NCBI GenBank assembly: GCA_017429325.1
Contig: JAFRPC010000048.1
Location: 1-45,464 of the forward strand
DNA length: 45,464 bases
DNA from: Oscillospiraceae bacterium
GTDB lineage: Bacteria; Bacillota; Clostridia; Oscillospirales; Oscillospiraceae
Direction of reading: 5' to 3'
The notes under the pieces are model-generated. The model searched no databases, was not told where the DNA came from, and worked only from the letters and a program-made list of their open reading frames with translations. A program made the translations under genes and the position numbers. Shown here in pieces: positions 1 to 45,464 of the stretch (its first letter is position 1; every line of letters begins with the position of its first letter).

Positions 1-280
1 GGTCAAGAACCATGAGACCGGCGAGGTCAAGGAAGTCCTGGAGACCACCCAGGTCGGCAGCGTCTACACGGCCAAGTTCTCCAACGTGGAACCCAACGAG
101 ATGCGCACGATGTTCGACTTCGTGGCCCTGGTGGACGGTGTCGAGACCGGCACCCCGCTGACCTGGTCCGTGGAGGGCTACATCCGCGCCGCCCGTCTGA
201 GCTCCGACACCAGCGCCGAGGAGCTGGCTCTGCTCAACGCCCTGCTCATCTACGCGGACTCTGCCGCCGCCAGACAATAA
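1..280 (+). CDS. C-terminal end of a secreted surface protein (partial)
   Basis: The reading frame is open from the left edge (frame starting at base 2) and ends at a TAA at 278-280. About 92 residues are visible. They match, nearly residue for residue, the last part of the 2658 aa and 935 aa secreted proteins in this window: VLETTQVGSVYT, NEMRTMFDF, VDGVETGTPLTWSVEGY and LLNALLIY are all present. It is therefore the tail of a fourth protein carrying the shared duplicated C-terminal module. No wall-anchor motif follows. The function is unknown; from its relatives it is probably extracellular. A strong terminator follows. Confidence 0.85.
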   Translation, partial: VKNHETGEVKEVLETTQVGSVYTAKFSNVEPNEMRTMFDFVALVDGVETGTPLTWSVEGYIRAARLSSDTSAEELALLNALLIYADSAAARQ

Positions 281-308
281 TCAAAAAGCATAATATCAAA
301 CAACTCGC

Positions 309-340
309 AAAAGCGGGAAGTCTTCGGGCTTCCCGCTTTT
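309..340 (+). terminator. Rho-independent terminator after the partial surface protein
   Basis: Perfect 12-bp inverted repeat with arms AAAAGCGGGAAG and CTTCCCGCTTTT around an 8-base loop, ending in a T run, 28 bp after the stop codon. Confidence 0.9.
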
Positions 341-372
341 CCAATGTTTTTCTGCCATTTTTGGATTCTTCC

Positions 373-401
373 TTGCTTTTTTGCAGCAGCAGAACTATAA
401 T
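373..401 (+). promoter_or_regulatory. Promoter of the 457 aa surface protein
   Basis: A -35-like TTGCTT (373-378), a 17-bp spacer and a -10 TATAAT (396-401) lie about 55 bp before the start codon. The TTGCTTTTTTG box recurs at 23400 upstream of the 935 aa protein that has the same C-terminal module. Confidence 0.7.
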
Positions 402-455
402 ATAATTGGCACGGAATACACCGTGCTGAATGACGTAAACAGGAGGAGCATACCC

Positions 456-1829
456 ATGAAAAAGACACTATCTCTGCTTCTGGCCCTCTGCATGGTTCTG
501 GCCCTGCTGAGCGTCGGCGTCTTTGCCGCCGACCCCCAGAACGAGGAACCGACCCCAGAGAGCGCCCCGGAGACCGCAGAAACCAACACAGAGCCCCCAG
601 AGACCGAGCCGGAAACCATGGAGAGCGCCCCGGAGACCATAGAAACCAACACAGAGCCCCCAGAGACCGAGCAGGAAACCATGGAGACCGACCCGGAGAC
701 CACAGAAACCAACACAGAGCCCCCAGAGACCGAGCCGGAAACCATAGAAACCAACACAGAGACCCCAGAGACCGCTCCGGAGACCATAGAAACCAACCCG
801 GAGCCCCCAGAGACCAATGCTGCGGGCGAAGACGACGCTCCCCTTGAGAACCTTGGGCCGATTCCCGAGAGCTGGGGCACAAGGGACGAGAGCCTGATCT
901 TTTATACCTCCCTCTCCGTGAGTGTGAATGTCAAGCTCAGCATCACCATCCGAGACTCCGTTGTGGCCAACGCTTCCTCCTGGTACCTGCATGTCATGGA
1001 ATATTACGACATTGAGTTGGACGACGCGTCGGGTGTTTACGAGATGCGTTTCGGAGAAGGCCAGGCGGGCGCCGTCACCAACATCAACGGCGTTGCCTGG
1101 CGGGCGGTCTACACCGACCTCGAACCACAGGAAATAGGCAGGTGGTACCGTGTCTCTCTCCATGTTAATTACGCCGACGGCAGCTCTTCCTACAACATCA
1201 GCCCGTGGATGAACGTCAAAAACTACGTTGTGGGCGAACTGATGAATCCAGGAAACCCGGACGTCGTCCGTACCTACTGCGCCGACCTGCTGAACTACTG
1301 TTATGCGGGGGTATTGCTCCATTACCCAAACTCAAACTTCGGTCTGTCTGATGAGGAGGCAGCTGTGAAGGAAGCGTTTGAGACCAAGACTGGAGCACCT
1401 GTAAGCACAGAGAATATTACCGAAAGCCCAAACATTGGATACGGCTTTAGCTGGAAACGCAGCGTCGGTGTACATTTCTTATATTTCAGTACCATGAATA
1501 TGCAGCTTGACGGTACCGTGCAGATTCAGTTGAAAGACCACGAGACCGGTGTTGTCAGACATGTCCTGAAGACAAGCTATGAAAGCACGGGCACGTACTT
1601 TGCCTTCTTCAACCAATTCGAGGCCGGAGACGTGCGCAGATGGTTTGATGTCGTGGTTTTAGTGGACGGCGTGGAGACCGGCACCCCCATGATTTGGTCC
1701 ATGGAGCCCATGATCAGAGATATTCAAGAGGACATCAGCGATTTCTTTACTCCGCCGGAAGAGTTTGTAGCTATGTACAGAGCCATGCTCACCTTAGACG
1801 ACTCCGTCGTCGCGGCCTTGCAGCCGTAG
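456..1829 (+). CDS. Secreted protein with Glu/Thr/Pro-rich repeats and duplicated C-terminal module
   Basis: 457 aa. The ATG at 456 is chosen because AGGAGGA lies just upstream and the product opens with a signal peptide (MKKTLSLLLALC to VFAA). Residues about 27-130 are a low-complexity linker built from repeated PPETEPET and TIETNTE words. From about residue 146 comes a divergent copy of the two-part module shared with the 2658 and 935 aa proteins: FYTSLSVSVNVK starts the first half, and the second half holds VDGVETGTPMIWS. The divergence suggests an older copy. No LPXTG or SLH anchor is visible. The stop codon TAG is the TAG of a GTAGGG palindrome that starts at the gene end. Two small peptide genes follow. 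The role is unknown, but it is almost certainly exported. Confidence 0.85.
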   Translation: MKKTLSLLLALCMVLALLSVGVFAADPQNEEPTPESAPETAETNTEPPETEPETMESAPETIETNTEPPETEQETMETDPETTETNTEPPETEPETIETNTETPETAPETIETNPEPPETNAAGEDDAPLENLGPIPESWGTRDESLIFYTSLSVSVNVKLSITIRDSVVANASSWYLHVMEYYDIELDDASGVYEMRFGEGQAGAVTNINGVAWRAVYTDLEPQEIGRWYRVSLHVNYADGSSSYNISPWMNVKNYVVGELMNPGNPDVVRTYCADLLNYCYAGVLLHYPNSNFGLSDEEAAVKEAFETKTGAPVSTENITESPNIGYGFSWKRSVGVHFLYFSTMNMQLDGTVQIQLKDHETGVVRHVLKTSYESTGTYFAFFNQFEAGDVRRWFDVVVLVDGVETGTPMIWSMEPMIRDIQEDISDFFTPPEEFVAMYRAMLTLDDSVVAALQP

Positions 1830-1913
1830 GGGACGGGTCCGCCGTCCCGCAAAACCTCCCCTGCTTGCAGGGGAGGGGGACCGCCGCCGTTAGGCGGTGG
1901 TGGAGGGGTCCCT
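1824..1913. repeat. Composite palindromic intergenic repeat
   Basis: A GTAGGG palindrome with arms GGGACGG and CCGTCCC is followed by a second unit with arms CTCCCCTGC and GCAGGGGAG, and then a hairpin with CCGCC and GGCGG arms ending TGGAGGGGTCC. The whole composite recurs at 10600-10687. The inner hairpin arms differ between the two copies but remain complementary. The first unit supplies the stop codon of the upstream gene. A degenerate fragment follows at about 1937-1960. Confidence 0.8.
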
Positions 1914-2016
1914 TCCGACAACAGATACCTCCGCCCTGCAAAAACCTCCCCAGTATGCAGGGAAGCAAACTGTCTGCGTCTTTTTGAAAAAAATATAGGA
2001 AAGGAGATTGCCCCAA

Positions 2017-2202
2017 ATGAAATTTGAAAAACCCATTGCCGAGATCCACAAGTTTGGCCTGAAGGACTTCATTTCCGCTTCCTCCGAATCTCCCGTCGTT
2101 GAAACCACGCAGGCCTTCTTTAAGCCAGGAACCAACTTCGATGTTGAGGTCTGTGAAGCTTACGGAAATGCTGACAACTACTATTTCGAAGACTGCGTGT
2201 AA
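2017..2202 (+). CDS. Candidate modified-peptide precursor 1 (MKFEKP family)
   Basis: 61 aa. The ATG at 2017 has an AAAGGAG ribosome site at a normal distance and gives the same N-terminus as its two relatives. The first 24 residues (MKFEKPIAEI to ISASSE) are identical to those of the gene at 2278, and at DNA level all 72 bases match. The middle is variable. The C-terminus has two cysteines 13 residues apart (VCEAY then FEDCV), around the conserved DNY motif. There is no signal peptide or membrane segment. This layout, with a fixed leader, variable core and conserved C-terminal cysteines and aromatics, is typical of ribosomally made, modified peptides. The likely maturase is the SPASM protein at 26832, next to the third family member. 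The final structure cannot be read from sequence. A small non-modified structural protein remains possible. Confidence 0.75.
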   Translation: MKFEKPIAEIHKFGLKDFISASSESPVVETTQAFFKPGTNFDVEVCEAYGNADNYYFEDCV

Positions 2203-2277
2203 AGCATTCAGCAAACAACAAAACCAAACTGTCTTTGTCTTTTTGCTGAAAAAATCTAAGAAAGGAGAACTTCCCAG

Positions 2278-2466
2278 ATGAAATTTGAAAAACCCATTGC
2301 CGAGATCCACAAGTTTGGCCTGAAGGACTTCATTTCCGCTTCCTCCGAAGTTCCTGCCGTCGAAACCACAAAGGCGTATTATGATCCTGCCTTCATGCAT
2401 CCTGATGATCATCCGACCTGTGGCTACAGCAAATTAGACAACTACAATTTTGATAACTGTTTGTAA
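2278..2466 (+). CDS. Candidate modified-peptide precursor 2 (MKFEKP family)
   Basis: 62 aa, starting at the ATG at 2278 with AAAGGAG upstream. It is a tandem duplicate of the gene at 2017, and the similarity extends about 50 bp upstream (AAACTGTCT and TCTTTTTG words before each start). The leader is identical, the middle is different (YYDPAFMHPDD), and the end is CGYSK then DNYNFDNCL, with two cysteines 12 residues apart. This C-terminus is closer to peptide 3 at 26443 than to its neighbour, so cores and leaders may have evolved separately. The pair lies between a secreted protein gene and a terminator and is probably co-transcribed. Function is inferred from layout only. Confidence 0.75.
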   Translation: MKFEKPIAEIHKFGLKDFISASSEVPAVETTKAYYDPAFMHPDDHPTCGYSKLDNYNFDNCL

Positions 2467-2484
2467 GAATCAGCAGACGACCTG

Positions 2485-2521
2485 AAACGGCCCGTGGAGC
2501 CTCGCCTCCGTGGGCCGTTTT
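2485..2521 (+). terminator. Terminator after the peptide pair
   Basis: A 15-bp stem, with arms AAACGGCCCGTGGAG and CTCCGTGGGCCGTTT joined with two G-U pairs around a 6-base loop, ends in a short T run 18 bp after the second peptide gene. Confidence 0.85.
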
Positions 2522-2550
2522 GACAATCACGCCAAATTTCCGCGGAACGA

Positions 2551-2579
2551 TTGACTTTATTTTTTGGATATTATATAAT
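2551..2579 (+). promoter_or_regulatory. Promoter of the giant surface protein
   Basis: TTGACT at 2551-2556, a 17-bp spacer and TATAAT at 2574-2579 lie 34 bp before the ATG at 2613. Confidence 0.8.
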
Positions 2580-2612
2580 AAGTGTGTATATTTTTACAAG
2601 GAGGGATCCCGC

Positions 2613-5600
2613 ATGAAACTGAAACGTCTCCTGTCCTGGCTGACGGCGCTGGTGATGCTGGTCAGCCTGCTTCCGGCGGGCGCTCTGCCTGCTTCGGCAA
2701 ACGGAGCAGGGACCCGCACCATTCTGGTCGGCGTCATCAACTACATCGACCAACAGGGCGACAGCTATCTGCTCCGCTACTGGGGCGGCGCGGACGGCGC
2801 CCAGGACGCCCAGTTGAATGACGTCGGCAGAGAGCAGTCCAAGACCCTCGGCTCCGACTTCTGGAACGACGATCCGCAGACCTTCCGCCTGTACACCGCC
2901 GAGATCCCGGCGGACGCCACAGGTTTCAAGCTCCACTACGAGTATCGCAGCGAGTGGTTCGGCGCCTCCGACGGCGACACCGCCCTCCACGACAGGCTCT
3001 TCGCCTTTGAATACGGCGGGGAGTACCGGGCCCTCTACGACGAACCCATCTCCAACGTCGGCACGGCGGAGGACTGGGCGGCCCTGGCGGCGGACCTGGA
3101 CGCGGGCCTCGACTACGCGGGCCGCTTCCTGACCATGACCGGCGACTTCAGCACCAACGTCCCCTTAGGCGATGAGAACCATCCCTTCCGGGGCTCGTTC
3201 GACGGCGGCGACCACTATCTGGACATCCACCTGGAGGACCCCTGGATGTGGGGCGCCGCCCCCTTCCGGGCCATTGCCGACGGTGCGGCCATTGTGAACC
3301 TGAACGTGACGGGCTCGGTGCTGGGCTCCTACCACTCGGCGGGCCTGGTGGCCATCGTCTCCGGCGGCACGGAGCAGGCGCCCAACCTCGTGGACAACTG
3401 CACGGTGTATACGGACGTGGGCGGCGACGCCTACAACGGCGGCGTGGTGGGCCACGGCACCAGCTCGCATCTGACCATCCGGAACACCGTCTACCTCGGC
3501 GCCATCTCCGACGGCTGGAACAACTCCGGCGGCCTCCAGGGCTGGGGCGACAGCAACACGCTCACCGTCGAAAACTGCCTCTTCGCCGGGTCCTACACGG
3601 GCACCGGCAGCTTTGACCCCATCGCCGTCGGCTGCGGCGACCACAGCTTTACCAACGCCTACTACGTCGCCCCGCCGGAGGGCTGGACCAGCGAGGGCAC
3701 CCCGGCAACAATGGACACGCCCACCGACAGCCTGGCCACCGAGGCCATCGTCCGGGACTGGTCCGTCTGGGTCTGCCATGAGACCCGGGTGGAGGACGTG
3801 GACGAATGGTATCTCTATACCGGCTCGCCGATCCCCCTCGCCCCCACGGTCTGGTTCAACAACAATCAGCTGACGGAGGGCACGGACTATACCTGGACCA
3901 TCGACGGCCAGAACGTGACGACCATCACCGCCAAGGGCTTCCACGAGCTGACCGTCACGGGTATAGGCGACTACAACGGTTCCGTCACCGTGCCCATCGC
4001 GGTCATCAACGCCACGCTTCCGGGCTCCGGCACCCAGGGGGATCCCTGGCGCATTGAGGACGGCGCGGACTGGGTCCGCTTCTGCCTGGACATTGAGAAC
4101 GGCAGCGACTTTGACAACGAATACGTCCAGCTCACCGCCGACATTCCCATCCGCCGGATGGCGGGCGTGGTCCAGGGCAACTTCCAGGACAAAGCCTTCT
4201 CCGGCGACTTTGACGGCGGCGGCAATACTCTGACCGTGGAGCTCAACAACACCTGGGACCAGGGCACCGCGCCCTTCTGCTGCATCGACGGCGCGGTCAT
4301 CCACGACCTGAACACCGTGGGCGAGGTCCACGGCGGCTATCACGCCGCCGGTCTCGTGGGCTTCGTCAAGGGGACCGGGAACCTGGTGGAGCGCTGCTTC
4401 GTGTCGGTCAACGTGTACGCCGACGATTACCTGGGCGGCATCGTGGGCCACGGCCTGGATTCGGAGCTCACCCTCCGGGACTGCGTCTACTCCGGCACCT
4501 TAGTGGGCGGCGGCAACGCCAAGGGCGCTCTGCTGGGCTGGGACGACAGCGGGGACAAGTACGTGGACGGCTGCTTCTACATCGCCTCCGACGACCAGAG
4601 CCCCATGAATCTGTCGCTGACCTCGGGCCTCGGCGGGTCGGTGCACGTGACGGACTGCTATACCACCTCCGACGTCTGCCAGGAGGGCACTCTGATCTAC
4701 AAGTTCCCGCTTCCGGACGTATTGTTCGGCAATATCACCGCCCCCGACGGCGCGGCCTACGTCCTTCCCTGCGAGATCCGCGGCGTCGCCGCCGTCTATA
4801 ACTGCGCGGACGGGCCTGTGGCTCCCGCGCCGACGGTGGAGTTCGCCGGGACCGTGCTGATCGAGGGGACGGATTACACCCTTCGGGTCACAGACCTGGA
4901 CGGCGAGGAGCTCCCCGGTCCCCTCACCGAGCTGGGCAGTTACCGGCTGGTGGTGGAGGGCTGCGGCAGCTATACGGGCCAGGAGCTCTTCCCCTTCGAG
5001 GTAGGGCAGATCACCTGGGCCTTAGAGGCCGACGGCAGCGGCCAGTACACCATCCTCCACTTCTCCGGCCTCGGCCCCATGGAGGACCTGGAGGCCTATC
5101 CCTATGACGGGCAGACCGCCCGCTGGGGCATCCCGGCGGCTGACTTGACGGACGTGCTGCTCGTGGTCATCGACGTGGGCATCACCTCCATCGGCGCCTA
5201 TGCCTTCGACGGGCTCAGCAGTCTGGAGAAGGCCATTATCCCCGCGGGCCTCACCCGCATCGGGAAATACGCCTTCCCGACGAGCGGCAGCGCCTTTACG
5301 GAGCTCCGTCTGCCTGCCAGCTTAGAGAAGGTGGAGGAGTACGCCTTCTGCGGCCTCGACAATGTGACCGAGCTCTACTGCGGCCGCGAGCAGAACGAGT
5401 GGTGGGATTTCGTCTGGTCCGACAGGGTCAACACCGACGGCAACAGCGTCCTCACCGGGTACAACAACAACTGGCAGCCGGTGGATTCCTACTACGAGGT
5501 CCTCAGCGATATCCTGACCGGTCCCGTCGCCCACGGCTCGGTCCACTTCATGGTGGACGGCCAGGACGCGAGCCAGGCCAGCGACGGCCAGCTCGTGTAT

Positions 5601-8600
5601 GTCATTCCCGAGGCGGACGACGGCTATGAGCTGGACGAGGTCCACATCAGCTTCCAGGACCACGGTGCGCCGGTGGACCTCTCCATTCAGCCCCTCTGGG
5701 GCTTCACCATGCCCTGCGGGGCGGACGTGACCGTGACGCCCAGCTTCCGGGCCATCCAGTACCACATCAGCTATCAGGGCCTCCAGGGGGTCCAGAACCC
5801 GCCCGCGAACCCCACGGGCTATACCGTCGAGACCCCCAGCTTCACCCTGACGAACCCCGCCAAGACGGGCTATAGCTTCCTGGGCTGGCGGCTGAACGGC
5901 GGCGCGACCCTTGCGCTGAACGCCACCGTCTACCAGGGCACCATCGGCGACCTGGACTTTGCCGCCGAGTGGTCGGCCAATCCCTACACCATACACTTTG
6001 ACGCCAATGGCGGCACGGGGACCATGACGGACCAGAGCTTTACCTACGATACGGCCCAGCCTCTGAGCCGCAATGCCTTCACCCGTTTGGGCTACAATTT
6101 CCTGGGCTGGAACACCCGGGCCGACGGCCAGGGCACCGCCTATTCGGACGAGGAAACGGTGCAAAATCTCACGGCGACAGCCAACGACACCGTCACCCTC
6201 TACGCCCAGTGGGCGGCCAACAGCTACACCGTGGTCTTCGATCCCAACGGCGGCACGGGGACCATGCAGAACCAGCGCTTTACCTACGACCTGCCCCAGG
6301 CCCTGAACGCCAACGCCTACACCCGGAGCTGCTATCACTTCGTCGAGTGGAATCTGGCCCCCGACGGCAGCGGTGCGGGCTTCCAGGACGGGGACACCGT
6401 ATCCAACCTCACCCCCGTCAACGGCGGAACGGTGACACTCTACGCCGTCTGGGCGCCCTATTCCTACACCGTGCAGTTTGACGCCAACGGCGGCAGCGGC
6501 AACATGCCGGACCAGCCCTTCACCTACGACGCGCCCCAGCCCCTGACCCCCAACGCCTTCACCCGCCCGGGCTATACCTTCACCGGATGGAACACCCGGG
6601 CCGACGGTTTAGGCGCCGCCTACGCGGACGGGGACACCGTGCTGAACCTGACGACGGTGGACAACGATGTGGTGGTACTCTACGCCCAGTGGTCCGCCCA
6701 CAGCTACACCGTGCAGTTCGACCCCAACGGCGGCGTCGGCAGTATGCCGGACCAGCCCATGACCTTCGGCACGGCAGCGAATCTGGACCCCAACGCCTTC
6801 ACCCTCGCGGGCTATGACTTCACCGGCTGGAACACCCAGCCTGACGGCAACGGCACGTTCTATGCGGACGGGGACAGCGTGCAGGACCTGACCACGGTGG
6901 ACAACGGCGTGGTGGTGCTCTACGCCCAGTGGGACCCCTGGATGTATACCATCCTCTTCCTGCCCAACAACAGCGCCGCCACGGGCAATATGCCGAACCA
7001 GTGCCTCGTCTACGACGCGCCGCAGCCCCTGGACCCCATCGCCTATGACGTGACGGGCTATCACTTCACCCACTGGTGCACCACGGCCTCGGGCAGCGGC
7101 GGCACCGACTACCAGGACGGGGAGACCGTCAACTTCCTGCTGAGCCACAACGGCGCGGTCAAACGCCTCTTTGCCCAGTGGGCGCCCAATACCTATACCG
7201 TGCACTTCGACCCCAACGGGGGCACGGGAGGGCCTATGCCGGACCATGGCCTCACTTATGACATGGCCGATACCCTGACGCCCAACGTCTTCACCCGTCA
7301 GAACTATAGCTTCAACGGCTGGAACACCCAGCCCGACGGCCTCGGAACGCCCTATGCCGACGGCGCTTCGGTGATGAATCTCACCACCGGCCAGGGCGAT
7401 GTGGTGGTCCTCTACGCCCAGTGGACGGCGGCCACCTACACGGTGGTCTTCGACCCCAACGGCGCCCCCAACGGGACCATGGCGGATCAGGCCATCCCCT
7501 ATGACACGGCGATGACGCTGACGCCCAACGCCTATTCCTGGCCCGGCTATCACTTCGACGCCTGGTGCGACGTTCCCGGCGGCGTCGGCGGCATCTTCCT
7601 GCAGGATCAGGAGCCCGTGCTGAACCTTGCCACCGGGCCCAGCATTACCCTCTACGCCCAGTGGAAGCCCAACGACTACGTTGTAATCTTTGACCCCAAC
7701 GCCCCGGTCAACACCTGGTACGGGTCGATGCAGAACCAGAGCTTCACCTACGGTGTGACGCAGAACCTGTACCCCATCTCCTTCGTCCGCCCAGGCTATA
7801 CCTTCCTGGGCTGGGACACCCTTCCCGGCGGCGGCGGGCTCTTCTTCAACGACATGGACCCGGGCTCCAACATCCCCGTTGCCAACGACGCCGCTGCCGT
7901 GACCCTCTACGCCCAGTGGCAGGTCAACAGCTACAACGTGCACTTTGACGCCAACCTGGGCACCGGCGCCCAGATGCCGGACCAGAGCTTCGTCTACGAC
8001 CAGTGGCAGAATCTGGACGCCAACACCTACACCCGCACGGGCTACACCTTCGTGGGCTGGTGCGAGGACATCGAGGGCTATATCGGCCCGATCTATACCG
8101 ACCGGGAATCCGTGTGCAACCTGACCGACCAAAACAACGCCACGGTGACGCTCTACGCCATCTGGGAGCCCGTGAGCTGGACCGTGATCTACCACCCCAA
8201 CGGACCCAACGCCCCGGATCAGTATCAGGTCTTCTACTATGACCAGCCCCAGGCCATCCAACCCAACCCCTACTTCTATCCGAATATGCACTTTGTGGAG
8301 TGGAGGGACGACCCCAACGGCGGCGGTACGATCTATAACCCCGGACAGATCCTCTTAAACACCTTCGCCGTCAACGGGATGCAGATCGACCTCTACGCCA
8401 GGTGGGTGCCCGGCAGCTACACCGTGGTCTTCAATCCCAACGCCCCCGCGGGCGGCTATTCGGGCGCCATGGCGAACCAGACCCTTCCCTGCGGCGTGAA
8501 CACGGCGCTGACGCCGAACGCCTACACCCGTCCGGGCTTCAACTTCGACCATTGGGAGTACACCGACTACAGCACCTCGTCCTCCGGCACCGTCCACAGC

Positions 8601-10589
8601 TATCAGGACTGTGAGGCCGTGAGCATCACCGACTGGGACGGCGCCATCTGCGAACTCTACGCCCAGTGGAAGGGCTATGACTACACCGTGGTCTTCCACC
8701 CCAACAATGCAAACGCGACGGGCGCCATGCTGAACGAGAATTTCGTCTACGGTCAGCCCAGGGCCCTCTTCGCCAACGCCTATGAAGTGACGGGCTATCA
8801 CTTCCAGTGCTGGACCACCCAGCCCAACGGCAGCGGCGACACCTATTACAACCAGCAGCTCGTGGACATCTGTCCCGCCTCGAACAACGCCACCGTGCAC
8901 CTCTACGCCCAGTGGAAGAACAACACCTACTACGTGGACTTCGACGCCAACGGCGGCACGGGCAGCATGGGGAGCCAGATGTTCACCTACGGTGTGGCCG
9001 GGACCCTGAACCCCAACGTCTTCACCCGCGTCGGCTATACCTTCATCGGCTGGAACACCAGGGCCGACGGCAGCGGTACGAGCTACCAGGACCTCAATAC
9101 CGTCCTGAACCTCACCTCCGTCCAAAACGGCTCTGTTACCCTCTACGCCCAGTGGCGGCCCCACACCTACACCGTCAGCTTTGAGCGCAACGGCGCCATC
9201 CTGGGCCGGATGCAGCCCCAGAGCTTCACCTACGACGTGCCCCAGGCCCTGTCCGCTAACGTCTTCCTCCACCGGGAGAAGGTGTTCGACCACTGGAACA
9301 CCGCGCCGGACGACTCCGGCACCTCCTACACGGACCAGGAGGTGGTCTCGAATCTATCCGCCGTGGACGGCGACACCATCACCCTCTACGCCCAGTGGCG
9401 GGAGAAGTACTTCGCCATCTGGATCGACGACTCCTACGGAGGCGCCCTCTATGTCGAGCCGACGCAATGCGTCGTTGGCACGCCGGTCCGCCTTGAGGCG
9501 GAGCCGGATCCCGGCATGGTGGTTCGCGAGCTCAGCGCCGTGTACACCGACGTGGAGGGGATCACAGCGGCCCTGGACCTGGTGAAGGCGGAGGACGAGG
9601 AGAACGTCTGGACCTTCGACATGCCCGCCGGCGACGTGGAAGTCTACGCGGTCTTCGGTCCCCCCGCTTATCTGAACGAGGAACTGAGCTTCTACACCTC
9701 CGTCTCCATCGGCGCGGAGGTCAAGGCCACCTTTACCATTCGCCAGAACGTCCTGAACGGCTTCGACTCCTGGTATCTGGAGCTCAACAAGCTGGACAGC
9801 CTCGGCAATGTCCTGGAGACCAAGCGCTTCGGCGAGGGCCAGGAGGGCGCCGTCTCCGCCATCGGCACCGTGGCCTGGCGGGCGGTCTACACCGACATCA
9901 CCGCCAAGGAAATGGGCGTGACCTTCTCCGCCGTGCTCCACGCCTTTGACCCCGACGGAAACGAGTACTACGGCAATGCCGTGGAGAACAGCGTCAAGGC
10001 CTATGTGATAGGGGAGCTGCTGAAGACTGACAACACCGACGCCACCCGCACCCTCTGCGCCGACCTGCTGAACTACGGCGCGGCGGCCCAGGTCTACTTC
10101 GACTACGACACGGACAATTTGGTGAACCAGGATCTGGGCCAGGCCACCGATGACTGGTACTATTACCAGACCGCCGACGAGGCCCCCGCCACCCAGGTCA
10201 ACGGCGCCAACGGCCCGAACCTCTACGGCTCCGTATCCATCAAGAACCGGGTGGTGCTGAGCATCACGGCCCGGAATGTGGGCACAGGCGGCACTGTGCA
10301 GATCCAGGTCAGGAACCACGAGACCCACGAGGTCAAGGAGGTCCTGGAGACCACCCAGGTGGGCAGCGTCTACACCTCTAAGTTCTCCAATGTGGAGGCC
10401 AATGAGATGCGCACCATGTTCGACTTCGTGGCCCTGGTGGACGGCGTGGAGACCGGCCAGCCCCTGACCTGGTCCGTGGAGGGCTACGTCCGGGCGGCCC
10501 GCCTGAACAGCAGCATCAGCCCCGCCGAGCTGGCCCTGCTCAACGCCCTGCTCATCTACACCGACTCCGCCGCGGCAGCGCTGCCGTGA
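2613..10589 (+). CDS. Giant secreted protein: two GLUG-like regions, LRR, 14 InlB-type repeats, duplicated C-terminal module
   Basis: 2658 aa. The ATG at 2613 follows AAGGAGG and opens a signal peptide (MKLKRLLSWLTALVMLVSLL). Two similar beta-rich regions start near residues 150 and 476 (FRGSFDGG and FSGDFDGG, then LVGF and GGIVGHG), resembling GLUG-type repeats. A short BspA-type leucine-rich segment (YAFDGLSSLEKAIIP) lies near 855-930. Then come 14 InlB B / Listeria-Bacteroides repeats of about 80 aa, residues about 1124-2266, each with FDxNGG, GYxFxGW and LYAQW motifs. The shared duplicated module starts near residue 2357. Such proteins are usually adhesins or surface scaffolds. I see no LPXTG, SLH or transmembrane anchor, so retention may rest on the C-terminal module. 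No peptide gene follows this one. Confidence 0.9.
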   Translation: MKLKRLLSWLTALVMLVSLLPAGALPASANGAGTRTILVGVINYIDQQGDSYLLRYWGGADGAQDAQLNDVGREQSKTLGSDFWNDDPQTFRLYTAEIPADATGFKLHYEYRSEWFGASDGDTALHDRLFAFEYGGEYRALYDEPISNVGTAEDWAALAADLDAGLDYAGRFLTMTGDFSTNVPLGDENHPFRGSFDGGDHYLDIHLEDPWMWGAAPFRAIADGAAIVNLNVTGSVLGSYHSAGLVAIVSGGTEQAPNLVDNCTVYTDVGGDAYNGGVVGHGTSSHLTIRNTVYLGAISDGWNNSGGLQGWGDSNTLTVENCLFAGSYTGTGSFDPIAVGCGDHSFTNAYYVAPPEGWTSEGTPATMDTPTDSLATEAIVRDWSVWVCHETRVEDVDEWYLYTGSPIPLAPTVWFNNNQLTEGTDYTWTIDGQNVTTITAKGFHELTVTGIGDYNGSVTVPIAVINATLPGSGTQGDPWRIEDGADWVRFCLDIENGSDFDNEYVQLTADIPIRRMAGVVQGNFQDKAFSGDFDGGGNTLTVELNNTWDQGTAPFCCIDGAVIHDLNTVGEVHGGYHAAGLVGFVKGTGNLVERCFVSVNVYADDYLGGIVGHGLDSELTLRDCVYSGTLVGGGNAKGALLGWDDSGDKYVDGCFYIASDDQSPMNLSLTSGLGGSVHVTDCYTTSDVCQEGTLIYKFPLPDVLFGNITAPDGAAYVLPCEIRGVAAVYNCADGPVAPAPTVEFAGTVLIEGTDYTLRVTDLDGEELPGPLTELGSYRLVVEGCGSYTGQELFPFEVGQITWALEADGSGQYTILHFSGLGPMEDLEAYPYDGQTARWGIPAADLTDVLLVVIDVGITSIGAYAFDGLSSLEKAIIPAGLTRIGKYAFPTSGSAFTELRLPASLEKVEEYAFCGLDNVTELYCGREQNEWWDFVWSDRVNTDGNSVLTGYNNNWQPVDSYYEVLSDILTGPVAHGSVHFMVDGQDASQASDGQLVYVIPEADDGYELDEVHISFQDHGAPVDLSIQPLWGFTMPCGADVTVTPSFRAIQYHISYQGLQGVQNPPANPTGYTVETPSFTLTNPAKTGYSFLGWRLNGGATLALNATVYQGTIGDLDFAAEWSANPYTIHFDANGGTGTMTDQSFTYDTAQPLSRNAFTRLGYNFLGWNTRADGQGTAYSDEETVQNLTATANDTVTLYAQWAANSYTVVFDPNGGTGTMQNQRFTYDLPQALNANAYTRSCYHFVEWNLAPDGSGAGFQDGDTVSNLTPVNGGTVTLYAVWAPYSYTVQFDANGGSGNMPDQPFTYDAPQPLTPNAFTRPGYTFTGWNTRADGLGAAYADGDTVLNLTTVDNDVVVLYAQWSAHSYTVQFDPNGGVGSMPDQPMTFGTAANLDPNAFTLAGYDFTGWNTQPDGNGTFYADGDSVQDLTTVDNGVVVLYAQWDPWMYTILFLPNNSAATGNMPNQCLVYDAPQPLDPIAYDVTGYHFTHWCTTASGSGGTDYQDGETVNFLLSHNGAVKRLFAQWAPNTYTVHFDPNGGTGGPMPDHGLTYDMADTLTPNVFTRQNYSFNGWNTQPDGLGTPYADGASVMNLTTGQGDVVVLYAQWTAATYTVVFDPNGAPNGTMADQAIPYDTAMTLTPNAYSWPGYHFDAWCDVPGGVGGIFLQDQEPVLNLATGPSITLYAQWKPNDYVVIFDPNAPVNTWYGSMQNQSFTYGVTQNLYPISFVRPGYTFLGWDTLPGGGGLFFNDMDPGSNIPVANDAAAVTLYAQWQVNSYNVHFDANLGTGAQMPDQSFVYDQWQNLDANTYTRTGYTFVGWCEDIEGYIGPIYTDRESVCNLTDQNNATVTLYAIWEPVSWTVIYHPNGPNAPDQYQVFYYDQPQAIQPNPYFYPNMHFVEWRDDPNGGGTIYNPGQILLNTFAVNGMQIDLYARWVPGSYTVVFNPNAPAGGYSGAMANQTLPCGVNTALTPNAYTRPGFNFDHWEYTDYSTSSSGTVHSYQDCEAVSITDWDGAICELYAQWKGYDYTVVFHPNNANATGAMLNENFVYGQPRALFANAYEVTGYHFQCWTTQPNGSGDTYYNQQLVDICPASNNATVHLYAQWKNNTYYVDFDANGGTGSMGSQMFTYGVAGTLNPNVFTRVGYTFIGWNTRADGSGTSYQDLNTVLNLTSVQNGSVTLYAQWRPHTYTVSFERNGAILGRMQPQSFTYDVPQALSANVFLHREKVFDHWNTAPDDSGTSYTDQEVVSNLSAVDGDTITLYAQWREKYFAIWIDDSYGGALYVEPTQCVVGTPVRLEAEPDPGMVVRELSAVYTDVEGITAALDLVKAEDEENVWTFDMPAGDVEVYAVFGPPAYLNEELSFYTSVSIGAEVKATFTIRQNVLNGFDSWYLELNKLDSLGNVLETKRFGEGQEGAVSAIGTVAWRAVYTDITAKEMGVTFSAVLHAFDPDGNEYYGNAVENSVKAYVIGELLKTDNTDATRTLCADLLNYGAAAQVYFDYDTDNLVNQDLGQATDDWYYYQTADEAPATQVNGANGPNLYGSVSIKNRVVLSITARNVGTGGTVQIQVRNHETHEVKEVLETTQVGSVYTSKFSNVEANEMRTMFDFVALVDGVETGQPLTWSVEGYVRAARLNSSISPAELALLNALLIYTDSAAAALP
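5985..9410 (+). repeat. Tandem InlB B-type coding repeats (14 copies)
   Basis: Fourteen tandem units of about 240 bp within the giant gene encode YTVxFDxNGG, GYxFxGWNT and VTLYAQW blocks. One degenerate unit precedes them (about 5755-5984). Units 1-4 and 13 are closest to consensus; units 8-12 carry insertions and lost glycines. Recombination between units could change protein length. Confidence 0.9.
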
Positions 10590-10599
10590 CCTCCGTCCC

Positions 10600-10687
10600 C
10601 GCAGGGGACGGGTCCCCCGTCCCGCGAAAACCTCCCCTGCCTGCAGGGGAGGGGGACCGGCCTCAAGGCCGGTGGAGGGGTCCTTCC
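10600..10687. repeat. Composite palindromic repeat, second copy
   Basis: Same layout as 1824-1913: arms GGGACGGG and CCCGTCCC, then CTCCCCTGC and GCAGGGGAG, then ACCGGCC and GGCCGGT, ending TGGAGGGGTCC. The last hairpin has different arms from the first copy but pairs perfectly. Confidence 0.8.
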
Positions 10688-10708
10688 CCCCATAGAGCCG
10701 GTCCCGAA

Positions 10709-10754
10709 AACCCAGACAGCCCGTGGAGCCTCGGCTCCACGGGCTGTCTGGGTT
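10709..10754. terminator. Bidirectional terminator between convergent genes
   Basis: A 22-bp perfect inverted repeat (left arm begins AACCCAGACAGCCCG, right arm ends CTGTCTGGGTT) lies between the giant plus-strand gene and the minus-strand gene at 10779-11000. It probably serves both. Confidence 0.75.
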
Positions 10755-10778
10755 AGGACAACGCTGTATGACGAAACT

Positions 10779-11000
10779 TTACCTTCCGAACAGGCCGCCC
10801 AGCTTGTCGGCGATGCCGTCCAGGTTGACCTTTGCCTTGACGCCCTCCACGACGGCGTTGAGCTGGTCGTCGGGCAGGTCCACGCCAATCAGACCCTCCA
10901 CGGTCTTGACGGGGTTCTTCTGGAACTTCTCGCCGACGTCCTTGTCGCCCTTGATCTTCTTGACAAGCTCCTCAATGATCTTCTTGATGTCGATTGCCAT
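10779..11000 (-). CDS. Small helical protein of unknown function
   Basis: 73 aa, starting MAIDIKKIIEELVKK, with TAAGGAGGA seven bases before the ATG. It is predicted to be mostly helical and acidic/basic, with no cysteine, signal peptide or membrane segment. The motif FQKNPVKTVEGLIGVDLPDD followed by VVEGVKAKVN recalls small Clostridia proteins of unknown role. It has a loose likeness to Nif11-type leader helices, but it lacks the GG end and variable core of such leaders. It probably has its own transcript, because a GTAGGG palindrome separates it from the cyclophilin gene upstream. Confidence 0.7.
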   Translation of the reverse strand: MAIDIKKIIEELVKKIKGDKDVGEKFQKNPVKTVEGLIGVDLPDDQLNAVVEGVKAKVNLDGIADKLGGLFGR

Positions 11001-11026
11001 AGATATTTCCTCCTTAGAAAATATAT

Positions 11027-11053
11027 TGTAGGGACAAGCATTGCTTGTCCGCC
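11027..11053. repeat. GTAGGG palindrome
   Basis: Head TGTAGGG, arms GGACAAGC and GCTTGTCC around ATT, tail GCC. It lies between the 73 aa gene and the cyclophilin gene. Confidence 0.75.
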
Positions 11054-11062
11054 GGTGGACCC

Positions 11063-11884
11063 TTAATTCGGCTTCACGAACACCGCCGATTCGATGATCA
11101 CGTCCACCTGGGGGACGGAATGCTCCCCTCTGGCGTCGTCGCCCAGGGGGATCTCACAGATCTTGTCCACGGTCTCCAGCCCTGCCACGATGTAGCCGAA
11201 GGCGGCGTAATTGCCGTTCAGGGACGGATAATCCGCGTGCATCAGGAAGAACTGGCTGGTGGCGGAGTTCATGTCGTTGGTCCGGGCCATGGACAGTACG
11301 CCCCGGACGTGGAGCAGGGGATTGTCCCAGCCGTTGGCGGAGAACTCGCCCTTGATGGGGACGAGGGTCTCGCTGCCCGCGCCTCCCTGGATCATGAAGC
11401 CGGGGTAGACCCGGTGGAAGCTCAGCCCGTCGTAGTAGTGCCGGGCCACCAATTCCTTGAAATTCTGGGCCGAGAGGGGCGCGACGTCGGGCCGCAGCCG
11501 GACCACGATCTCGCCGAAGTCCGCCACCGTCAGCTTCACGTAATCCGCAGCCTCAGCGCTCTCCGCAAAATCCGAGACCTGTTTGCTGTTGATCTCGGCC
11601 TGGACGGCCTCCATATCCAGGGATGCGGGGACCGCCTCGGTGGGCTCTGTGGTCTCGGCGGTGTTTCCGCCGAAGTGAAGGATCAGGAACAAGAGGGCGG
11701 CCACCAGAACGCAGGCCAGCCCTGCAATCAGCAGGATGCGGCCCAGGGGCTTCTTTTGGTCGATTTGGATCTCCTCGCCCTGCTTCGATTTCAGCTTGTA
11801 GAAATTGGTGAGGTCCATTTTGCAGTTGGGACAGACCCGGGGATTGCTCTTCGGCAGGGGCTTTTGACATTTCGGACAGTTCAT
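11063..11884 (-). CDS. Membrane-tethered cyclophilin-type peptidyl-prolyl isomerase
   Basis: 273 aa from the ATG at 11884, preceded by AGGAGGA. An upstream in-frame TTG at 11908 would run through that ribosome site, so it was rejected. The N-terminus is a small zinc ribbon (CPKC then CPNC, residues 3-22), followed by a basic linker and one membrane segment (ILLIAGLACVLVAALLFLIL). The outer part from about residue 110 is a cyclophilin domain with FHRVYPGFMIQGG and SQFFLMH, the usual active-site blocks. It should catalyse proline isomerisation outside the membrane, perhaps aiding folding of exported proteins. It lies 47 bp after mtaB on the same strand and may be co-transcribed. The cytoplasmic zinc ribbon may bind a partner; that is inference. 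Confidence 0.9.
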   Translation of the reverse strand: MNCPKCQKPLPKSNPRVCPNCKMDLTNFYKLKSKQGEEIQIDQKKPLGRILLIAGLACVLVAALLFLILHFGGNTAETTEPTEAVPASLDMEAVQAEINSKQVSDFAESAEAADYVKLTVADFGEIVVRLRPDVAPLSAQNFKELVARHYYDGLSFHRVYPGFMIQGGAGSETLVPIKGEFSANGWDNPLLHVRGVLSMARTNDMNSATSQFFLMHADYPSLNGNYAAFGYIVAGLETVDKICEIPLGDDARGEHSVPQVDVIIESAVFVKPN

Positions 11885-11931
11885 TGCGATTCCTCCTATG
11901 TAATTCAATGTTCATGTGATGGAACAGATCG

Positions 11932-13383
11932 TTATGGAATAATCTCCCCGAGGACGCCGTCTTCATACAGACCCGTGATCCGCACGTTCCGCACCTGATT
12001 GTGCAGAGCTTCCCCCGGCGCGTAGACCCGAATAGAATTCGGCGCGTGGCCGGTCCAGAGCGGGGCGTCGAGGGCGCCGCCCCCTACAGGGTCGTCATTC
12101 TGAGCGAAGGGAAGAATCCGCGTCCCCCCGTCCCCTGTTGCCTGTTGCCCGTTGCCTGTTGCCTCGTCGGGGACCACCTCATCCGCCCCAGTGTGCGCAC
12201 TGGGGCACCTTCCCCTCAAGGGGAAGGCTTGGGCGGTCTCCTCAAATAAAACCGCCTGCATCGTGCCGACCATTCCCTCCCGGTACGCCCGGTTCATCTC
12301 CGCCGCCGCGGCGATGGCCGCCGCGGAGCGGGCCTCCTTGACGGCGTTGCCCAGCTGGCCCGGCATTTTGTCCGCCGGGGTCCCGGGCCGCCGGGAGTAG
12401 GGGAAGATGTGCATCGCCGCAAAGCCGCAGCGCCGGATGAAGGCCAGACTCTCGGCAAATTCCGCCTCGGTCTCCCCGGGGAAGCCCACGATCATGTCGG
12501 TGGTGACGGCGCAGCCGGGGAAGGCGGAGCGCAGCAGCTCCACGCTTTGCAGATAGCGGGCCGTGTCGTAGCCCCGCCGCATCCGGGCCAGCACCGCGTC
12601 GCAGCCCGACTGCATGGACAGGTGGAAGTGGGGGCAGAGATTCTTGTGCCGCTTCAGTCGGCAGAATTCCTCGTCAATGATCCGGGGCTCCAGGGAGCCC
12701 AGCCGCACCCGGAGCTCCGGCACGGCTTCGCAGAGGGCGTCCAAAAGCTGCGGCAGACGGCTCCCGTCCCGGAGGTCCCGGCCCCAGGAGGCGATCTCAA
12801 TGCCGGTGACGACGATCTCCCGGTAGCCCTTCGCGGCCAGCTCCTTCGCCTGGGAGACGGCCTGCTCCAAGGGCAGGCTCCGCACCGGCCCCCGGGCGTA
12901 GGGGATGATGCAGTAGGAGCAGAAGTTGGAGCAGCCGTCCTGGACCTTCAGCATCGCCCGGGTCCGGACCGCCAGCCCGCCCGCGGGCAGGAGCTCAAAG
13001 CTCCGGCGCTTCAGGGCCGCGTCCAGAGCCTCCCGCCGCCGCCGGTCCTCCAGGGTCTTCAGGGCCAGCTCCAAAAAGGCCTCCCGCCCGGCGGAGCCGG
13101 AGATCACGTCGGCCCCTAAGGCCCGCACGTCGTCTGGTTTCACCTGGCTGTAGCAGCCACCCACCGCCAGCACGGCCTCCGGGCACTGCTTCCGCAGCCG
13201 CCGGATGACGTTCCGGTTTTTCTTGTCGGCCACGGCAGTGACGGAGCAGGTGTTGACGATGGCCAGGTCGAAGTCCTCGCCGGGCCCCACTTCCACGTGC
13301 CCCCGCTCCCGGAGCCACTGCTCCATAGCCTGGGATTCATATTGATTGACCTTGCAGCCCAAGGTCACGATTGTAAAGTTCAT
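11932..13383 (-). CDS. mtaB: tRNA N6-threonylcarbamoyladenosine methylthiotransferase MtaB, with repeat-derived insertion
   Basis: 483 aa from the ATG at 13383, which follows GAGGAGAATGC. It has the MiaB/MtaB layout: an N-terminal domain with cysteines in TLGCKVNQYE, VNTCSVT and VGGCYSQ, the radical SAM motif CSNFCSYC with IIPYARGP, then a C-terminal TRAM region. It should add the methylthio group to t6A37 of ANN-decoding tRNAs. The protein is about 50 aa longer than the usual 430-440. The extra part, residues about 387-441, lies inside the TRAM region and is encoded by stacked repeats (12060-12227): a GTAGGG palindrome, CTGTTGC heptads and two other palindromes. The reading frame stays open through it, and the rest of TRAM resumes (NQVRNVRITG), so the enzyme is probably functional. 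Confidence 0.92.
   Translation of the reverse strand: MNFTIVTLGCKVNQYESQAMEQWLRERGHVEVGPGEDFDLAIVNTCSVTAVADKKNRNVIRRLRKQCPEAVLAVGGCYSQVKPDDVRALGADVISGSAGREAFLELALKTLEDRRRREALDAALKRRSFELLPAGGLAVRTRAMLKVQDGCSNFCSYCIIPYARGPVRSLPLEQAVSQAKELAAKGYREIVVTGIEIASWGRDLRDGSRLPQLLDALCEAVPELRVRLGSLEPRIIDEEFCRLKRHKNLCPHFHLSMQSGCDAVLARMRRGYDTARYLQSVELLRSAFPGCAVTTDMIVGFPGETEAEFAESLAFIRRCGFAAMHIFPYSRRPGTPADKMPGQLGNAVKEARSAAAIAAAAEMNRAYREGMVGTMQAVLFEETAQAFPLRGRCPSAHTGADEVVPDEATGNGQQATGDGGTRILPFAQNDDPVGGGALDAPLWTGHAPNSIRVYAPGEALHNQVRNVRITGLYEDGVLGEIIP
12060..12227. repeat. Repeat cluster inserted in frame in mtaB
   Basis: In plus-strand order: an inverted GTAGGG palindrome (about 12060-12090), a GTCATTCTGAGCGAAGG element (about 12093-12120), four CTGTTGC-type heptads (12135-12162), a 20-bp near-perfect palindrome with CCCCAGTG and CACTGGGG ends (12186-12205), and a palindrome with arms CCTTCCCCT and AGGGGAAGG (12208-12227). 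Together they encode the extra residues of MtaB. Confidence 0.85.
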
Positions 13384-13404
13384 GCATTCTCCTCGAATAT
13401 CGTA

Positions 13405-13454
13405 TGTAGGGACAGGCATTGCCTGTCCGCGGACAAGCGATGCTTGTCCCTACA
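13405..13454. repeat. Head-to-head pair of GTAGGG palindromes
   Basis: Two copies in opposite orientation. One has arms GGACAGGC and GCCTGTCC. The other, read from the minus strand, has GGACAAGC and GCTTGTCC. The stem base that differs is compensated on the opposite arm in each copy. Confidence 0.8.
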
Positions 13455-13458
13455 GACC

Positions 13459-13635
13459 TTACTGATGCCGCGGCAGATAATACTCGTCGCCCTTTTGATA
13501 AAACGGGCACCTGCCGCCCGCCCGGGCGAAGATGCGGGCGTACTCGTCCTCGTCCAGCGCCATCCGGCAGTAAGCCTCGTCGGTCTCTTCGTCGTAATCA
13601 TAATGCCAGCAGGTTTCGCAAATCGACGGGTCCAT
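13459..13635 (-). CDS. DUF6472-like small cysteine protein
   Basis: 58 aa from the ATG at 13635, with GGGAGG upstream. It opens MDPSICETCWHYDYDEE and has four cysteines (CETC near residues 6-9, then YCRM and RCPFY), a spacing that suggests a metal site. It is rich in Asp, Glu and Tyr. It resembles the DUF6472 family of short Clostridia proteins; the family name is from memory. No function is known. It is divergent from the PfkB kinase, with an inverted repeat covering both ribosome sites. Confidence 0.7.
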   Translation of the reverse strand: MDPSICETCWHYDYDEETDEAYCRMALDEDEYARIFARAGGRCPFYQKGDEYYLPRHQ

Positions 13636-13636
13636 A

Positions 13637-13754
13637 ACAGTCCTCCCGGAGTTTTTTTCTATCATACCACAGCTTTCAAAAAAAAGAAACACTCACAGTT
13701 GAAATTTTGCTGAAAAAATGATAGAATAAGAAAAAACTCCGGGAGGACTGTGTT
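13637..13754. promoter_or_regulatory. Divergent promoter region with long inverted repeat
   Basis: Plus strand: TTGAAA (13699-13704), a 17-bp spacer and TAGAAT (13722-13727) drive the kinase. Minus strand: an extended -10 (TGGTATGAT, about 13660-13668) drives the small cysteine protein. Both 5' ends carry the same word, ATGATAGAA then GAAAAAACTCCGGGAGGACTG, facing outward, so the arms (13637-13665 and 13719-13751) include both ribosome sites. Confidence 0.7.
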
Positions 13755-14693
13755 ATGGGTATCGTAGTCATCGGCGCCGTGTTTGTGGACATCAAGGGCT
13801 TTCCCTCCGGGCAGTACATCCCCCAGGGGCGCAACGTGGGCTGGATCGAGCAGGTCCACGGCGGCGTCAGCCGCAACGTGGCGGAGGACATCGCCAACGT
13901 GGAGCTCCGCCCCACCTACGTCAGCCTGGTGGACGACAACGGCGCGGGCGAGGAGGTCGTGCGCAAGCTCCGCAGCCACAAGGTCAACACCGACTACATC
14001 CGCCCCGTCCGCAACGGCATGGGCACCTGGCTGGCTGTCTTCGACCACAGCGGCGACGTGGTGGGCTCCATCTCCCAGCGGCCCGACATGACGCCTCTGC
14101 TGGAGCTGCTGGAGGAGAGGGGCGACGAGATCATCTCCGCCGCCGACTCCGTGGTGGTGGAGATCTGCCTGGACAAGGACATCGTGAAGCGGGTCTTCAA
14201 GCTGGCGAAGAAGTACAACAAGCCCGTCTATGCCGTGGTGGCGAATATGTCCATCGCGGTCCAGCGCCGGGACTTCCTCCAGGACTGCGCCTGCTTTATC
14301 TGCAACCGCCAGGAGGCCGGCATCCTCTTCTCCGACGACTACTCCCAGGCCACCATCCCCGAGATGGAGGCCCTCCTGGCCGAGAAGGTCCGCCGGGCCC
14401 GCATCCCCAGCATGATCATCACCCTGGGGGACAAGGGCGCGGTCTACGCGGATATGTTCGGCTACCGGGGTTGGTGCCCCGCCCGGAACGTCATCGTCAA
14501 GGACACCACCGGCGCGGGGGACGCCTTCTGCGCGGGCGTGGCCGTGGGCCTGACCTACGGCAAGACCCTGGCGGAGGCCTGTGAGATCGGCTCCTTCCTG
14601 GCCGCCTCGGTCATCATGACCTCCGAGAACGTCTGCCCCCGCTTCCTCCCCAGCGAGATCGGCCTGGACGTGGAGATCGACTCAGAAGATTAA
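13755..14693 (+). CDS. PfkB-family carbohydrate (ribokinase-like) kinase
   Basis: 312 aa. The ATG at 13755 follows GGGAGGACTGTGTT. The N-terminal blocks GAVFVDIKG and GGVSRNVAED match the PfkB substrate-binding half, and DTTGAGDAFCAG near residues 250-261 is the second PfkB signature with the catalytic Asp and anion hole. It should phosphorylate a sugar or nucleoside hydroxyl using ATP. The substrate cannot be told from sequence; the conserved GGVSRNVAE form is seen in pseudouridine and nucleoside kinases as well as sugar kinases. It is a single gene, and an AT-rich tract follows. Confidence 0.9.
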   Translation: MGIVVIGAVFVDIKGFPSGQYIPQGRNVGWIEQVHGGVSRNVAEDIANVELRPTYVSLVDDNGAGEEVVRKLRSHKVNTDYIRPVRNGMGTWLAVFDHSGDVVGSISQRPDMTPLLELLEERGDEIISAADSVVVEICLDKDIVKRVFKLAKKYNKPVYAVVANMSIAVQRRDFLQDCACFICNRQEAGILFSDDYSQATIPEMEALLAEKVRRARIPSMIITLGDKGAVYADMFGYRGWCPARNVIVKDTTGAGDAFCAGVAVGLTYGKTLAEACEIGSFLAASVIMTSENVCPRFLPSEIGLDVEIDSED

Positions 14694-15094
14694 ATGTGGC
14701 GGATTTGTTGGTTTTAAACAGTGGTACTTCATAAAAAGTGTGCATTTCGTTACAGACCAACAGACCATTAAATGTTGTTTGACTGGTGTAGTGTGCCACA
14801 ATGCAATGTAGAGTTTATATAGTGTATTAGAATGTAGGCATACTACAACCAATGAATACAGTAAAAATTTTACAATAAATCTTTAAAAATCTATTGCTTT
14901 TTCTGCATTATTATGGTAAAATATAATAGCTATTGAGGATGGATAATTATGCGCATTCTGCATTATTATCCAGTTAGGACGGAAAAAGCAATCTGCTTGA
15001 TACCCCCAAAATCGACTGTCTTCGCTCCAAATAAATGATAAGATGGCATGACTGGAGCGAAGGGTGTGATTGTGTTGTGAGGAGGAGACTATAT
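14694..15094 (+). other. AT-rich intergenic tract before the ImmA-like gene
   Basis: About 400 bp, clearly richer in A and T than the flanks. I see no gene in it. It holds a promoter (14894-14922), a near repeat of GCATTATTAT (about 14906 and 14960), and a hairpin with 10-bp perfect arms CTTCGCTCCA (15020-15029) and TGGAGCGAAG (15053-15062) close to the next start. The composition marks the left edge of a probably acquired segment. Confidence 0.6.
14894..14922 (+). promoter_or_regulatory. Promoter of the ImmA-like operon
   Basis: TTGCTT (14894-14899), 17-bp spacer, TAAAAT (14917-14922) with an extended TGG just before it. The hairpin at 15020-15062 lies between this promoter and the gene and could act as an operator or attenuator. 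Confidence 0.6.
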
Positions 15095-15619
15095 ATGGCA
15101 CTGACGACGGAGAGAAAGAAAGAAATATCCGCGCAGGTGGATAAAATTCTAAATGACTTTGGCTATAACCCTGAGGTAGATACCTATGTGGATTCTGTTA
15201 GGTTAGCTAATTCCTTGAAGTTTAGTGTTGGAGAAGCTAAAGGGTTAAAGGAAAACGAAGACGGATTTATCATTATGTATAATGGTTCGCGGCTAATTGG
15301 TGTTAATATCAAACGTAGCGTTGAAGATAAGCGTTTTACTACAGCCCACGAATTGGGCCATTATGTGTTACATGGGAAACAATTAGAGGAAAACATGATG
15401 ATGCGGGAACACGTTGATGCAAAAACGGGAAATCAAGAGGAAGATGAAGCTGATTTTTTTGCCGCATGTGCACTTATGCCCGAACAGAGCTTCAAAAGAG
15501 AAGCAGAAAGGCTGAGAACCAGCAAGGTTAATGAAAATGACATTATAGCTGTGTTGCGTATTTTATTTAAGGTTCCAGAAGAGAGTATTCGCAGAAGGTT
15601 GCAAGAAGTAGGCATTTAA
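15095..15619 (+). CDS. ImmA/IrrE-type metallopeptidase
   Basis: 174 aa. The ATG at 15095 has GGAGGAG upstream. The zinc motif HELGH is at residues 85-89 (FTTAHELGHYVLHG), with the downstream Glu-rich motif EEDEADFFAACALMP near 115-130 supplying the third ligand, as in Peptidase M78 (ImmA/IrrE). Family members cleave a repressor, often XRE-type, in mobile elements or stress responses. No such regulator is adjacent here: the XRE gene at 41698 is 26 kb away and the preceding gene is a sugar kinase. The partner is instead the 2-TM protein starting 29 bp downstream. Both genes are AT-rich and look acquired. Confidence 0.88.
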   Translation: MALTTERKKEISAQVDKILNDFGYNPEVDTYVDSVRLANSLKFSVGEAKGLKENEDGFIIMYNGSRLIGVNIKRSVEDKRFTTAHELGHYVLHGKQLEENMMMREHVDAKTGNQEEDEADFFAACALMPEQSFKREAERLRTSKVNENDIIAVLRILFKVPEESIRRRLQEVGI

Positions 15620-15648
15620 GATTTGTGTAAGAGAGAGAAATTACGGTA

Positions 15649-16161
15649 ATGAATAGTGATTTAAAAGAGATAAACAAAGCAATTGGGAGTGTTACTGAAA
15701 AATCAAGCGATCATGATTTTACCGATGAACCCTATAAAGATAAGACACAAACAGAACAGCAAAAAGCAAGGGACGAAGAAATAACCGGTCTGTTGAAAAA
15801 ATATGTTGAAGCGTACAAAAACAAGACTGATACTCAAAAAAGATATAGAAAGTGTCTCTTTATTGGTGCGGTAATTCTTGTTGTATTGCTTATGCTAATA
15901 ATTTCTTTTGTTAGCGTATGGACGGTGGTTTCAATTAGTACTGTCTCAATTGATACTACTGCAATGATTTCTGTTATTACTGTTTGTGTTACGTTGCTGA
16001 CTTCAATCATTGGACTTTTTCAGATTATTACGAGATTCAGTTTTCCAGAAGATGATGAGAAGTATATTACGACTATTGTCGATTCTATACAAAGAAATGA
16101 CTTAGAACACAAAAAAGCAAACATGGCATGTCGCGAAAAAACAGATAATCTGCCTATATAG
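15649..16161 (+). CDS. Two-helix membrane protein paired with the ImmA-like protease
   Basis: 170 aa, starting 29 bp after the protease gene, with a weak purine-rich ribosome site. Residues 1-65 are charged, probably helical, and cytoplasmic. Two membrane helices follow at about 69-98 and 103-127 with a short Ser/Thr loop, then a charged tail of about 40 aa. It has no known enzyme motif and I do not recognise a family. Tight linkage to a HExxH protease suggests it is either the substrate or a membrane sensor for it. It is AT-rich like its neighbour, unlike the rest of the window. Confidence 0.8.
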   Translation: MNSDLKEINKAIGSVTEKSSDHDFTDEPYKDKTQTEQQKARDEEITGLLKKYVEAYKNKTDTQKRYRKCLFIGAVILVVLLMLIISFVSVWTVVSISTVSIDTTAMISVITVCVTLLTSIIGLFQIITRFSFPEDDEKYITTIVDSIQRNDLEHKKANMACREKTDNLPI

Positions 16162-16214
16162 GATCAATGAAGGTTCGAGTTTGCAGATAATACGGCAGTT
16201 TATGAAACAGAAAG

Positions 16215-16251
16215 CATAACCGGAGTTTTCCAAGAGGTAACTCCGGTTATG
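16215..16251 (+). terminator. Terminator-like hairpin after the ImmA operon
   Basis: Perfect 13-bp arms CATAACCGGAGTT and AACTCCGGTTATG around an 11-base loop, 54 bp after the stop codon. No clear T run follows, so termination may be weak. Confidence 0.6.
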
Positions 16252-16300
16252 TATTCACAAATTGTTTCCCCTTTGTTCATAAAAAAATAGTTACAAACTG

Positions 16301-16329
16301 TTGACAAAAGCGGCGAGAGACTATACAAT
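16301..16329 (+). promoter_or_regulatory. Promoter of the GH25/SLH wall hydrolase
   Basis: TTGACA (16301-16306), 17-bp spacer, TACAAT (16324-16329), 61 bp before the ATG at 16391. Confidence 0.85.
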
Positions 16330-16390
16330 ATTTTACATAGTGGAAATTTGACTTGTACCCCAACGGGTTTACATAATTCGGAGGAACGCC

Positions 16391-19300
16391 ATGAAATATC
16401 TGCTTTACCGTCTGACCGCCCTGCTGCTGGCCGGGCTGCTCCTGTTCAGTGCGGGGGGGACCTATGTCTTCGCCTCCCATACGGCGCTGCCGGATCCCGC
16501 CTGCCGTCTCGGAACCACCTCCCTGTCCATGCTGGCAGGCGGCGGCCGCTCCGTGGAGACGGAGCAGGGGAGCGTTTACTACATAGACGACAGCGACGGC
16601 TCCGTCCGCCGCTTTGGCAGCCAGACCGTCCTGGTGGAGGGCCCCGTCCAAAAGCTGAACTATGAGGACGGCGTTTTGTACTATGCCCGCAGCCGGGAGG
16701 AGGGGGTCTTCGACCTCTGCGCCTTCGATTTGCAAAGCCGCCGCGAGACGGTGCTGCTGGGAGGCTTCTCCGGCGAGCTGGGCCAGGTCTACCTGGTGGA
16801 CGGCCAATATCTGGACTTCTCCTGCGACAACGCGGTCTGGGAGCTGGAGCTGGCGACGGGCTTCTATCGGCTGGTCCTCTTTGCAAAGGAGCTCTGGAGC
16901 TTCGTCCCCACGGGCTGCGGCCTGATCTACGCCACCGGCTCTCTGTTTGACTACAGCATCTATGCCGACGGCCTGCTCTTAGTGGAGCACGCGGACGACT
17001 ACAGCGTGGACTTCGGCCTGGGCGAAAACGGCGCCCTGGTCTACTCCCTGGAGGGGGAGGATTGCCAGATGGACCTGGCCGCCGCCTTTGCGGGCATCGC
17101 CCAGCCGGTGCAGTTCAAGGGCTACAGCTACATCGCCCTCTCCTCCGACGCCGAGGCCCAGGAGCTGACGCCCGAGGAACGGACTGCCGCTGAGGAGGCC
17201 GAGCACCAGCACATCGACGAGGTGGTCGCGGAGCTCCAGGACCTGCCGGAGAACCGGCCCCAGGAGCTGGGGCCCGCCGTGGACAACGACGTGGAGGAGG
17301 CCCCCGCCGACCCGGCGGACGCCGACCCCAACGACCCCCAGGCCCCCGCCGAGAACGACCCGGCCCCCGCCGAGCCTGAACCCGCTGACCCGGAACCCAC
17401 CGAGCAGGGACCCACCGAGCCTGAGCCCACCGAGCCCGTAGGGGCCGACGCCCTCGACGGCCCGGAGGCTCCCGCCGACGAGGAAACTACGGAAATCGAA
17501 ACAGACTCTGCCGACGCGGACACCGCTGACCCCGTAGGGGCCGATGCTCCCGACGGCCCGGATGCCCCCGCGGACGAGAAACCCACGGAAAACGACGCGG
17601 ACCCCTCTGACACCGCCCCGGACCCCGCCGAGACCGAAACGGAACCCGCCGAAACCGACCCGGACGACGAGTTCCCCATTATCGTCCAGATCCCCGACCC
17701 GGTGCCGGTCGTGAACGATGACGGTGCCCTGCGCCGCCCCGTTACCGAGGGCGTCCAGAACATCGTCCGCCGGGCCCGCCAGATGCTGAACGTAAAATGG
17801 ACTCCCCGCCAGGACATCAAGGGCTGGGTGGCCTCCAATTACAGCTACGTCACCTATAAAAAAGGCGTCACCTACACCGGCGTACCCTACTGCCAGGGCG
17901 GCCACACGGTAGGCCTTGGCAGCAACACCTTTACCGCTTTCGTCAACGCGGTGAACGATGTGAACAGCGTCATGTACACCACCCGCACCACCTACGCCCG
18001 GGGCGGCCCCTACTACGGCGCCGACTGCTCCGGCTTCGTCTCCGTATCCTGGGGGACAGGCTATTGCACCACCTTCAGCTCGGACCGGAGCAAGACCGAT
18101 TACATCGGCAAGAGCTATACTCAAATTGAGCTGGGCGACGCCCTGATCAGCGGCGGCCACATCATGCTGGTCTCCGACGTGACCTACAACGCGGACGGCA
18201 GCATCTACTCCGTGGAGATCTCTCACTCCAACAACAGCCACAGCTATATGGACTGCTGCTACTCCATGCACTACGTCGGGACCTCCGGCCTGCAAAAGCT
18301 CCAGAGCAACTGGCTGAACAGCGGTTACGGCATCTACCGCTACAAGAACCGGAACTCTGTCACCTACACCCACGACTGCGCCGTGCCCCTGGAGGGCGAC
18401 GAGTGCCCCAGCTGCGGCACCGGCATGTTCCTCAAGCCTGGCATCGACGTGAGCGAGTGGCAGGGCACCGTCAACTGGCAGACCGTGGCCTCGGAGGTCA
18501 GCTTCGCCCTCCTGCGGGTGGGCTACACCGGCAGCGAGAACCCCGTCCAGGTCAAGGACAGCCGCTTTGACTTCAACGCCCAGGGCTGCGAGGACAATGG
18601 CATCCCCTACGGCGTCTATTTCTACGGCGGGGCCACCACCCCGGAAATGGCCCGCCAGGAGGCCGATATGGTCCTGGGTTACATCGGCCTGGATCACTTC
18701 GAGAACATGAGCCTGCCCATCTTCTACGACGTGGAGGAGAAGAATAACATCCTCAAGCTCTCCAATGAGGAGCTGCTGGCGGTCGTCACCGCCTTCTGTC
18801 AGGAGATCGAGGACTTCGGCGGTCGGGCGGGCGTCTATGCCAGCACGAGTGTCTGGAATACCCAGCTCACCGGCTCCGCCTACAACATGTGGGTTCGCTG
18901 GGTCGCCCAGTATGAGAGCTCTGTCTGCACCGCGCAGAACGGCGCCAACGTCTGGCAGTATACCAACAAGGGCGAGATCCCCGGCATCGTCGGCGATGTG
19001 GACCTGAACTACTGGCTGGGGACCGTGGGCGACATGGAGCACCGCTACGTGACCACCGAGACCTCTGCCACCTGTACCGAGGCGGGCCGCATCACCTATA
19101 CCTGCCTCCATTGCCCGAAGACCTACGACAAAGAAGTCCCCGCTCTGGGCCACAACTACGTGGAGCATATCTGCACCCGCTGCGGCAGGGTCCAGACGGT
19201 CTATGAGATCTTCAGCGACGTCCGGGCCGGGAAGTGGTACTCCGAGGCCGTGGAATACGTCTTCACCCACAGCCTGCTCGTCGGCAAGACCGAGGACAGC

Positions 19301-19813
19301 TTCGGCCTGACGGAGCACATGGACCGCGCTATGCTGGTGACGGTGCTCTACCGCCTGGCCGGAAAGCCGCCGGTGGAGGCCGAGACCCTCTTTGAGGACG
19401 TGAAGCCCGGCTCCTACTATGAGGACGCGGTGATTTGGGGCTCCCACTACGGCGTCATCTATGGCACCAGCCCCACCAAGTTCTCCCCCAAGGAGGATGT
19501 CAGCCGCCAGCAGGTGGCCACCTTCCTCTTCCGGTATCTGATGAATCTGGACCCGGAGAACGCGGACCGGGCGGATCTGTCCGCCTTCCCCGACGCCGGG
19601 GAGGTCAGCGACTTCGCCAAGGAGAGTATGGCCTGGGCGGTAGAGGCTGAAATTATTCACGGCATGGACGTGAACGGGACCCTCTGCCTGGTGCCCGGCG
19701 CCTCCGCCACCCGCGCCGAGGTCTCCGTGATGCTGATGCACTTCTGCCGCTACCTGGAGCAGAAAGGCCTCGCGGAGCTCAACGCCACCGTCTTCCAGCC
19801 CATGATGCGTTGA
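16391..19813 (+). CDS. Secreted wall hydrolase with NlpC/P60-like, GH25 muramidase and SLH domains
   Basis: 1140 aa. The ATG at 16391 follows GGAGGAACGCC and opens a signal peptide (MKYLLYRLTALLLAGLLLF). Residues about 30-240 look like beta-propeller-type repeats (VLYYARS, CAFDLQS). Residues 255-440 are an acidic Pro-rich linker. A NlpC/P60-like region follows, with the Cys in GADCSGF near 543 and the His in SGGHIMLVSD near 588. GH25 lysozyme starts near 684 (GIDVSEWQGTVNW), with YDVEE and QYTNKGEIPGIVGDVDLNYW. One Cys-rich repeat (ATCTEAG then CTRCG) precedes three SLH repeats near 940-1120, which should bind the wall. Two linker words, PVGADALDGP and PVGADAPDGP, are encoded by GTAGGG palindromes. 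The role is probably wall remodelling, with glycan and peptide cleavage joined in one chain. Confidence 0.9.
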   Translation: MKYLLYRLTALLLAGLLLFSAGGTYVFASHTALPDPACRLGTTSLSMLAGGGRSVETEQGSVYYIDDSDGSVRRFGSQTVLVEGPVQKLNYEDGVLYYARSREEGVFDLCAFDLQSRRETVLLGGFSGELGQVYLVDGQYLDFSCDNAVWELELATGFYRLVLFAKELWSFVPTGCGLIYATGSLFDYSIYADGLLLVEHADDYSVDFGLGENGALVYSLEGEDCQMDLAAAFAGIAQPVQFKGYSYIALSSDAEAQELTPEERTAAEEAEHQHIDEVVAELQDLPENRPQELGPAVDNDVEEAPADPADADPNDPQAPAENDPAPAEPEPADPEPTEQGPTEPEPTEPVGADALDGPEAPADEETTEIETDSADADTADPVGADAPDGPDAPADEKPTENDADPSDTAPDPAETETEPAETDPDDEFPIIVQIPDPVPVVNDDGALRRPVTEGVQNIVRRARQMLNVKWTPRQDIKGWVASNYSYVTYKKGVTYTGVPYCQGGHTVGLGSNTFTAFVNAVNDVNSVMYTTRTTYARGGPYYGADCSGFVSVSWGTGYCTTFSSDRSKTDYIGKSYTQIELGDALISGGHIMLVSDVTYNADGSIYSVEISHSNNSHSYMDCCYSMHYVGTSGLQKLQSNWLNSGYGIYRYKNRNSVTYTHDCAVPLEGDECPSCGTGMFLKPGIDVSEWQGTVNWQTVASEVSFALLRVGYTGSENPVQVKDSRFDFNAQGCEDNGIPYGVYFYGGATTPEMARQEADMVLGYIGLDHFENMSLPIFYDVEEKNNILKLSNEELLAVVTAFCQEIEDFGGRAGVYASTSVWNTQLTGSAYNMWVRWVAQYESSVCTAQNGANVWQYTNKGEIPGIVGDVDLNYWLGTVGDMEHRYVTTETSATCTEAGRITYTCLHCPKTYDKEVPALGHNYVEHICTRCGRVQTVYEIFSDVRAGKWYSEAVEYVFTHSLLVGKTEDSFGLTEHMDRAMLVTVLYRLAGKPPVEAETLFEDVKPGSYYEDAVIWGSHYGVIYGTSPTKFSPKEDVSRQQVATFLFRYLMNLDPENADRADLSAFPDAGEVSDFAKESMAWAVEAEIIHGMDVNGTLCLVPGASATRAEVSVMLMHFCRYLEQKGLAELNATVFQPMMR
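17436..17560. repeat. Two GTAGGG palindromes in frame in the GH25 gene
   Basis: Copies at about 17436-17464 and 17531-17560, both starting CCCGTAGGGGCCGA and ending GACGGCCC. They are read as PVGADALDGP and PVGADAPDGP. The same frame and orientation gives PVGGGALDAP in MtaB. Confidence 0.8.
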
Positions 19814-19821
19814 ATATAAAT

Positions 19822-19861
19822 AAAAACGCCCCTGCGGGTTCAGACCCGCAGAGGCGTTTTT
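19822..19861. terminator. Bidirectional terminator between GH25/SLH gene and uvrD/pcrA
   Basis: Stem of AAAAACGCC and CTGCGGGT pairing with ACCCGCAG and GGCGTTTTT around TCAG, with one C-A mismatch. It has A and T runs on both sides and separates convergent genes. Confidence 0.9.
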
Positions 19862-19865
19862 ATCG

Positions 19866-22340
19866 TCACAGCTTCTTCATGTGGGCGCTGGCGGTGTTAG
19901 CCAGCAGGCGTTTGGTGCCCTTATCGTCGAAGGCAATCTCCAGCATGGCGTCGTTGCCCATCTTTGTCACCCGCAGGATCATCCCGCGGCCAAAGGAGCT
20001 GTGCTGCACCGTGTCGCCGGGGCGGTAGTCCACCACCGGCGCCTTGTGCTGGGCGGCTGCGCCGGGCCGCAGGGGAGAGGAGCCCGCACCGGAGCTCCGG
20101 GAACCATAGGGGCCGATGCCCACATCAGCCCGCCGTTGAGGGGGTTGGTCCCAGCCGCCCCGCTCCGCGAAGGGCAGGTCGTCATAGAACATCCGCCCCT
20201 CCCGGCTGCCGGGGCTCTGGGGCTTCGGCGTCCGCGGCTTGGAGCTGGGGCTCAACAGCTCCCGGGGGATGTCCCCGATGAAGCGGGATAAGGGATTTGC
20301 CGTGGTCCTGCCGTAGAGCATCCGCTGCCGGGCGTGGGTGACGGTGAGGCTCTGCTTGGCCCGGGTGATGGCCACGTAGCACAGCCGCCGCTCCTCCTCC
20401 AGCTCGGCCCCGTCGTCCATGCTCCGCAGGCTGGGGAAGAGGCCGTCCTCCGCCCCCACCAGGAAGACGTGGGGGAATTCCAGGCCCTTGGCCGTGTGGA
20501 TGGTCATCATCACCACGGCGTCAGCCTCGGCGTCGTACTGCTCAATGTCGGTGTAAAGGGCGATCTCCTCCAAAAAGCCGTGGAGGGAGGGGTCGTCGGG
20601 GTGGGTTTCCAGGTAGTTCACCAGGGAGGAGCGCAGCTCGCGCACGTTCTCCAGCCGGGTCCGGCTCTCCACGTCGTCCTGCTCCTCCAGCATCCGGGCG
20701 TAGCCGGTCTTCTCCACCACGGCGTCGTAGAACTCCGGCAGGGGCAGGCTGTCCAGCAGCCCGGCGCATTCCTCGATCAGGGCCGAGAAGTCCAGGAGCT
20801 TTTTGGCGCTGCGCTCCAGGGCGGGGTACTGTCCGGCGTCGGCCAGCACCAGATAGAGGGGCAGGCCCCGGCTCTCCGCCAGCCGCCGCAGGGTCTCCAG
20901 GGTCTTGAGCCCGATGCCCCGGGGCGGGTTGTTGACGATGCGGCTCAGCCGCAGGTCGTCGGCCCGGTTGTTGATGAGGCAGAGATAGGCCAGCATGTCC
21001 TTGACCTCGGCCCGGTCAAAGAAGCGGGTGCCGCCGATGATGCGATAGGGGATGGCGTTGAATTTGAAGGAGCGCTCCAAAGCGTTGGACTGGGCGTTGG
21101 TGCGGTAGAGGATGGCGAAGTCCCGGAACCTGGCCGGGGGCGTCTGGGCGAAGATGCGCCCGGCCACGTAGTTGGCCTCCTCGTTCTCGTCGAAGCTCTC
21201 CTTGACGGTGATGGGGACGCCTGAAGCGTTTTCGGTCCAGAGGGTCTTGCCCTTGCGGCCCCGGTTGTGGGAGATGACCGCGTTGGCGGCTTTCAGGATG
21301 GCCTGGGTGGAGCGGTAGTTTTGCTCCATGCGGATCAGCCGCGCTCCGGGAAAGCGCTCCTCGAAGCTGAGGATGTTTTCGATGGTGGCGCCCCGGAACT
21401 TGTAGATGCTCTGGTCGTCGTCGCCCACCACGCAGATGTTCTCCCGGCCTCCCGCCAGCAGGGCGGAGAGGAGGTATTGCAGGTGGTTGGTGTCCTGGTA
21501 CTCGTCGATGAGGACGTAGCGGAAGCGCTGCTGCCAGCGCACCCGGACCTCCTCGTAGTCCTGGAGCAGCTTCACCGTCAGCAGGATGATGTCGTCGAAG
21601 TCCAGGGCGTTGGCCTCCCGCAGCCGGGTCTGATAGGCCGCGTAGCACTTGGCCGTGTCGGCCAGCCGCTGGTCGCCGCCTCTGCCCGCCGCGTCCGCGA
21701 AGGCCTCGGGGAACTGCATGGCGTCCTTGGCCTGGCTGATCAGGCGCAGCACCAGCCGCGGCGGCAGGGCCTTCTCGTCGTAGTTCAGGGAGCGCAGCAC
21801 CTCCTTCATGACCCGCTCGGAGTCGGCGGTGTCGTAGATGGTGAACTGCAGGTCGTAGCCCAGCCGGTCGATCTCCCGCCGCAGGATGCGGCAGCAGGCG
21901 GCGTGGAAGGTCATAGCCCAGATCTCCTGGGCCTCGGGCCCCAGCATGTCGGCCAGCCGATCCTTGAGCTGGTTGGCGGCCTTGTTGGTGAAGGTGATGG
22001 CGATGATGCGCCAGGGCTCCACCGGCTCCACCGTGCACAGGGCGGCGGTCTGGGTATCCATGGGCCCTTCGGCGGCGGCAGCGGCCTCTAAGGCCGCCAG
22101 CTCCGCAAAGCCGTAACCCGTCGGGACCTCGGTGCAGTCGGAGGCCCGGCCAAAGCGGATCAGATTGGCGATGCGGTGGATCAGCACCGTGGTCTTGCCG
22201 CTGCCCGCACCGGCTAGCAGCAGCAGGGGGCCTTCGGTGCACAGCACCGCCTCCTGCTGCCGCTCGTTGAGCCCGGCGAACTCCCGGCGGATCAGCTCCC
22301 GCCGCAGGGAGAGGAATCTCTGTTTCTGTTGTTCATCCAT
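19866..22340 (-). CDS. pcrA: UvrD/PcrA-type ATP-dependent DNA helicase
   Basis: 824 aa from the ATG at 22340. It is a superfamily 1A helicase: Walker A AGAGSGKT at residues 43-50, ITFTNKAANQLKDR, the DEYQDTN box, VGDDDQSIYKFRGA, NYRSTQ, and near the end VMMTIHTAKGLEFPHVFLVG and ITRAKQSL. It should unwind DNA 3' to 5' in repair and in clearing replication blocks. The C-terminal linker carries RADVGIGPYG, encoded by a GTAGGG palindrome at about 20104-20134. The same ten residues occur in the unrelated SpoIID-like protein at 28183. It lies 66 bp after the yihY-like gene, with a heptanucleotide array between the two genes. PcrA is preferred over UvrD because the host looks like a Firmicute. Confidence 0.93.
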   Translation of the reverse strand: MDEQQKQRFLSLRRELIRREFAGLNERQQEAVLCTEGPLLLLAGAGSGKTTVLIHRIANLIRFGRASDCTEVPTGYGFAELAALEAAAAAEGPMDTQTAALCTVEPVEPWRIIAITFTNKAANQLKDRLADMLGPEAQEIWAMTFHAACCRILRREIDRLGYDLQFTIYDTADSERVMKEVLRSLNYDEKALPPRLVLRLISQAKDAMQFPEAFADAAGRGGDQRLADTAKCYAAYQTRLREANALDFDDIILLTVKLLQDYEEVRVRWQQRFRYVLIDEYQDTNHLQYLLSALLAGGRENICVVGDDDQSIYKFRGATIENILSFEERFPGARLIRMEQNYRSTQAILKAANAVISHNRGRKGKTLWTENASGVPITVKESFDENEEANYVAGRIFAQTPPARFRDFAILYRTNAQSNALERSFKFNAIPYRIIGGTRFFDRAEVKDMLAYLCLINNRADDLRLSRIVNNPPRGIGLKTLETLRRLAESRGLPLYLVLADAGQYPALERSAKKLLDFSALIEECAGLLDSLPLPEFYDAVVEKTGYARMLEEQDDVESRTRLENVRELRSSLVNYLETHPDDPSLHGFLEEIALYTDIEQYDAEADAVVMMTIHTAKGLEFPHVFLVGAEDGLFPSLRSMDDGAELEEERRLCYVAITRAKQSLTVTHARQRMLYGRTTANPLSRFIGDIPRELLSPSSKPRTPKPQSPGSREGRMFYDDLPFAERGGWDQPPQRRADVGIGPYGSRSSGAGSSPLRPGAAAQHKAPVVDYRPGDTVQHSSFGRGMILRVTKMGNDAMLEIAFDDKGTKRLLANTASAHMKKL
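20104..20134. repeat. GTAGGG-family palindrome inside the helicase gene
   Basis: Degenerate copy (CATAGGG head, arms GGGCCGATG and CATCAGCCC) that encodes RADVGIGPYG on the minus strand. Confidence 0.75.
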
Positions 22341-22356
22341 GGGAGACCTCTGTTTC

Positions 22357-22391
22357 AGTTGAAAGTTGAAAATTGAAAGTTGAAAGTTGAA
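22357..22391. repeat. Heptanucleotide tandem array (AGTTGAA x5)
   Basis: Five consecutive units of 7 bp, four of them AGTTGAA and one AATTGAA, between the end of the yihY-like gene and the helicase start. Confidence 0.8.
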
Positions 22392-22406
22392 AACGAAGTT
22401 GGCCGC

Positions 22407-23231
22407 TCAGCTTGTTTTTGCGTCCCGCCGACGTTCCAGGGTGCGGTTCAGGATGCCGCCGCAGAAGAAGAGGTAGATGCAGACGTAGAGCCACAGCATT
22501 GCCATCGCAATGACGGACAGGCTTCCGTAGTACAGGGAATAGTTGGCGAAGCGGTCCACGTAGAGGGTGAAGGCGTGGGAAAAGGCGATCCACAGCACAG
22601 CCGTCACGAAGGCGCCGGGCAGGGAAGCGGTCCAGCGGACTTCCCGATTGGGGAAGACCGTGTACATCACCGAGAACAGGCCCGTCAGCACCACCGTGGT
22701 CAGCACGGTCTTGAGCCGGGCCAGCCGGGCCAGCAGACGGCCCAAGGCGCTGCCCCCCTCCAGCAGGGAGGCGATCAGGTCCTGGCTCAGCAGATGCAGG
22801 CCCAGCAGCACCACCGTCGCCAGGATCCCCACCAGGGTGAAGAGCAGGCAGCGCAGCCGCAGCCGGAGGGCGTTCCGGGTCTCCCGGGCGGCGTAGATGC
22901 GGTTCAGTCCCCGCTGGAGGCTCAGCACCCCCTTGGAGGTCATCCACAGGGCCGTCACCGCCGAAATGGAGAGCACCGCGGGGGAGTCCACGGCAAAGAG
23001 CTCGTCGATCATGTAATCTGTCAGGGCCTGGAGGCTGGCAGGGACCACCTTTTCCAGCAGGCCCCGCAGGTCGTCCGGCAAAATGGGGGTGTATTGCAGG
23101 ATGCTGATGATTAGCATCGTGGCCGGGAAAATGGCGAGGATCCAGAAATAGGCGGCATAGGCCGCAAAGATGTGGACCTCAAGCCGCCGCACCCGGCGGA
23201 AAAATTGAAGGATTCGATGCCAGATACGCAC
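22407..23231 (-). CDS. YihY/BrkB-family membrane protein
   Basis: 274 aa from a GTG at 23231 preceded by GGGAGG. The longer frame to 23417 would run through the promoter region at 23290-23318, so it is rejected. It has about six membrane segments (for example FWILAIFPATMLIISIL, LFTLVGILATVVLLGL, LSVIAMAMLWLYVCIYLFFC). The family is YihY/virulence factor BrkB, formerly called RNase BN by error; its biochemical role is not settled. It probably forms an operon with the helicase downstream. The promoter is divergent from that of the 935 aa surface protein. Confidence 0.85.
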   Translation of the reverse strand: MRIWHRILQFFRRVRRLEVHIFAAYAAYFWILAIFPATMLIISILQYTPILPDDLRGLLEKVVPASLQALTDYMIDELFAVDSPAVLSISAVTALWMTSKGVLSLQRGLNRIYAARETRNALRLRLRCLLFTLVGILATVVLLGLHLLSQDLIASLLEGGSALGRLLARLARLKTVLTTVVLTGLFSVMYTVFPNREVRWTASLPGAFVTAVLWIAFSHAFTLYVDRFANYSLYYGSLSVIAMAMLWLYVCIYLFFCGGILNRTLERRRDAKTS

Positions 23232-23289
23232 GGCGCACCTCCCGGAAGATCCCAGCGGCCCACGGACCGCAAGCTGCTTTCTGCAAAAT

Positions 23290-23428
23290 ATTATACCAAA
23301 CAGAGCCCGGAAAAGCAATCGAAATCTCTTTCGGAGCAACATCCTGCGGATATTCACAGAATCATCAACAAAATAAGCGAATATTTTTTGAAATCTGGCT
23401 TGCTTTTTTGAAAACAATTTGGTAAAAT
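23290..23428. promoter_or_regulatory. Divergent promoters for yihY-like gene and 935 aa surface protein
   Basis: Minus strand: TTGCTT (23318-23313), 17-bp spacer, TATAAT (23295-23290). Plus strand: TTGCTT (23400-23405), 17-bp spacer, TAAAAT (23423-23428). Both have TGG just before the -10. I see no gene between 23232 and 23519. Confidence 0.75.
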
Positions 23429-23519
23429 AATAAACTGAAGATAGTGTGTACAGCTATCGCTTTCTCAGCTGCGGTTTTCCACGGCAGAGAAAGAGTGAAA
23501 ATTGAATAGGAGGGCATCT

Positions 23520-26327
23520 ATGAACAAGAGAACACTCTGCTGGCTGCTGTCCGCGGTCCTGCTGCTCTCTGTGCTGGCGGTCCCCGCGATCCCGGCGCAG
23601 GCGGCGTCCTTAGCGACAAACGGCACCGAAGCTCCGATGCGATTCGATGGTGTGAATCCGCCGCTGACAGATTCCGACGAGGACATCTGGGTTTACTTTG
23701 TGGACGAGACCGACTGCGCCAACGCCTGGGTCTATCCCTTCCTGGAAACTGTGTCCAGCGAATCCGGCGAGGACCTGGAACCCGGCGACACCGAGGAGGA
23801 TCTGCCCACGCCCATTGACTTCCCGGGAATTCAGATGACTGCCCTCGGCACCGAAAAGGGCGGACACAATTACTATTGCTATGTACTTTCCATCAGCGAC
23901 TACTCCCACGTGATCTTCAACAACGGCAGCACCGGCGGCGTGAACTCCGGCAACCAGACGCCGGACCTGCCCGCCAAGGCCAGCGCCCGGATAGACGACA
24001 ATGGCCGCAAATACGTGGTCTACTACATCTACCGCGACAATGGCCTGATGGCGGCCTCCATCGGCGACGATGTCTGGCCGAATCCCATGGTCACGGTGGA
24101 GCCCACCTGCACCGAGCCGGGCTACACCCGCTACGAGGGCCTGATCACCGGCGCGGTCTACGGCGAGACTACCTATGAGGCTCTGGGCCACCTGCCGGGC
24201 GAGACGGAGATCGAGAACGAGATCCCCGCCACCTGCACTGCCCCCGGCAGCTACGACGAGGTCGTCTACTGCCAGCGCTGCAACGCGGAGCTTACCCGTA
24301 CCACGGTCCCCACGGAGCAGCTTGACCACGTCCCCGGCGAGACTGTGATCGAGAATGAAGTCCCTGCCACCTGCACCGCCCCCGGCGGCTATGACGAGGT
24401 GATCTCCTGCACCCTCTGCGGCGCACAGATCTCCCGCACCCATGTGGAGACCCCGCAGCTGCCCCACACCCCCGGCGAGACCGTGATTGAAAACGTGGAC
24501 GAACCCACCTGCACCGCCCCCGGCGGTCATGACGAGGTGGTCTACTGCACCGTCTGTAACAACGAGATTTCCCGCTTCCGCGTCACCGACCCGGCCCTGG
24601 GCCACAACTGGGGCGAATGGCTGGTGGACCACGAGCCCACCTGTACCGATATGGGCGTGTATTACCACGTCTGTGCCCGCTGCGGCCTGATGGAGCAGCA
24701 GGATATAGACGCTCTGGGCCATGACCCGCTTCCCGCGGAGCAGGAGCGCTATGTGGCTGCGACCTGCACCACAGAGGGCGGCTTCGACATGGTAGTCCGC
24801 TGCCGCCGCTGCAATTCCGCCCTCTCCTCCGAACATACGACCCTGCCCGCCCTGGGCCATAACTGGGGCGCCTGGCAGGTGGACCATGCCCCCACCTGCA
24901 CCGACTGGGGCGTGAACTACCGCGTCTGCGGACGCTGCAATCTCATGGAGCAGGAGGACATTGAGCCTCTGGGCCACACCCCCGGCGAGCCTGTGGCCGA
25001 AAACGAGATCCCCGCCACCTGCACCGAAGAGGGCAGCGTGGACTATGTCACCTACTGTACGGTCTGCGGCGCTGTGCTGCTCCGGGATCCCATTGTCATT
25101 CCTATGGCGGACCACACCCCCGGCGAGCCTGTGGCCGAGAACCAGACAGCTCCCACCTGCACCGAACCCGGCACCGTTGAGGTCGTGATCTACTGCACCG
25201 TCTGCGGCCAGGACATCAGCAGAGAGCCTGTGATTACCGACGATCCTCTGGGCCATCTTCCCAAGGACCCCGTAAGGGAGAACTACGTTGCGCCTACTCT
25301 TACGGAGCACGGCGGATATGAAAACGTGGTCTACTGCGAGCGCTGCGGCATTGAGATAAGCCGCGAGTATTTCTATCTGCCCCCCATTGCCCCCGTTGAT
25401 ACCCCCGAGTATAACCCCCTCCTCAGCTTCTATACCTCCATCTCCATTGGCATGGAGGTCAAGACCACCTTCACGGTCCGCACGACTGTTCTGAGCGGCT
25501 ATGACTCCTGGTACCTGGAGCTCAGCAAGCTGGACGGCAACGGCGAAGTAATGGAGACCAAGCGCTTTGGCGAAGGCCAGGAAGGCCCTGTCACCGCTGT
25601 CGGCACCGTAGCCTGGAGAGCCATCTACACCGACATCACCGCCAAGGAAATGGGCGTGACCTTCTCCGCCACCCTCCATGCTTTCAACGCCGAAGGCCAT
25701 GAGTACTACGGCGATGCCGTCACAAACACCGTTAAGGACTATGTGGTGGGCGAGTTGACGAAGACGGACAACACCGCTGCCACCCGTACCCTCTGTGCCG
25801 ACATGCTGAACTACGGCGCGGCAGCCCAGACCTACTTCGAGTACGACACCGAAAACCTGGTGAACCAGAATCTGAGCGCTGCGGCTGCTTCCGCTCTAAG
25901 TCAGTTCGAGACCAAGACCCAGGCCCCCGCTGCCTTGGTGAATGGCTCCAACGGCCCGAACCTCTACGGCTCCGTGTCCATCAAGAACCGTGTGGTGCTG
26001 AGCATCACAGCCCGCGGCCTCAGTACCGAGGGCACTGTGAAGATCCAGGTGAAGAAGCAGGGCTCCAACGAGGTCAAGGAGGTCCTGGAGACCACCAAGG
26101 TCGGCAGCGTCTACACCGCCAAGTTCTCCAACGCGGAGGCCAATGAAATGCGCGACATGTTTGAGTTCACGGCCCTGGTGGACGGGGTGGAAACCGGCAC
26201 GCCGCTGCTGTGGTCCGTGGAGGGCTACGTCCGTGCGGCCCGTCTGAATTCCAGCACCAGCGCGGCGGAGTTGGCCCTGCTCAACGCCCTGCTCATCTAC
26301 ACCGACTCTGCCGCAGCCATGTCCTGA
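23520..26327 (+). CDS. Secreted protein with CBM26-like domain, cysteine repeats and duplicated C-terminal module
   Basis: 935 aa. The ATG at 23520 follows AGGAGGG and opens a signal peptide ending near IPAQAAS (residue 30). Residues about 55-172 resemble a starch-binding CBM26 module (AWVYPF, FPGIQM, SHVIFNNGS and NQTPDL), so glucan binding is likely. Residues 195-635 hold ten repeats of about 45 aa with TCTxxG then CxxC (for example ATCTAPGGYDEV); eight have all three cysteines. One such repeat is also in the GH25/SLH protein. From about 636 the shared two-part module begins (LLSFYTSISIGMEVK, then NLYGSVSIKNRVV near 814). There is no enzyme motif and no LPXTG or SLH anchor. Peptide gene 3 and the SPASM protein follow directly, so the surface protein and the peptide system may be one unit. 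Confidence 0.88.
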   Translation: MNKRTLCWLLSAVLLLSVLAVPAIPAQAASLATNGTEAPMRFDGVNPPLTDSDEDIWVYFVDETDCANAWVYPFLETVSSESGEDLEPGDTEEDLPTPIDFPGIQMTALGTEKGGHNYYCYVLSISDYSHVIFNNGSTGGVNSGNQTPDLPAKASARIDDNGRKYVVYYIYRDNGLMAASIGDDVWPNPMVTVEPTCTEPGYTRYEGLITGAVYGETTYEALGHLPGETEIENEIPATCTAPGSYDEVVYCQRCNAELTRTTVPTEQLDHVPGETVIENEVPATCTAPGGYDEVISCTLCGAQISRTHVETPQLPHTPGETVIENVDEPTCTAPGGHDEVVYCTVCNNEISRFRVTDPALGHNWGEWLVDHEPTCTDMGVYYHVCARCGLMEQQDIDALGHDPLPAEQERYVAATCTTEGGFDMVVRCRRCNSALSSEHTTLPALGHNWGAWQVDHAPTCTDWGVNYRVCGRCNLMEQEDIEPLGHTPGEPVAENEIPATCTEEGSVDYVTYCTVCGAVLLRDPIVIPMADHTPGEPVAENQTAPTCTEPGTVEVVIYCTVCGQDISREPVITDDPLGHLPKDPVRENYVAPTLTEHGGYENVVYCERCGIEISREYFYLPPIAPVDTPEYNPLLSFYTSISIGMEVKTTFTVRTTVLSGYDSWYLELSKLDGNGEVMETKRFGEGQEGPVTAVGTVAWRAIYTDITAKEMGVTFSATLHAFNAEGHEYYGDAVTNTVKDYVVGELTKTDNTAATRTLCADMLNYGAAAQTYFEYDTENLVNQNLSAAAASALSQFETKTQAPAALVNGSNGPNLYGSVSIKNRVVLSITARGLSTEGTVKIQVKKQGSNEVKEVLETTKVGSVYTAKFSNAEANEMRDMFEFTALVDGVETGTPLLWSVEGYVRAARLNSSTSAAELALLNALLIYTDSAAAMS

Positions 26328-26442
26328 AAAGGACCGCTCCGCCCGCGGCCTGAACCGACCGCGAGACGGGCACCCCTCAACTTTGTCCAACTGCCGCATT
26401 TGCGGCTGAGGAAATAATTCTACGAAAGGAGTTTGCCACAGA

Positions 26443-26631
26443 ATGAAATTTGAGAAGCCCATTGCCGAGATCCAGAAGTTCGACCTGAAGGACGTCATCT
26501 CTGCTTCCTCCGAGGGCGGCGAGACCCCCACCACCACTAAGAAGAGCCAGCCTGGCACCATTGTTGGTGACGAGGGCGGCGTCTGCTCCTACACCAAGGC
26601 CGACAACTACAACTTCGACAACTGCCTGTAA
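26443..26631 (+). CDS. Candidate modified-peptide precursor 3 (MKFEKP family)
   Basis: 62 aa, ATG at 26443 with AAAGGAG at 26425-26431. The leader MKFEKPIAEIQKF to ISASSE differs from peptides 1 and 2 at only a few residues. The middle is different and polar (GGETPTTTKKSQPG). The end, CSYTKADNYNFDNCL, matches peptide 2 closely, with two cysteines 12 residues apart. No signal peptide is seen. It is the family member nearest the radical SAM/SPASM gene, with 200 bp between them that hold a REP-like element. That linkage is the main reason to propose that all three peptides are its substrates. The FxxP word in the leader (FEKP) recalls the YxxP word of lasso-peptide leaders that bind RRE domains; this is only an analogy. 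Confidence 0.78.
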   Translation: MKFEKPIAEIQKFDLKDVISASSEGGETPTTTKKSQPGTIVGDEGGVCSYTKADNYNFDNCL

Positions 26632-26712
26632 GATTTTAAGCAACCCAAAGCCGGGTCCGGTCGCACCGACAGGTACGCCCGGGCCCGGTCCCTACTGCCA
26701 AGACCTGACAAC

Positions 26713-26809
26713 GTGACAACAGGGACGTTCTCTGTGACAACGGGGACGGTTCTCTGTGTCACGTAAGTTAACATAATAATGTGACAGAGAGAATCGTCCC
26801 TGTTGTCAC
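26713..26809. repeat. REP-like cluster between peptide 3 and the SPASM gene
   Basis: Three related units built from GTGACAACAGGGACGGTTCT and ending TGTGTCAC: 26713-26738 and 26734-26762 in direct order, and 26781-26809 inverted. They form a large stem. The sequence type resembles REP units linked to REP-associated tyrosine transposases in other Firmicutes (from memory). No transposase is present in the window. Confidence 0.75.
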
Positions 26810-26831
26810 GGGAACAAAGAAGGAAACGTCT

Positions 26832-27950
26832 ATGGAACCACAAAACAATCTCCTATCCGAGCGCAACAAGAAGATATGGCGCAAAAATCAAATTCCGGTC
26901 TCCCCGTATTTTGAACTGACGCCTCGCTGCACCCTGGACTGCAAGATGTGTTACGTCCATCTCACCCGGGAACAAATGGGCGACCGCCGGGAGCTGACTG
27001 CCGAGCAGTGGAATCAAATTGCCGACGAAGCGGTCAAGGCCGGTATGATCTATGTGGTGCTGACCGGCGGCGAATGTATGCTCCATCCCGGTTTCTGGGA
27101 CATCTATCACCATCTGCTGGACCTGGGCGTCGTCGTCACCATCAACACCAACGCCTACGCCCTGACCGACGAGGACATCGAGCGCTTCAAAAAGCGTCCC
27201 CCCTCCGGGTTCCGCGTGACGCTCTACGGGGCCTCCGAGGAGGGCTACGAGCGCTGCACCGGCCGCCGCGCTTTCCAGCGGGTCATGGACAACATCAAAA
27301 AGCTGCGGGCAGCCGGTTTCTGGACCGTTGTGGCCCTGACCCTGAGCCGATACAATGCCGACGAGTTTCTCGAAATGGTCAAACTGGCCAGTTATCCGGG
27401 CATTCCGGTGAACTACGTCATGGAGCTTTCTCCCCCGAACGAGGACACGGGCCGACAGATAGACGACTTCAGCCTCAGCCGCCAGGAGATCATCGACAAG
27501 ACCCTGGAGCTCTACCAGTCGCAGAACCGCTCCGTCTTCCGGAACGAGCCCATTACAGAGCTTCCGGCTCTGCTGCCCGACGACCCCAACTGCAAGGGGA
27601 TGCGCTGCGGCTCCGGCACGACCTCCTTTGTGATCCACTGGGACGGACGCATGTCTCCCTGCTTCGACTTCCGGAATGACGTGCGGGTCCAGGACGTGGG
27701 CTTCCAGGCCGCCTGGGAGATCACCAAGAAGCTGGCAAGGGAGTGCCCTCAGCCCGTGGAGTGCGAGAGCTGCCGCCTGCTGCCGATTTGCAACGACTGT
27801 GCGCTGACCCGCCGTGACCCGAAAAACCCCGGCCACTGCGACCCGGAGCGCTGCCGCATCACCATCGAGCGCTACAACGCCGGCCTGACCACCCTGGAGC
27901 CGAAGGAGCCCGCCGCCCAGGACCTGGTGGAAGGAAAAGAAGAATGCTGA
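26832..27950 (+). CDS. Radical SAM/SPASM protein, candidate peptide maturase
   Basis: 372 aa. The ATG at 26832 has AAGGAA upstream. An earlier in-frame GTG at 26781 lies inside the repeat unit and was rejected. The SAM cluster motif is CTLDCKMC (Cys 33, 37, 40), followed by a TGGECMLHP block. The C-terminus is a SPASM domain: Cys 254 and 259, then C-x12-G-x4-C (259 to 277), then CESCRLLPICNDC (311, 314, 320, 323) and Cys 336 and 341, enough for two extra Fe-S clusters. SPASM proteins commonly form thioether or C-C crosslinks in peptides. There is no N-terminal RRE/PqqD domain, and none is adjacent. Substrates are inferred to be the three MKFEKP peptides. Alternatives are an anaerobic sulfatase-type maturase (no sulfatase seen) or a heme-type SPASM enzyme. 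Confidence 0.88.
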   Translation: MEPQNNLLSERNKKIWRKNQIPVSPYFELTPRCTLDCKMCYVHLTREQMGDRRELTAEQWNQIADEAVKAGMIYVVLTGGECMLHPGFWDIYHHLLDLGVVVTINTNAYALTDEDIERFKKRPPSGFRVTLYGASEEGYERCTGRRAFQRVMDNIKKLRAAGFWTVVALTLSRYNADEFLEMVKLASYPGIPVNYVMELSPPNEDTGRQIDDFSLSRQEIIDKTLELYQSQNRSVFRNEPITELPALLPDDPNCKGMRCGSGTTSFVIHWDGRMSPCFDFRNDVRVQDVGFQAAWEITKKLARECPQPVECESCRLLPICNDCALTRRDPKNPGHCDPERCRITIERYNAGLTTLEPKEPAAQDLVEGKEEC

Positions 27951-27951
27951 T

Positions 27952-27985
27952 CGAAAAACCCGCCGACCCGTCGGCGGGTTTTTCG
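27952..27985 (+). terminator. Terminator after the SPASM gene
   Basis: Arms CGAAAAACCCGCCGA and TCGGCGGGTTTTTCG, a perfect 15-bp stem immediately after the stop codon. No transporter or protease gene follows before it. Confidence 0.95.
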
Positions 27986-28020
27986 GTGCTTCGATAAGCT
28001 TGTGAACGCAGTCTTTGGCA

Positions 28021-28140
28021 GTGAAGAGTGAAGAGTGAAGAGTTGTGGGATTCTGTAATTTGCCAATTGCAGAATATATTTTTTTATATCGCAGATATAA
28101 AAAACTCCGAAACTCTTCACTTTTCACTTTGCATTCTTCA
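28021..28140. repeat. Inverted heptanucleotide arrays
   Basis: Three GTGAAGA units (28021-28041) and, about 70 bp on, a degenerate inverted array (CTCTTCA, CTTTTCA, CTTTGCA, TTCTTCA; about 28112-28140). The two could pair as a long stem. The AT-rich centre holds no gene. Confidence 0.7.
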
Positions 28141-28182
28141 CCCACGTCTTTCTCGCTGCAAGGCTAAATACAAGGTCTATGC

Positions 28183-29430
28183 CTATTCCGCCGGCTTGAG
28201 CTCCGCGCCCTGATAGTACCAGGCCAGGATCTCCTCAAAGCTGCTGCCTGTTTGGGCCATTGCTTCTGCGCCGTACTGGCTCATGCCTACCCGGTGGCCG
28301 TTGCCCTTTGTCACGAAGATGGCCTCCGTCTCCGTCAGCTCTAAGCTGAAGGCCGTGGAGCGCAGGCCGAAGCGTTTTCGCAGCCAGGTCCCCCGGAAGG
28401 GCCGCCCGCCCAGCTCTATCTCGTCCACGCCGCCGCCCTCGGTGTACCGGATCGCGCCGACCCAGCCGCCCAGGGCCGCGGGGAAGGAGACCGCTCCGTC
28501 CTCCGCCTCCAGGGCCGTCCGGAACTCCGCCAGGGGAACCCGAGTCTCGTCGGTGAAATGGGCGGCTCCCTCCTCCCCGGGGCTGTCCACAGACTGGAGA
28601 TAGGGGAGCTCGCTGCCCCAGACCGCGGCGGCGGCCTCAGTCCGGCCTCCGGAACAGGAGAAAAAGGTGGCGTCGATCAGGGCTCCGTCGTAATACAGGG
28701 CCAGACCGTCCGTGGCCGACACGATGGCCTCCGCCCTGGCCCGGTCCTCTGGCGAGGCCTCCGCCGGGTCCCGCCAGGCCTGACAGCAGCCGGAATTGAC
28801 ACAGACCGCCGCCTTGTCGTGCCGCCGGTTATCGTAGCTGCGCAGCACATAGGTCCGGGAGGCCGTGGCCTGAGCCTTCAGGGCCTCGTCGGCGAAGCTG
28901 AGGGGCATCTCCGCCAGGACCACCCCGGTCAGATAGCTGTGCAGGTCCATGCTCCGGATCTGCCCGTCCCGCAGCACCGGCAGCCGGAACCCCGCGTCAA
29001 AGCCCGCCTCCGTCTCATGCTGTAGGGGCGCACATTGTGCGCCCGCTCCGTCCGCCTCCGCAGCTCCGTAGGGGCCGATGCCCACATCGGCCCTCCCTTC
29101 TTCGTCCGTCTCCGCAGCCGCCTCCGTCTCACGCCGTAGGGGCGCACACTGTGCGCCTGCCCCGTCCGTCTCCGCAGCCGCCTCCGTCTCACGCCGTAGG
29201 GGCGCACATTGTGCGCCCGCCCCGTCCGTCTCCGCAGCTGCCTCCGTCTCACGCCGTAGGGGCGCACATTGTGCGCCCGCCCCGTCCGTCTCCGCAGCCG
29301 CCTCCGTCTCGCGCTGTAGGGGCGCACATTGTGCGCCCGCCCCTTCCGCATTGGCTCCACCCCCGCATAAAAATGGCAGAGCCGACAAAAAAACCGCCAC
29401 GAGCAGCGTAAAGATGATCGTGTCCCGCAT
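28183..29430 (-). CDS. SpoIID/LytB-domain protein with repeat-encoded linker
   Basis: 415 aa from the ATG at 29430, with AGGAGGG upstream. The N-terminus is a signal or membrane anchor (MRDTIIFTLLVAVFLSALPFL). Residues about 25-140 are nearly all repeats of a 20-residue word (AGAQCAPLRRETEAA, then AETDG) plus one RADVGIGPYG, encoded by the 60-bp DNA repeat at 29021-29342. The SpoIID domain follows: YLTGVVLAEMP, ALKAQATASRTYVL, FFSCSGGRTE and, near the end, GHRVGMSQYGAEAMA. SpoIID proteins cut glycan strands lacking stem peptides during spore engulfment. Whether this is SpoIID itself or a paralogue cannot be told without its usual neighbours. The linker adds a cysteine per repeat, which is odd for an exported protein. 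Confidence 0.88.
   Translation of the reverse strand: MRDTIIFTLLVAVFLSALPFLCGGGANAEGAGAQCAPLQRETEAAAETDGAGAQCAPLRRETEAAAETDGAGAQCAPLRRETEAAAETDGAGAQCAPLRRETEAAAETDEEGRADVGIGPYGAAEADGAGAQCAPLQHETEAGFDAGFRLPVLRDGQIRSMDLHSYLTGVVLAEMPLSFADEALKAQATASRTYVLRSYDNRRHDKAAVCVNSGCCQAWRDPAEASPEDRARAEAIVSATDGLALYYDGALIDATFFSCSGGRTEAAAAVWGSELPYLQSVDSPGEEGAAHFTDETRVPLAEFRTALEAEDGAVSFPAALGGWVGAIRYTEGGGVDEIELGGRPFRGTWLRKRFGLRSTAFSLELTETEAIFVTKGNGHRVGMSQYGAEAMAQTGSSFEEILAWYYQGAELKPAE
29021..29342. repeat. 60-bp tandem coding repeat made of GTAGGG palindromes
   Basis: Five palindromes with arms GGGCGCACA and TGTGCGCCC (one has a C in the centre and a T in the right flank), and one with arms GGGCCGATG and CATCGGCCC. 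They are separated by CCGTCCGTCTCCGCAGC and CCTCCGTCTCACG spacers. The last four units have a 60-bp period, which keeps the frame. Confidence 0.9.
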
Positions 29431-29456
29431 TTTTCCCTCCTGTTCCCGGAAAACCA

Positions 29457-29485
29457 TTGACGAATGAATCATTTTATGGTAAAAT
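29457..29485 (+). promoter_or_regulatory. Promoter of the beta-lactamase-like gene
   Basis: TTGACG (29457-29462), 17-bp spacer, TAAAAT (29480-29485) with an extended TGG before the -10. Confidence 0.65.
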
Positions 29486-29603
29486 AACAGCGATAAAGGG
29501 GGGAGTATCCCCGCCTCCCCACAGTTTATTCCGGGCGGCCCGTCCGCAGAACCGCCCCGACGCCCCTGGAGCGGGATACCTGTTGAATAGGAGTGCGAAT
29601 GAA

Positions 29604-30578
29604 ATGAAACTGAAGAAACCCGACATCTTCCTCGGCATTACCCTTGGTATGCTGGTCCTGACGGCAGTGCTCTGCATCGTCATTCTCTTCGTCCAGAAGA
29701 ACAACAAGACGCCCACGCCGGTCAACACCGATACGCAGATCTCCAATCAGACGGACACCGGCGAGGTGAACCCCTCCGGCAGCCAGACAGTTCCCAGCGA
29801 CACCGGAACGAACATCAAGCCCACGAACCCCGTGGAGCTCAAGACCATCAACGAATCCGGCCTCAAGGCCGCCCTGGATGAATCCCTGCGCGGGCTCACC
29901 AGCGAGTGGCAGGTCATGGTGACGGACCCTGCCAAGGGCAGCCGCATCACCTCCGCCGTGAACTGCTCTGTGGACGGTTGGATGACCGCCAATCGCTTTG
30001 CCCAGGTCTTCATCATGGGCGCTGTATTCCAGCAGGCATCGGAGGGCACCCTCACCCTGGACTCCGTGCTGGACGACGTGAAGGCCATGATCAACAAGAA
30101 CGACCTGGCTGCGGCGGACAAGCTGACTGAGGCCCTCGGCGGCGGCGACGCCGAGAAGGGCCGCGAGGCGGTCAAGGACTTCGCCGTGGACAACGGCGTG
30201 AAGCTGGGCTTCAACCGAACCCTGTCCGGCGCCAACAGCAAGAAGAACTACGTCACTGCCCAGCAGACTGCGGTCCTGCTGGACCTGATCTGCCGCGGCG
30301 AGCTGGTCAGCGAGGCCGCCTCCCAGCAGATGCTGGAGATCCTGCTGACCCCCAACGAGGAGCTGGACATCGACCCGGGCCTTAGCACCGAGGGCGCAAA
30401 ATACGGCTTTATCACCGACATTGAGAACGACGTCTGCATCTGCGCCATGGGCGTGGTGCAGCTTCCCAACCGCAGCTTCGTCATCAGCGTGGTCTGCAAC
30501 AAGCCTGTCACCACCAACGGCGCAAAGGCGAAGGTGACAGAGCTGATCACCCTCACCGAGCCCTTCTTCGCGGAATAA
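29604..30578 (+). CDS. Membrane-anchored protein with a beta-lactamase/transpeptidase-like fold, apparently inactive
   Basis: 324 aa from the ATG at 29604 (GGAG upstream); longer in-frame extensions lack a ribosome site. One N-terminal membrane segment (IFLGITLGMLVLTAVLCIVILFV) is followed by a Thr/Pro/Asn-rich linker (residues 33-75) and an outer domain of about 240 aa. Blocks such as FIMGAVFQQASEG, YVTAQQTAVLLDLICRGE and VQLPNRSFVISVVCN match the pattern of class A beta-lactamase-like serine hydrolases. Where the SxxK nucleophile would be expected the sequence reads NRFAQVFIMG, and no clear KTG is seen. I infer a non-catalytic wall-binding or regulatory role. The fold assignment is by eye and uncertain. 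Confidence 0.6.
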   Translation: MKLKKPDIFLGITLGMLVLTAVLCIVILFVQKNNKTPTPVNTDTQISNQTDTGEVNPSGSQTVPSDTGTNIKPTNPVELKTINESGLKAALDESLRGLTSEWQVMVTDPAKGSRITSAVNCSVDGWMTANRFAQVFIMGAVFQQASEGTLTLDSVLDDVKAMINKNDLAAADKLTEALGGGDAEKGREAVKDFAVDNGVKLGFNRTLSGANSKKNYVTAQQTAVLLDLICRGELVSEAASQQMLEILLTPNEELDIDPGLSTEGAKYGFITDIENDVCICAMGVVQLPNRSFVISVVCNKPVTTNGAKAKVTELITLTEPFFAE

Positions 30579-30600
30579 AGCGGGAACGAATCAGAAATTC

Positions 30601-30642
30601 CATAGAAAAACGAGCTTCCCGCCGGAAGCTCGTTTTTCTATG
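30601..30642. terminator. Bidirectional terminator
   Basis: Perfect 19-bp arms beginning CATAGAAAAACGAG and ending CTCGTTTTTCTATG around a 4-base loop, between convergent genes. Confidence 0.95.
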
Positions 30643-30647
30643 ATTAT

Positions 30648-31268
30648 TCATGGGGAGCGGAGGAAATCGCCGCCTCCTGCCAGGAGCCGACCGAGGGAGA
30701 TATGGTTTCGTTTGGCGTAAAACGCGGCCTGGATCAGCCCGGTGCAGGGCCTTTCGTCCACCTCGGCTACGGTGACGCCCGCGGCGTCGGCCTCCCGGAG
30801 GAGCCGGTTGCTTTGGCCCAGCAGCAGAAGCAGCAGCCCGTCCTCCGAGACCTGGATCTCCCAGACCTTTTCGTCGGGGGAAAATCCGGCAGTCTTCAGC
30901 AGCTCCGCCGCGTCCTCCCGGAGCCGGTCGTGGTAGAGGCCCGGCGGGACGGCCTCATCGGCGAAGGTCTCCGCAAAGGCGGCATAGCGCTCCTCGATGT
31001 CGGCGTAGTCGATCCCGGCCCGCCGATAGTCGTCGCCCATGAAATCGACCAGGAATTCGTCCCCGACCAGCTCATAGAGCAGCCCTTCCCAGCGGTCCAG
31101 GGCGGCGAGGGAGCCGTCCCCCTCCGCGAGAGTGAAGCGCAGGATGATCTGCCCAAAGTACGGCAGGGCGATGAATTCCGCAAAGCGGACCGCCCCGCGG
31201 CTCCTGTGTAACGCCTCGTCCGCGACCTGGCGGATCCGGTCTCCAAGTTCTTTCCCAAGCAAAAACAT
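30648..31268 (-). CDS. Conserved hypothetical soluble protein
   Basis: 206 aa from the ATG at 31268, with GAAAGGAGCGGCAGC upstream. It is acidic and probably alpha/beta. There is no signal peptide, membrane segment or cysteine cluster. Blocks include FAEFIALPYFGQIILRF, GDEFLVDFMGDDY and VWEIQVSEDGLLLLLLGQ. I do not recognise a family with certainty; it may belong to a Firmicutes DUF. The N-terminal end abuts the repeat-rich stretch before tadA. Confidence 0.65.
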   Translation of the reverse strand: MFLLGKELGDRIRQVADEALHRSRGAVRFAEFIALPYFGQIILRFTLAEGDGSLAALDRWEGLLYELVGDEFLVDFMGDDYRRAGIDYADIEERYAAFAETFADEAVPPGLYHDRLREDAAELLKTAGFSPDEKVWEIQVSEDGLLLLLLGQSNRLLREADAAGVTVAEVDERPCTGLIQAAFYAKRNHISLGRLLAGGGDFLRSP

Positions 31269-31316
31269 GCTGCCGCTCCTTTCCTTCTTAGCTCTTACTT
31301 TTTACTTCGTCCTTGC

Positions 31317-31452
31317 GGGCGGCTCACCCTGCGGGTAAGAGCCGCCCCTACAGGCGGAAATGTCCCGATTCTGTCATTGCGAGCCAGTGCGCACACTGGC
31401 GTGGCAATCCGCATCCCCCGTCTCCTGTTGCCCGTTGCCCGTTGCCTGTTGC
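31317..31452. repeat. Repeat cluster at the 3' end of tadA
   Basis: An inverted GTAGGG palindrome with arms GGGCGGCTC and GAGCCGCCC (31317-31352), a GTCATTGCGAG element with a GTGCGCAC centre and CGTGGCAATCC end (31373-31412), and four heptads CTGTTGC/CCGTTGC (31425-31452). The last two encode the TadA tail and its stop codon. Confidence 0.8.
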
Positions 31453-31925
31453 CGCGTCCAGTGCCGCCGTCTGGGGCGTTGGAGCCGCAGCCGCTCGAAG
31501 AAGTCCGTGAGCTGGGCGGCGCACTCCGCCTCCAGCACCCCGCCGGTCAGCTCGGGCCGGTGGTTGAAGGGCAGGGCGAAGAGATTGACCACCGAGCCGC
31601 AGCAGCCGTTCTTCGGGTCCGCCGCGCCGTAGATCACCCGGGGGATCCGGGCGTTGACGATGGCCCCGGCGCACATGGGGCAGGGCTCCAGGGTCACGTA
31701 GAGGGTACACTCCCAGAGCCGCCAGCCGCCCAGGGTCTTGCAGGCGGCGTCGATGGCCTCCAGCTCCGCGTGGCGCAGGGCGTTTTTCTCGGTCTCCCGG
31801 CGGTTCCGGCCCTCGCCCACGATCCGGTCCCCCAGGGCGATGACGCAGCCCACGGGCACTTCGCCCGCTTCGGCGGCCTCCTGGGCCAGCGCCAGGGCCC
31901 GGCGCATCAGTTCCACGTCTTCCAC
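31374..31925 (-). CDS. tadA: tRNA-specific adenosine deaminase TadA with repeat-encoded tail
   Basis: 183 aa from a GTG at 31925 preceded by GGGAGGTGAGACT. The zinc deaminase motifs are HAE (residues 52-54) and PCPMC (81-85), with the usual VPVGCV before them. It should convert A34 to inosine in tRNA-Arg(ACG). The core ends near residue 155, the normal family length. The tail from about 157 (TRQQATGNGQQETGDADC and on) is encoded by heptads and a GTCATTGCGAG repeat, which also supplies the TGA stop. The ATGNGQQ word also occurs in the MtaB insertion. Both carriers are tRNA-modifying enzymes, probably by chance. Confidence 0.93.
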   Translation of the reverse strand: MEDVELMRRALALAQEAAEAGEVPVGCVIALGDRIVGEGRNRRETEKNALRHAELEAIDAACKTLGGWRLWECTLYVTLEPCPMCAGAIVNARIPRVIYGAADPKNGCCGSVVNLFALPFNHRPELTGGVLEAECAAQLTDFFERLRLQRPRRRHWTRQQATGNGQQETGDADCHASVRTGSQ

Positions 31926-32013
31926 AGTCTCACCTCCCTGTCTATCCTATCCGAAGCGGCGGAAATTTACAAGGGAAAAATATAGAATATTTGAAAAAAA
32001 TGCAGAAAAGGGC

Positions 32014-32042
32014 TTGTCAAGCCCATAAGTTTGTAATATAAT
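32014..32042 (+). promoter_or_regulatory. Promoter of the sigma factor gene
   Basis: TTGTCA (32014-32019), 17-bp spacer, TATAAT (32037-32042), 75 bp before the ATG. Confidence 0.85.
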
Positions 32043-32117
32043 GAGATGAATTTTCCGGGAAACGCCGGGCGGCAGCTTCGCCCCGGCGCGGCCCCGTCAG
32101 GTCAAAGGAAGTGCGCT

Positions 32118-33242
<1,125 letters not shown>

Positions 33243-33258
33243 GAAATACAACGAAAAA

Positions 33259-33290
33259 ACCGCCCTCGGCTTTGAGCCGGGGGCGGTTGG
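33259..33290. terminator. Terminator between rpoD and rpsR
   Basis: Arms AACCGCCC with CGGCT and AGCCG with GGGCGGTT around a short loop, preceded by an A run, between convergent genes. Confidence 0.85.
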
Positions 33291-33300
33291 CATTTTAGAG

Positions 33301-33537
33301 TTAGTCTTCCACGTAGGGCAGCAGGGCGATCTGACGGGCGCGCTTGATGGCCACGGTGAGCTGACGCTGATGGGCAGCGCAGGTGCCGGTGGTGCGGCGG
33401 GGCAGGATCTTGCCGCGCTCGGAAGTGAAGCGCTTCAGCTTCGCGGTGTCCTTGTAGTCAATGTTCGTGACCTTGTCCACGCAGAACAGGCAAACCTTCT
33501 TGCGCTTGTGGGGTCTGACTCTGGTTTCGTTCGCCAT
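33301..33537 (-). CDS. rpsR: 30S ribosomal protein S18
   Basis: 78 aa from the ATG at 33537. S18 features: [38 protein letters not shown]. It keeps a CxxC near the N-terminus (VCLFC). It partners S6 in the small-subunit platform. Last gene of the rpsF-ssb-rpsR cluster, the usual bacterial order. Confidence 0.97.
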
Positions 33538-33579
33538 GAGAGGATCCTCCTTCTTTACAGTCTTGTAGAAAAATTCAAA

Positions 33580-34113
33580 TTAGAACGGCAGCTCGTTGTC
33601 GTCCTCCTCCAGCATCGCAAAATCGGATGCGGCGGGGGCGGCGGGAGCGGCAGGGGCGGCATAGCCGCCGTGGGACGAGGCATAGTTGTCGTTGTAGGAG
33701 CGGTTGTTCCCCTCGGCATAGCCGCCGTTGGAACGGTTGTTCCCGTCGGCGTAGCTGCTGCCATTGTAGGAGCCGGAGTTGTCATTGTCGCGCTTGGAGT
33801 CGCCAAAGTAGACGTTGTCTGCCACGACCTCCGCATTGGTCCGCTTGTTGCCCTGGTTGTCGGTCCAGTTCCGCATTTGCAGACGACCGGAAACCACGAC
33901 CATACGGCCCTTGGAGAAATATTTGTTGACGAACTCGCCGGTCTGACGCCAGGCCACGATATCAATGAAGTCGGCGTCGCGCTCGCCGGTCTCCCGGTTG
34001 CCGAAGTCCCGGTCCACCGCAATACGGAAGGTGGTGACGGGGACACCGGACTGGGTGCGGCGCAGCTCCGGGTCACGGACCAGACGGCCCATGAGAACGA
34101 TGTGATTGAGCAT
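33580..34113 (-). CDS. ssb: Single-stranded DNA-binding protein
   Basis: 177 aa from the ATG at 34113. It has an OB-fold (MLNHIVLMGRLVRDPELR, DFIDIVAWRQTGEFVNKYFSKG) in residues 1-105. A flexible Asn/Ser/Tyr/Gly and then Ala/Pro-rich linker follows, and the acidic tip DDNELPF recruits partner proteins. It coats single-stranded DNA in replication and repair. It lies 12 bp after rpsF and upstream of rpsR. Confidence 0.97.
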   Translation of the reverse strand: MLNHIVLMGRLVRDPELRRTQSGVPVTTFRIAVDRDFGNRETGERDADFIDIVAWRQTGEFVNKYFSKGRMVVVSGRLQMRNWTDNQGNKRTNAEVVADNVYFGDSKRDNDNSGSYNGSSYADGNNRSNGGYAEGNNRSYNDNYASSHGGYAAPAAPAAPAASDFAMLEEDDNELPF

Positions 34114-34125
34114 GGATGTTCCTCC

Positions 34126-34422
34126 TTACTCTTCCACGACGGTGATCAGAGAACGCATGATGCCTTCGGTGATCTTAAACACGCGGTCCAGCTCGGCGGG
34201 GAGCTCGGGCTTGCTCTCAATGTTCATGAGAACGTAATAGCCCTCGGGCTTATCGTTGATGAGGTAGGCCAGCCGGCGCTTGCCCCACTCTTCGATACTT
34301 GTCAGGGTTCCCTCCGCCTCAACCAATGCCTTGAATTTTTCCACGAGCGCTGCAATACCCTCTTCGCCCACATCGGGGTCGATGATGTAGAGAACCTCGT
34401 ACTTCGCGGAAATCTTTGCCAT
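34126..34422 (-). CDS. rpsF: 30S ribosomal protein S6
   Basis: 98 aa from the ATG at 34422, with AAAGGAGG upstream; the longer frame to 34494 would start inside the leader hairpin region. It has the S6 fold blocks KYEVLYIIDPDVGEEG and WGKRRLAYLINDKPEGYYVLMNI. It binds S18 and 16S rRNA. First gene of the cluster, with its own promoter. Confidence 0.96.
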   Translation of the reverse strand: MAKISAKYEVLYIIDPDVGEEGIAALVEKFKALVEAEGTLTSIEEWGKRRLAYLINDKPEGYYVLMNIESKPELPAELDRVFKITEGIMRSLITVVEE

Positions 34423-34531
34423 TTGTTTGCACCTCCTTTTGGTCTTTCGGCCGCTGAATCCCTCAGCGGCAAGGGGATTCTGCTTGTCTCGCAAGCCGTA
34501 TTATTTTAACGGATGATTCTCCGTTTGTCAA
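34423..34531 (-). promoter_or_regulatory. rpsF promoter and leader hairpin, possible S6:S18 binding motif
   Basis: Minus strand: TTGACA (34531-34526), 17-bp spacer, TAAAAT (34508-34503). The leader holds a hairpin with arms CCGCTGA and TCAGCGG (34469-34451), directly followed by CCGAAAG. S6:S18 autoregulatory leaders have a hairpin next to a CCG element, so autoregulation is plausible but not proven. Confidence 0.55.
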
Positions 34532-35469
34532 CTGTTTTTTTCAGTTTTTTCAAAATGCCGGTCAAGCTGCTGGGTGAACTCCAGGGCGGCGTTGTAGCCC
34601 AGGCGCTTCTGGCGGTTGTTCATCGCGGCGACCTCCAGAATCACGGCCAGGTTCCGCCCGGGACTGACGGGGATCGTGACGCAGGGGACCCGTACGCCCA
34701 GCAGGTCGGCAAAGTGCTCCTCCAGTCCCATGCGGTCATAGTGCTTCCCGGCCTCCCAGGGGACGATGTTGATGACCAGATTGATGACGGTCTGCTCCTT
34801 GACGGCGCCCATGCCGAAGAGCTTGGCGACGTTGATGACGCCGATGCCCCGCAGCTCAATGTAGTTGCGGATTAGGCTGGGGGCGGTCCCCATGAGCTCG
34901 GTGGAGGAGATTTTTTTGATCTCCACCGCGTCGTCCGCGATCAGCCGGTGGCCCCGCTTGAGGAGCTCCACGGCGGTCTCGGACTTGCCGATGCCGCTCT
35001 CGCCGGTGATGAAGACGCCCTCGCCGTAGACCTCCATCAGCACGCCGTGGCGGGTGATGCGGGGGGCCAGGGCGCTCTTGAGAGTGGTGATCAGGTTGGA
35101 AATGACGTAGGAGGTGGTCTCCGGGCAGAGCAGGATGGTGATGTTGTGCTTCTTTGCCATCTCGATGCACTCCGGGTGGGGCTGCTGACCCCGGGAGATC
35201 ACCAGCGCGGGGATGTGGTAGGCAAAGAGACGGTCAAAGATCTCCAGCCGCTTCTCCGGGCTCTGGTCCTCCAAAAAGGTCATCTCCACGTAGCCCAGGA
35301 CCTCCACCCGCTGCTTCTCAAAGTGGGTGAAGAAGCCGGTCAGCGGCAGACCGGGGCGGGAGACCTCGTCCACCGTGATCAGGATCTCTTCGTAATTCGT
35401 GGCCTGATAGGCAATGGAGAGGTTGAATTCCTCCACCAGCACCTTCAGCGGAACGCCGTGCGTGTTCAT
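34528..35469 (-). CDS. hprK: HPr kinase/phosphorylase
   Basis: 313 aa from the ATG at 35469, which follows GGAGGTGCCCT. The N-terminal domain spans residues 1-130 and the kinase domain starts with RHGVLMEVYGEGVFITGESGIGKS. The P-loop GESGIGKS is at 156-163, followed by RLIADDAVEI with the catalytic acidic pair, and VNLFG-type and RIG-type blocks after it. It phosphorylates Ser46 of HPr in response to sugar flux and so sets carbon catabolite control in Firmicutes. The stop codon overlaps the -35 box of the rpsF promoter. It is divergent from the acyl-CoA ligase gene. Confidence 0.96.
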   Translation of the reverse strand: MNTHGVPLKVLVEEFNLSIAYQATNYEEILITVDEVSRPGLPLTGFFTHFEKQRVEVLGYVEMTFLEDQSPEKRLEIFDRLFAYHIPALVISRGQQPHPECIEMAKKHNITILLCPETTSYVISNLITTLKSALAPRITRHGVLMEVYGEGVFITGESGIGKSETAVELLKRGHRLIADDAVEIKKISSTELMGTAPSLIRNYIELRGIGVINVAKLFGMGAVKEQTVINLVINIVPWEAGKHYDRMGLEEHFADLLGVRVPCVTIPVSPGRNLAVILEVAAMNNRQKRLGYNAALEFTQQLDRHFEKTEKNS

Positions 35470-35499
35470 AGGGCACCTCCGATTCTTTTGCTTTCTGCA

Positions 35500-35590
35500 A
35501 TTGTACCACAGAATGCGCGAGCTTGCAATACGAAATGCGCGGCCTTGCAATACGAAATTGCTTGCTTTTTCCCGCCGGATACTTTATAAT
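35500..35590. promoter_or_regulatory. Divergent hprK / acyl-CoA ligase promoters with direct repeats
   Basis: hprK (minus): TTGCAA (35528-35523), 17-bp spacer, TACAAT (35505-35500) with extended TGG. Ligase (plus): TTGCTT (35562-35567), 17-bp spacer, TATAAT (35585-35590). Two identical TTGCAATACGAAAT words (35523-35536 and 35545-35558) lie 22 bp apart, about two helix turns, between and over the -35 boxes; this is operator-like. Confidence 0.7.
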
Positions 35591-35641
35591 AAAAACGTTG
35601 TGAAACGATACCCCATCCAAGAAAAGTGAGATGAAACGAAT

Positions 35642-37369
35642 ATGGGTATTTCCGCCCAAGCACCCTGGCTCAACTTCTACGGCGACGTGCCGAAGCACCT
35701 GGACTATCCCCGCCTGAACCTTTATCAAATCGTCCGGCAGTCGGCCCGGAGCTACCCCGACTACGTGGCCTATGAGTTCATGAACAAGGAGACCACCTAC
35801 GCCCAGTTCATGCGCCGCATCGAGCGGACAGCCAAGGCCCTGAGGGCCTTAGGCGTCGAAAAGGGCGACCGCGTCACCATCTGTATGCCCAACACCCCCC
35901 AGGCCCTGGACACCTTCTACGCCCTCAACCGCATCGGCGCTGTGTCCAACATGATCCACCCCCTCTCCGCCCCGACGGAGATCGCCTTCTACCTGAACTT
36001 CTCCCACTCCAAGGCCATCCTGACTTTAGACCAGTTCTATCCCAAGCTCGAGGAGATCCGGGACCAGCTCGACCATCCCGTGAAGGTGCTCATCGCCCTG
36101 ATCCAGGACGAGCTGCCCGCCCCCCTGAACCTGCTCTATCCCATGACCAAGCAGGCCCGCAAGGTCCCCAAGCTGCCCAAAGGCGGCGACTATCTCCTCT
36201 GGAAGGACTTCCTGAAGGCAGGGGAGAAGGTCAAGGAGCTGCCCCCCGAAGACGTGATGCTCAGCCGCGAGGGCGCCTCCATCCTCTACTCCGGCGGCAC
36301 CACCGGCACCACCAAGGGCATCCTCCTCTCCTCCGACAACTTTAACGCCACGGCCTTGCAGACCATCGCGGCCTCGGGCCGCATGAACGGCATCGCAGGC
36401 TGCCGGATGCTCTCCGTCATGCCGGTCTTCCACGGCTTTGGCCTGGGCATTGGCATCCACACGGCCCTGGTGGGCGGCGGGCGCTGCATCCTGGTCCCCC
36501 GCTTCGACCTCAAGACCTACGCCCAGCTCCTCATCAAGAAAAAGCCCAACTTCATCCCCGGTGTGCCGACCCTCTTCGAGGCCCTGCTGCGGACCGACCT
36601 GCTGGACAAGGCCGACCTGAGCTTCCTCTACGGCATGTTCTCCGGCGGCGATTCCCTCTCCGTGGAGCTGAAGAAGAAGGTAGACGCCTTCTTGAAGGAG
36701 CACAACGCCAAGATCCAGATCCGGGAGGGCTACGGCACCACCGAGTGCGTCACCGCCTCCTGCCTGACCCCCAAGGACTATGCCCGCTCCGGCTCCATCG
36801 GCATCCCCTTCCCGGATACCTACTACAAGATCGTAAAGGTGGGCACCGAGGACGAGGTGGAGCCCAACATCGAGGGCGAGATCTGCATCTCCGGCCCCTC
36901 CGTCATGATGTGCTATGTGGACAACCCCGAGGAGACGGCCCAGACCCTCCGCCGCCACGCGGACGGCCGCATCTGGTGCCACACCGGCGACCTGGGCACC
37001 ATGGACGCCGACGGCTTCGTCTACTTCCGCCAGCGCATCAAGCGCATGATCATCACCTCCGGCTACAACGTCTACCCCAGCCAGCTGGAGAATATCATCG
37101 ACGGCCACGAGAAGGTCCTGCTCTCCTGCGTCGTGGGCGTCAAGGACAAGTACAAGATGCAGAAGGTCAAGGCCTACGTGGTCCTGCGGCCCGGCGTCGA
37201 GCCTACCGACGAGGTGCGGGAGGAGCTTATGGCCCACTGCCGCAGGCACATCGCCAAGTACGCCATGCCCTATGAGATCGAGTTCCGGGAGGAGCTGCCC
37301 AAGACCCTGGTGGGCAAGGTGGCCTACCGGGTCTTAGAGGAAGAGGCCAACGCCCAGGTGGAAGCATGA
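35642..37369 (+). CDS. Acyl-CoA synthetase (AMP-forming, class I adenylate-forming enzyme)
   Basis: 575 aa from the ATG at 35642. Adenylate-forming motifs: ILYSGGTTGTTKGILLS (about residues 214-230), EGYGTTECV (A5) and HTGDLGTMDADGFVYFRQRIKRMIITSGYNVYP in parts (A7-A8). A C-terminal Lys near GKVAYRVLEEE fits the A10 position. It should activate a fatty or other carboxylic acid as the acyl-adenylate and then the CoA thioester. It overlaps the next gene by 4 bp (ATGA), so it works with a membrane acetyltransferase-like protein. The acid substrate is unknown. Confidence 0.9.
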   Translation: MGISAQAPWLNFYGDVPKHLDYPRLNLYQIVRQSARSYPDYVAYEFMNKETTYAQFMRRIERTAKALRALGVEKGDRVTICMPNTPQALDTFYALNRIGAVSNMIHPLSAPTEIAFYLNFSHSKAILTLDQFYPKLEEIRDQLDHPVKVLIALIQDELPAPLNLLYPMTKQARKVPKLPKGGDYLLWKDFLKAGEKVKELPPEDVMLSREGASILYSGGTTGTTKGILLSSDNFNATALQTIAASGRMNGIAGCRMLSVMPVFHGFGLGIGIHTALVGGGRCILVPRFDLKTYAQLLIKKKPNFIPGVPTLFEALLRTDLLDKADLSFLYGMFSGGDSLSVELKKKVDAFLKEHNAKIQIREGYGTTECVTASCLTPKDYARSGSIGIPFPDTYYKIVKVGTEDEVEPNIEGEICISGPSVMMCYVDNPEETAQTLRRHADGRIWCHTGDLGTMDADGFVYFRQRIKRMIITSGYNVYPSQLENIIDGHEKVLLSCVVGVKDKYKMQKVKAYVVLRPGVEPTDEVREELMAHCRRHIAKYAMPYEIEFREELPKTLVGKVAYRVLEEEANAQVEA

Positions 37370-38079
37370 GCCAGACCAAGCGGGAACGCATCTGGGAGGT
37401 GGACGCCCTGCGGGGCATCCTGATCCTCTGCGTCATCCTCAGCCACAGCCTCTACTACGCCGCCAACGTCCTGGGGCGCTTCACCCTGCCGGAGCCGGTG
37501 CGCTTCGTGATGCAGTACGGCGGATTGCTCTTTGTGCTGCTCTCGGGCCTGTCCGCCACCCTGGGCAGCCGCAGCTTCCGCCGGGGCCTGCTGGTCTTCG
37601 CCGGGGGTATGGCCCTGACCGCGGGCTCCCTGGCCACGGTCCGCTTCGGCTGGCTCAGCGAGGACATGGTCATCCGCTTTGGGGTCCTGCACCTGCTGGG
37701 CCTTGCCATGATGCTCTATCCGCTGCTGAAAAAGCTGCCCTCCGCCGCCCTCCTGGCCCTGGGCCTGGGGCTGCTGGCTCTGGGCTACTGGCTGGAGCTT
37801 CGGCCCGTGATGGTGGAGACGACCTGGCTCTTCCCCCTGGGCCTGCGCTATCCGGGCTTCACCTCCGGGGACTATTTCCCCCTGGCCCCGCATTTAGGCT
37901 GGTTCTGCCTGGGCGTGGTCCTGGGCCGGAGGCTCTACCCGGAAAAGCGGACCCGCTTGCCCGGCGTCAACGCCGAGACCTCGTTCTTCCGCTTCCTCCG
38001 CTGGTGCGGCCGCAACTCCCTGTATATCTTTATCCTCCACCTGCCCCTCCTGGGCGGGATCATGATGCTGCTGGCATAA
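37366..38079 (+). CDS. HGSNAT-like (DUF1624-type) membrane acyltransferase
   Basis: 237 aa, with the start codon overlapping the ligase stop. It opens RIWEVDALRGILILCVILSHS, the typical first helix and Asp/Arg/His motif of heparan-alpha-glucosaminide N-acetyltransferase-like proteins. It has about six or seven membrane helices and ends NSLYIFILHLPLLGGIMMLL. Members transfer acyl groups across or at the membrane to sugars or other acceptors. Fusion of the reading frames into one operon with an acyl-CoA ligase suggests that the activated acyl group is its donor; this is inference. Confidence 0.82.
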   Translation: MSQTKRERIWEVDALRGILILCVILSHSLYYAANVLGRFTLPEPVRFVMQYGGLLFVLLSGLSATLGSRSFRRGLLVFAGGMALTAGSLATVRFGWLSEDMVIRFGVLHLLGLAMMLYPLLKKLPSAALLALGLGLLALGYWLELRPVMVETTWLFPLGLRYPGFTSGDYFPLAPHLGWFCLGVVLGRRLYPEKRTRLPGVNAETSFFRFLRWCGRNSLYIFILHLPLLGGIMMLLA

Positions 38080-38083
38080 TAAC

Positions 38084-38163
38084 TGTAGGGGCCGGCGCCC
38101 TCGACGGCCCGCCCTGCGTATCGTTGCGCCGTCACGGGGCGTCGAAGGCGCCGCCCCCTACGA
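38084..38163. repeat. Pair of GTAGGG palindromes, tail to tail
   Basis: TGTAGGGGCCGGCGCCCTCG at the left and its inverted relative ending GCGCCGCCCCCTACGA at the right enclose CGTATCGTTGCG. They lie between the acetyltransferase and E2-like genes and lengthen an otherwise operon-like spacing. Confidence 0.8.
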
Positions 38164-38187
38164 CCTTACAAGAAAGAAGAGAAAAAT

Positions 38188-39102
38188 ATGGCAAAGAAAC
38201 AAAAGGTCCGCCGCGGCGACCGGCGGGACGGGACCTGGCTCCGGCAGGAACCGCCGCTGAACCAGTTTACGGCCTACCTCTATCCCAACCGGGCCGACAA
38301 CGAGGCCTACATCAACGAGGAGGTGGACCTGCGGCCCATCGAGGAATACCTGGCGAAGAAGAACGAGGGTCGCACCCAGGACAAATACACCTATTTCCAC
38401 ATCATCTGCGCTGCGGTGGTGAAGGCCTTTGTCCTGCGGCCCAAGATGAACCGCTTCATCTCCGGCAACCGCATGTACCAGCGGAACTATCTCTCCGTGG
38501 CCTTCGTGGTCAAGAAGAAGTTCTCCGACCGCTCCGAGGAGGGCCTGGCCTTCCGCAAGTTCGAGGCGGATTCCACCATCGACAAGCTCCACGACAGCCT
38601 GGTGGAGGAGATCCACACCCAACGTCAGGAGAACGCTGTGGACAATTCCACCCACTTCATGGGCCTGCTGCTGAAGCTGCCCCGCTGCGTGCTGCGGCTG
38701 GTGATGAAGGTCCTGTTCAGCCTGGACCGGAAGGGCAAGGTCCCCTACGAGCTCATCAAGGAGGACCCCAACTACTCCTCCATCTTCCTGACCAACTTAG
38801 GCTCCATTGATTTGAACTGCGGCTATCACCACCTGTCCAACTGGGGCACCTGCTCCTGCTTCGTGGTCATCGGCAAAAAGCACTTGGCCCCCGAGTGCCA
38901 TCCCGACGGCTCCGTGACGGTCCGGCCCGTGCTGAACGTGGGCGTGACCCTGGACGAGCGCATCGCCGACGGCTACTACTACTCCAAGACCATGAAGCTG
39001 GTCAAATACCTGCTGGCCCACCCCGAGCTGCTGGAGCTCCCCGCCGGAGAGGAAGTGGACTACCTGCCCCAGGACGACCGCCGCTTCCGGGACAAAGACT
39101 GA
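38188..39102 (+). CDS. Stand-alone E2/CAT-like acyltransferase lacking the usual catalytic His
   Basis: 304 aa from the ATG at 38188, with a weak ribosome site. It resembles the catalytic domain of 2-oxoacid dehydrogenase E2 and chloramphenicol acetyltransferase: FHIICAAVVKAFVLRPKMNRF near the N-terminus, FLTNLGSIDLNCGYHHLSNWG, and VTLDERIADGYYYSK near 253-267. In E2 and CAT that last motif is HxxxDG; here the His place is Glu 257 while Asp-Gly is kept. There is no lipoyl or E3-binding domain. It may use another base, or be a binding protein. Context with an acyl-CoA ligase and a membrane acyltransferase suggests acyl-CoA use. Confidence 0.78.
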   Translation: MAKKQKVRRGDRRDGTWLRQEPPLNQFTAYLYPNRADNEAYINEEVDLRPIEEYLAKKNEGRTQDKYTYFHIICAAVVKAFVLRPKMNRFISGNRMYQRNYLSVAFVVKKKFSDRSEEGLAFRKFEADSTIDKLHDSLVEEIHTQRQENAVDNSTHFMGLLLKLPRCVLRLVMKVLFSLDRKGKVPYELIKEDPNYSSIFLTNLGSIDLNCGYHHLSNWGTCSCFVVIGKKHLAPECHPDGSVTVRPVLNVGVTLDERIADGYYYSKTMKLVKYLLAHPELLELPAGEEVDYLPQDDRRFRDKD

Positions 39103-39119
39103 CGAAGCTTACAGGAATG

Positions 39120-39148
39120 CCGTAGGGGCGCTCATTGAGCGCCCGCCG
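39120..39148. repeat. GTAGGG palindrome
   Basis: Head CCGTAGGGG, arms GGGCGCTCA and TGAGCGCCC, tail GCCG; between the E2-like and glycosyltransferase genes. Confidence 0.8.
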
Positions 39149-39185
39149 TACACCGTAAATCGAAGAAGAAACGGATGAAGAAGAA

Positions 39186-39899
39186 ATGCCTATGAAACTG
39201 TCATTGATCGTTCCCATGTACAACGAGGCAGCCATTATCGAGAACACCGCCAGGACCTACCAGGAATACCTGGCCGCGCAATTCCCGGACTACGAGCTGC
39301 TCTTTGTGGACGACGGCTCCGTGGACGACTGCGGGGCGAAGGTGGAGGCCCTGGGGCTTCCCAACACCCGGGTCATCCGCTACACCCCCAACCAGGGCAA
39401 GGGCAACGCTGTGAAGACCGGGATGCTGGCAGCCTCCGGCGACGTGCGGATGTTCCTGGACGCCGATATTGCCTACGGGACCGAGGTCATCGCCCGGGCT
39501 GCGAAGCGCTTCGAGGAGCAGCCGGACAAGGCCCTGGTCATCGGCTCCCGCCCCCTCCACCCGGAGGGCTACGCGGGCTATACGCCCATCCGCAAGCTGG
39601 CCTCCAAAACCTACATCATGGTCCTGAACGTGGCCGGGGGCTTCCGGCTTTCCGATTCCCAGTGCGGCTGCAAGGCCTACCGGGGCGAGGCCGCCGAGGC
39701 CATCTTCTCCCGCACCGAGACCAAGGGCTTCGCCTTCGACTTCGAGACCATCCTCTGGGCCCAGAAGTTAGGCTATGGCATCACGGAGATGCCCGTCTGC
39801 ATCGTCAACCACCGGACCTCCAAGGTCAACGTGGTCCGGGACAGCTTCAAAATGCTGAAGGAGCTCCGGCAGATCAAGAAGCGCGTGAGGAAGGGATAG
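39186..39899 (+). CDS. Family 2 glycosyltransferase, polyprenyl-phosphate type
   Basis: 237 aa; the ATG at 39186 or 39192 is the start (MKLSLIVPMYNE in either case). GT2 motifs: LLFVDDGSVDD, FLDADIAYG (DxD-like) and the acceptor region QCGCKAYRGEAAEAIF. It resembles dolichyl/undecaprenyl-phosphate glucosyltransferases (VIGSRPLHPEGY). There is no C-terminal membrane segment. It would pass a hexose from a nucleotide sugar to a lipid carrier or similar acceptor. With the acyl genes upstream it may belong to a surface glycolipid pathway; this is inference. Confidence 0.88.
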   Translation: MPMKLSLIVPMYNEAAIIENTARTYQEYLAAQFPDYELLFVDDGSVDDCGAKVEALGLPNTRVIRYTPNQGKGNAVKTGMLAASGDVRMFLDADIAYGTEVIARAAKRFEEQPDKALVIGSRPLHPEGYAGYTPIRKLASKTYIMVLNVAGGFRLSDSQCGCKAYRGEAAEAIFSRTETKGFAFDFETILWAQKLGYGITEMPVCIVNHRTSKVNVVRDSFKMLKELRQIKKRVRKG

Positions 39900-39903
39900 A
39901 CCC

Positions 39904-39976
39904 CGTAGGGCGGCCAGACCCCTGGCCGCCGCTCCCCGGCAGACAACGCGGCGGCCAGAGGTCTGGCCGCCCTACG
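39904..39976. repeat. Long inverted repeat of GTAGGG type
   Basis: Left half CGTAGGGCGGCCAGACC, right half GGTCTGGCCGCCCTACG, each also containing its own hairpin (CTGGCCGCC, GGCGGCCAG). It could form a cruciform between the glycosyltransferase and DUF5662 genes. Confidence 0.85.
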
Positions 39977-40002
39977 CAGGATCCTTACGAAAGGAGGCCC
40001 CC

Positions 40003-40572
40003 ATGCACCCTATCAAGCATTTCAGGACGATTACCCGGCACCGGCATCTGGTGATGTTCTTCTGCTTCCGGGTGGGGCTGATCCGCCAGGGCCTCTGCCA
40101 CGACCTGAGCAAGTATTCCCCCACGGAGTTCTGGCAGGGGGCGAAGTACTACCAGGGCACCCGCAGCCCCAATGCCGGGGCCCGGGAGGCCGAGGGCTAT
40201 TCCCTGGCCTGGATGCACCACAAGGGCCGCAACAAGCACCACTACGAATACTGGACCGACGTGCCCCCCGGCGGCCACGACTATCGGCCTGTCCCCATGC
40301 CCACCCGCTGGCTGGTGGAATCCGTGCTGGACCGCATCGCGGCCTCCAAGGTCTACCTGGGCAGGGACTTCACCGGCAGCTCCGCCCTGGACTATATGGC
40401 CCGGGAGCAGGCCTCGGAGAAGCTGCACCCCGACACCTACGCCAAGCTGCGGTTTCTGCTGACTCTGTACAGGGACCGGGGCGAGACCTTCACCTTCCGC
40501 TTCCTGCGGCAGGTGGTGTTAAAAGAGATCCCCTTTGAGGAATGGGAAAAAAAGGAGCGCGAACCCGAATGA
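40003..40572 (+). CDS. DUF5662-family protein
   Basis: 189 aa; the ATG at 40003 follows AAAGGAGG. Key blocks are CHDLSKYSPTEFWQGAKYYQG (His-Asp pair near residues 28-29), SLAWMHHKGRNKHHYEYW (His-rich) and VESVLDRIAASKVYLG. The His and Asp spacing suggests a metal-binding, HD-like hydrolase site, but activity is unknown. Some databases name relatives catalase, which these motifs do not support. It overlaps the next gene by 4 bp (ATGA). Confidence 0.8.
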   Translation: MHPIKHFRTITRHRHLVMFFCFRVGLIRQGLCHDLSKYSPTEFWQGAKYYQGTRSPNAGAREAEGYSLAWMHHKGRNKHHYEYWTDVPPGGHDYRPVPMPTRWLVESVLDRIAASKVYLGRDFTGSSALDYMAREQASEKLHPDTYAKLRFLLTLYRDRGETFTFRFLRQVVLKEIPFEEWEKKEREPE

Positions 40573-41270
40573 TCACCATCCGTATCGCCGACGTCAACGT
40601 CGGCATCGACAACCAATACGACCTGCGGCCCTGGCTGAAGGGCTGGATCACCGACGCTGCCCCAGCGTTTACGGTCCGGGCTCTGCCGGAGGACCTGGTA
40701 CGGGAGGACGCGGGGCGGGGCATTCCCCCGGCCTATCTGGAGTTCATCTGCGTCTATCGGTACATCGCCGAGCGGATGCCGGACTACCAGGCCTTTGTCT
40801 TCCACGGGGCCGCCATTGCCATGGACGGTCTGGCCTATCTCTTCACAGCCCCCAGCGGCACGGGCAAGACCACCCACGCCCAGATGTGGCGCTACCGCTG
40901 GGAGGGCCGGGCCTATTTCCTCAGCGGCGACAAGCCCATCCTTCAGCGCACCCCGGAGGGCTTCCGGGTCTGCGGCACCCCCTGGCGGGGGAAGGAGGGC
41001 TACGGCGTCAACGAGACCCTGCCCCTGCAAGGCCTCTGCCTCCTGCGCCGGGGCACGGAGAACCGCATCCGCCGGGCCGAGCCCGGCGAGATGATCCGCT
41101 TCCTGGCCCAGCAAATCTACATGCCCCGGGACAGCGCCCGGGCCGAAAAGCTGCTGACCCTGCTGGACGAGCTCTGCACCGTCGTTCCCACTTGGTCCAT
41201 GGACTGCATCCTGGACAACGACGCCTCCATGATCTCCTACGAAGCCATGCGGCCCCACCCCGCCCCGTAG
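40569..41270 (+). CDS. HprK/PEPCK-like P-loop protein
   Basis: 233 aa from the ATG at 40569, overlapping the previous stop by 4 bp. The P-loop FTAPSGTGKTTHAQMW is at residues 93-107 and is followed by YFLSGDKPIL, the second metal site seen in HprK/PEPCK-type kinases, then CGTPWRGKEGYGVNE. It is much shorter than true HprK (encoded at 34528) and lacks its N-terminal domain. Such stand-alone kinases occur in some peptide-modification clusters, where they phosphorylate a peptide Ser, but also outside them. Its substrate is unknown; translational coupling to DUF5662 suggests a joint function. The TAG stop codon belongs to a GTAGGG palindrome. Confidence 0.8.
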   Translation: MITIRIADVNVGIDNQYDLRPWLKGWITDAAPAFTVRALPEDLVREDAGRGIPPAYLEFICVYRYIAERMPDYQAFVFHGAAIAMDGLAYLFTAPSGTGKTTHAQMWRYRWEGRAYFLSGDKPILQRTPEGFRVCGTPWRGKEGYGVNETLPLQGLCLLRRGTENRIRRAEPGEMIRFLAQQIYMPRDSARAEKLLTLLDELCTVVPTWSMDCILDNDASMISYEAMRPHPAP

Positions 41271-41580
41271 GGCGGCCAGACCCCGCCCGCCGTTCTCCCG
41301 CCTGTAGGGACGGCTCTCAGCCGTCCGCGGTCCCCCGCACGGACAAAGTAAGAGGTAAGAAGTAAAAGGTAAGAAGTAATCAGCCGTAGGCGACGGGTCT
41401 CCCGTCCCGCCGCGTCTCCCGCCGTAGGGGCGGTCATTGGCCGCCCGCCGTCCCCCGCCTGTAGGGACGGCTCTCAGCCGTCCGCTATCCCCCGCACAGA
41501 CAAAGTAAGAGGTAAGAAGTAAAAGGTAAGAAGTAATCAGCCGTAGGGGACGGGTCTCCCGTCCCGCCGCGTCCCTTTGT
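41264..41580. repeat. Repeat-only stretch: palindromes and heptads with 157-bp duplication
   Basis: Contains six GTAGGG/GTAGGC palindromes with arms such as GGACGGCT/AGCCGTCC, GACGGG/CCCGTC and GGGCGGTC/GGCCGCCC. Two heptad arrays (GTAAGAG, GTAAGAA, GTAAAAG, GTAAGAA) start at 41348 and 41505. The unit is duplicated in direct order with a period of about 157 bp. I see no gene in 41271-41697. Confidence 0.85.
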
Positions 41581-41631
41581 TTCCCGCCCTTCCTGCGTTA
41601 CATACGATGCGCCTTCCGCTTTGCCTCAACA

Positions 41632-41680
41632 AAATCCCCGGCGGTACATCTCCGTTTTTGGAAATGTGCCGCCGGGGTTT
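41632..41680 (-). terminator. Terminator of the XRE gene
   Basis: Arms CCCCGGCGG with ACAT and ATGT with CCGCCGGGG, flanked by AAA and TTT, just past the stop codon of the minus-strand regulator. Confidence 0.8.
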
Positions 41681-41697
41681 AAACTATCAATATAGTA

Positions 41698-41916
41698 TTA
41701 TAAAATTTGGTCGGTGTCCGAAGGAATATACTCCATGATCTCAGCAACGCTGCAATTCAAAATTCGACAAAGGTCATTGATCGTGGTACTGTTGAGCGGA
41801 CGGTTTTTCCGCAGCTTGTCAATGGTGGAGCTGGAAATGTGGTGATTTTTTATCAATGTGTAGGTGGTTTCCGACGAGTGCCGAAGGGTCTCCCAGAAAG
41901 GCGTATATACAATCAT
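41698..41916 (-). CDS. Small XRE/Cro-type HTH regulator
   Basis: 72 aa; the ATG at 41916 follows GAGGAAGGTCT. It is a single helix-turn-helix domain (TLIKNHHISSSTIDKLRKNR, then STTINDLCRILNCSVAEIMEYIP) of the HTH_26 type. It is AT-rich compared with its neighbours. It is divergent from the peptidoglycan-binding protein, whose promoter carries a GACTATAGTC palindrome, so it probably regulates that gene and itself. Confidence 0.88.
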   Translation of the reverse strand: MIVYTPFWETLRHSSETTYTLIKNHHISSSTIDKLRKNRPLNSTTINDLCRILNCSVAEIMEYIPSDTDQIL

Positions 41917-41986
41917 AGACCTTCCTCACGTTTCTGTCAAAGTCAAGTACTGCTCTTATTTTTCATCATAAAACGAAAAATTATTC

Positions 41987-42015
41987 TTGACTATAGTCGC
42001 AAAAAAGACTATAAT
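41987..42015 (+). promoter_or_regulatory. Promoter with palindromic operator for the peptidoglycan-binding gene
   Basis: TTGACT (41987-41992), 17-bp spacer, TATAAT (42010-42015). The perfect palindrome GACTATAGTC (41989-41998) overlaps the -35 and a near copy, GACTATAAT (42007-42015), overlaps the -10, about 18 bp apart. A repressor bound here would block polymerase. Confidence 0.75.
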
Positions 42016-42066
42016 AGCAAAGGAGATGATTTCATCTACTATTTTATTACAATGGAGGAAACCTAC

Positions 42067-42618
42067 ATGAAAAAAGCAAAAAAACTCATCGCGCTTCTGT
42101 GCGTCGTGCTGATTTGCGCACAGATGTTCACTATGATGGCAAGTGCAGCAAATACTGCTCCTACAGTATCAACGTCTACAGGGAAATGTAATGCTGTCAT
42201 GGTGCTTCAAAAGATGCTCAACTATAAAAGGAGCGCAGGTCTTACAACTGACGGTTGGTTTGGCAAGAATACAAAAAACGCCGTGATTGCTTATCAAAAG
42301 AAAGCATTTCCCTATAAACCAAGAGAATGGGACGGCATCTGTGGTCCAAAAACATGGGAAGCATTGTTTAATGATTGCACTGTCAAATGGGGAGACAATA
42401 ACAAATTGGTCCTAATCGTTCAGCATATTCTCAATAAGGTGGACAACCAAACCCTTAATGAAGATGGAGATTTTGGATATGCAACATATTGTGCTGTTTG
42501 GAATTTTCAAAGCAAACATGGATTAGGTAAAGATGGTGAAGTTGGAAAAAATACTTGGAATGAACTCATTTATCAATACAATCAGCTTAGCTTTGATACT
42601 GCGTTTAGCAAGAAATAA
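42067..42618 (+). CDS. Secreted protein with two peptidoglycan-binding domains
   Basis: 183 aa; the ATG at 42067 follows GGAGGAAACCTAC and opens a signal peptide (MKKAKKLIALLCVVLICAQMF to MASA). Two PG_binding_1-like domains follow: VMVLQKMLNYKRSAGLTTDG with FGKNTKNAVIAYQK, and LVLIVQHILNKVDNQTLNEDG with FQSKHGLGKDGEVG. There is no hydrolase domain. It probably binds the wall without cutting it, or serves as a decoy or inhibitor. It is AT-rich and forms a module with the divergent XRE regulator, suggesting acquisition. Confidence 0.88.
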   Translation: MKKAKKLIALLCVVLICAQMFTMMASAANTAPTVSTSTGKCNAVMVLQKMLNYKRSAGLTTDGWFGKNTKNAVIAYQKKAFPYKPREWDGICGPKTWEALFNDCTVKWGDNNKLVLIVQHILNKVDNQTLNEDGDFGYATYCAVWNFQSKHGLGKDGEVGKNTWNELIYQYNQLSFDTAFSKK

Positions 42619-43087
42619 CATCAAGAACGAATGACTTTTTGTACCAGTTTAGGTATAATAAATTGTTTGCTTGAACCTGCTTTATCTGATTCGTAAAGTA
42701 TGGGAAAGATTCATGCGCTATCTCTTTGTATCAAAGCATCTTATCCCAGCGCCAGCCTGTTCCGAAAAGGGGCAGGCTGGCGTCTCGGTTTCTGGTCGCG
42801 AAAAAACCGCGGCTGGATCGTTTGCTGACGCAAACGATTGTTTGCTTCGCAAACCGGGCGGCTCATCCGCCTGCGGTGGATAAGAGCCGCACCCTACAGC
42901 GCATCCGCGGGCGCTTGATAAGCGCCCCTACAGCGTCATCCCTCCGTCCCCCGTCGTAGGCGACGGGTCTCCCGTCCCGCCGCGTCTCCCGCCGTAGGGG
43001 CGGTCATTGGCCGCCCGCCGCCCCCCGCGGTCCCACCCGTAGGGGCCGGCGCCTCGACGGCCCGCTGTCCCTGCGCGTCAAAAAACA
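42619..43087. repeat. Repeat-rich stretch without a gene
   Basis: Holds a hairpin with arms CGCCAGCCTG (42750-42759) and CAGGCTGGCG (42773-42782), which may terminate the preceding gene. Two short GTTTGC/GCAAAC hairpins follow near 42817-42855. From about 42865 there are inverted GTAGGG units (GGGCGCTT/AAGCGCCC at 42912-42934) and from 42954 three direct ones, including GGGCGGTC/GGCCGCCC and a GTAGGGGCCGGCGCC copy. Confidence 0.7.
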
Positions 43088-43121
43088 AAAACGCACGTCG
43101 GCTTTTGCCCTCGTGCGTTTT
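43088..43121 (-). terminator. Terminator of the dnaD-dnaC operon
   Basis: Perfect arms AAAACGCACG and CGTGCGTTTT around a 14-base loop, 31 bp after the stop codon of the minus-strand gene. Confidence 0.85.
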
Positions 43122-43152
43122 GTAATATCAAAAATCTGCCTCTGACGATAAT

Positions 43153-44130
43153 CTATCCCAGCGCCATGCGGCGGATGTCCGTGCCCTCGAAGGTCAGCAC
43201 ACGGTACAGGCCCAGCAGCCGGGAGGCGGCCTGGCCCTCGTAGCGGGACTCCAGCTTGTCCGGCGTCAGGTTGGTGGAGACAATGGTAGCCCGCTGGGAA
43301 AGCAGCCGCTCGTTGATGACCGTGTACAGAGAGGAGATCACCAGCGGCGACACCAGCTCGGTGCCCAGGTCGTCCAGGATCAGCAGGTCGCAGCTCTGGT
43401 ACTTCTCCAGCAGCTCCGGTTCTCTCCGGCTGAAGCGGACGGCCTCGTAGTCCGAGAACAGATTGTTGGCGGAGCTGTAGGTCACGCTGAAGCCGCTGTC
43501 CACCACCCGGCGGGCGATGCAGGCGGAGAGGAAGGTCTTCCCCAGGCCGGTGGAGCCGGAAAAGAGAAGATTCTCCGCGGCGGGGCTGAAGCTCTGGGCG
43601 TATTTGATGCAGAAGCTCAGATTCTTCCGCATCAGAGCCCGGGCGGAGTTCCGCAGGGCGGGGATGTAGACGTCCGGGTAGACGTTCAAAGAGAAGTGCT
43701 CGAAGCTCTCCTTCCCCGTGCGGAAGAGGGGAGCCAGCTCCCGCTTCTGCTCCTGGCGGCAGAGCTCCCGCAGGCACTCGCACATCTGGGAGCCCCGATA
43801 CCCGGTGCCGCCGCAGAGGGTGCAGACCGGGCTGTCGTCCAGAAAGTCCTCGGGCAGCTCCGCCTCGTCCAGAAGCCACTGGCGCTCGTTTTGCAGGGCC
43901 AGATTCTCGGCCCGCAGCCGTTCCAGCTCCGCCGCGGGGTCGGTCTCCTTCTGGAAAATGACCGCTGCCAGCTTTGCGCCGGTGCCCCGCAGGGCCCGGT
44001 CGATCTCCCGGAGCCTGGGCCGGAGCTGATAGGCCTGGGCCAGGTGCTTTTCATATTCGGCGTGTTTCTTGTTGGCGTCCTGAGCCAGCCGCGCCTTCGC
44101 TCTGGACAGGACCTCGGCAGAATAAGCCAT
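43153..44130 (-). CDS. DnaC/DnaI-like AAA+ helicase loader
   Basis: 325 aa from the ATG at 44130, with GGAGGAGG upstream; its A is shared with the TAA stop of the dnaD-like gene. The N-terminal half is a coiled coil (residues 10-90). A zinc motif follows (CTLCGG at 103-106 and CEC at 117-119), then an AAA+ domain with Walker A GSTGLGKT (192-199) and Walker B LLILDDLGTE. It should load the replicative helicase at origins or restart sites. Pairing with a DnaD-domain protein is the standard Firmicutes arrangement. IstB is less likely because no transposase is adjacent. Confidence 0.92.
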   Translation of the reverse strand: MAYSAEVLSRAKARLAQDANKKHAEYEKHLAQAYQLRPRLREIDRALRGTGAKLAAVIFQKETDPAAELERLRAENLALQNERQWLLDEAELPEDFLDDSPVCTLCGGTGYRGSQMCECLRELCRQEQKRELAPLFRTGKESFEHFSLNVYPDVYIPALRNSARALMRKNLSFCIKYAQSFSPAAENLLFSGSTGLGKTFLSACIARRVVDSGFSVTYSSANNLFSDYEAVRFSRREPELLEKYQSCDLLILDDLGTELVSPLVISSLYTVINERLLSQRATIVSTNLTPDKLESRYEGQAASRLLGLYRVLTFEGTDIRRMALG

Positions 44131-45017
44131 TACGATTCCTCCTCCAGCATCTTCCGGGCCGCCTCCACCAGCATGGGGCTCAGAGCCTCCCCGTGGTGCT
44201 GGTAGCCGGACTTGCGAGGCGCGGAGGCGGGCTTGCGGTCCAGGGTCTGCACCTGTTCGGCGGTGTAGAGCCCCTGGGCGTTCCAGCGCTCCAAAATGCT
44301 GTTCATGTACTTCCAGGTCAGGCCGCCGGTGTTGGCGCAGGTCTTGTCGTAGGCCAGGGCAATGGCGTCGTCGGCAAAGCCCATTTCCGCCCAGGCCTGG
44401 AGATAGCGCTCCTCCGTGGGGGTCAGGCGGCGTCCCGTGAGGCCCAGCAGCTCGCAGAGGGCGCCCAGGCGGGAGTTCCGCCTTGTCTCGCTCTGCATGA
44501 AGGCGGCGGCCTTCTCGAGGGTGTCGATGCCCAGGTCAGCCCAGTGATAGGCCTCCTTCTCGATGCTGCGCATGGCGGGCATCCGCCCCGCGCCTCGGGC
44601 GCGGCTGCGCTCCACACAGAAGCGGACCAGCATGGGGATGACCTCCACCGGCAGGCCCAGATACTCCTCCATGCCCAGCAGGAGCTTCAGGTCCTCGGTG
44701 CTGAGGGTCCGGCCCAGGCAACGCTGCACCTCGCCCACCAGCTTGCGGAAGCCGGAGCGGGGGAGCTCCATCTGGCGGCGCACGTCCTCCTCGGTGTATT
44801 CGGGCCGCTGCTCCGACTGTTGGAAGCGGGGATCGGTCGATTCATCCAGCCCAAGCTGGCGCAGCAGGGAAGCGGCGCTCTCCAGCCGGGGCAGAGAAAA
44901 GCCCGTGGTCACGTCGCTGAGCTCCGCGGCGCGGCAGAGATACAGCAGGGCGCAGTCGCCGTTGCCGGCGGCCAGCAGCTTGCGGATGCTCTGGGTGGAT
45001 AGGATCACGTCGGACAT
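44130..45017 (-). CDS. DnaD-domain replication initiation protein
   Basis: 295 aa from the ATG at 45017, following GGAGGTGTTTCAG. It has an N-terminal winged-helix-like part, then helical DnaD/DnaB-II type domains (VEVIPMLVRFCVERSRARG, SIEKEAYHWADLGIDTLEKA; TPTEERYLQAWAEMGFADDAIALAYDKT, TWKYMNSILERW). The last contains a YxxxI-type core. It remodels origin DNA and helps recruit the helicase-loader complex. It is translationally coupled to the DnaC/DnaI-like gene. A plausible promoter lies at 45086-45114. Confidence 0.9.
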   Translation of the reverse strand: MSDVILSTQSIRKLLAAGNGDCALLYLCRAAELSDVTTGFSLPRLESAASLLRQLGLDESTDPRFQQSEQRPEYTEEDVRRQMELPRSGFRKLVGEVQRCLGRTLSTEDLKLLLGMEEYLGLPVEVIPMLVRFCVERSRARGAGRMPAMRSIEKEAYHWADLGIDTLEKAAAFMQSETRRNSRLGALCELLGLTGRRLTPTEERYLQAWAEMGFADDAIALAYDKTCANTGGLTWKYMNSILERWNAQGLYTAEQVQTLDRKPASAPRKSGYQHHGEALSPMLVEAARKMLEEES

Positions 45018-45337
45018 TCTGAAACACCTCCAAGGAAGACAGGGGAACCGCCGCGCCGGTCCGGGGCTATGCGACGGTAAACAACATTATAACACAGATT
45101 CCCCCGCCGGACAAGCCGGAGACCTGCTAAACTTCGCACAAAAAAACAACGGGAATTTTGGAACCCGGCCATATCTTGTGGAGGGCTGAAAAATCGGCCC
45201 CAATTTACAGAAAATTGGCTCAATCACTTTTCTTGTGGGATGAGCAAAGTTGACAATTGAATAAAACGAAACCTCGAAGTAGGATAAAGAAGCATCTTGC
45301 CGGATGTACTTACTTAATCAAACCCCGAGGTTTCACC
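45018..45337. other. Intergenic region with divergent signals and a structured leader
   Basis: Minus strand: TTGTCC (45114-45109), 17-bp spacer, TATAAT (45091-45086) for dnaD. Plus strand: a TTGACA at 45250-45255. A perfect 9-bp inverted repeat GAAACCTCG (45268-45276) and CGAGGTTTC (45326-45334), with an inner AAGTA/TACTT pair, ends 3 bp before the next ATG. I see no gene here. Confidence 0.6.
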
Positions 45338-45464
45338 ATGGATTATACAACAGAAAGTCAGATCAAGCAAGTAGGATATTCAGAAAAAAGCGGCGTTCAG
45401 GAAAGCTTACTGCTCCCGTCTGGACTGTTTGGATTTCACAACACGGCGACAACGGTCGAGCAGA
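45338..45464 (+). CDS. Start of an unidentified gene (cut by window edge)
   Basis: The ATG at 45338 opens a frame that reaches the window end without a stop (42 codons; MDYTTESQIKQVGYSEKSG and on). No good ribosome site precedes it; the inverted repeat at 45268-45334 would cover the region where one should lie. The composition is more AT-rich than the dnaD gene. Too little is present to name a family. A mobile-element gene is possible because it lies next to a terminal-repeat-like sequence, but nothing visible proves it. Confidence 0.45.
   Translation, partial: MDYTTESQIKQVGYSEKSGVQESLLLPSGLFGFHNTATTVEQ

Follow-up and report, generated by a model that had tools for sequence, protein, structure and literature searches.

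Many pairs of a radical SAM (rSAM) enzyme and a peptide exist without a name, and the three-residue cyclophanes (triceptides) are defined by an aromatic-X-Asn/Asp-like core motif. Among thioether peptides, the NxxC-type ranthipeptide NxxcA of Streptococcus orisratti has its Cys joined to an upstream Asn (Cys23-Asn20), as given in the available part of PMC8326336; the same part describes the leader of SuiB as binding its enzyme directly, and sets the auxiliary clusters of sactisynthases and ranthisynthases apart from those of SuiB and PqqE, which are fully ligated. Seven SPASM cysteines are reported, in the accessible text of PMC10352776, for the thioether enzymes QhpD, CteB and Tte1186. PapB is reported to give no product from a core in the order D-S-A-N-C, in which Asp comes before Cys; a PapB-like rule would then not fit an acceptor upstream of the Cys.

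The window analysed here is a stretch of 45,464 nucleotides from an Oscillospiraceae bacterium (assembly GCA_017429325.1, contig JAFRPC010000048.1). A sequence-only reading had placed in it a 62-aa peptide ORF upstream of a SPASM gene, two further members of the peptide family, and an enzyme with three SAM-cluster cysteines and a Cys-rich C-terminus. All of these are present, with 200 bp between the peptide and enzyme genes:

26443..26631, plus strand: putative precursor peptide, 62 aa (ORF list, alignment, dN/dS, core comparison)
26443..26514, plus strand: its predicted leader, about residues 1-24 (leader alignment)
26584-26586, plus strand: core Cys48 of this peptide (core comparison)
26605-26607, plus strand: core Asn55 (core comparison)
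26623-26625, plus strand: core Cys61 (core comparison)
26650..26689, plus strand: hairpin between the peptide stop and the enzyme (folding; same place in orthologues)
26734..26809, no strand: near-perfect inverted repeat in the intergenic gap (gap alignment)
26832..27950, plus strand: radical SAM/SPASM enzyme, 372 aa (Pfam, cluster Cys alignment, PDB profile)
2017..2202, plus strand: paralogous putative precursor, 61 aa, no rSAM gene found beside it
2278..2466, plus strand: paralogous putative precursor, 62 aa, with a hairpin after it and no adjacent rSAM gene found

The enzyme gene is best started at ATG 26832; orthologues align from there, so the GTG at 26781, where a longer ORF begins, is probably not the gene start. 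Pfam recognises a Radical_SAM domain (PF04055, E 7.8e-27) and a SPASM domain (PF13186, E 2.3e-4, 21.8 bits against a cut-off of 21.5). The protein begins at the barrel, and no fused RRE domain was detected by Pfam. A Cx3Cx2C motif (C33/C37/C40) is followed by seven C-terminal cysteines (C259, C277, C311, C314, C320, C323 and C341). In an alignment of 49 rows (48 of 65 non-redundant relatives plus the window enzyme), C33, C40 and all seven SPASM cysteines are invariant (49/49), and C37 is kept in at least 90%. The number of SPASM cysteines equals that reported for the three thioether enzymes above, which, like the contrast between auxiliary clusters, is only suggestive.

NCBIfam gave 61 matching models for the enzyme, none over its cut-off among the best 25 of these; the top score was that of the mycofactocin maturase (74.9 bits), with PqqE fourth. 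Among PDB entries, the enzyme family profile matched the maturase SkfB best (E 4.4e-32), followed lower down by a sulfatase-maturating enzyme, 5v1q (which we take to be SuiB), PqqE and, last of ten, 5wgg (presumably CteB). NCBIfam precursor models, SCIFF included, had no match at E<=1 for the peptides at 26443 and 2017, and the peptide at 2278 had just two unrelated ones (E 0.062 and 0.19). The suspicion that the pair belongs to no named class was thus borne out: in Pfam and NCBIfam, no named family was reached beyond the Radical_SAM and SPASM domains. A literature search of titles and abstract starts, outside subscription journals and bioRxiv, found no description of this peptide-enzyme pair.

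Set against the described systems, the locus shares features with each. Like NxxcA, as far as its partial source describes it, it combines a short precursor, a SPASM maturase and an Asn upstream of a Cys as proposed acceptor, but with N-x5-C spacing and two Cys in place of N-x2-C. With the SCIFF and freyrasin ranthipeptides (CteA/CteB, PapA/PapB) it shares, in the portions of the sources available, the seven-Cys SPASM domain (CteB), a Cys core and, for SCIFF, occurrence in Clostridia; unlike them it has two core Cys instead of six, no RRE and an Asn that precedes the Cys, and the SCIFF and PapB NCBIfam models stay below cut-off for the window enzyme. The SkfB profile match recalls the sactipeptides (SkfA/SkfB, AlbA), but the window enzyme lies far below the SkfB and AlbA cut-offs and no fused RRE was found. 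MftC and PqqE, the mycofactocin and PQQ maturases, are also short SPASM enzymes without an RRE of their own; their models, however, score the window enzyme at 75 and 69 bits against cut-offs of 265 and 381, and no PqqD-like gene was recognised beside it. Gut and rumen SPASM clusters (L009-L082 outside clade A2, defined below) have enzymes 30-43% identical to this one and, in many loci, a neighbouring short peptide whose leader is Y-E-x-P-like, but many contain PqqD-like and S24-like genes (by eye), their peptide is often downstream and their cores are different. The cassette is a genuine, unnamed branch of a known SPASM-RiPP kind that recurs in related bacteria.

A close enzyme (E<=2.6e-178) was found in 7 of 23 same-genus genomes, most of which are incomplete, and the peptide lies immediately upstream in all seven. 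A contig search gave 79 loci with enzyme relatives (best 80 of 95 matches kept); in the closest, L004-L008 (50-75% identity), an MKFE-type peptide starts 240-311 bp before the enzyme start (5/5), a count that overlaps with the previous one, as five of the seven paired genomes are those of L004-L008. At E<=1e-80, a search of 295 genomes of the order matched only the own genome, so as far as that sample goes the close enzyme is confined to the genus. In a quick tree, the window enzyme falls in clade A1 (SH-aLRT 100), and L038, L039, L043, L053, L070, L075 and L076 form clade A2 (SH-aLRT 98). A short peptide lies just upstream of the enzyme in 13/13 rows of A1 and A2 together, and the leader profile described below recognises 11 of the 13; for A2 alone it recognises 5/7, the peptides of L038 and L053 having been assigned by eye. 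Given that A1 and A2 are not sisters in this tree, the pairing with the peptide leader is either old or repeated. These data support a precursor-maturase pair that is conserved as a unit, and a short precursor with a conserved leader beside a modifying enzyme across genomes (7/7) is the arrangement by which a RiPP system is recognised.

The peptide alignment consists of a conserved leader, a variable linker and a core that is conserved again. The peptide is under purifying selection, with dN/dS values of 0.06-0.43 for six ortholog pairs (rough values, from Nei-Gojobori-style counts on short sequences). We compared nine A1-type cores, those of the seven paired peptides and the two window paralogues. 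Constant in all nine are the first Cys, a Tyr two or three residues on, an Asn at -6 and the penultimate Cys; position -1 is Asp or Asn (9/9), position -3 is Phe or Trp in eight cores and Met in L005, and position -5, where DNY has its Tyr, holds Tyr, Asp or Pro. The Cys, Tyr, Phe and Asp/Asn of the core had been proposed as the conserved, modified residues. The two Cys, the Tyr after the first Cys and Asn -6 withstand the comparison; the Phe and the DNY Tyr are rejected as fixed residues, being replaced in some cores by Met or Trp and by Asp or Pro, respectively. The consensus is better written as C-x(1,2)-Y ... N-x5-C-[LVI]. In A2, the core carries a single Cys close to the C-terminus, except that the contigs of L075 and L076 also contain Cys-less copies.

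The leader of the close set follows the pattern MKFExP..E..xF.L.D.IS.S over its first ~24 residues, and a 24-column profile of it had hits in 44 of the 400 family genomes searched (E<=0.05), the weakest of them doubtful. After removal of duplicates by their last 20 residues, there were 85 matches at E<=0.5 and 66 at E<=1e-3. Five of the 66 (L009, L011, L026 twice, L068), from PqqD-type groups with the peptide downstream of the enzyme, were dropped; all five have a core Cys and one has a downstream rSAM gene. The 61 remaining rows served for both neighbourhood counts. An rSAM gene lies within 1.5 kb downstream of 18 of the 24 peptides with a core Cys and of 2 of the 37 without (Fisher p 1.5e-8, a test that ignores shared descent), the rSAM share being inflated because many loci were found through the enzyme. 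Without the five Cys-less rows that show <600 bp downstream, the counts are 18/24 and 2/32 (p 8.7e-8). The phmmer searches for rSAM genes used nine and six query proteins and may have overlooked remote ones: that of L207 was found only via Pfam, and before this find the counts with/without rSAM stood at 16/8 (Cys) and 2/30 (Cys-less). The L208 peptide, above the E<=1e-3 limit, was left out. The core-Cys peptides without a downstream rSAM gene are those at 2017 and 2278 in the window, L127, L190, L199 and the second tandem peptide of L241, scored so because the called rSAM ORF overlaps it; the Cys-less peptides before a SPASM gene are two members of the tandem array in L076. That the core Cys tracks an adjacent rSAM gene favours Cys-centred thioether chemistry.

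We consider it probable that the locus is a minimal RiPP cassette, in which a leader peptide and a SPASM enzyme make Cys thioether rings. The first ~24 residues of the peptide would be a leader recognised by the maturation machinery, and the enzyme would use SAM-derived radicals to activate a carbon of the C-terminal core, which is then bonded to a Cys sulfur, giving a product with one or two rings. By analogy with NxxcA, our first guess is that the likeliest ring forms between Cys61, the penultimate residue, and Asn55, the invariant Asn upstream of it; for Cys48, a second acceptor may lie near C-x-Y. For leader reading without an RRE, a PqqD-like protein from another locus of the genome (C66 or C51) could act in trans; alternatively, the leader may bind the enzyme directly, as in SuiB. 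PqqD matches in the own genome lie on contigs C66 (over cut-off), C51 and C41 (both below), with none in the window contig C62, and two of the three adjoin other rSAM genes. By eye, no PqqD-like gene was seen among the small ORFs near the A1 and A2 enzymes, and a Pfam scan of eight neighbours recognised no PqqD, peptide protease or exporter. Genes for export and processing are absent from the cassette, and export of the product is presumed. Three such peptides are encoded in the own genome (2.03 Mb in 68 contigs, 73% complete) but only one close enzyme, which probably also serves the paralogous peptides at 2 kb. As an unnamed and compact precursor-enzyme pair, the cassette can be tested with two small genes.

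The enzyme might instead make a carbon-carbon link of the cyclophane or Glu/Lys-aromatic type, using the aromatics of C-x-Y or NxF, with the Cys left free, disulfide-bonded or used later; we regard this as unlikely. The near-constant aromatic at -3 (8/9), the Asp/Asn at -1 and the Tyr after the first Cys (9/9 each) would suit such chemistry, as would the ranking of the mycofactocin maturase first and PqqE fourth among NCBIfam scores, both far below cut-off. Against it, Met takes the place of the -3 aromatic in L005, no triceptide-like aromatic-X-Asn/Asp motif was seen in the A2 cores, most of which retain the C-terminal Cys, and the adjacent rSAM gene tracks the core Cys, in an association scored for Cys alone.

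The hairpin after the window peptide folds at -32.4 kcal/mol (z -3.9 for 26632-26700, dinucleotide shuffles). Ten of the 11 pairs folded have a hairpin after the peptide stop: the window, L004-L007 and L236 in A1, and L039, L043, L070 and L075 in A2, with z values of -2.7 to -7.3 (mononucleotide shuffles); the exception, L008, is weak (z -1.4). The A2 hairpins differ in sequence and share the same place. Across four orthologue hairpins, 93.8% of cells pair and 2 of 12 pairs are changed on both sides; since 64 of 500 shuffles reach these two double-sided changes, covariation is weak evidence. The plus strand showed no terminator-like site, and the hairpin is therefore read as attenuating or stabilising; it may keep the enzyme message below that of the precursor. 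No sigma-70-like promoter was found in 26300-28050. Of seven gaps aligned, that of the window alone has the inverted repeat at 26734-26809; half-sites resembling it lie on contigs C42 and C58 of the own genome.

Taken narrowly, as a Cys core with a close enzyme, the family holds together, the peptide accompanying the close enzyme wherever the latter was found in the genus (7/7). Taken broadly, by its leader, the peptide family mostly goes without an adjacent rSAM gene: despite the enzyme-biased sampling, none was found in the 1.5 kb downstream of 41 of the 61 leader peptides, and 35 have neither core Cys nor downstream rSAM (five of these show <600 bp). The MKFEKPIAEI-type leader, offered by the sequence-only reading as a marker of the system, is rejected as such; the leader alone is not diagnostic because its relatives occur with other rSAM families or with none. 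Its rSAM partners are of at least three types: the A1/A2 enzymes, a 495-aa SPASM protein (L237, close to the L130 and L179 enzymes, E<=4.1e-179) and a 453-457-aa type (L207, L208; nearest model TIGR04463, PapB third, below cut-off). The same leader with and without a maturase, and with and without Cys, offers a natural comparison, which could show in what way one leader type serves several rSAM enzymes without an adjacent recognition domain.

Leader peptides also lie, more often than control ORFs, behind large proteins with a C-terminal domain; three proteins with this domain stand next to the window peptides:

23502..26327, plus strand: large protein whose N-terminus looks signal-like by eye; its end lies 116 bp upstream of the peptide at 26443
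381..1829, plus strand: protein with a paired C-terminal domain, 188 bp before the peptide at 2017
2520..10589, plus strand: 2689-aa repeat-rich protein with the C-terminal domain, directly after the peptide at 2278

An iterated profile from the C-terminus of 23502-26327 defined a unit of ~65 aa, usually paired at the extreme C-terminus of large proteins, several of which have signal-like N-termini (by eye). In 23502-26327 its two copies span residues 705-775 and 871-937 (nucleotides 25614-25826 and 26112-26312), and the domain is also present in ORF 2-280. A 304-aa C-terminal query had 14 matches in the own genome, some of them partial. For the window domain copy, no Pfam or NCBIfam family was over cut-off; across 30 domain members, no family of either matched more than one, the matches being single-member sub-cut-off or isolated ones. 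The only PDB match of the domain had E 0.23.

A domain protein ends within 700 bp upstream of 21 of 54 leader peptides (those with >=400 bp upstream), compared with 7 of 464 control small ORFs, which are any ORFs of 28-70 aa from those loci that follow an RBS, many of which are surely no genes. It precedes 5 of 14 peptides with an rSAM gene and 16 of 40 without (two L241 rows scored as without), and in 12 of these 16 the distance is 4-47 bp. The link is an association, not a mechanism. These counts, with the 35 leader peptides that lack both Cys and rSAM, would fit a peptide that is a small co-expressed partner of large domain-bearing secreted proteins, its leader serving as a motif for docking or export and SPASM modification being optional and confined to some lineages. 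We find this distinctly unlikely as the main explanation, although it is compatible with a thioether-forming cassette and does not exclude it: 33 of the 54 peptides show no domain protein upstream, the window peptides at 2017 and 2278 share one upstream protein that is counted twice, and in the own genome a peptide follows only 2 of 9 intact domain ends. Within A1, only the window and L004 show the domain protein, the other five contigs ending 152-414 bp upstream. If true, the link to secreted proteins would suggest a peptide role other than bacteriocin or cofactor. A broader reading, to which we give a small but appreciable chance, is that one leader type is the shared adaptor of a surface-linked peptide system: leader peptides would be made with giant secreted paired-domain proteins, lineages would have attached different SPASM/rSAM maturases (at least three types) or none, and the product would work at the cell surface with the large protein, not as a free bacteriocin.

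That peptide and enzyme are unrelated neighbours, the peptide being no substrate and the adjacency mere synteny in one genus, is highly improbable: similar-looking neighbours do flank the cassette in L004-L008 as far as the contigs reach (by eye), but A2 and, elsewhere, two other rSAM types show the pairing as well, purifying selection acts on the peptide and core Cys is associated with rSAM.

A mobile element as carrier found no support: the DNA had no match among phage records, and all 255 plasmid records with a match to the enzyme are <60% identical to it (22-25% for the eight listed). On one side of the cassette are uvrD/brkB-family genes, on the other spoIID and genes for a beta-lactamase-family protein, a deaminase and a sigma-70 factor, all named from their Pfam matches.

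Several other loci deserve mention. Outside A2, L009-L082 represent a large rumen and gut SPASM family, Prevotella included, with PqqD-like genes; the two enzymes tested, those of L024 and L051, reached no NCBIfam cut-off among the models listed. In L012, L020, L021, L022 and L031, the SPASM gene is preceded by a further small ORF, which has a GG-type leader, is presumably nif11-like and stands next to another short peptide. In L132, L186, L189, L193 and L203, the genes that come after Cys-less leader peptides are HPr-kinase/ScmC-like, S24-like, ABC-transporter or PqqD-like, and may represent one more type of RiPP cluster; among these five loci, the S24 match in L193 is the only one over cut-off, the rest being weak or made by eye. 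Elsewhere in the window, 16391-19813 encodes a protein of 1140 aa in which Pfam recognises a lysozyme-type domain (GH25) and an SLH domain. An SLH secreted protein also occurs in L134, on the minus strand (6855-7709), where its C-terminal end, DNMTEKG, resembles that of the adjacent leader peptide (7717-7824), ENMTDKG.
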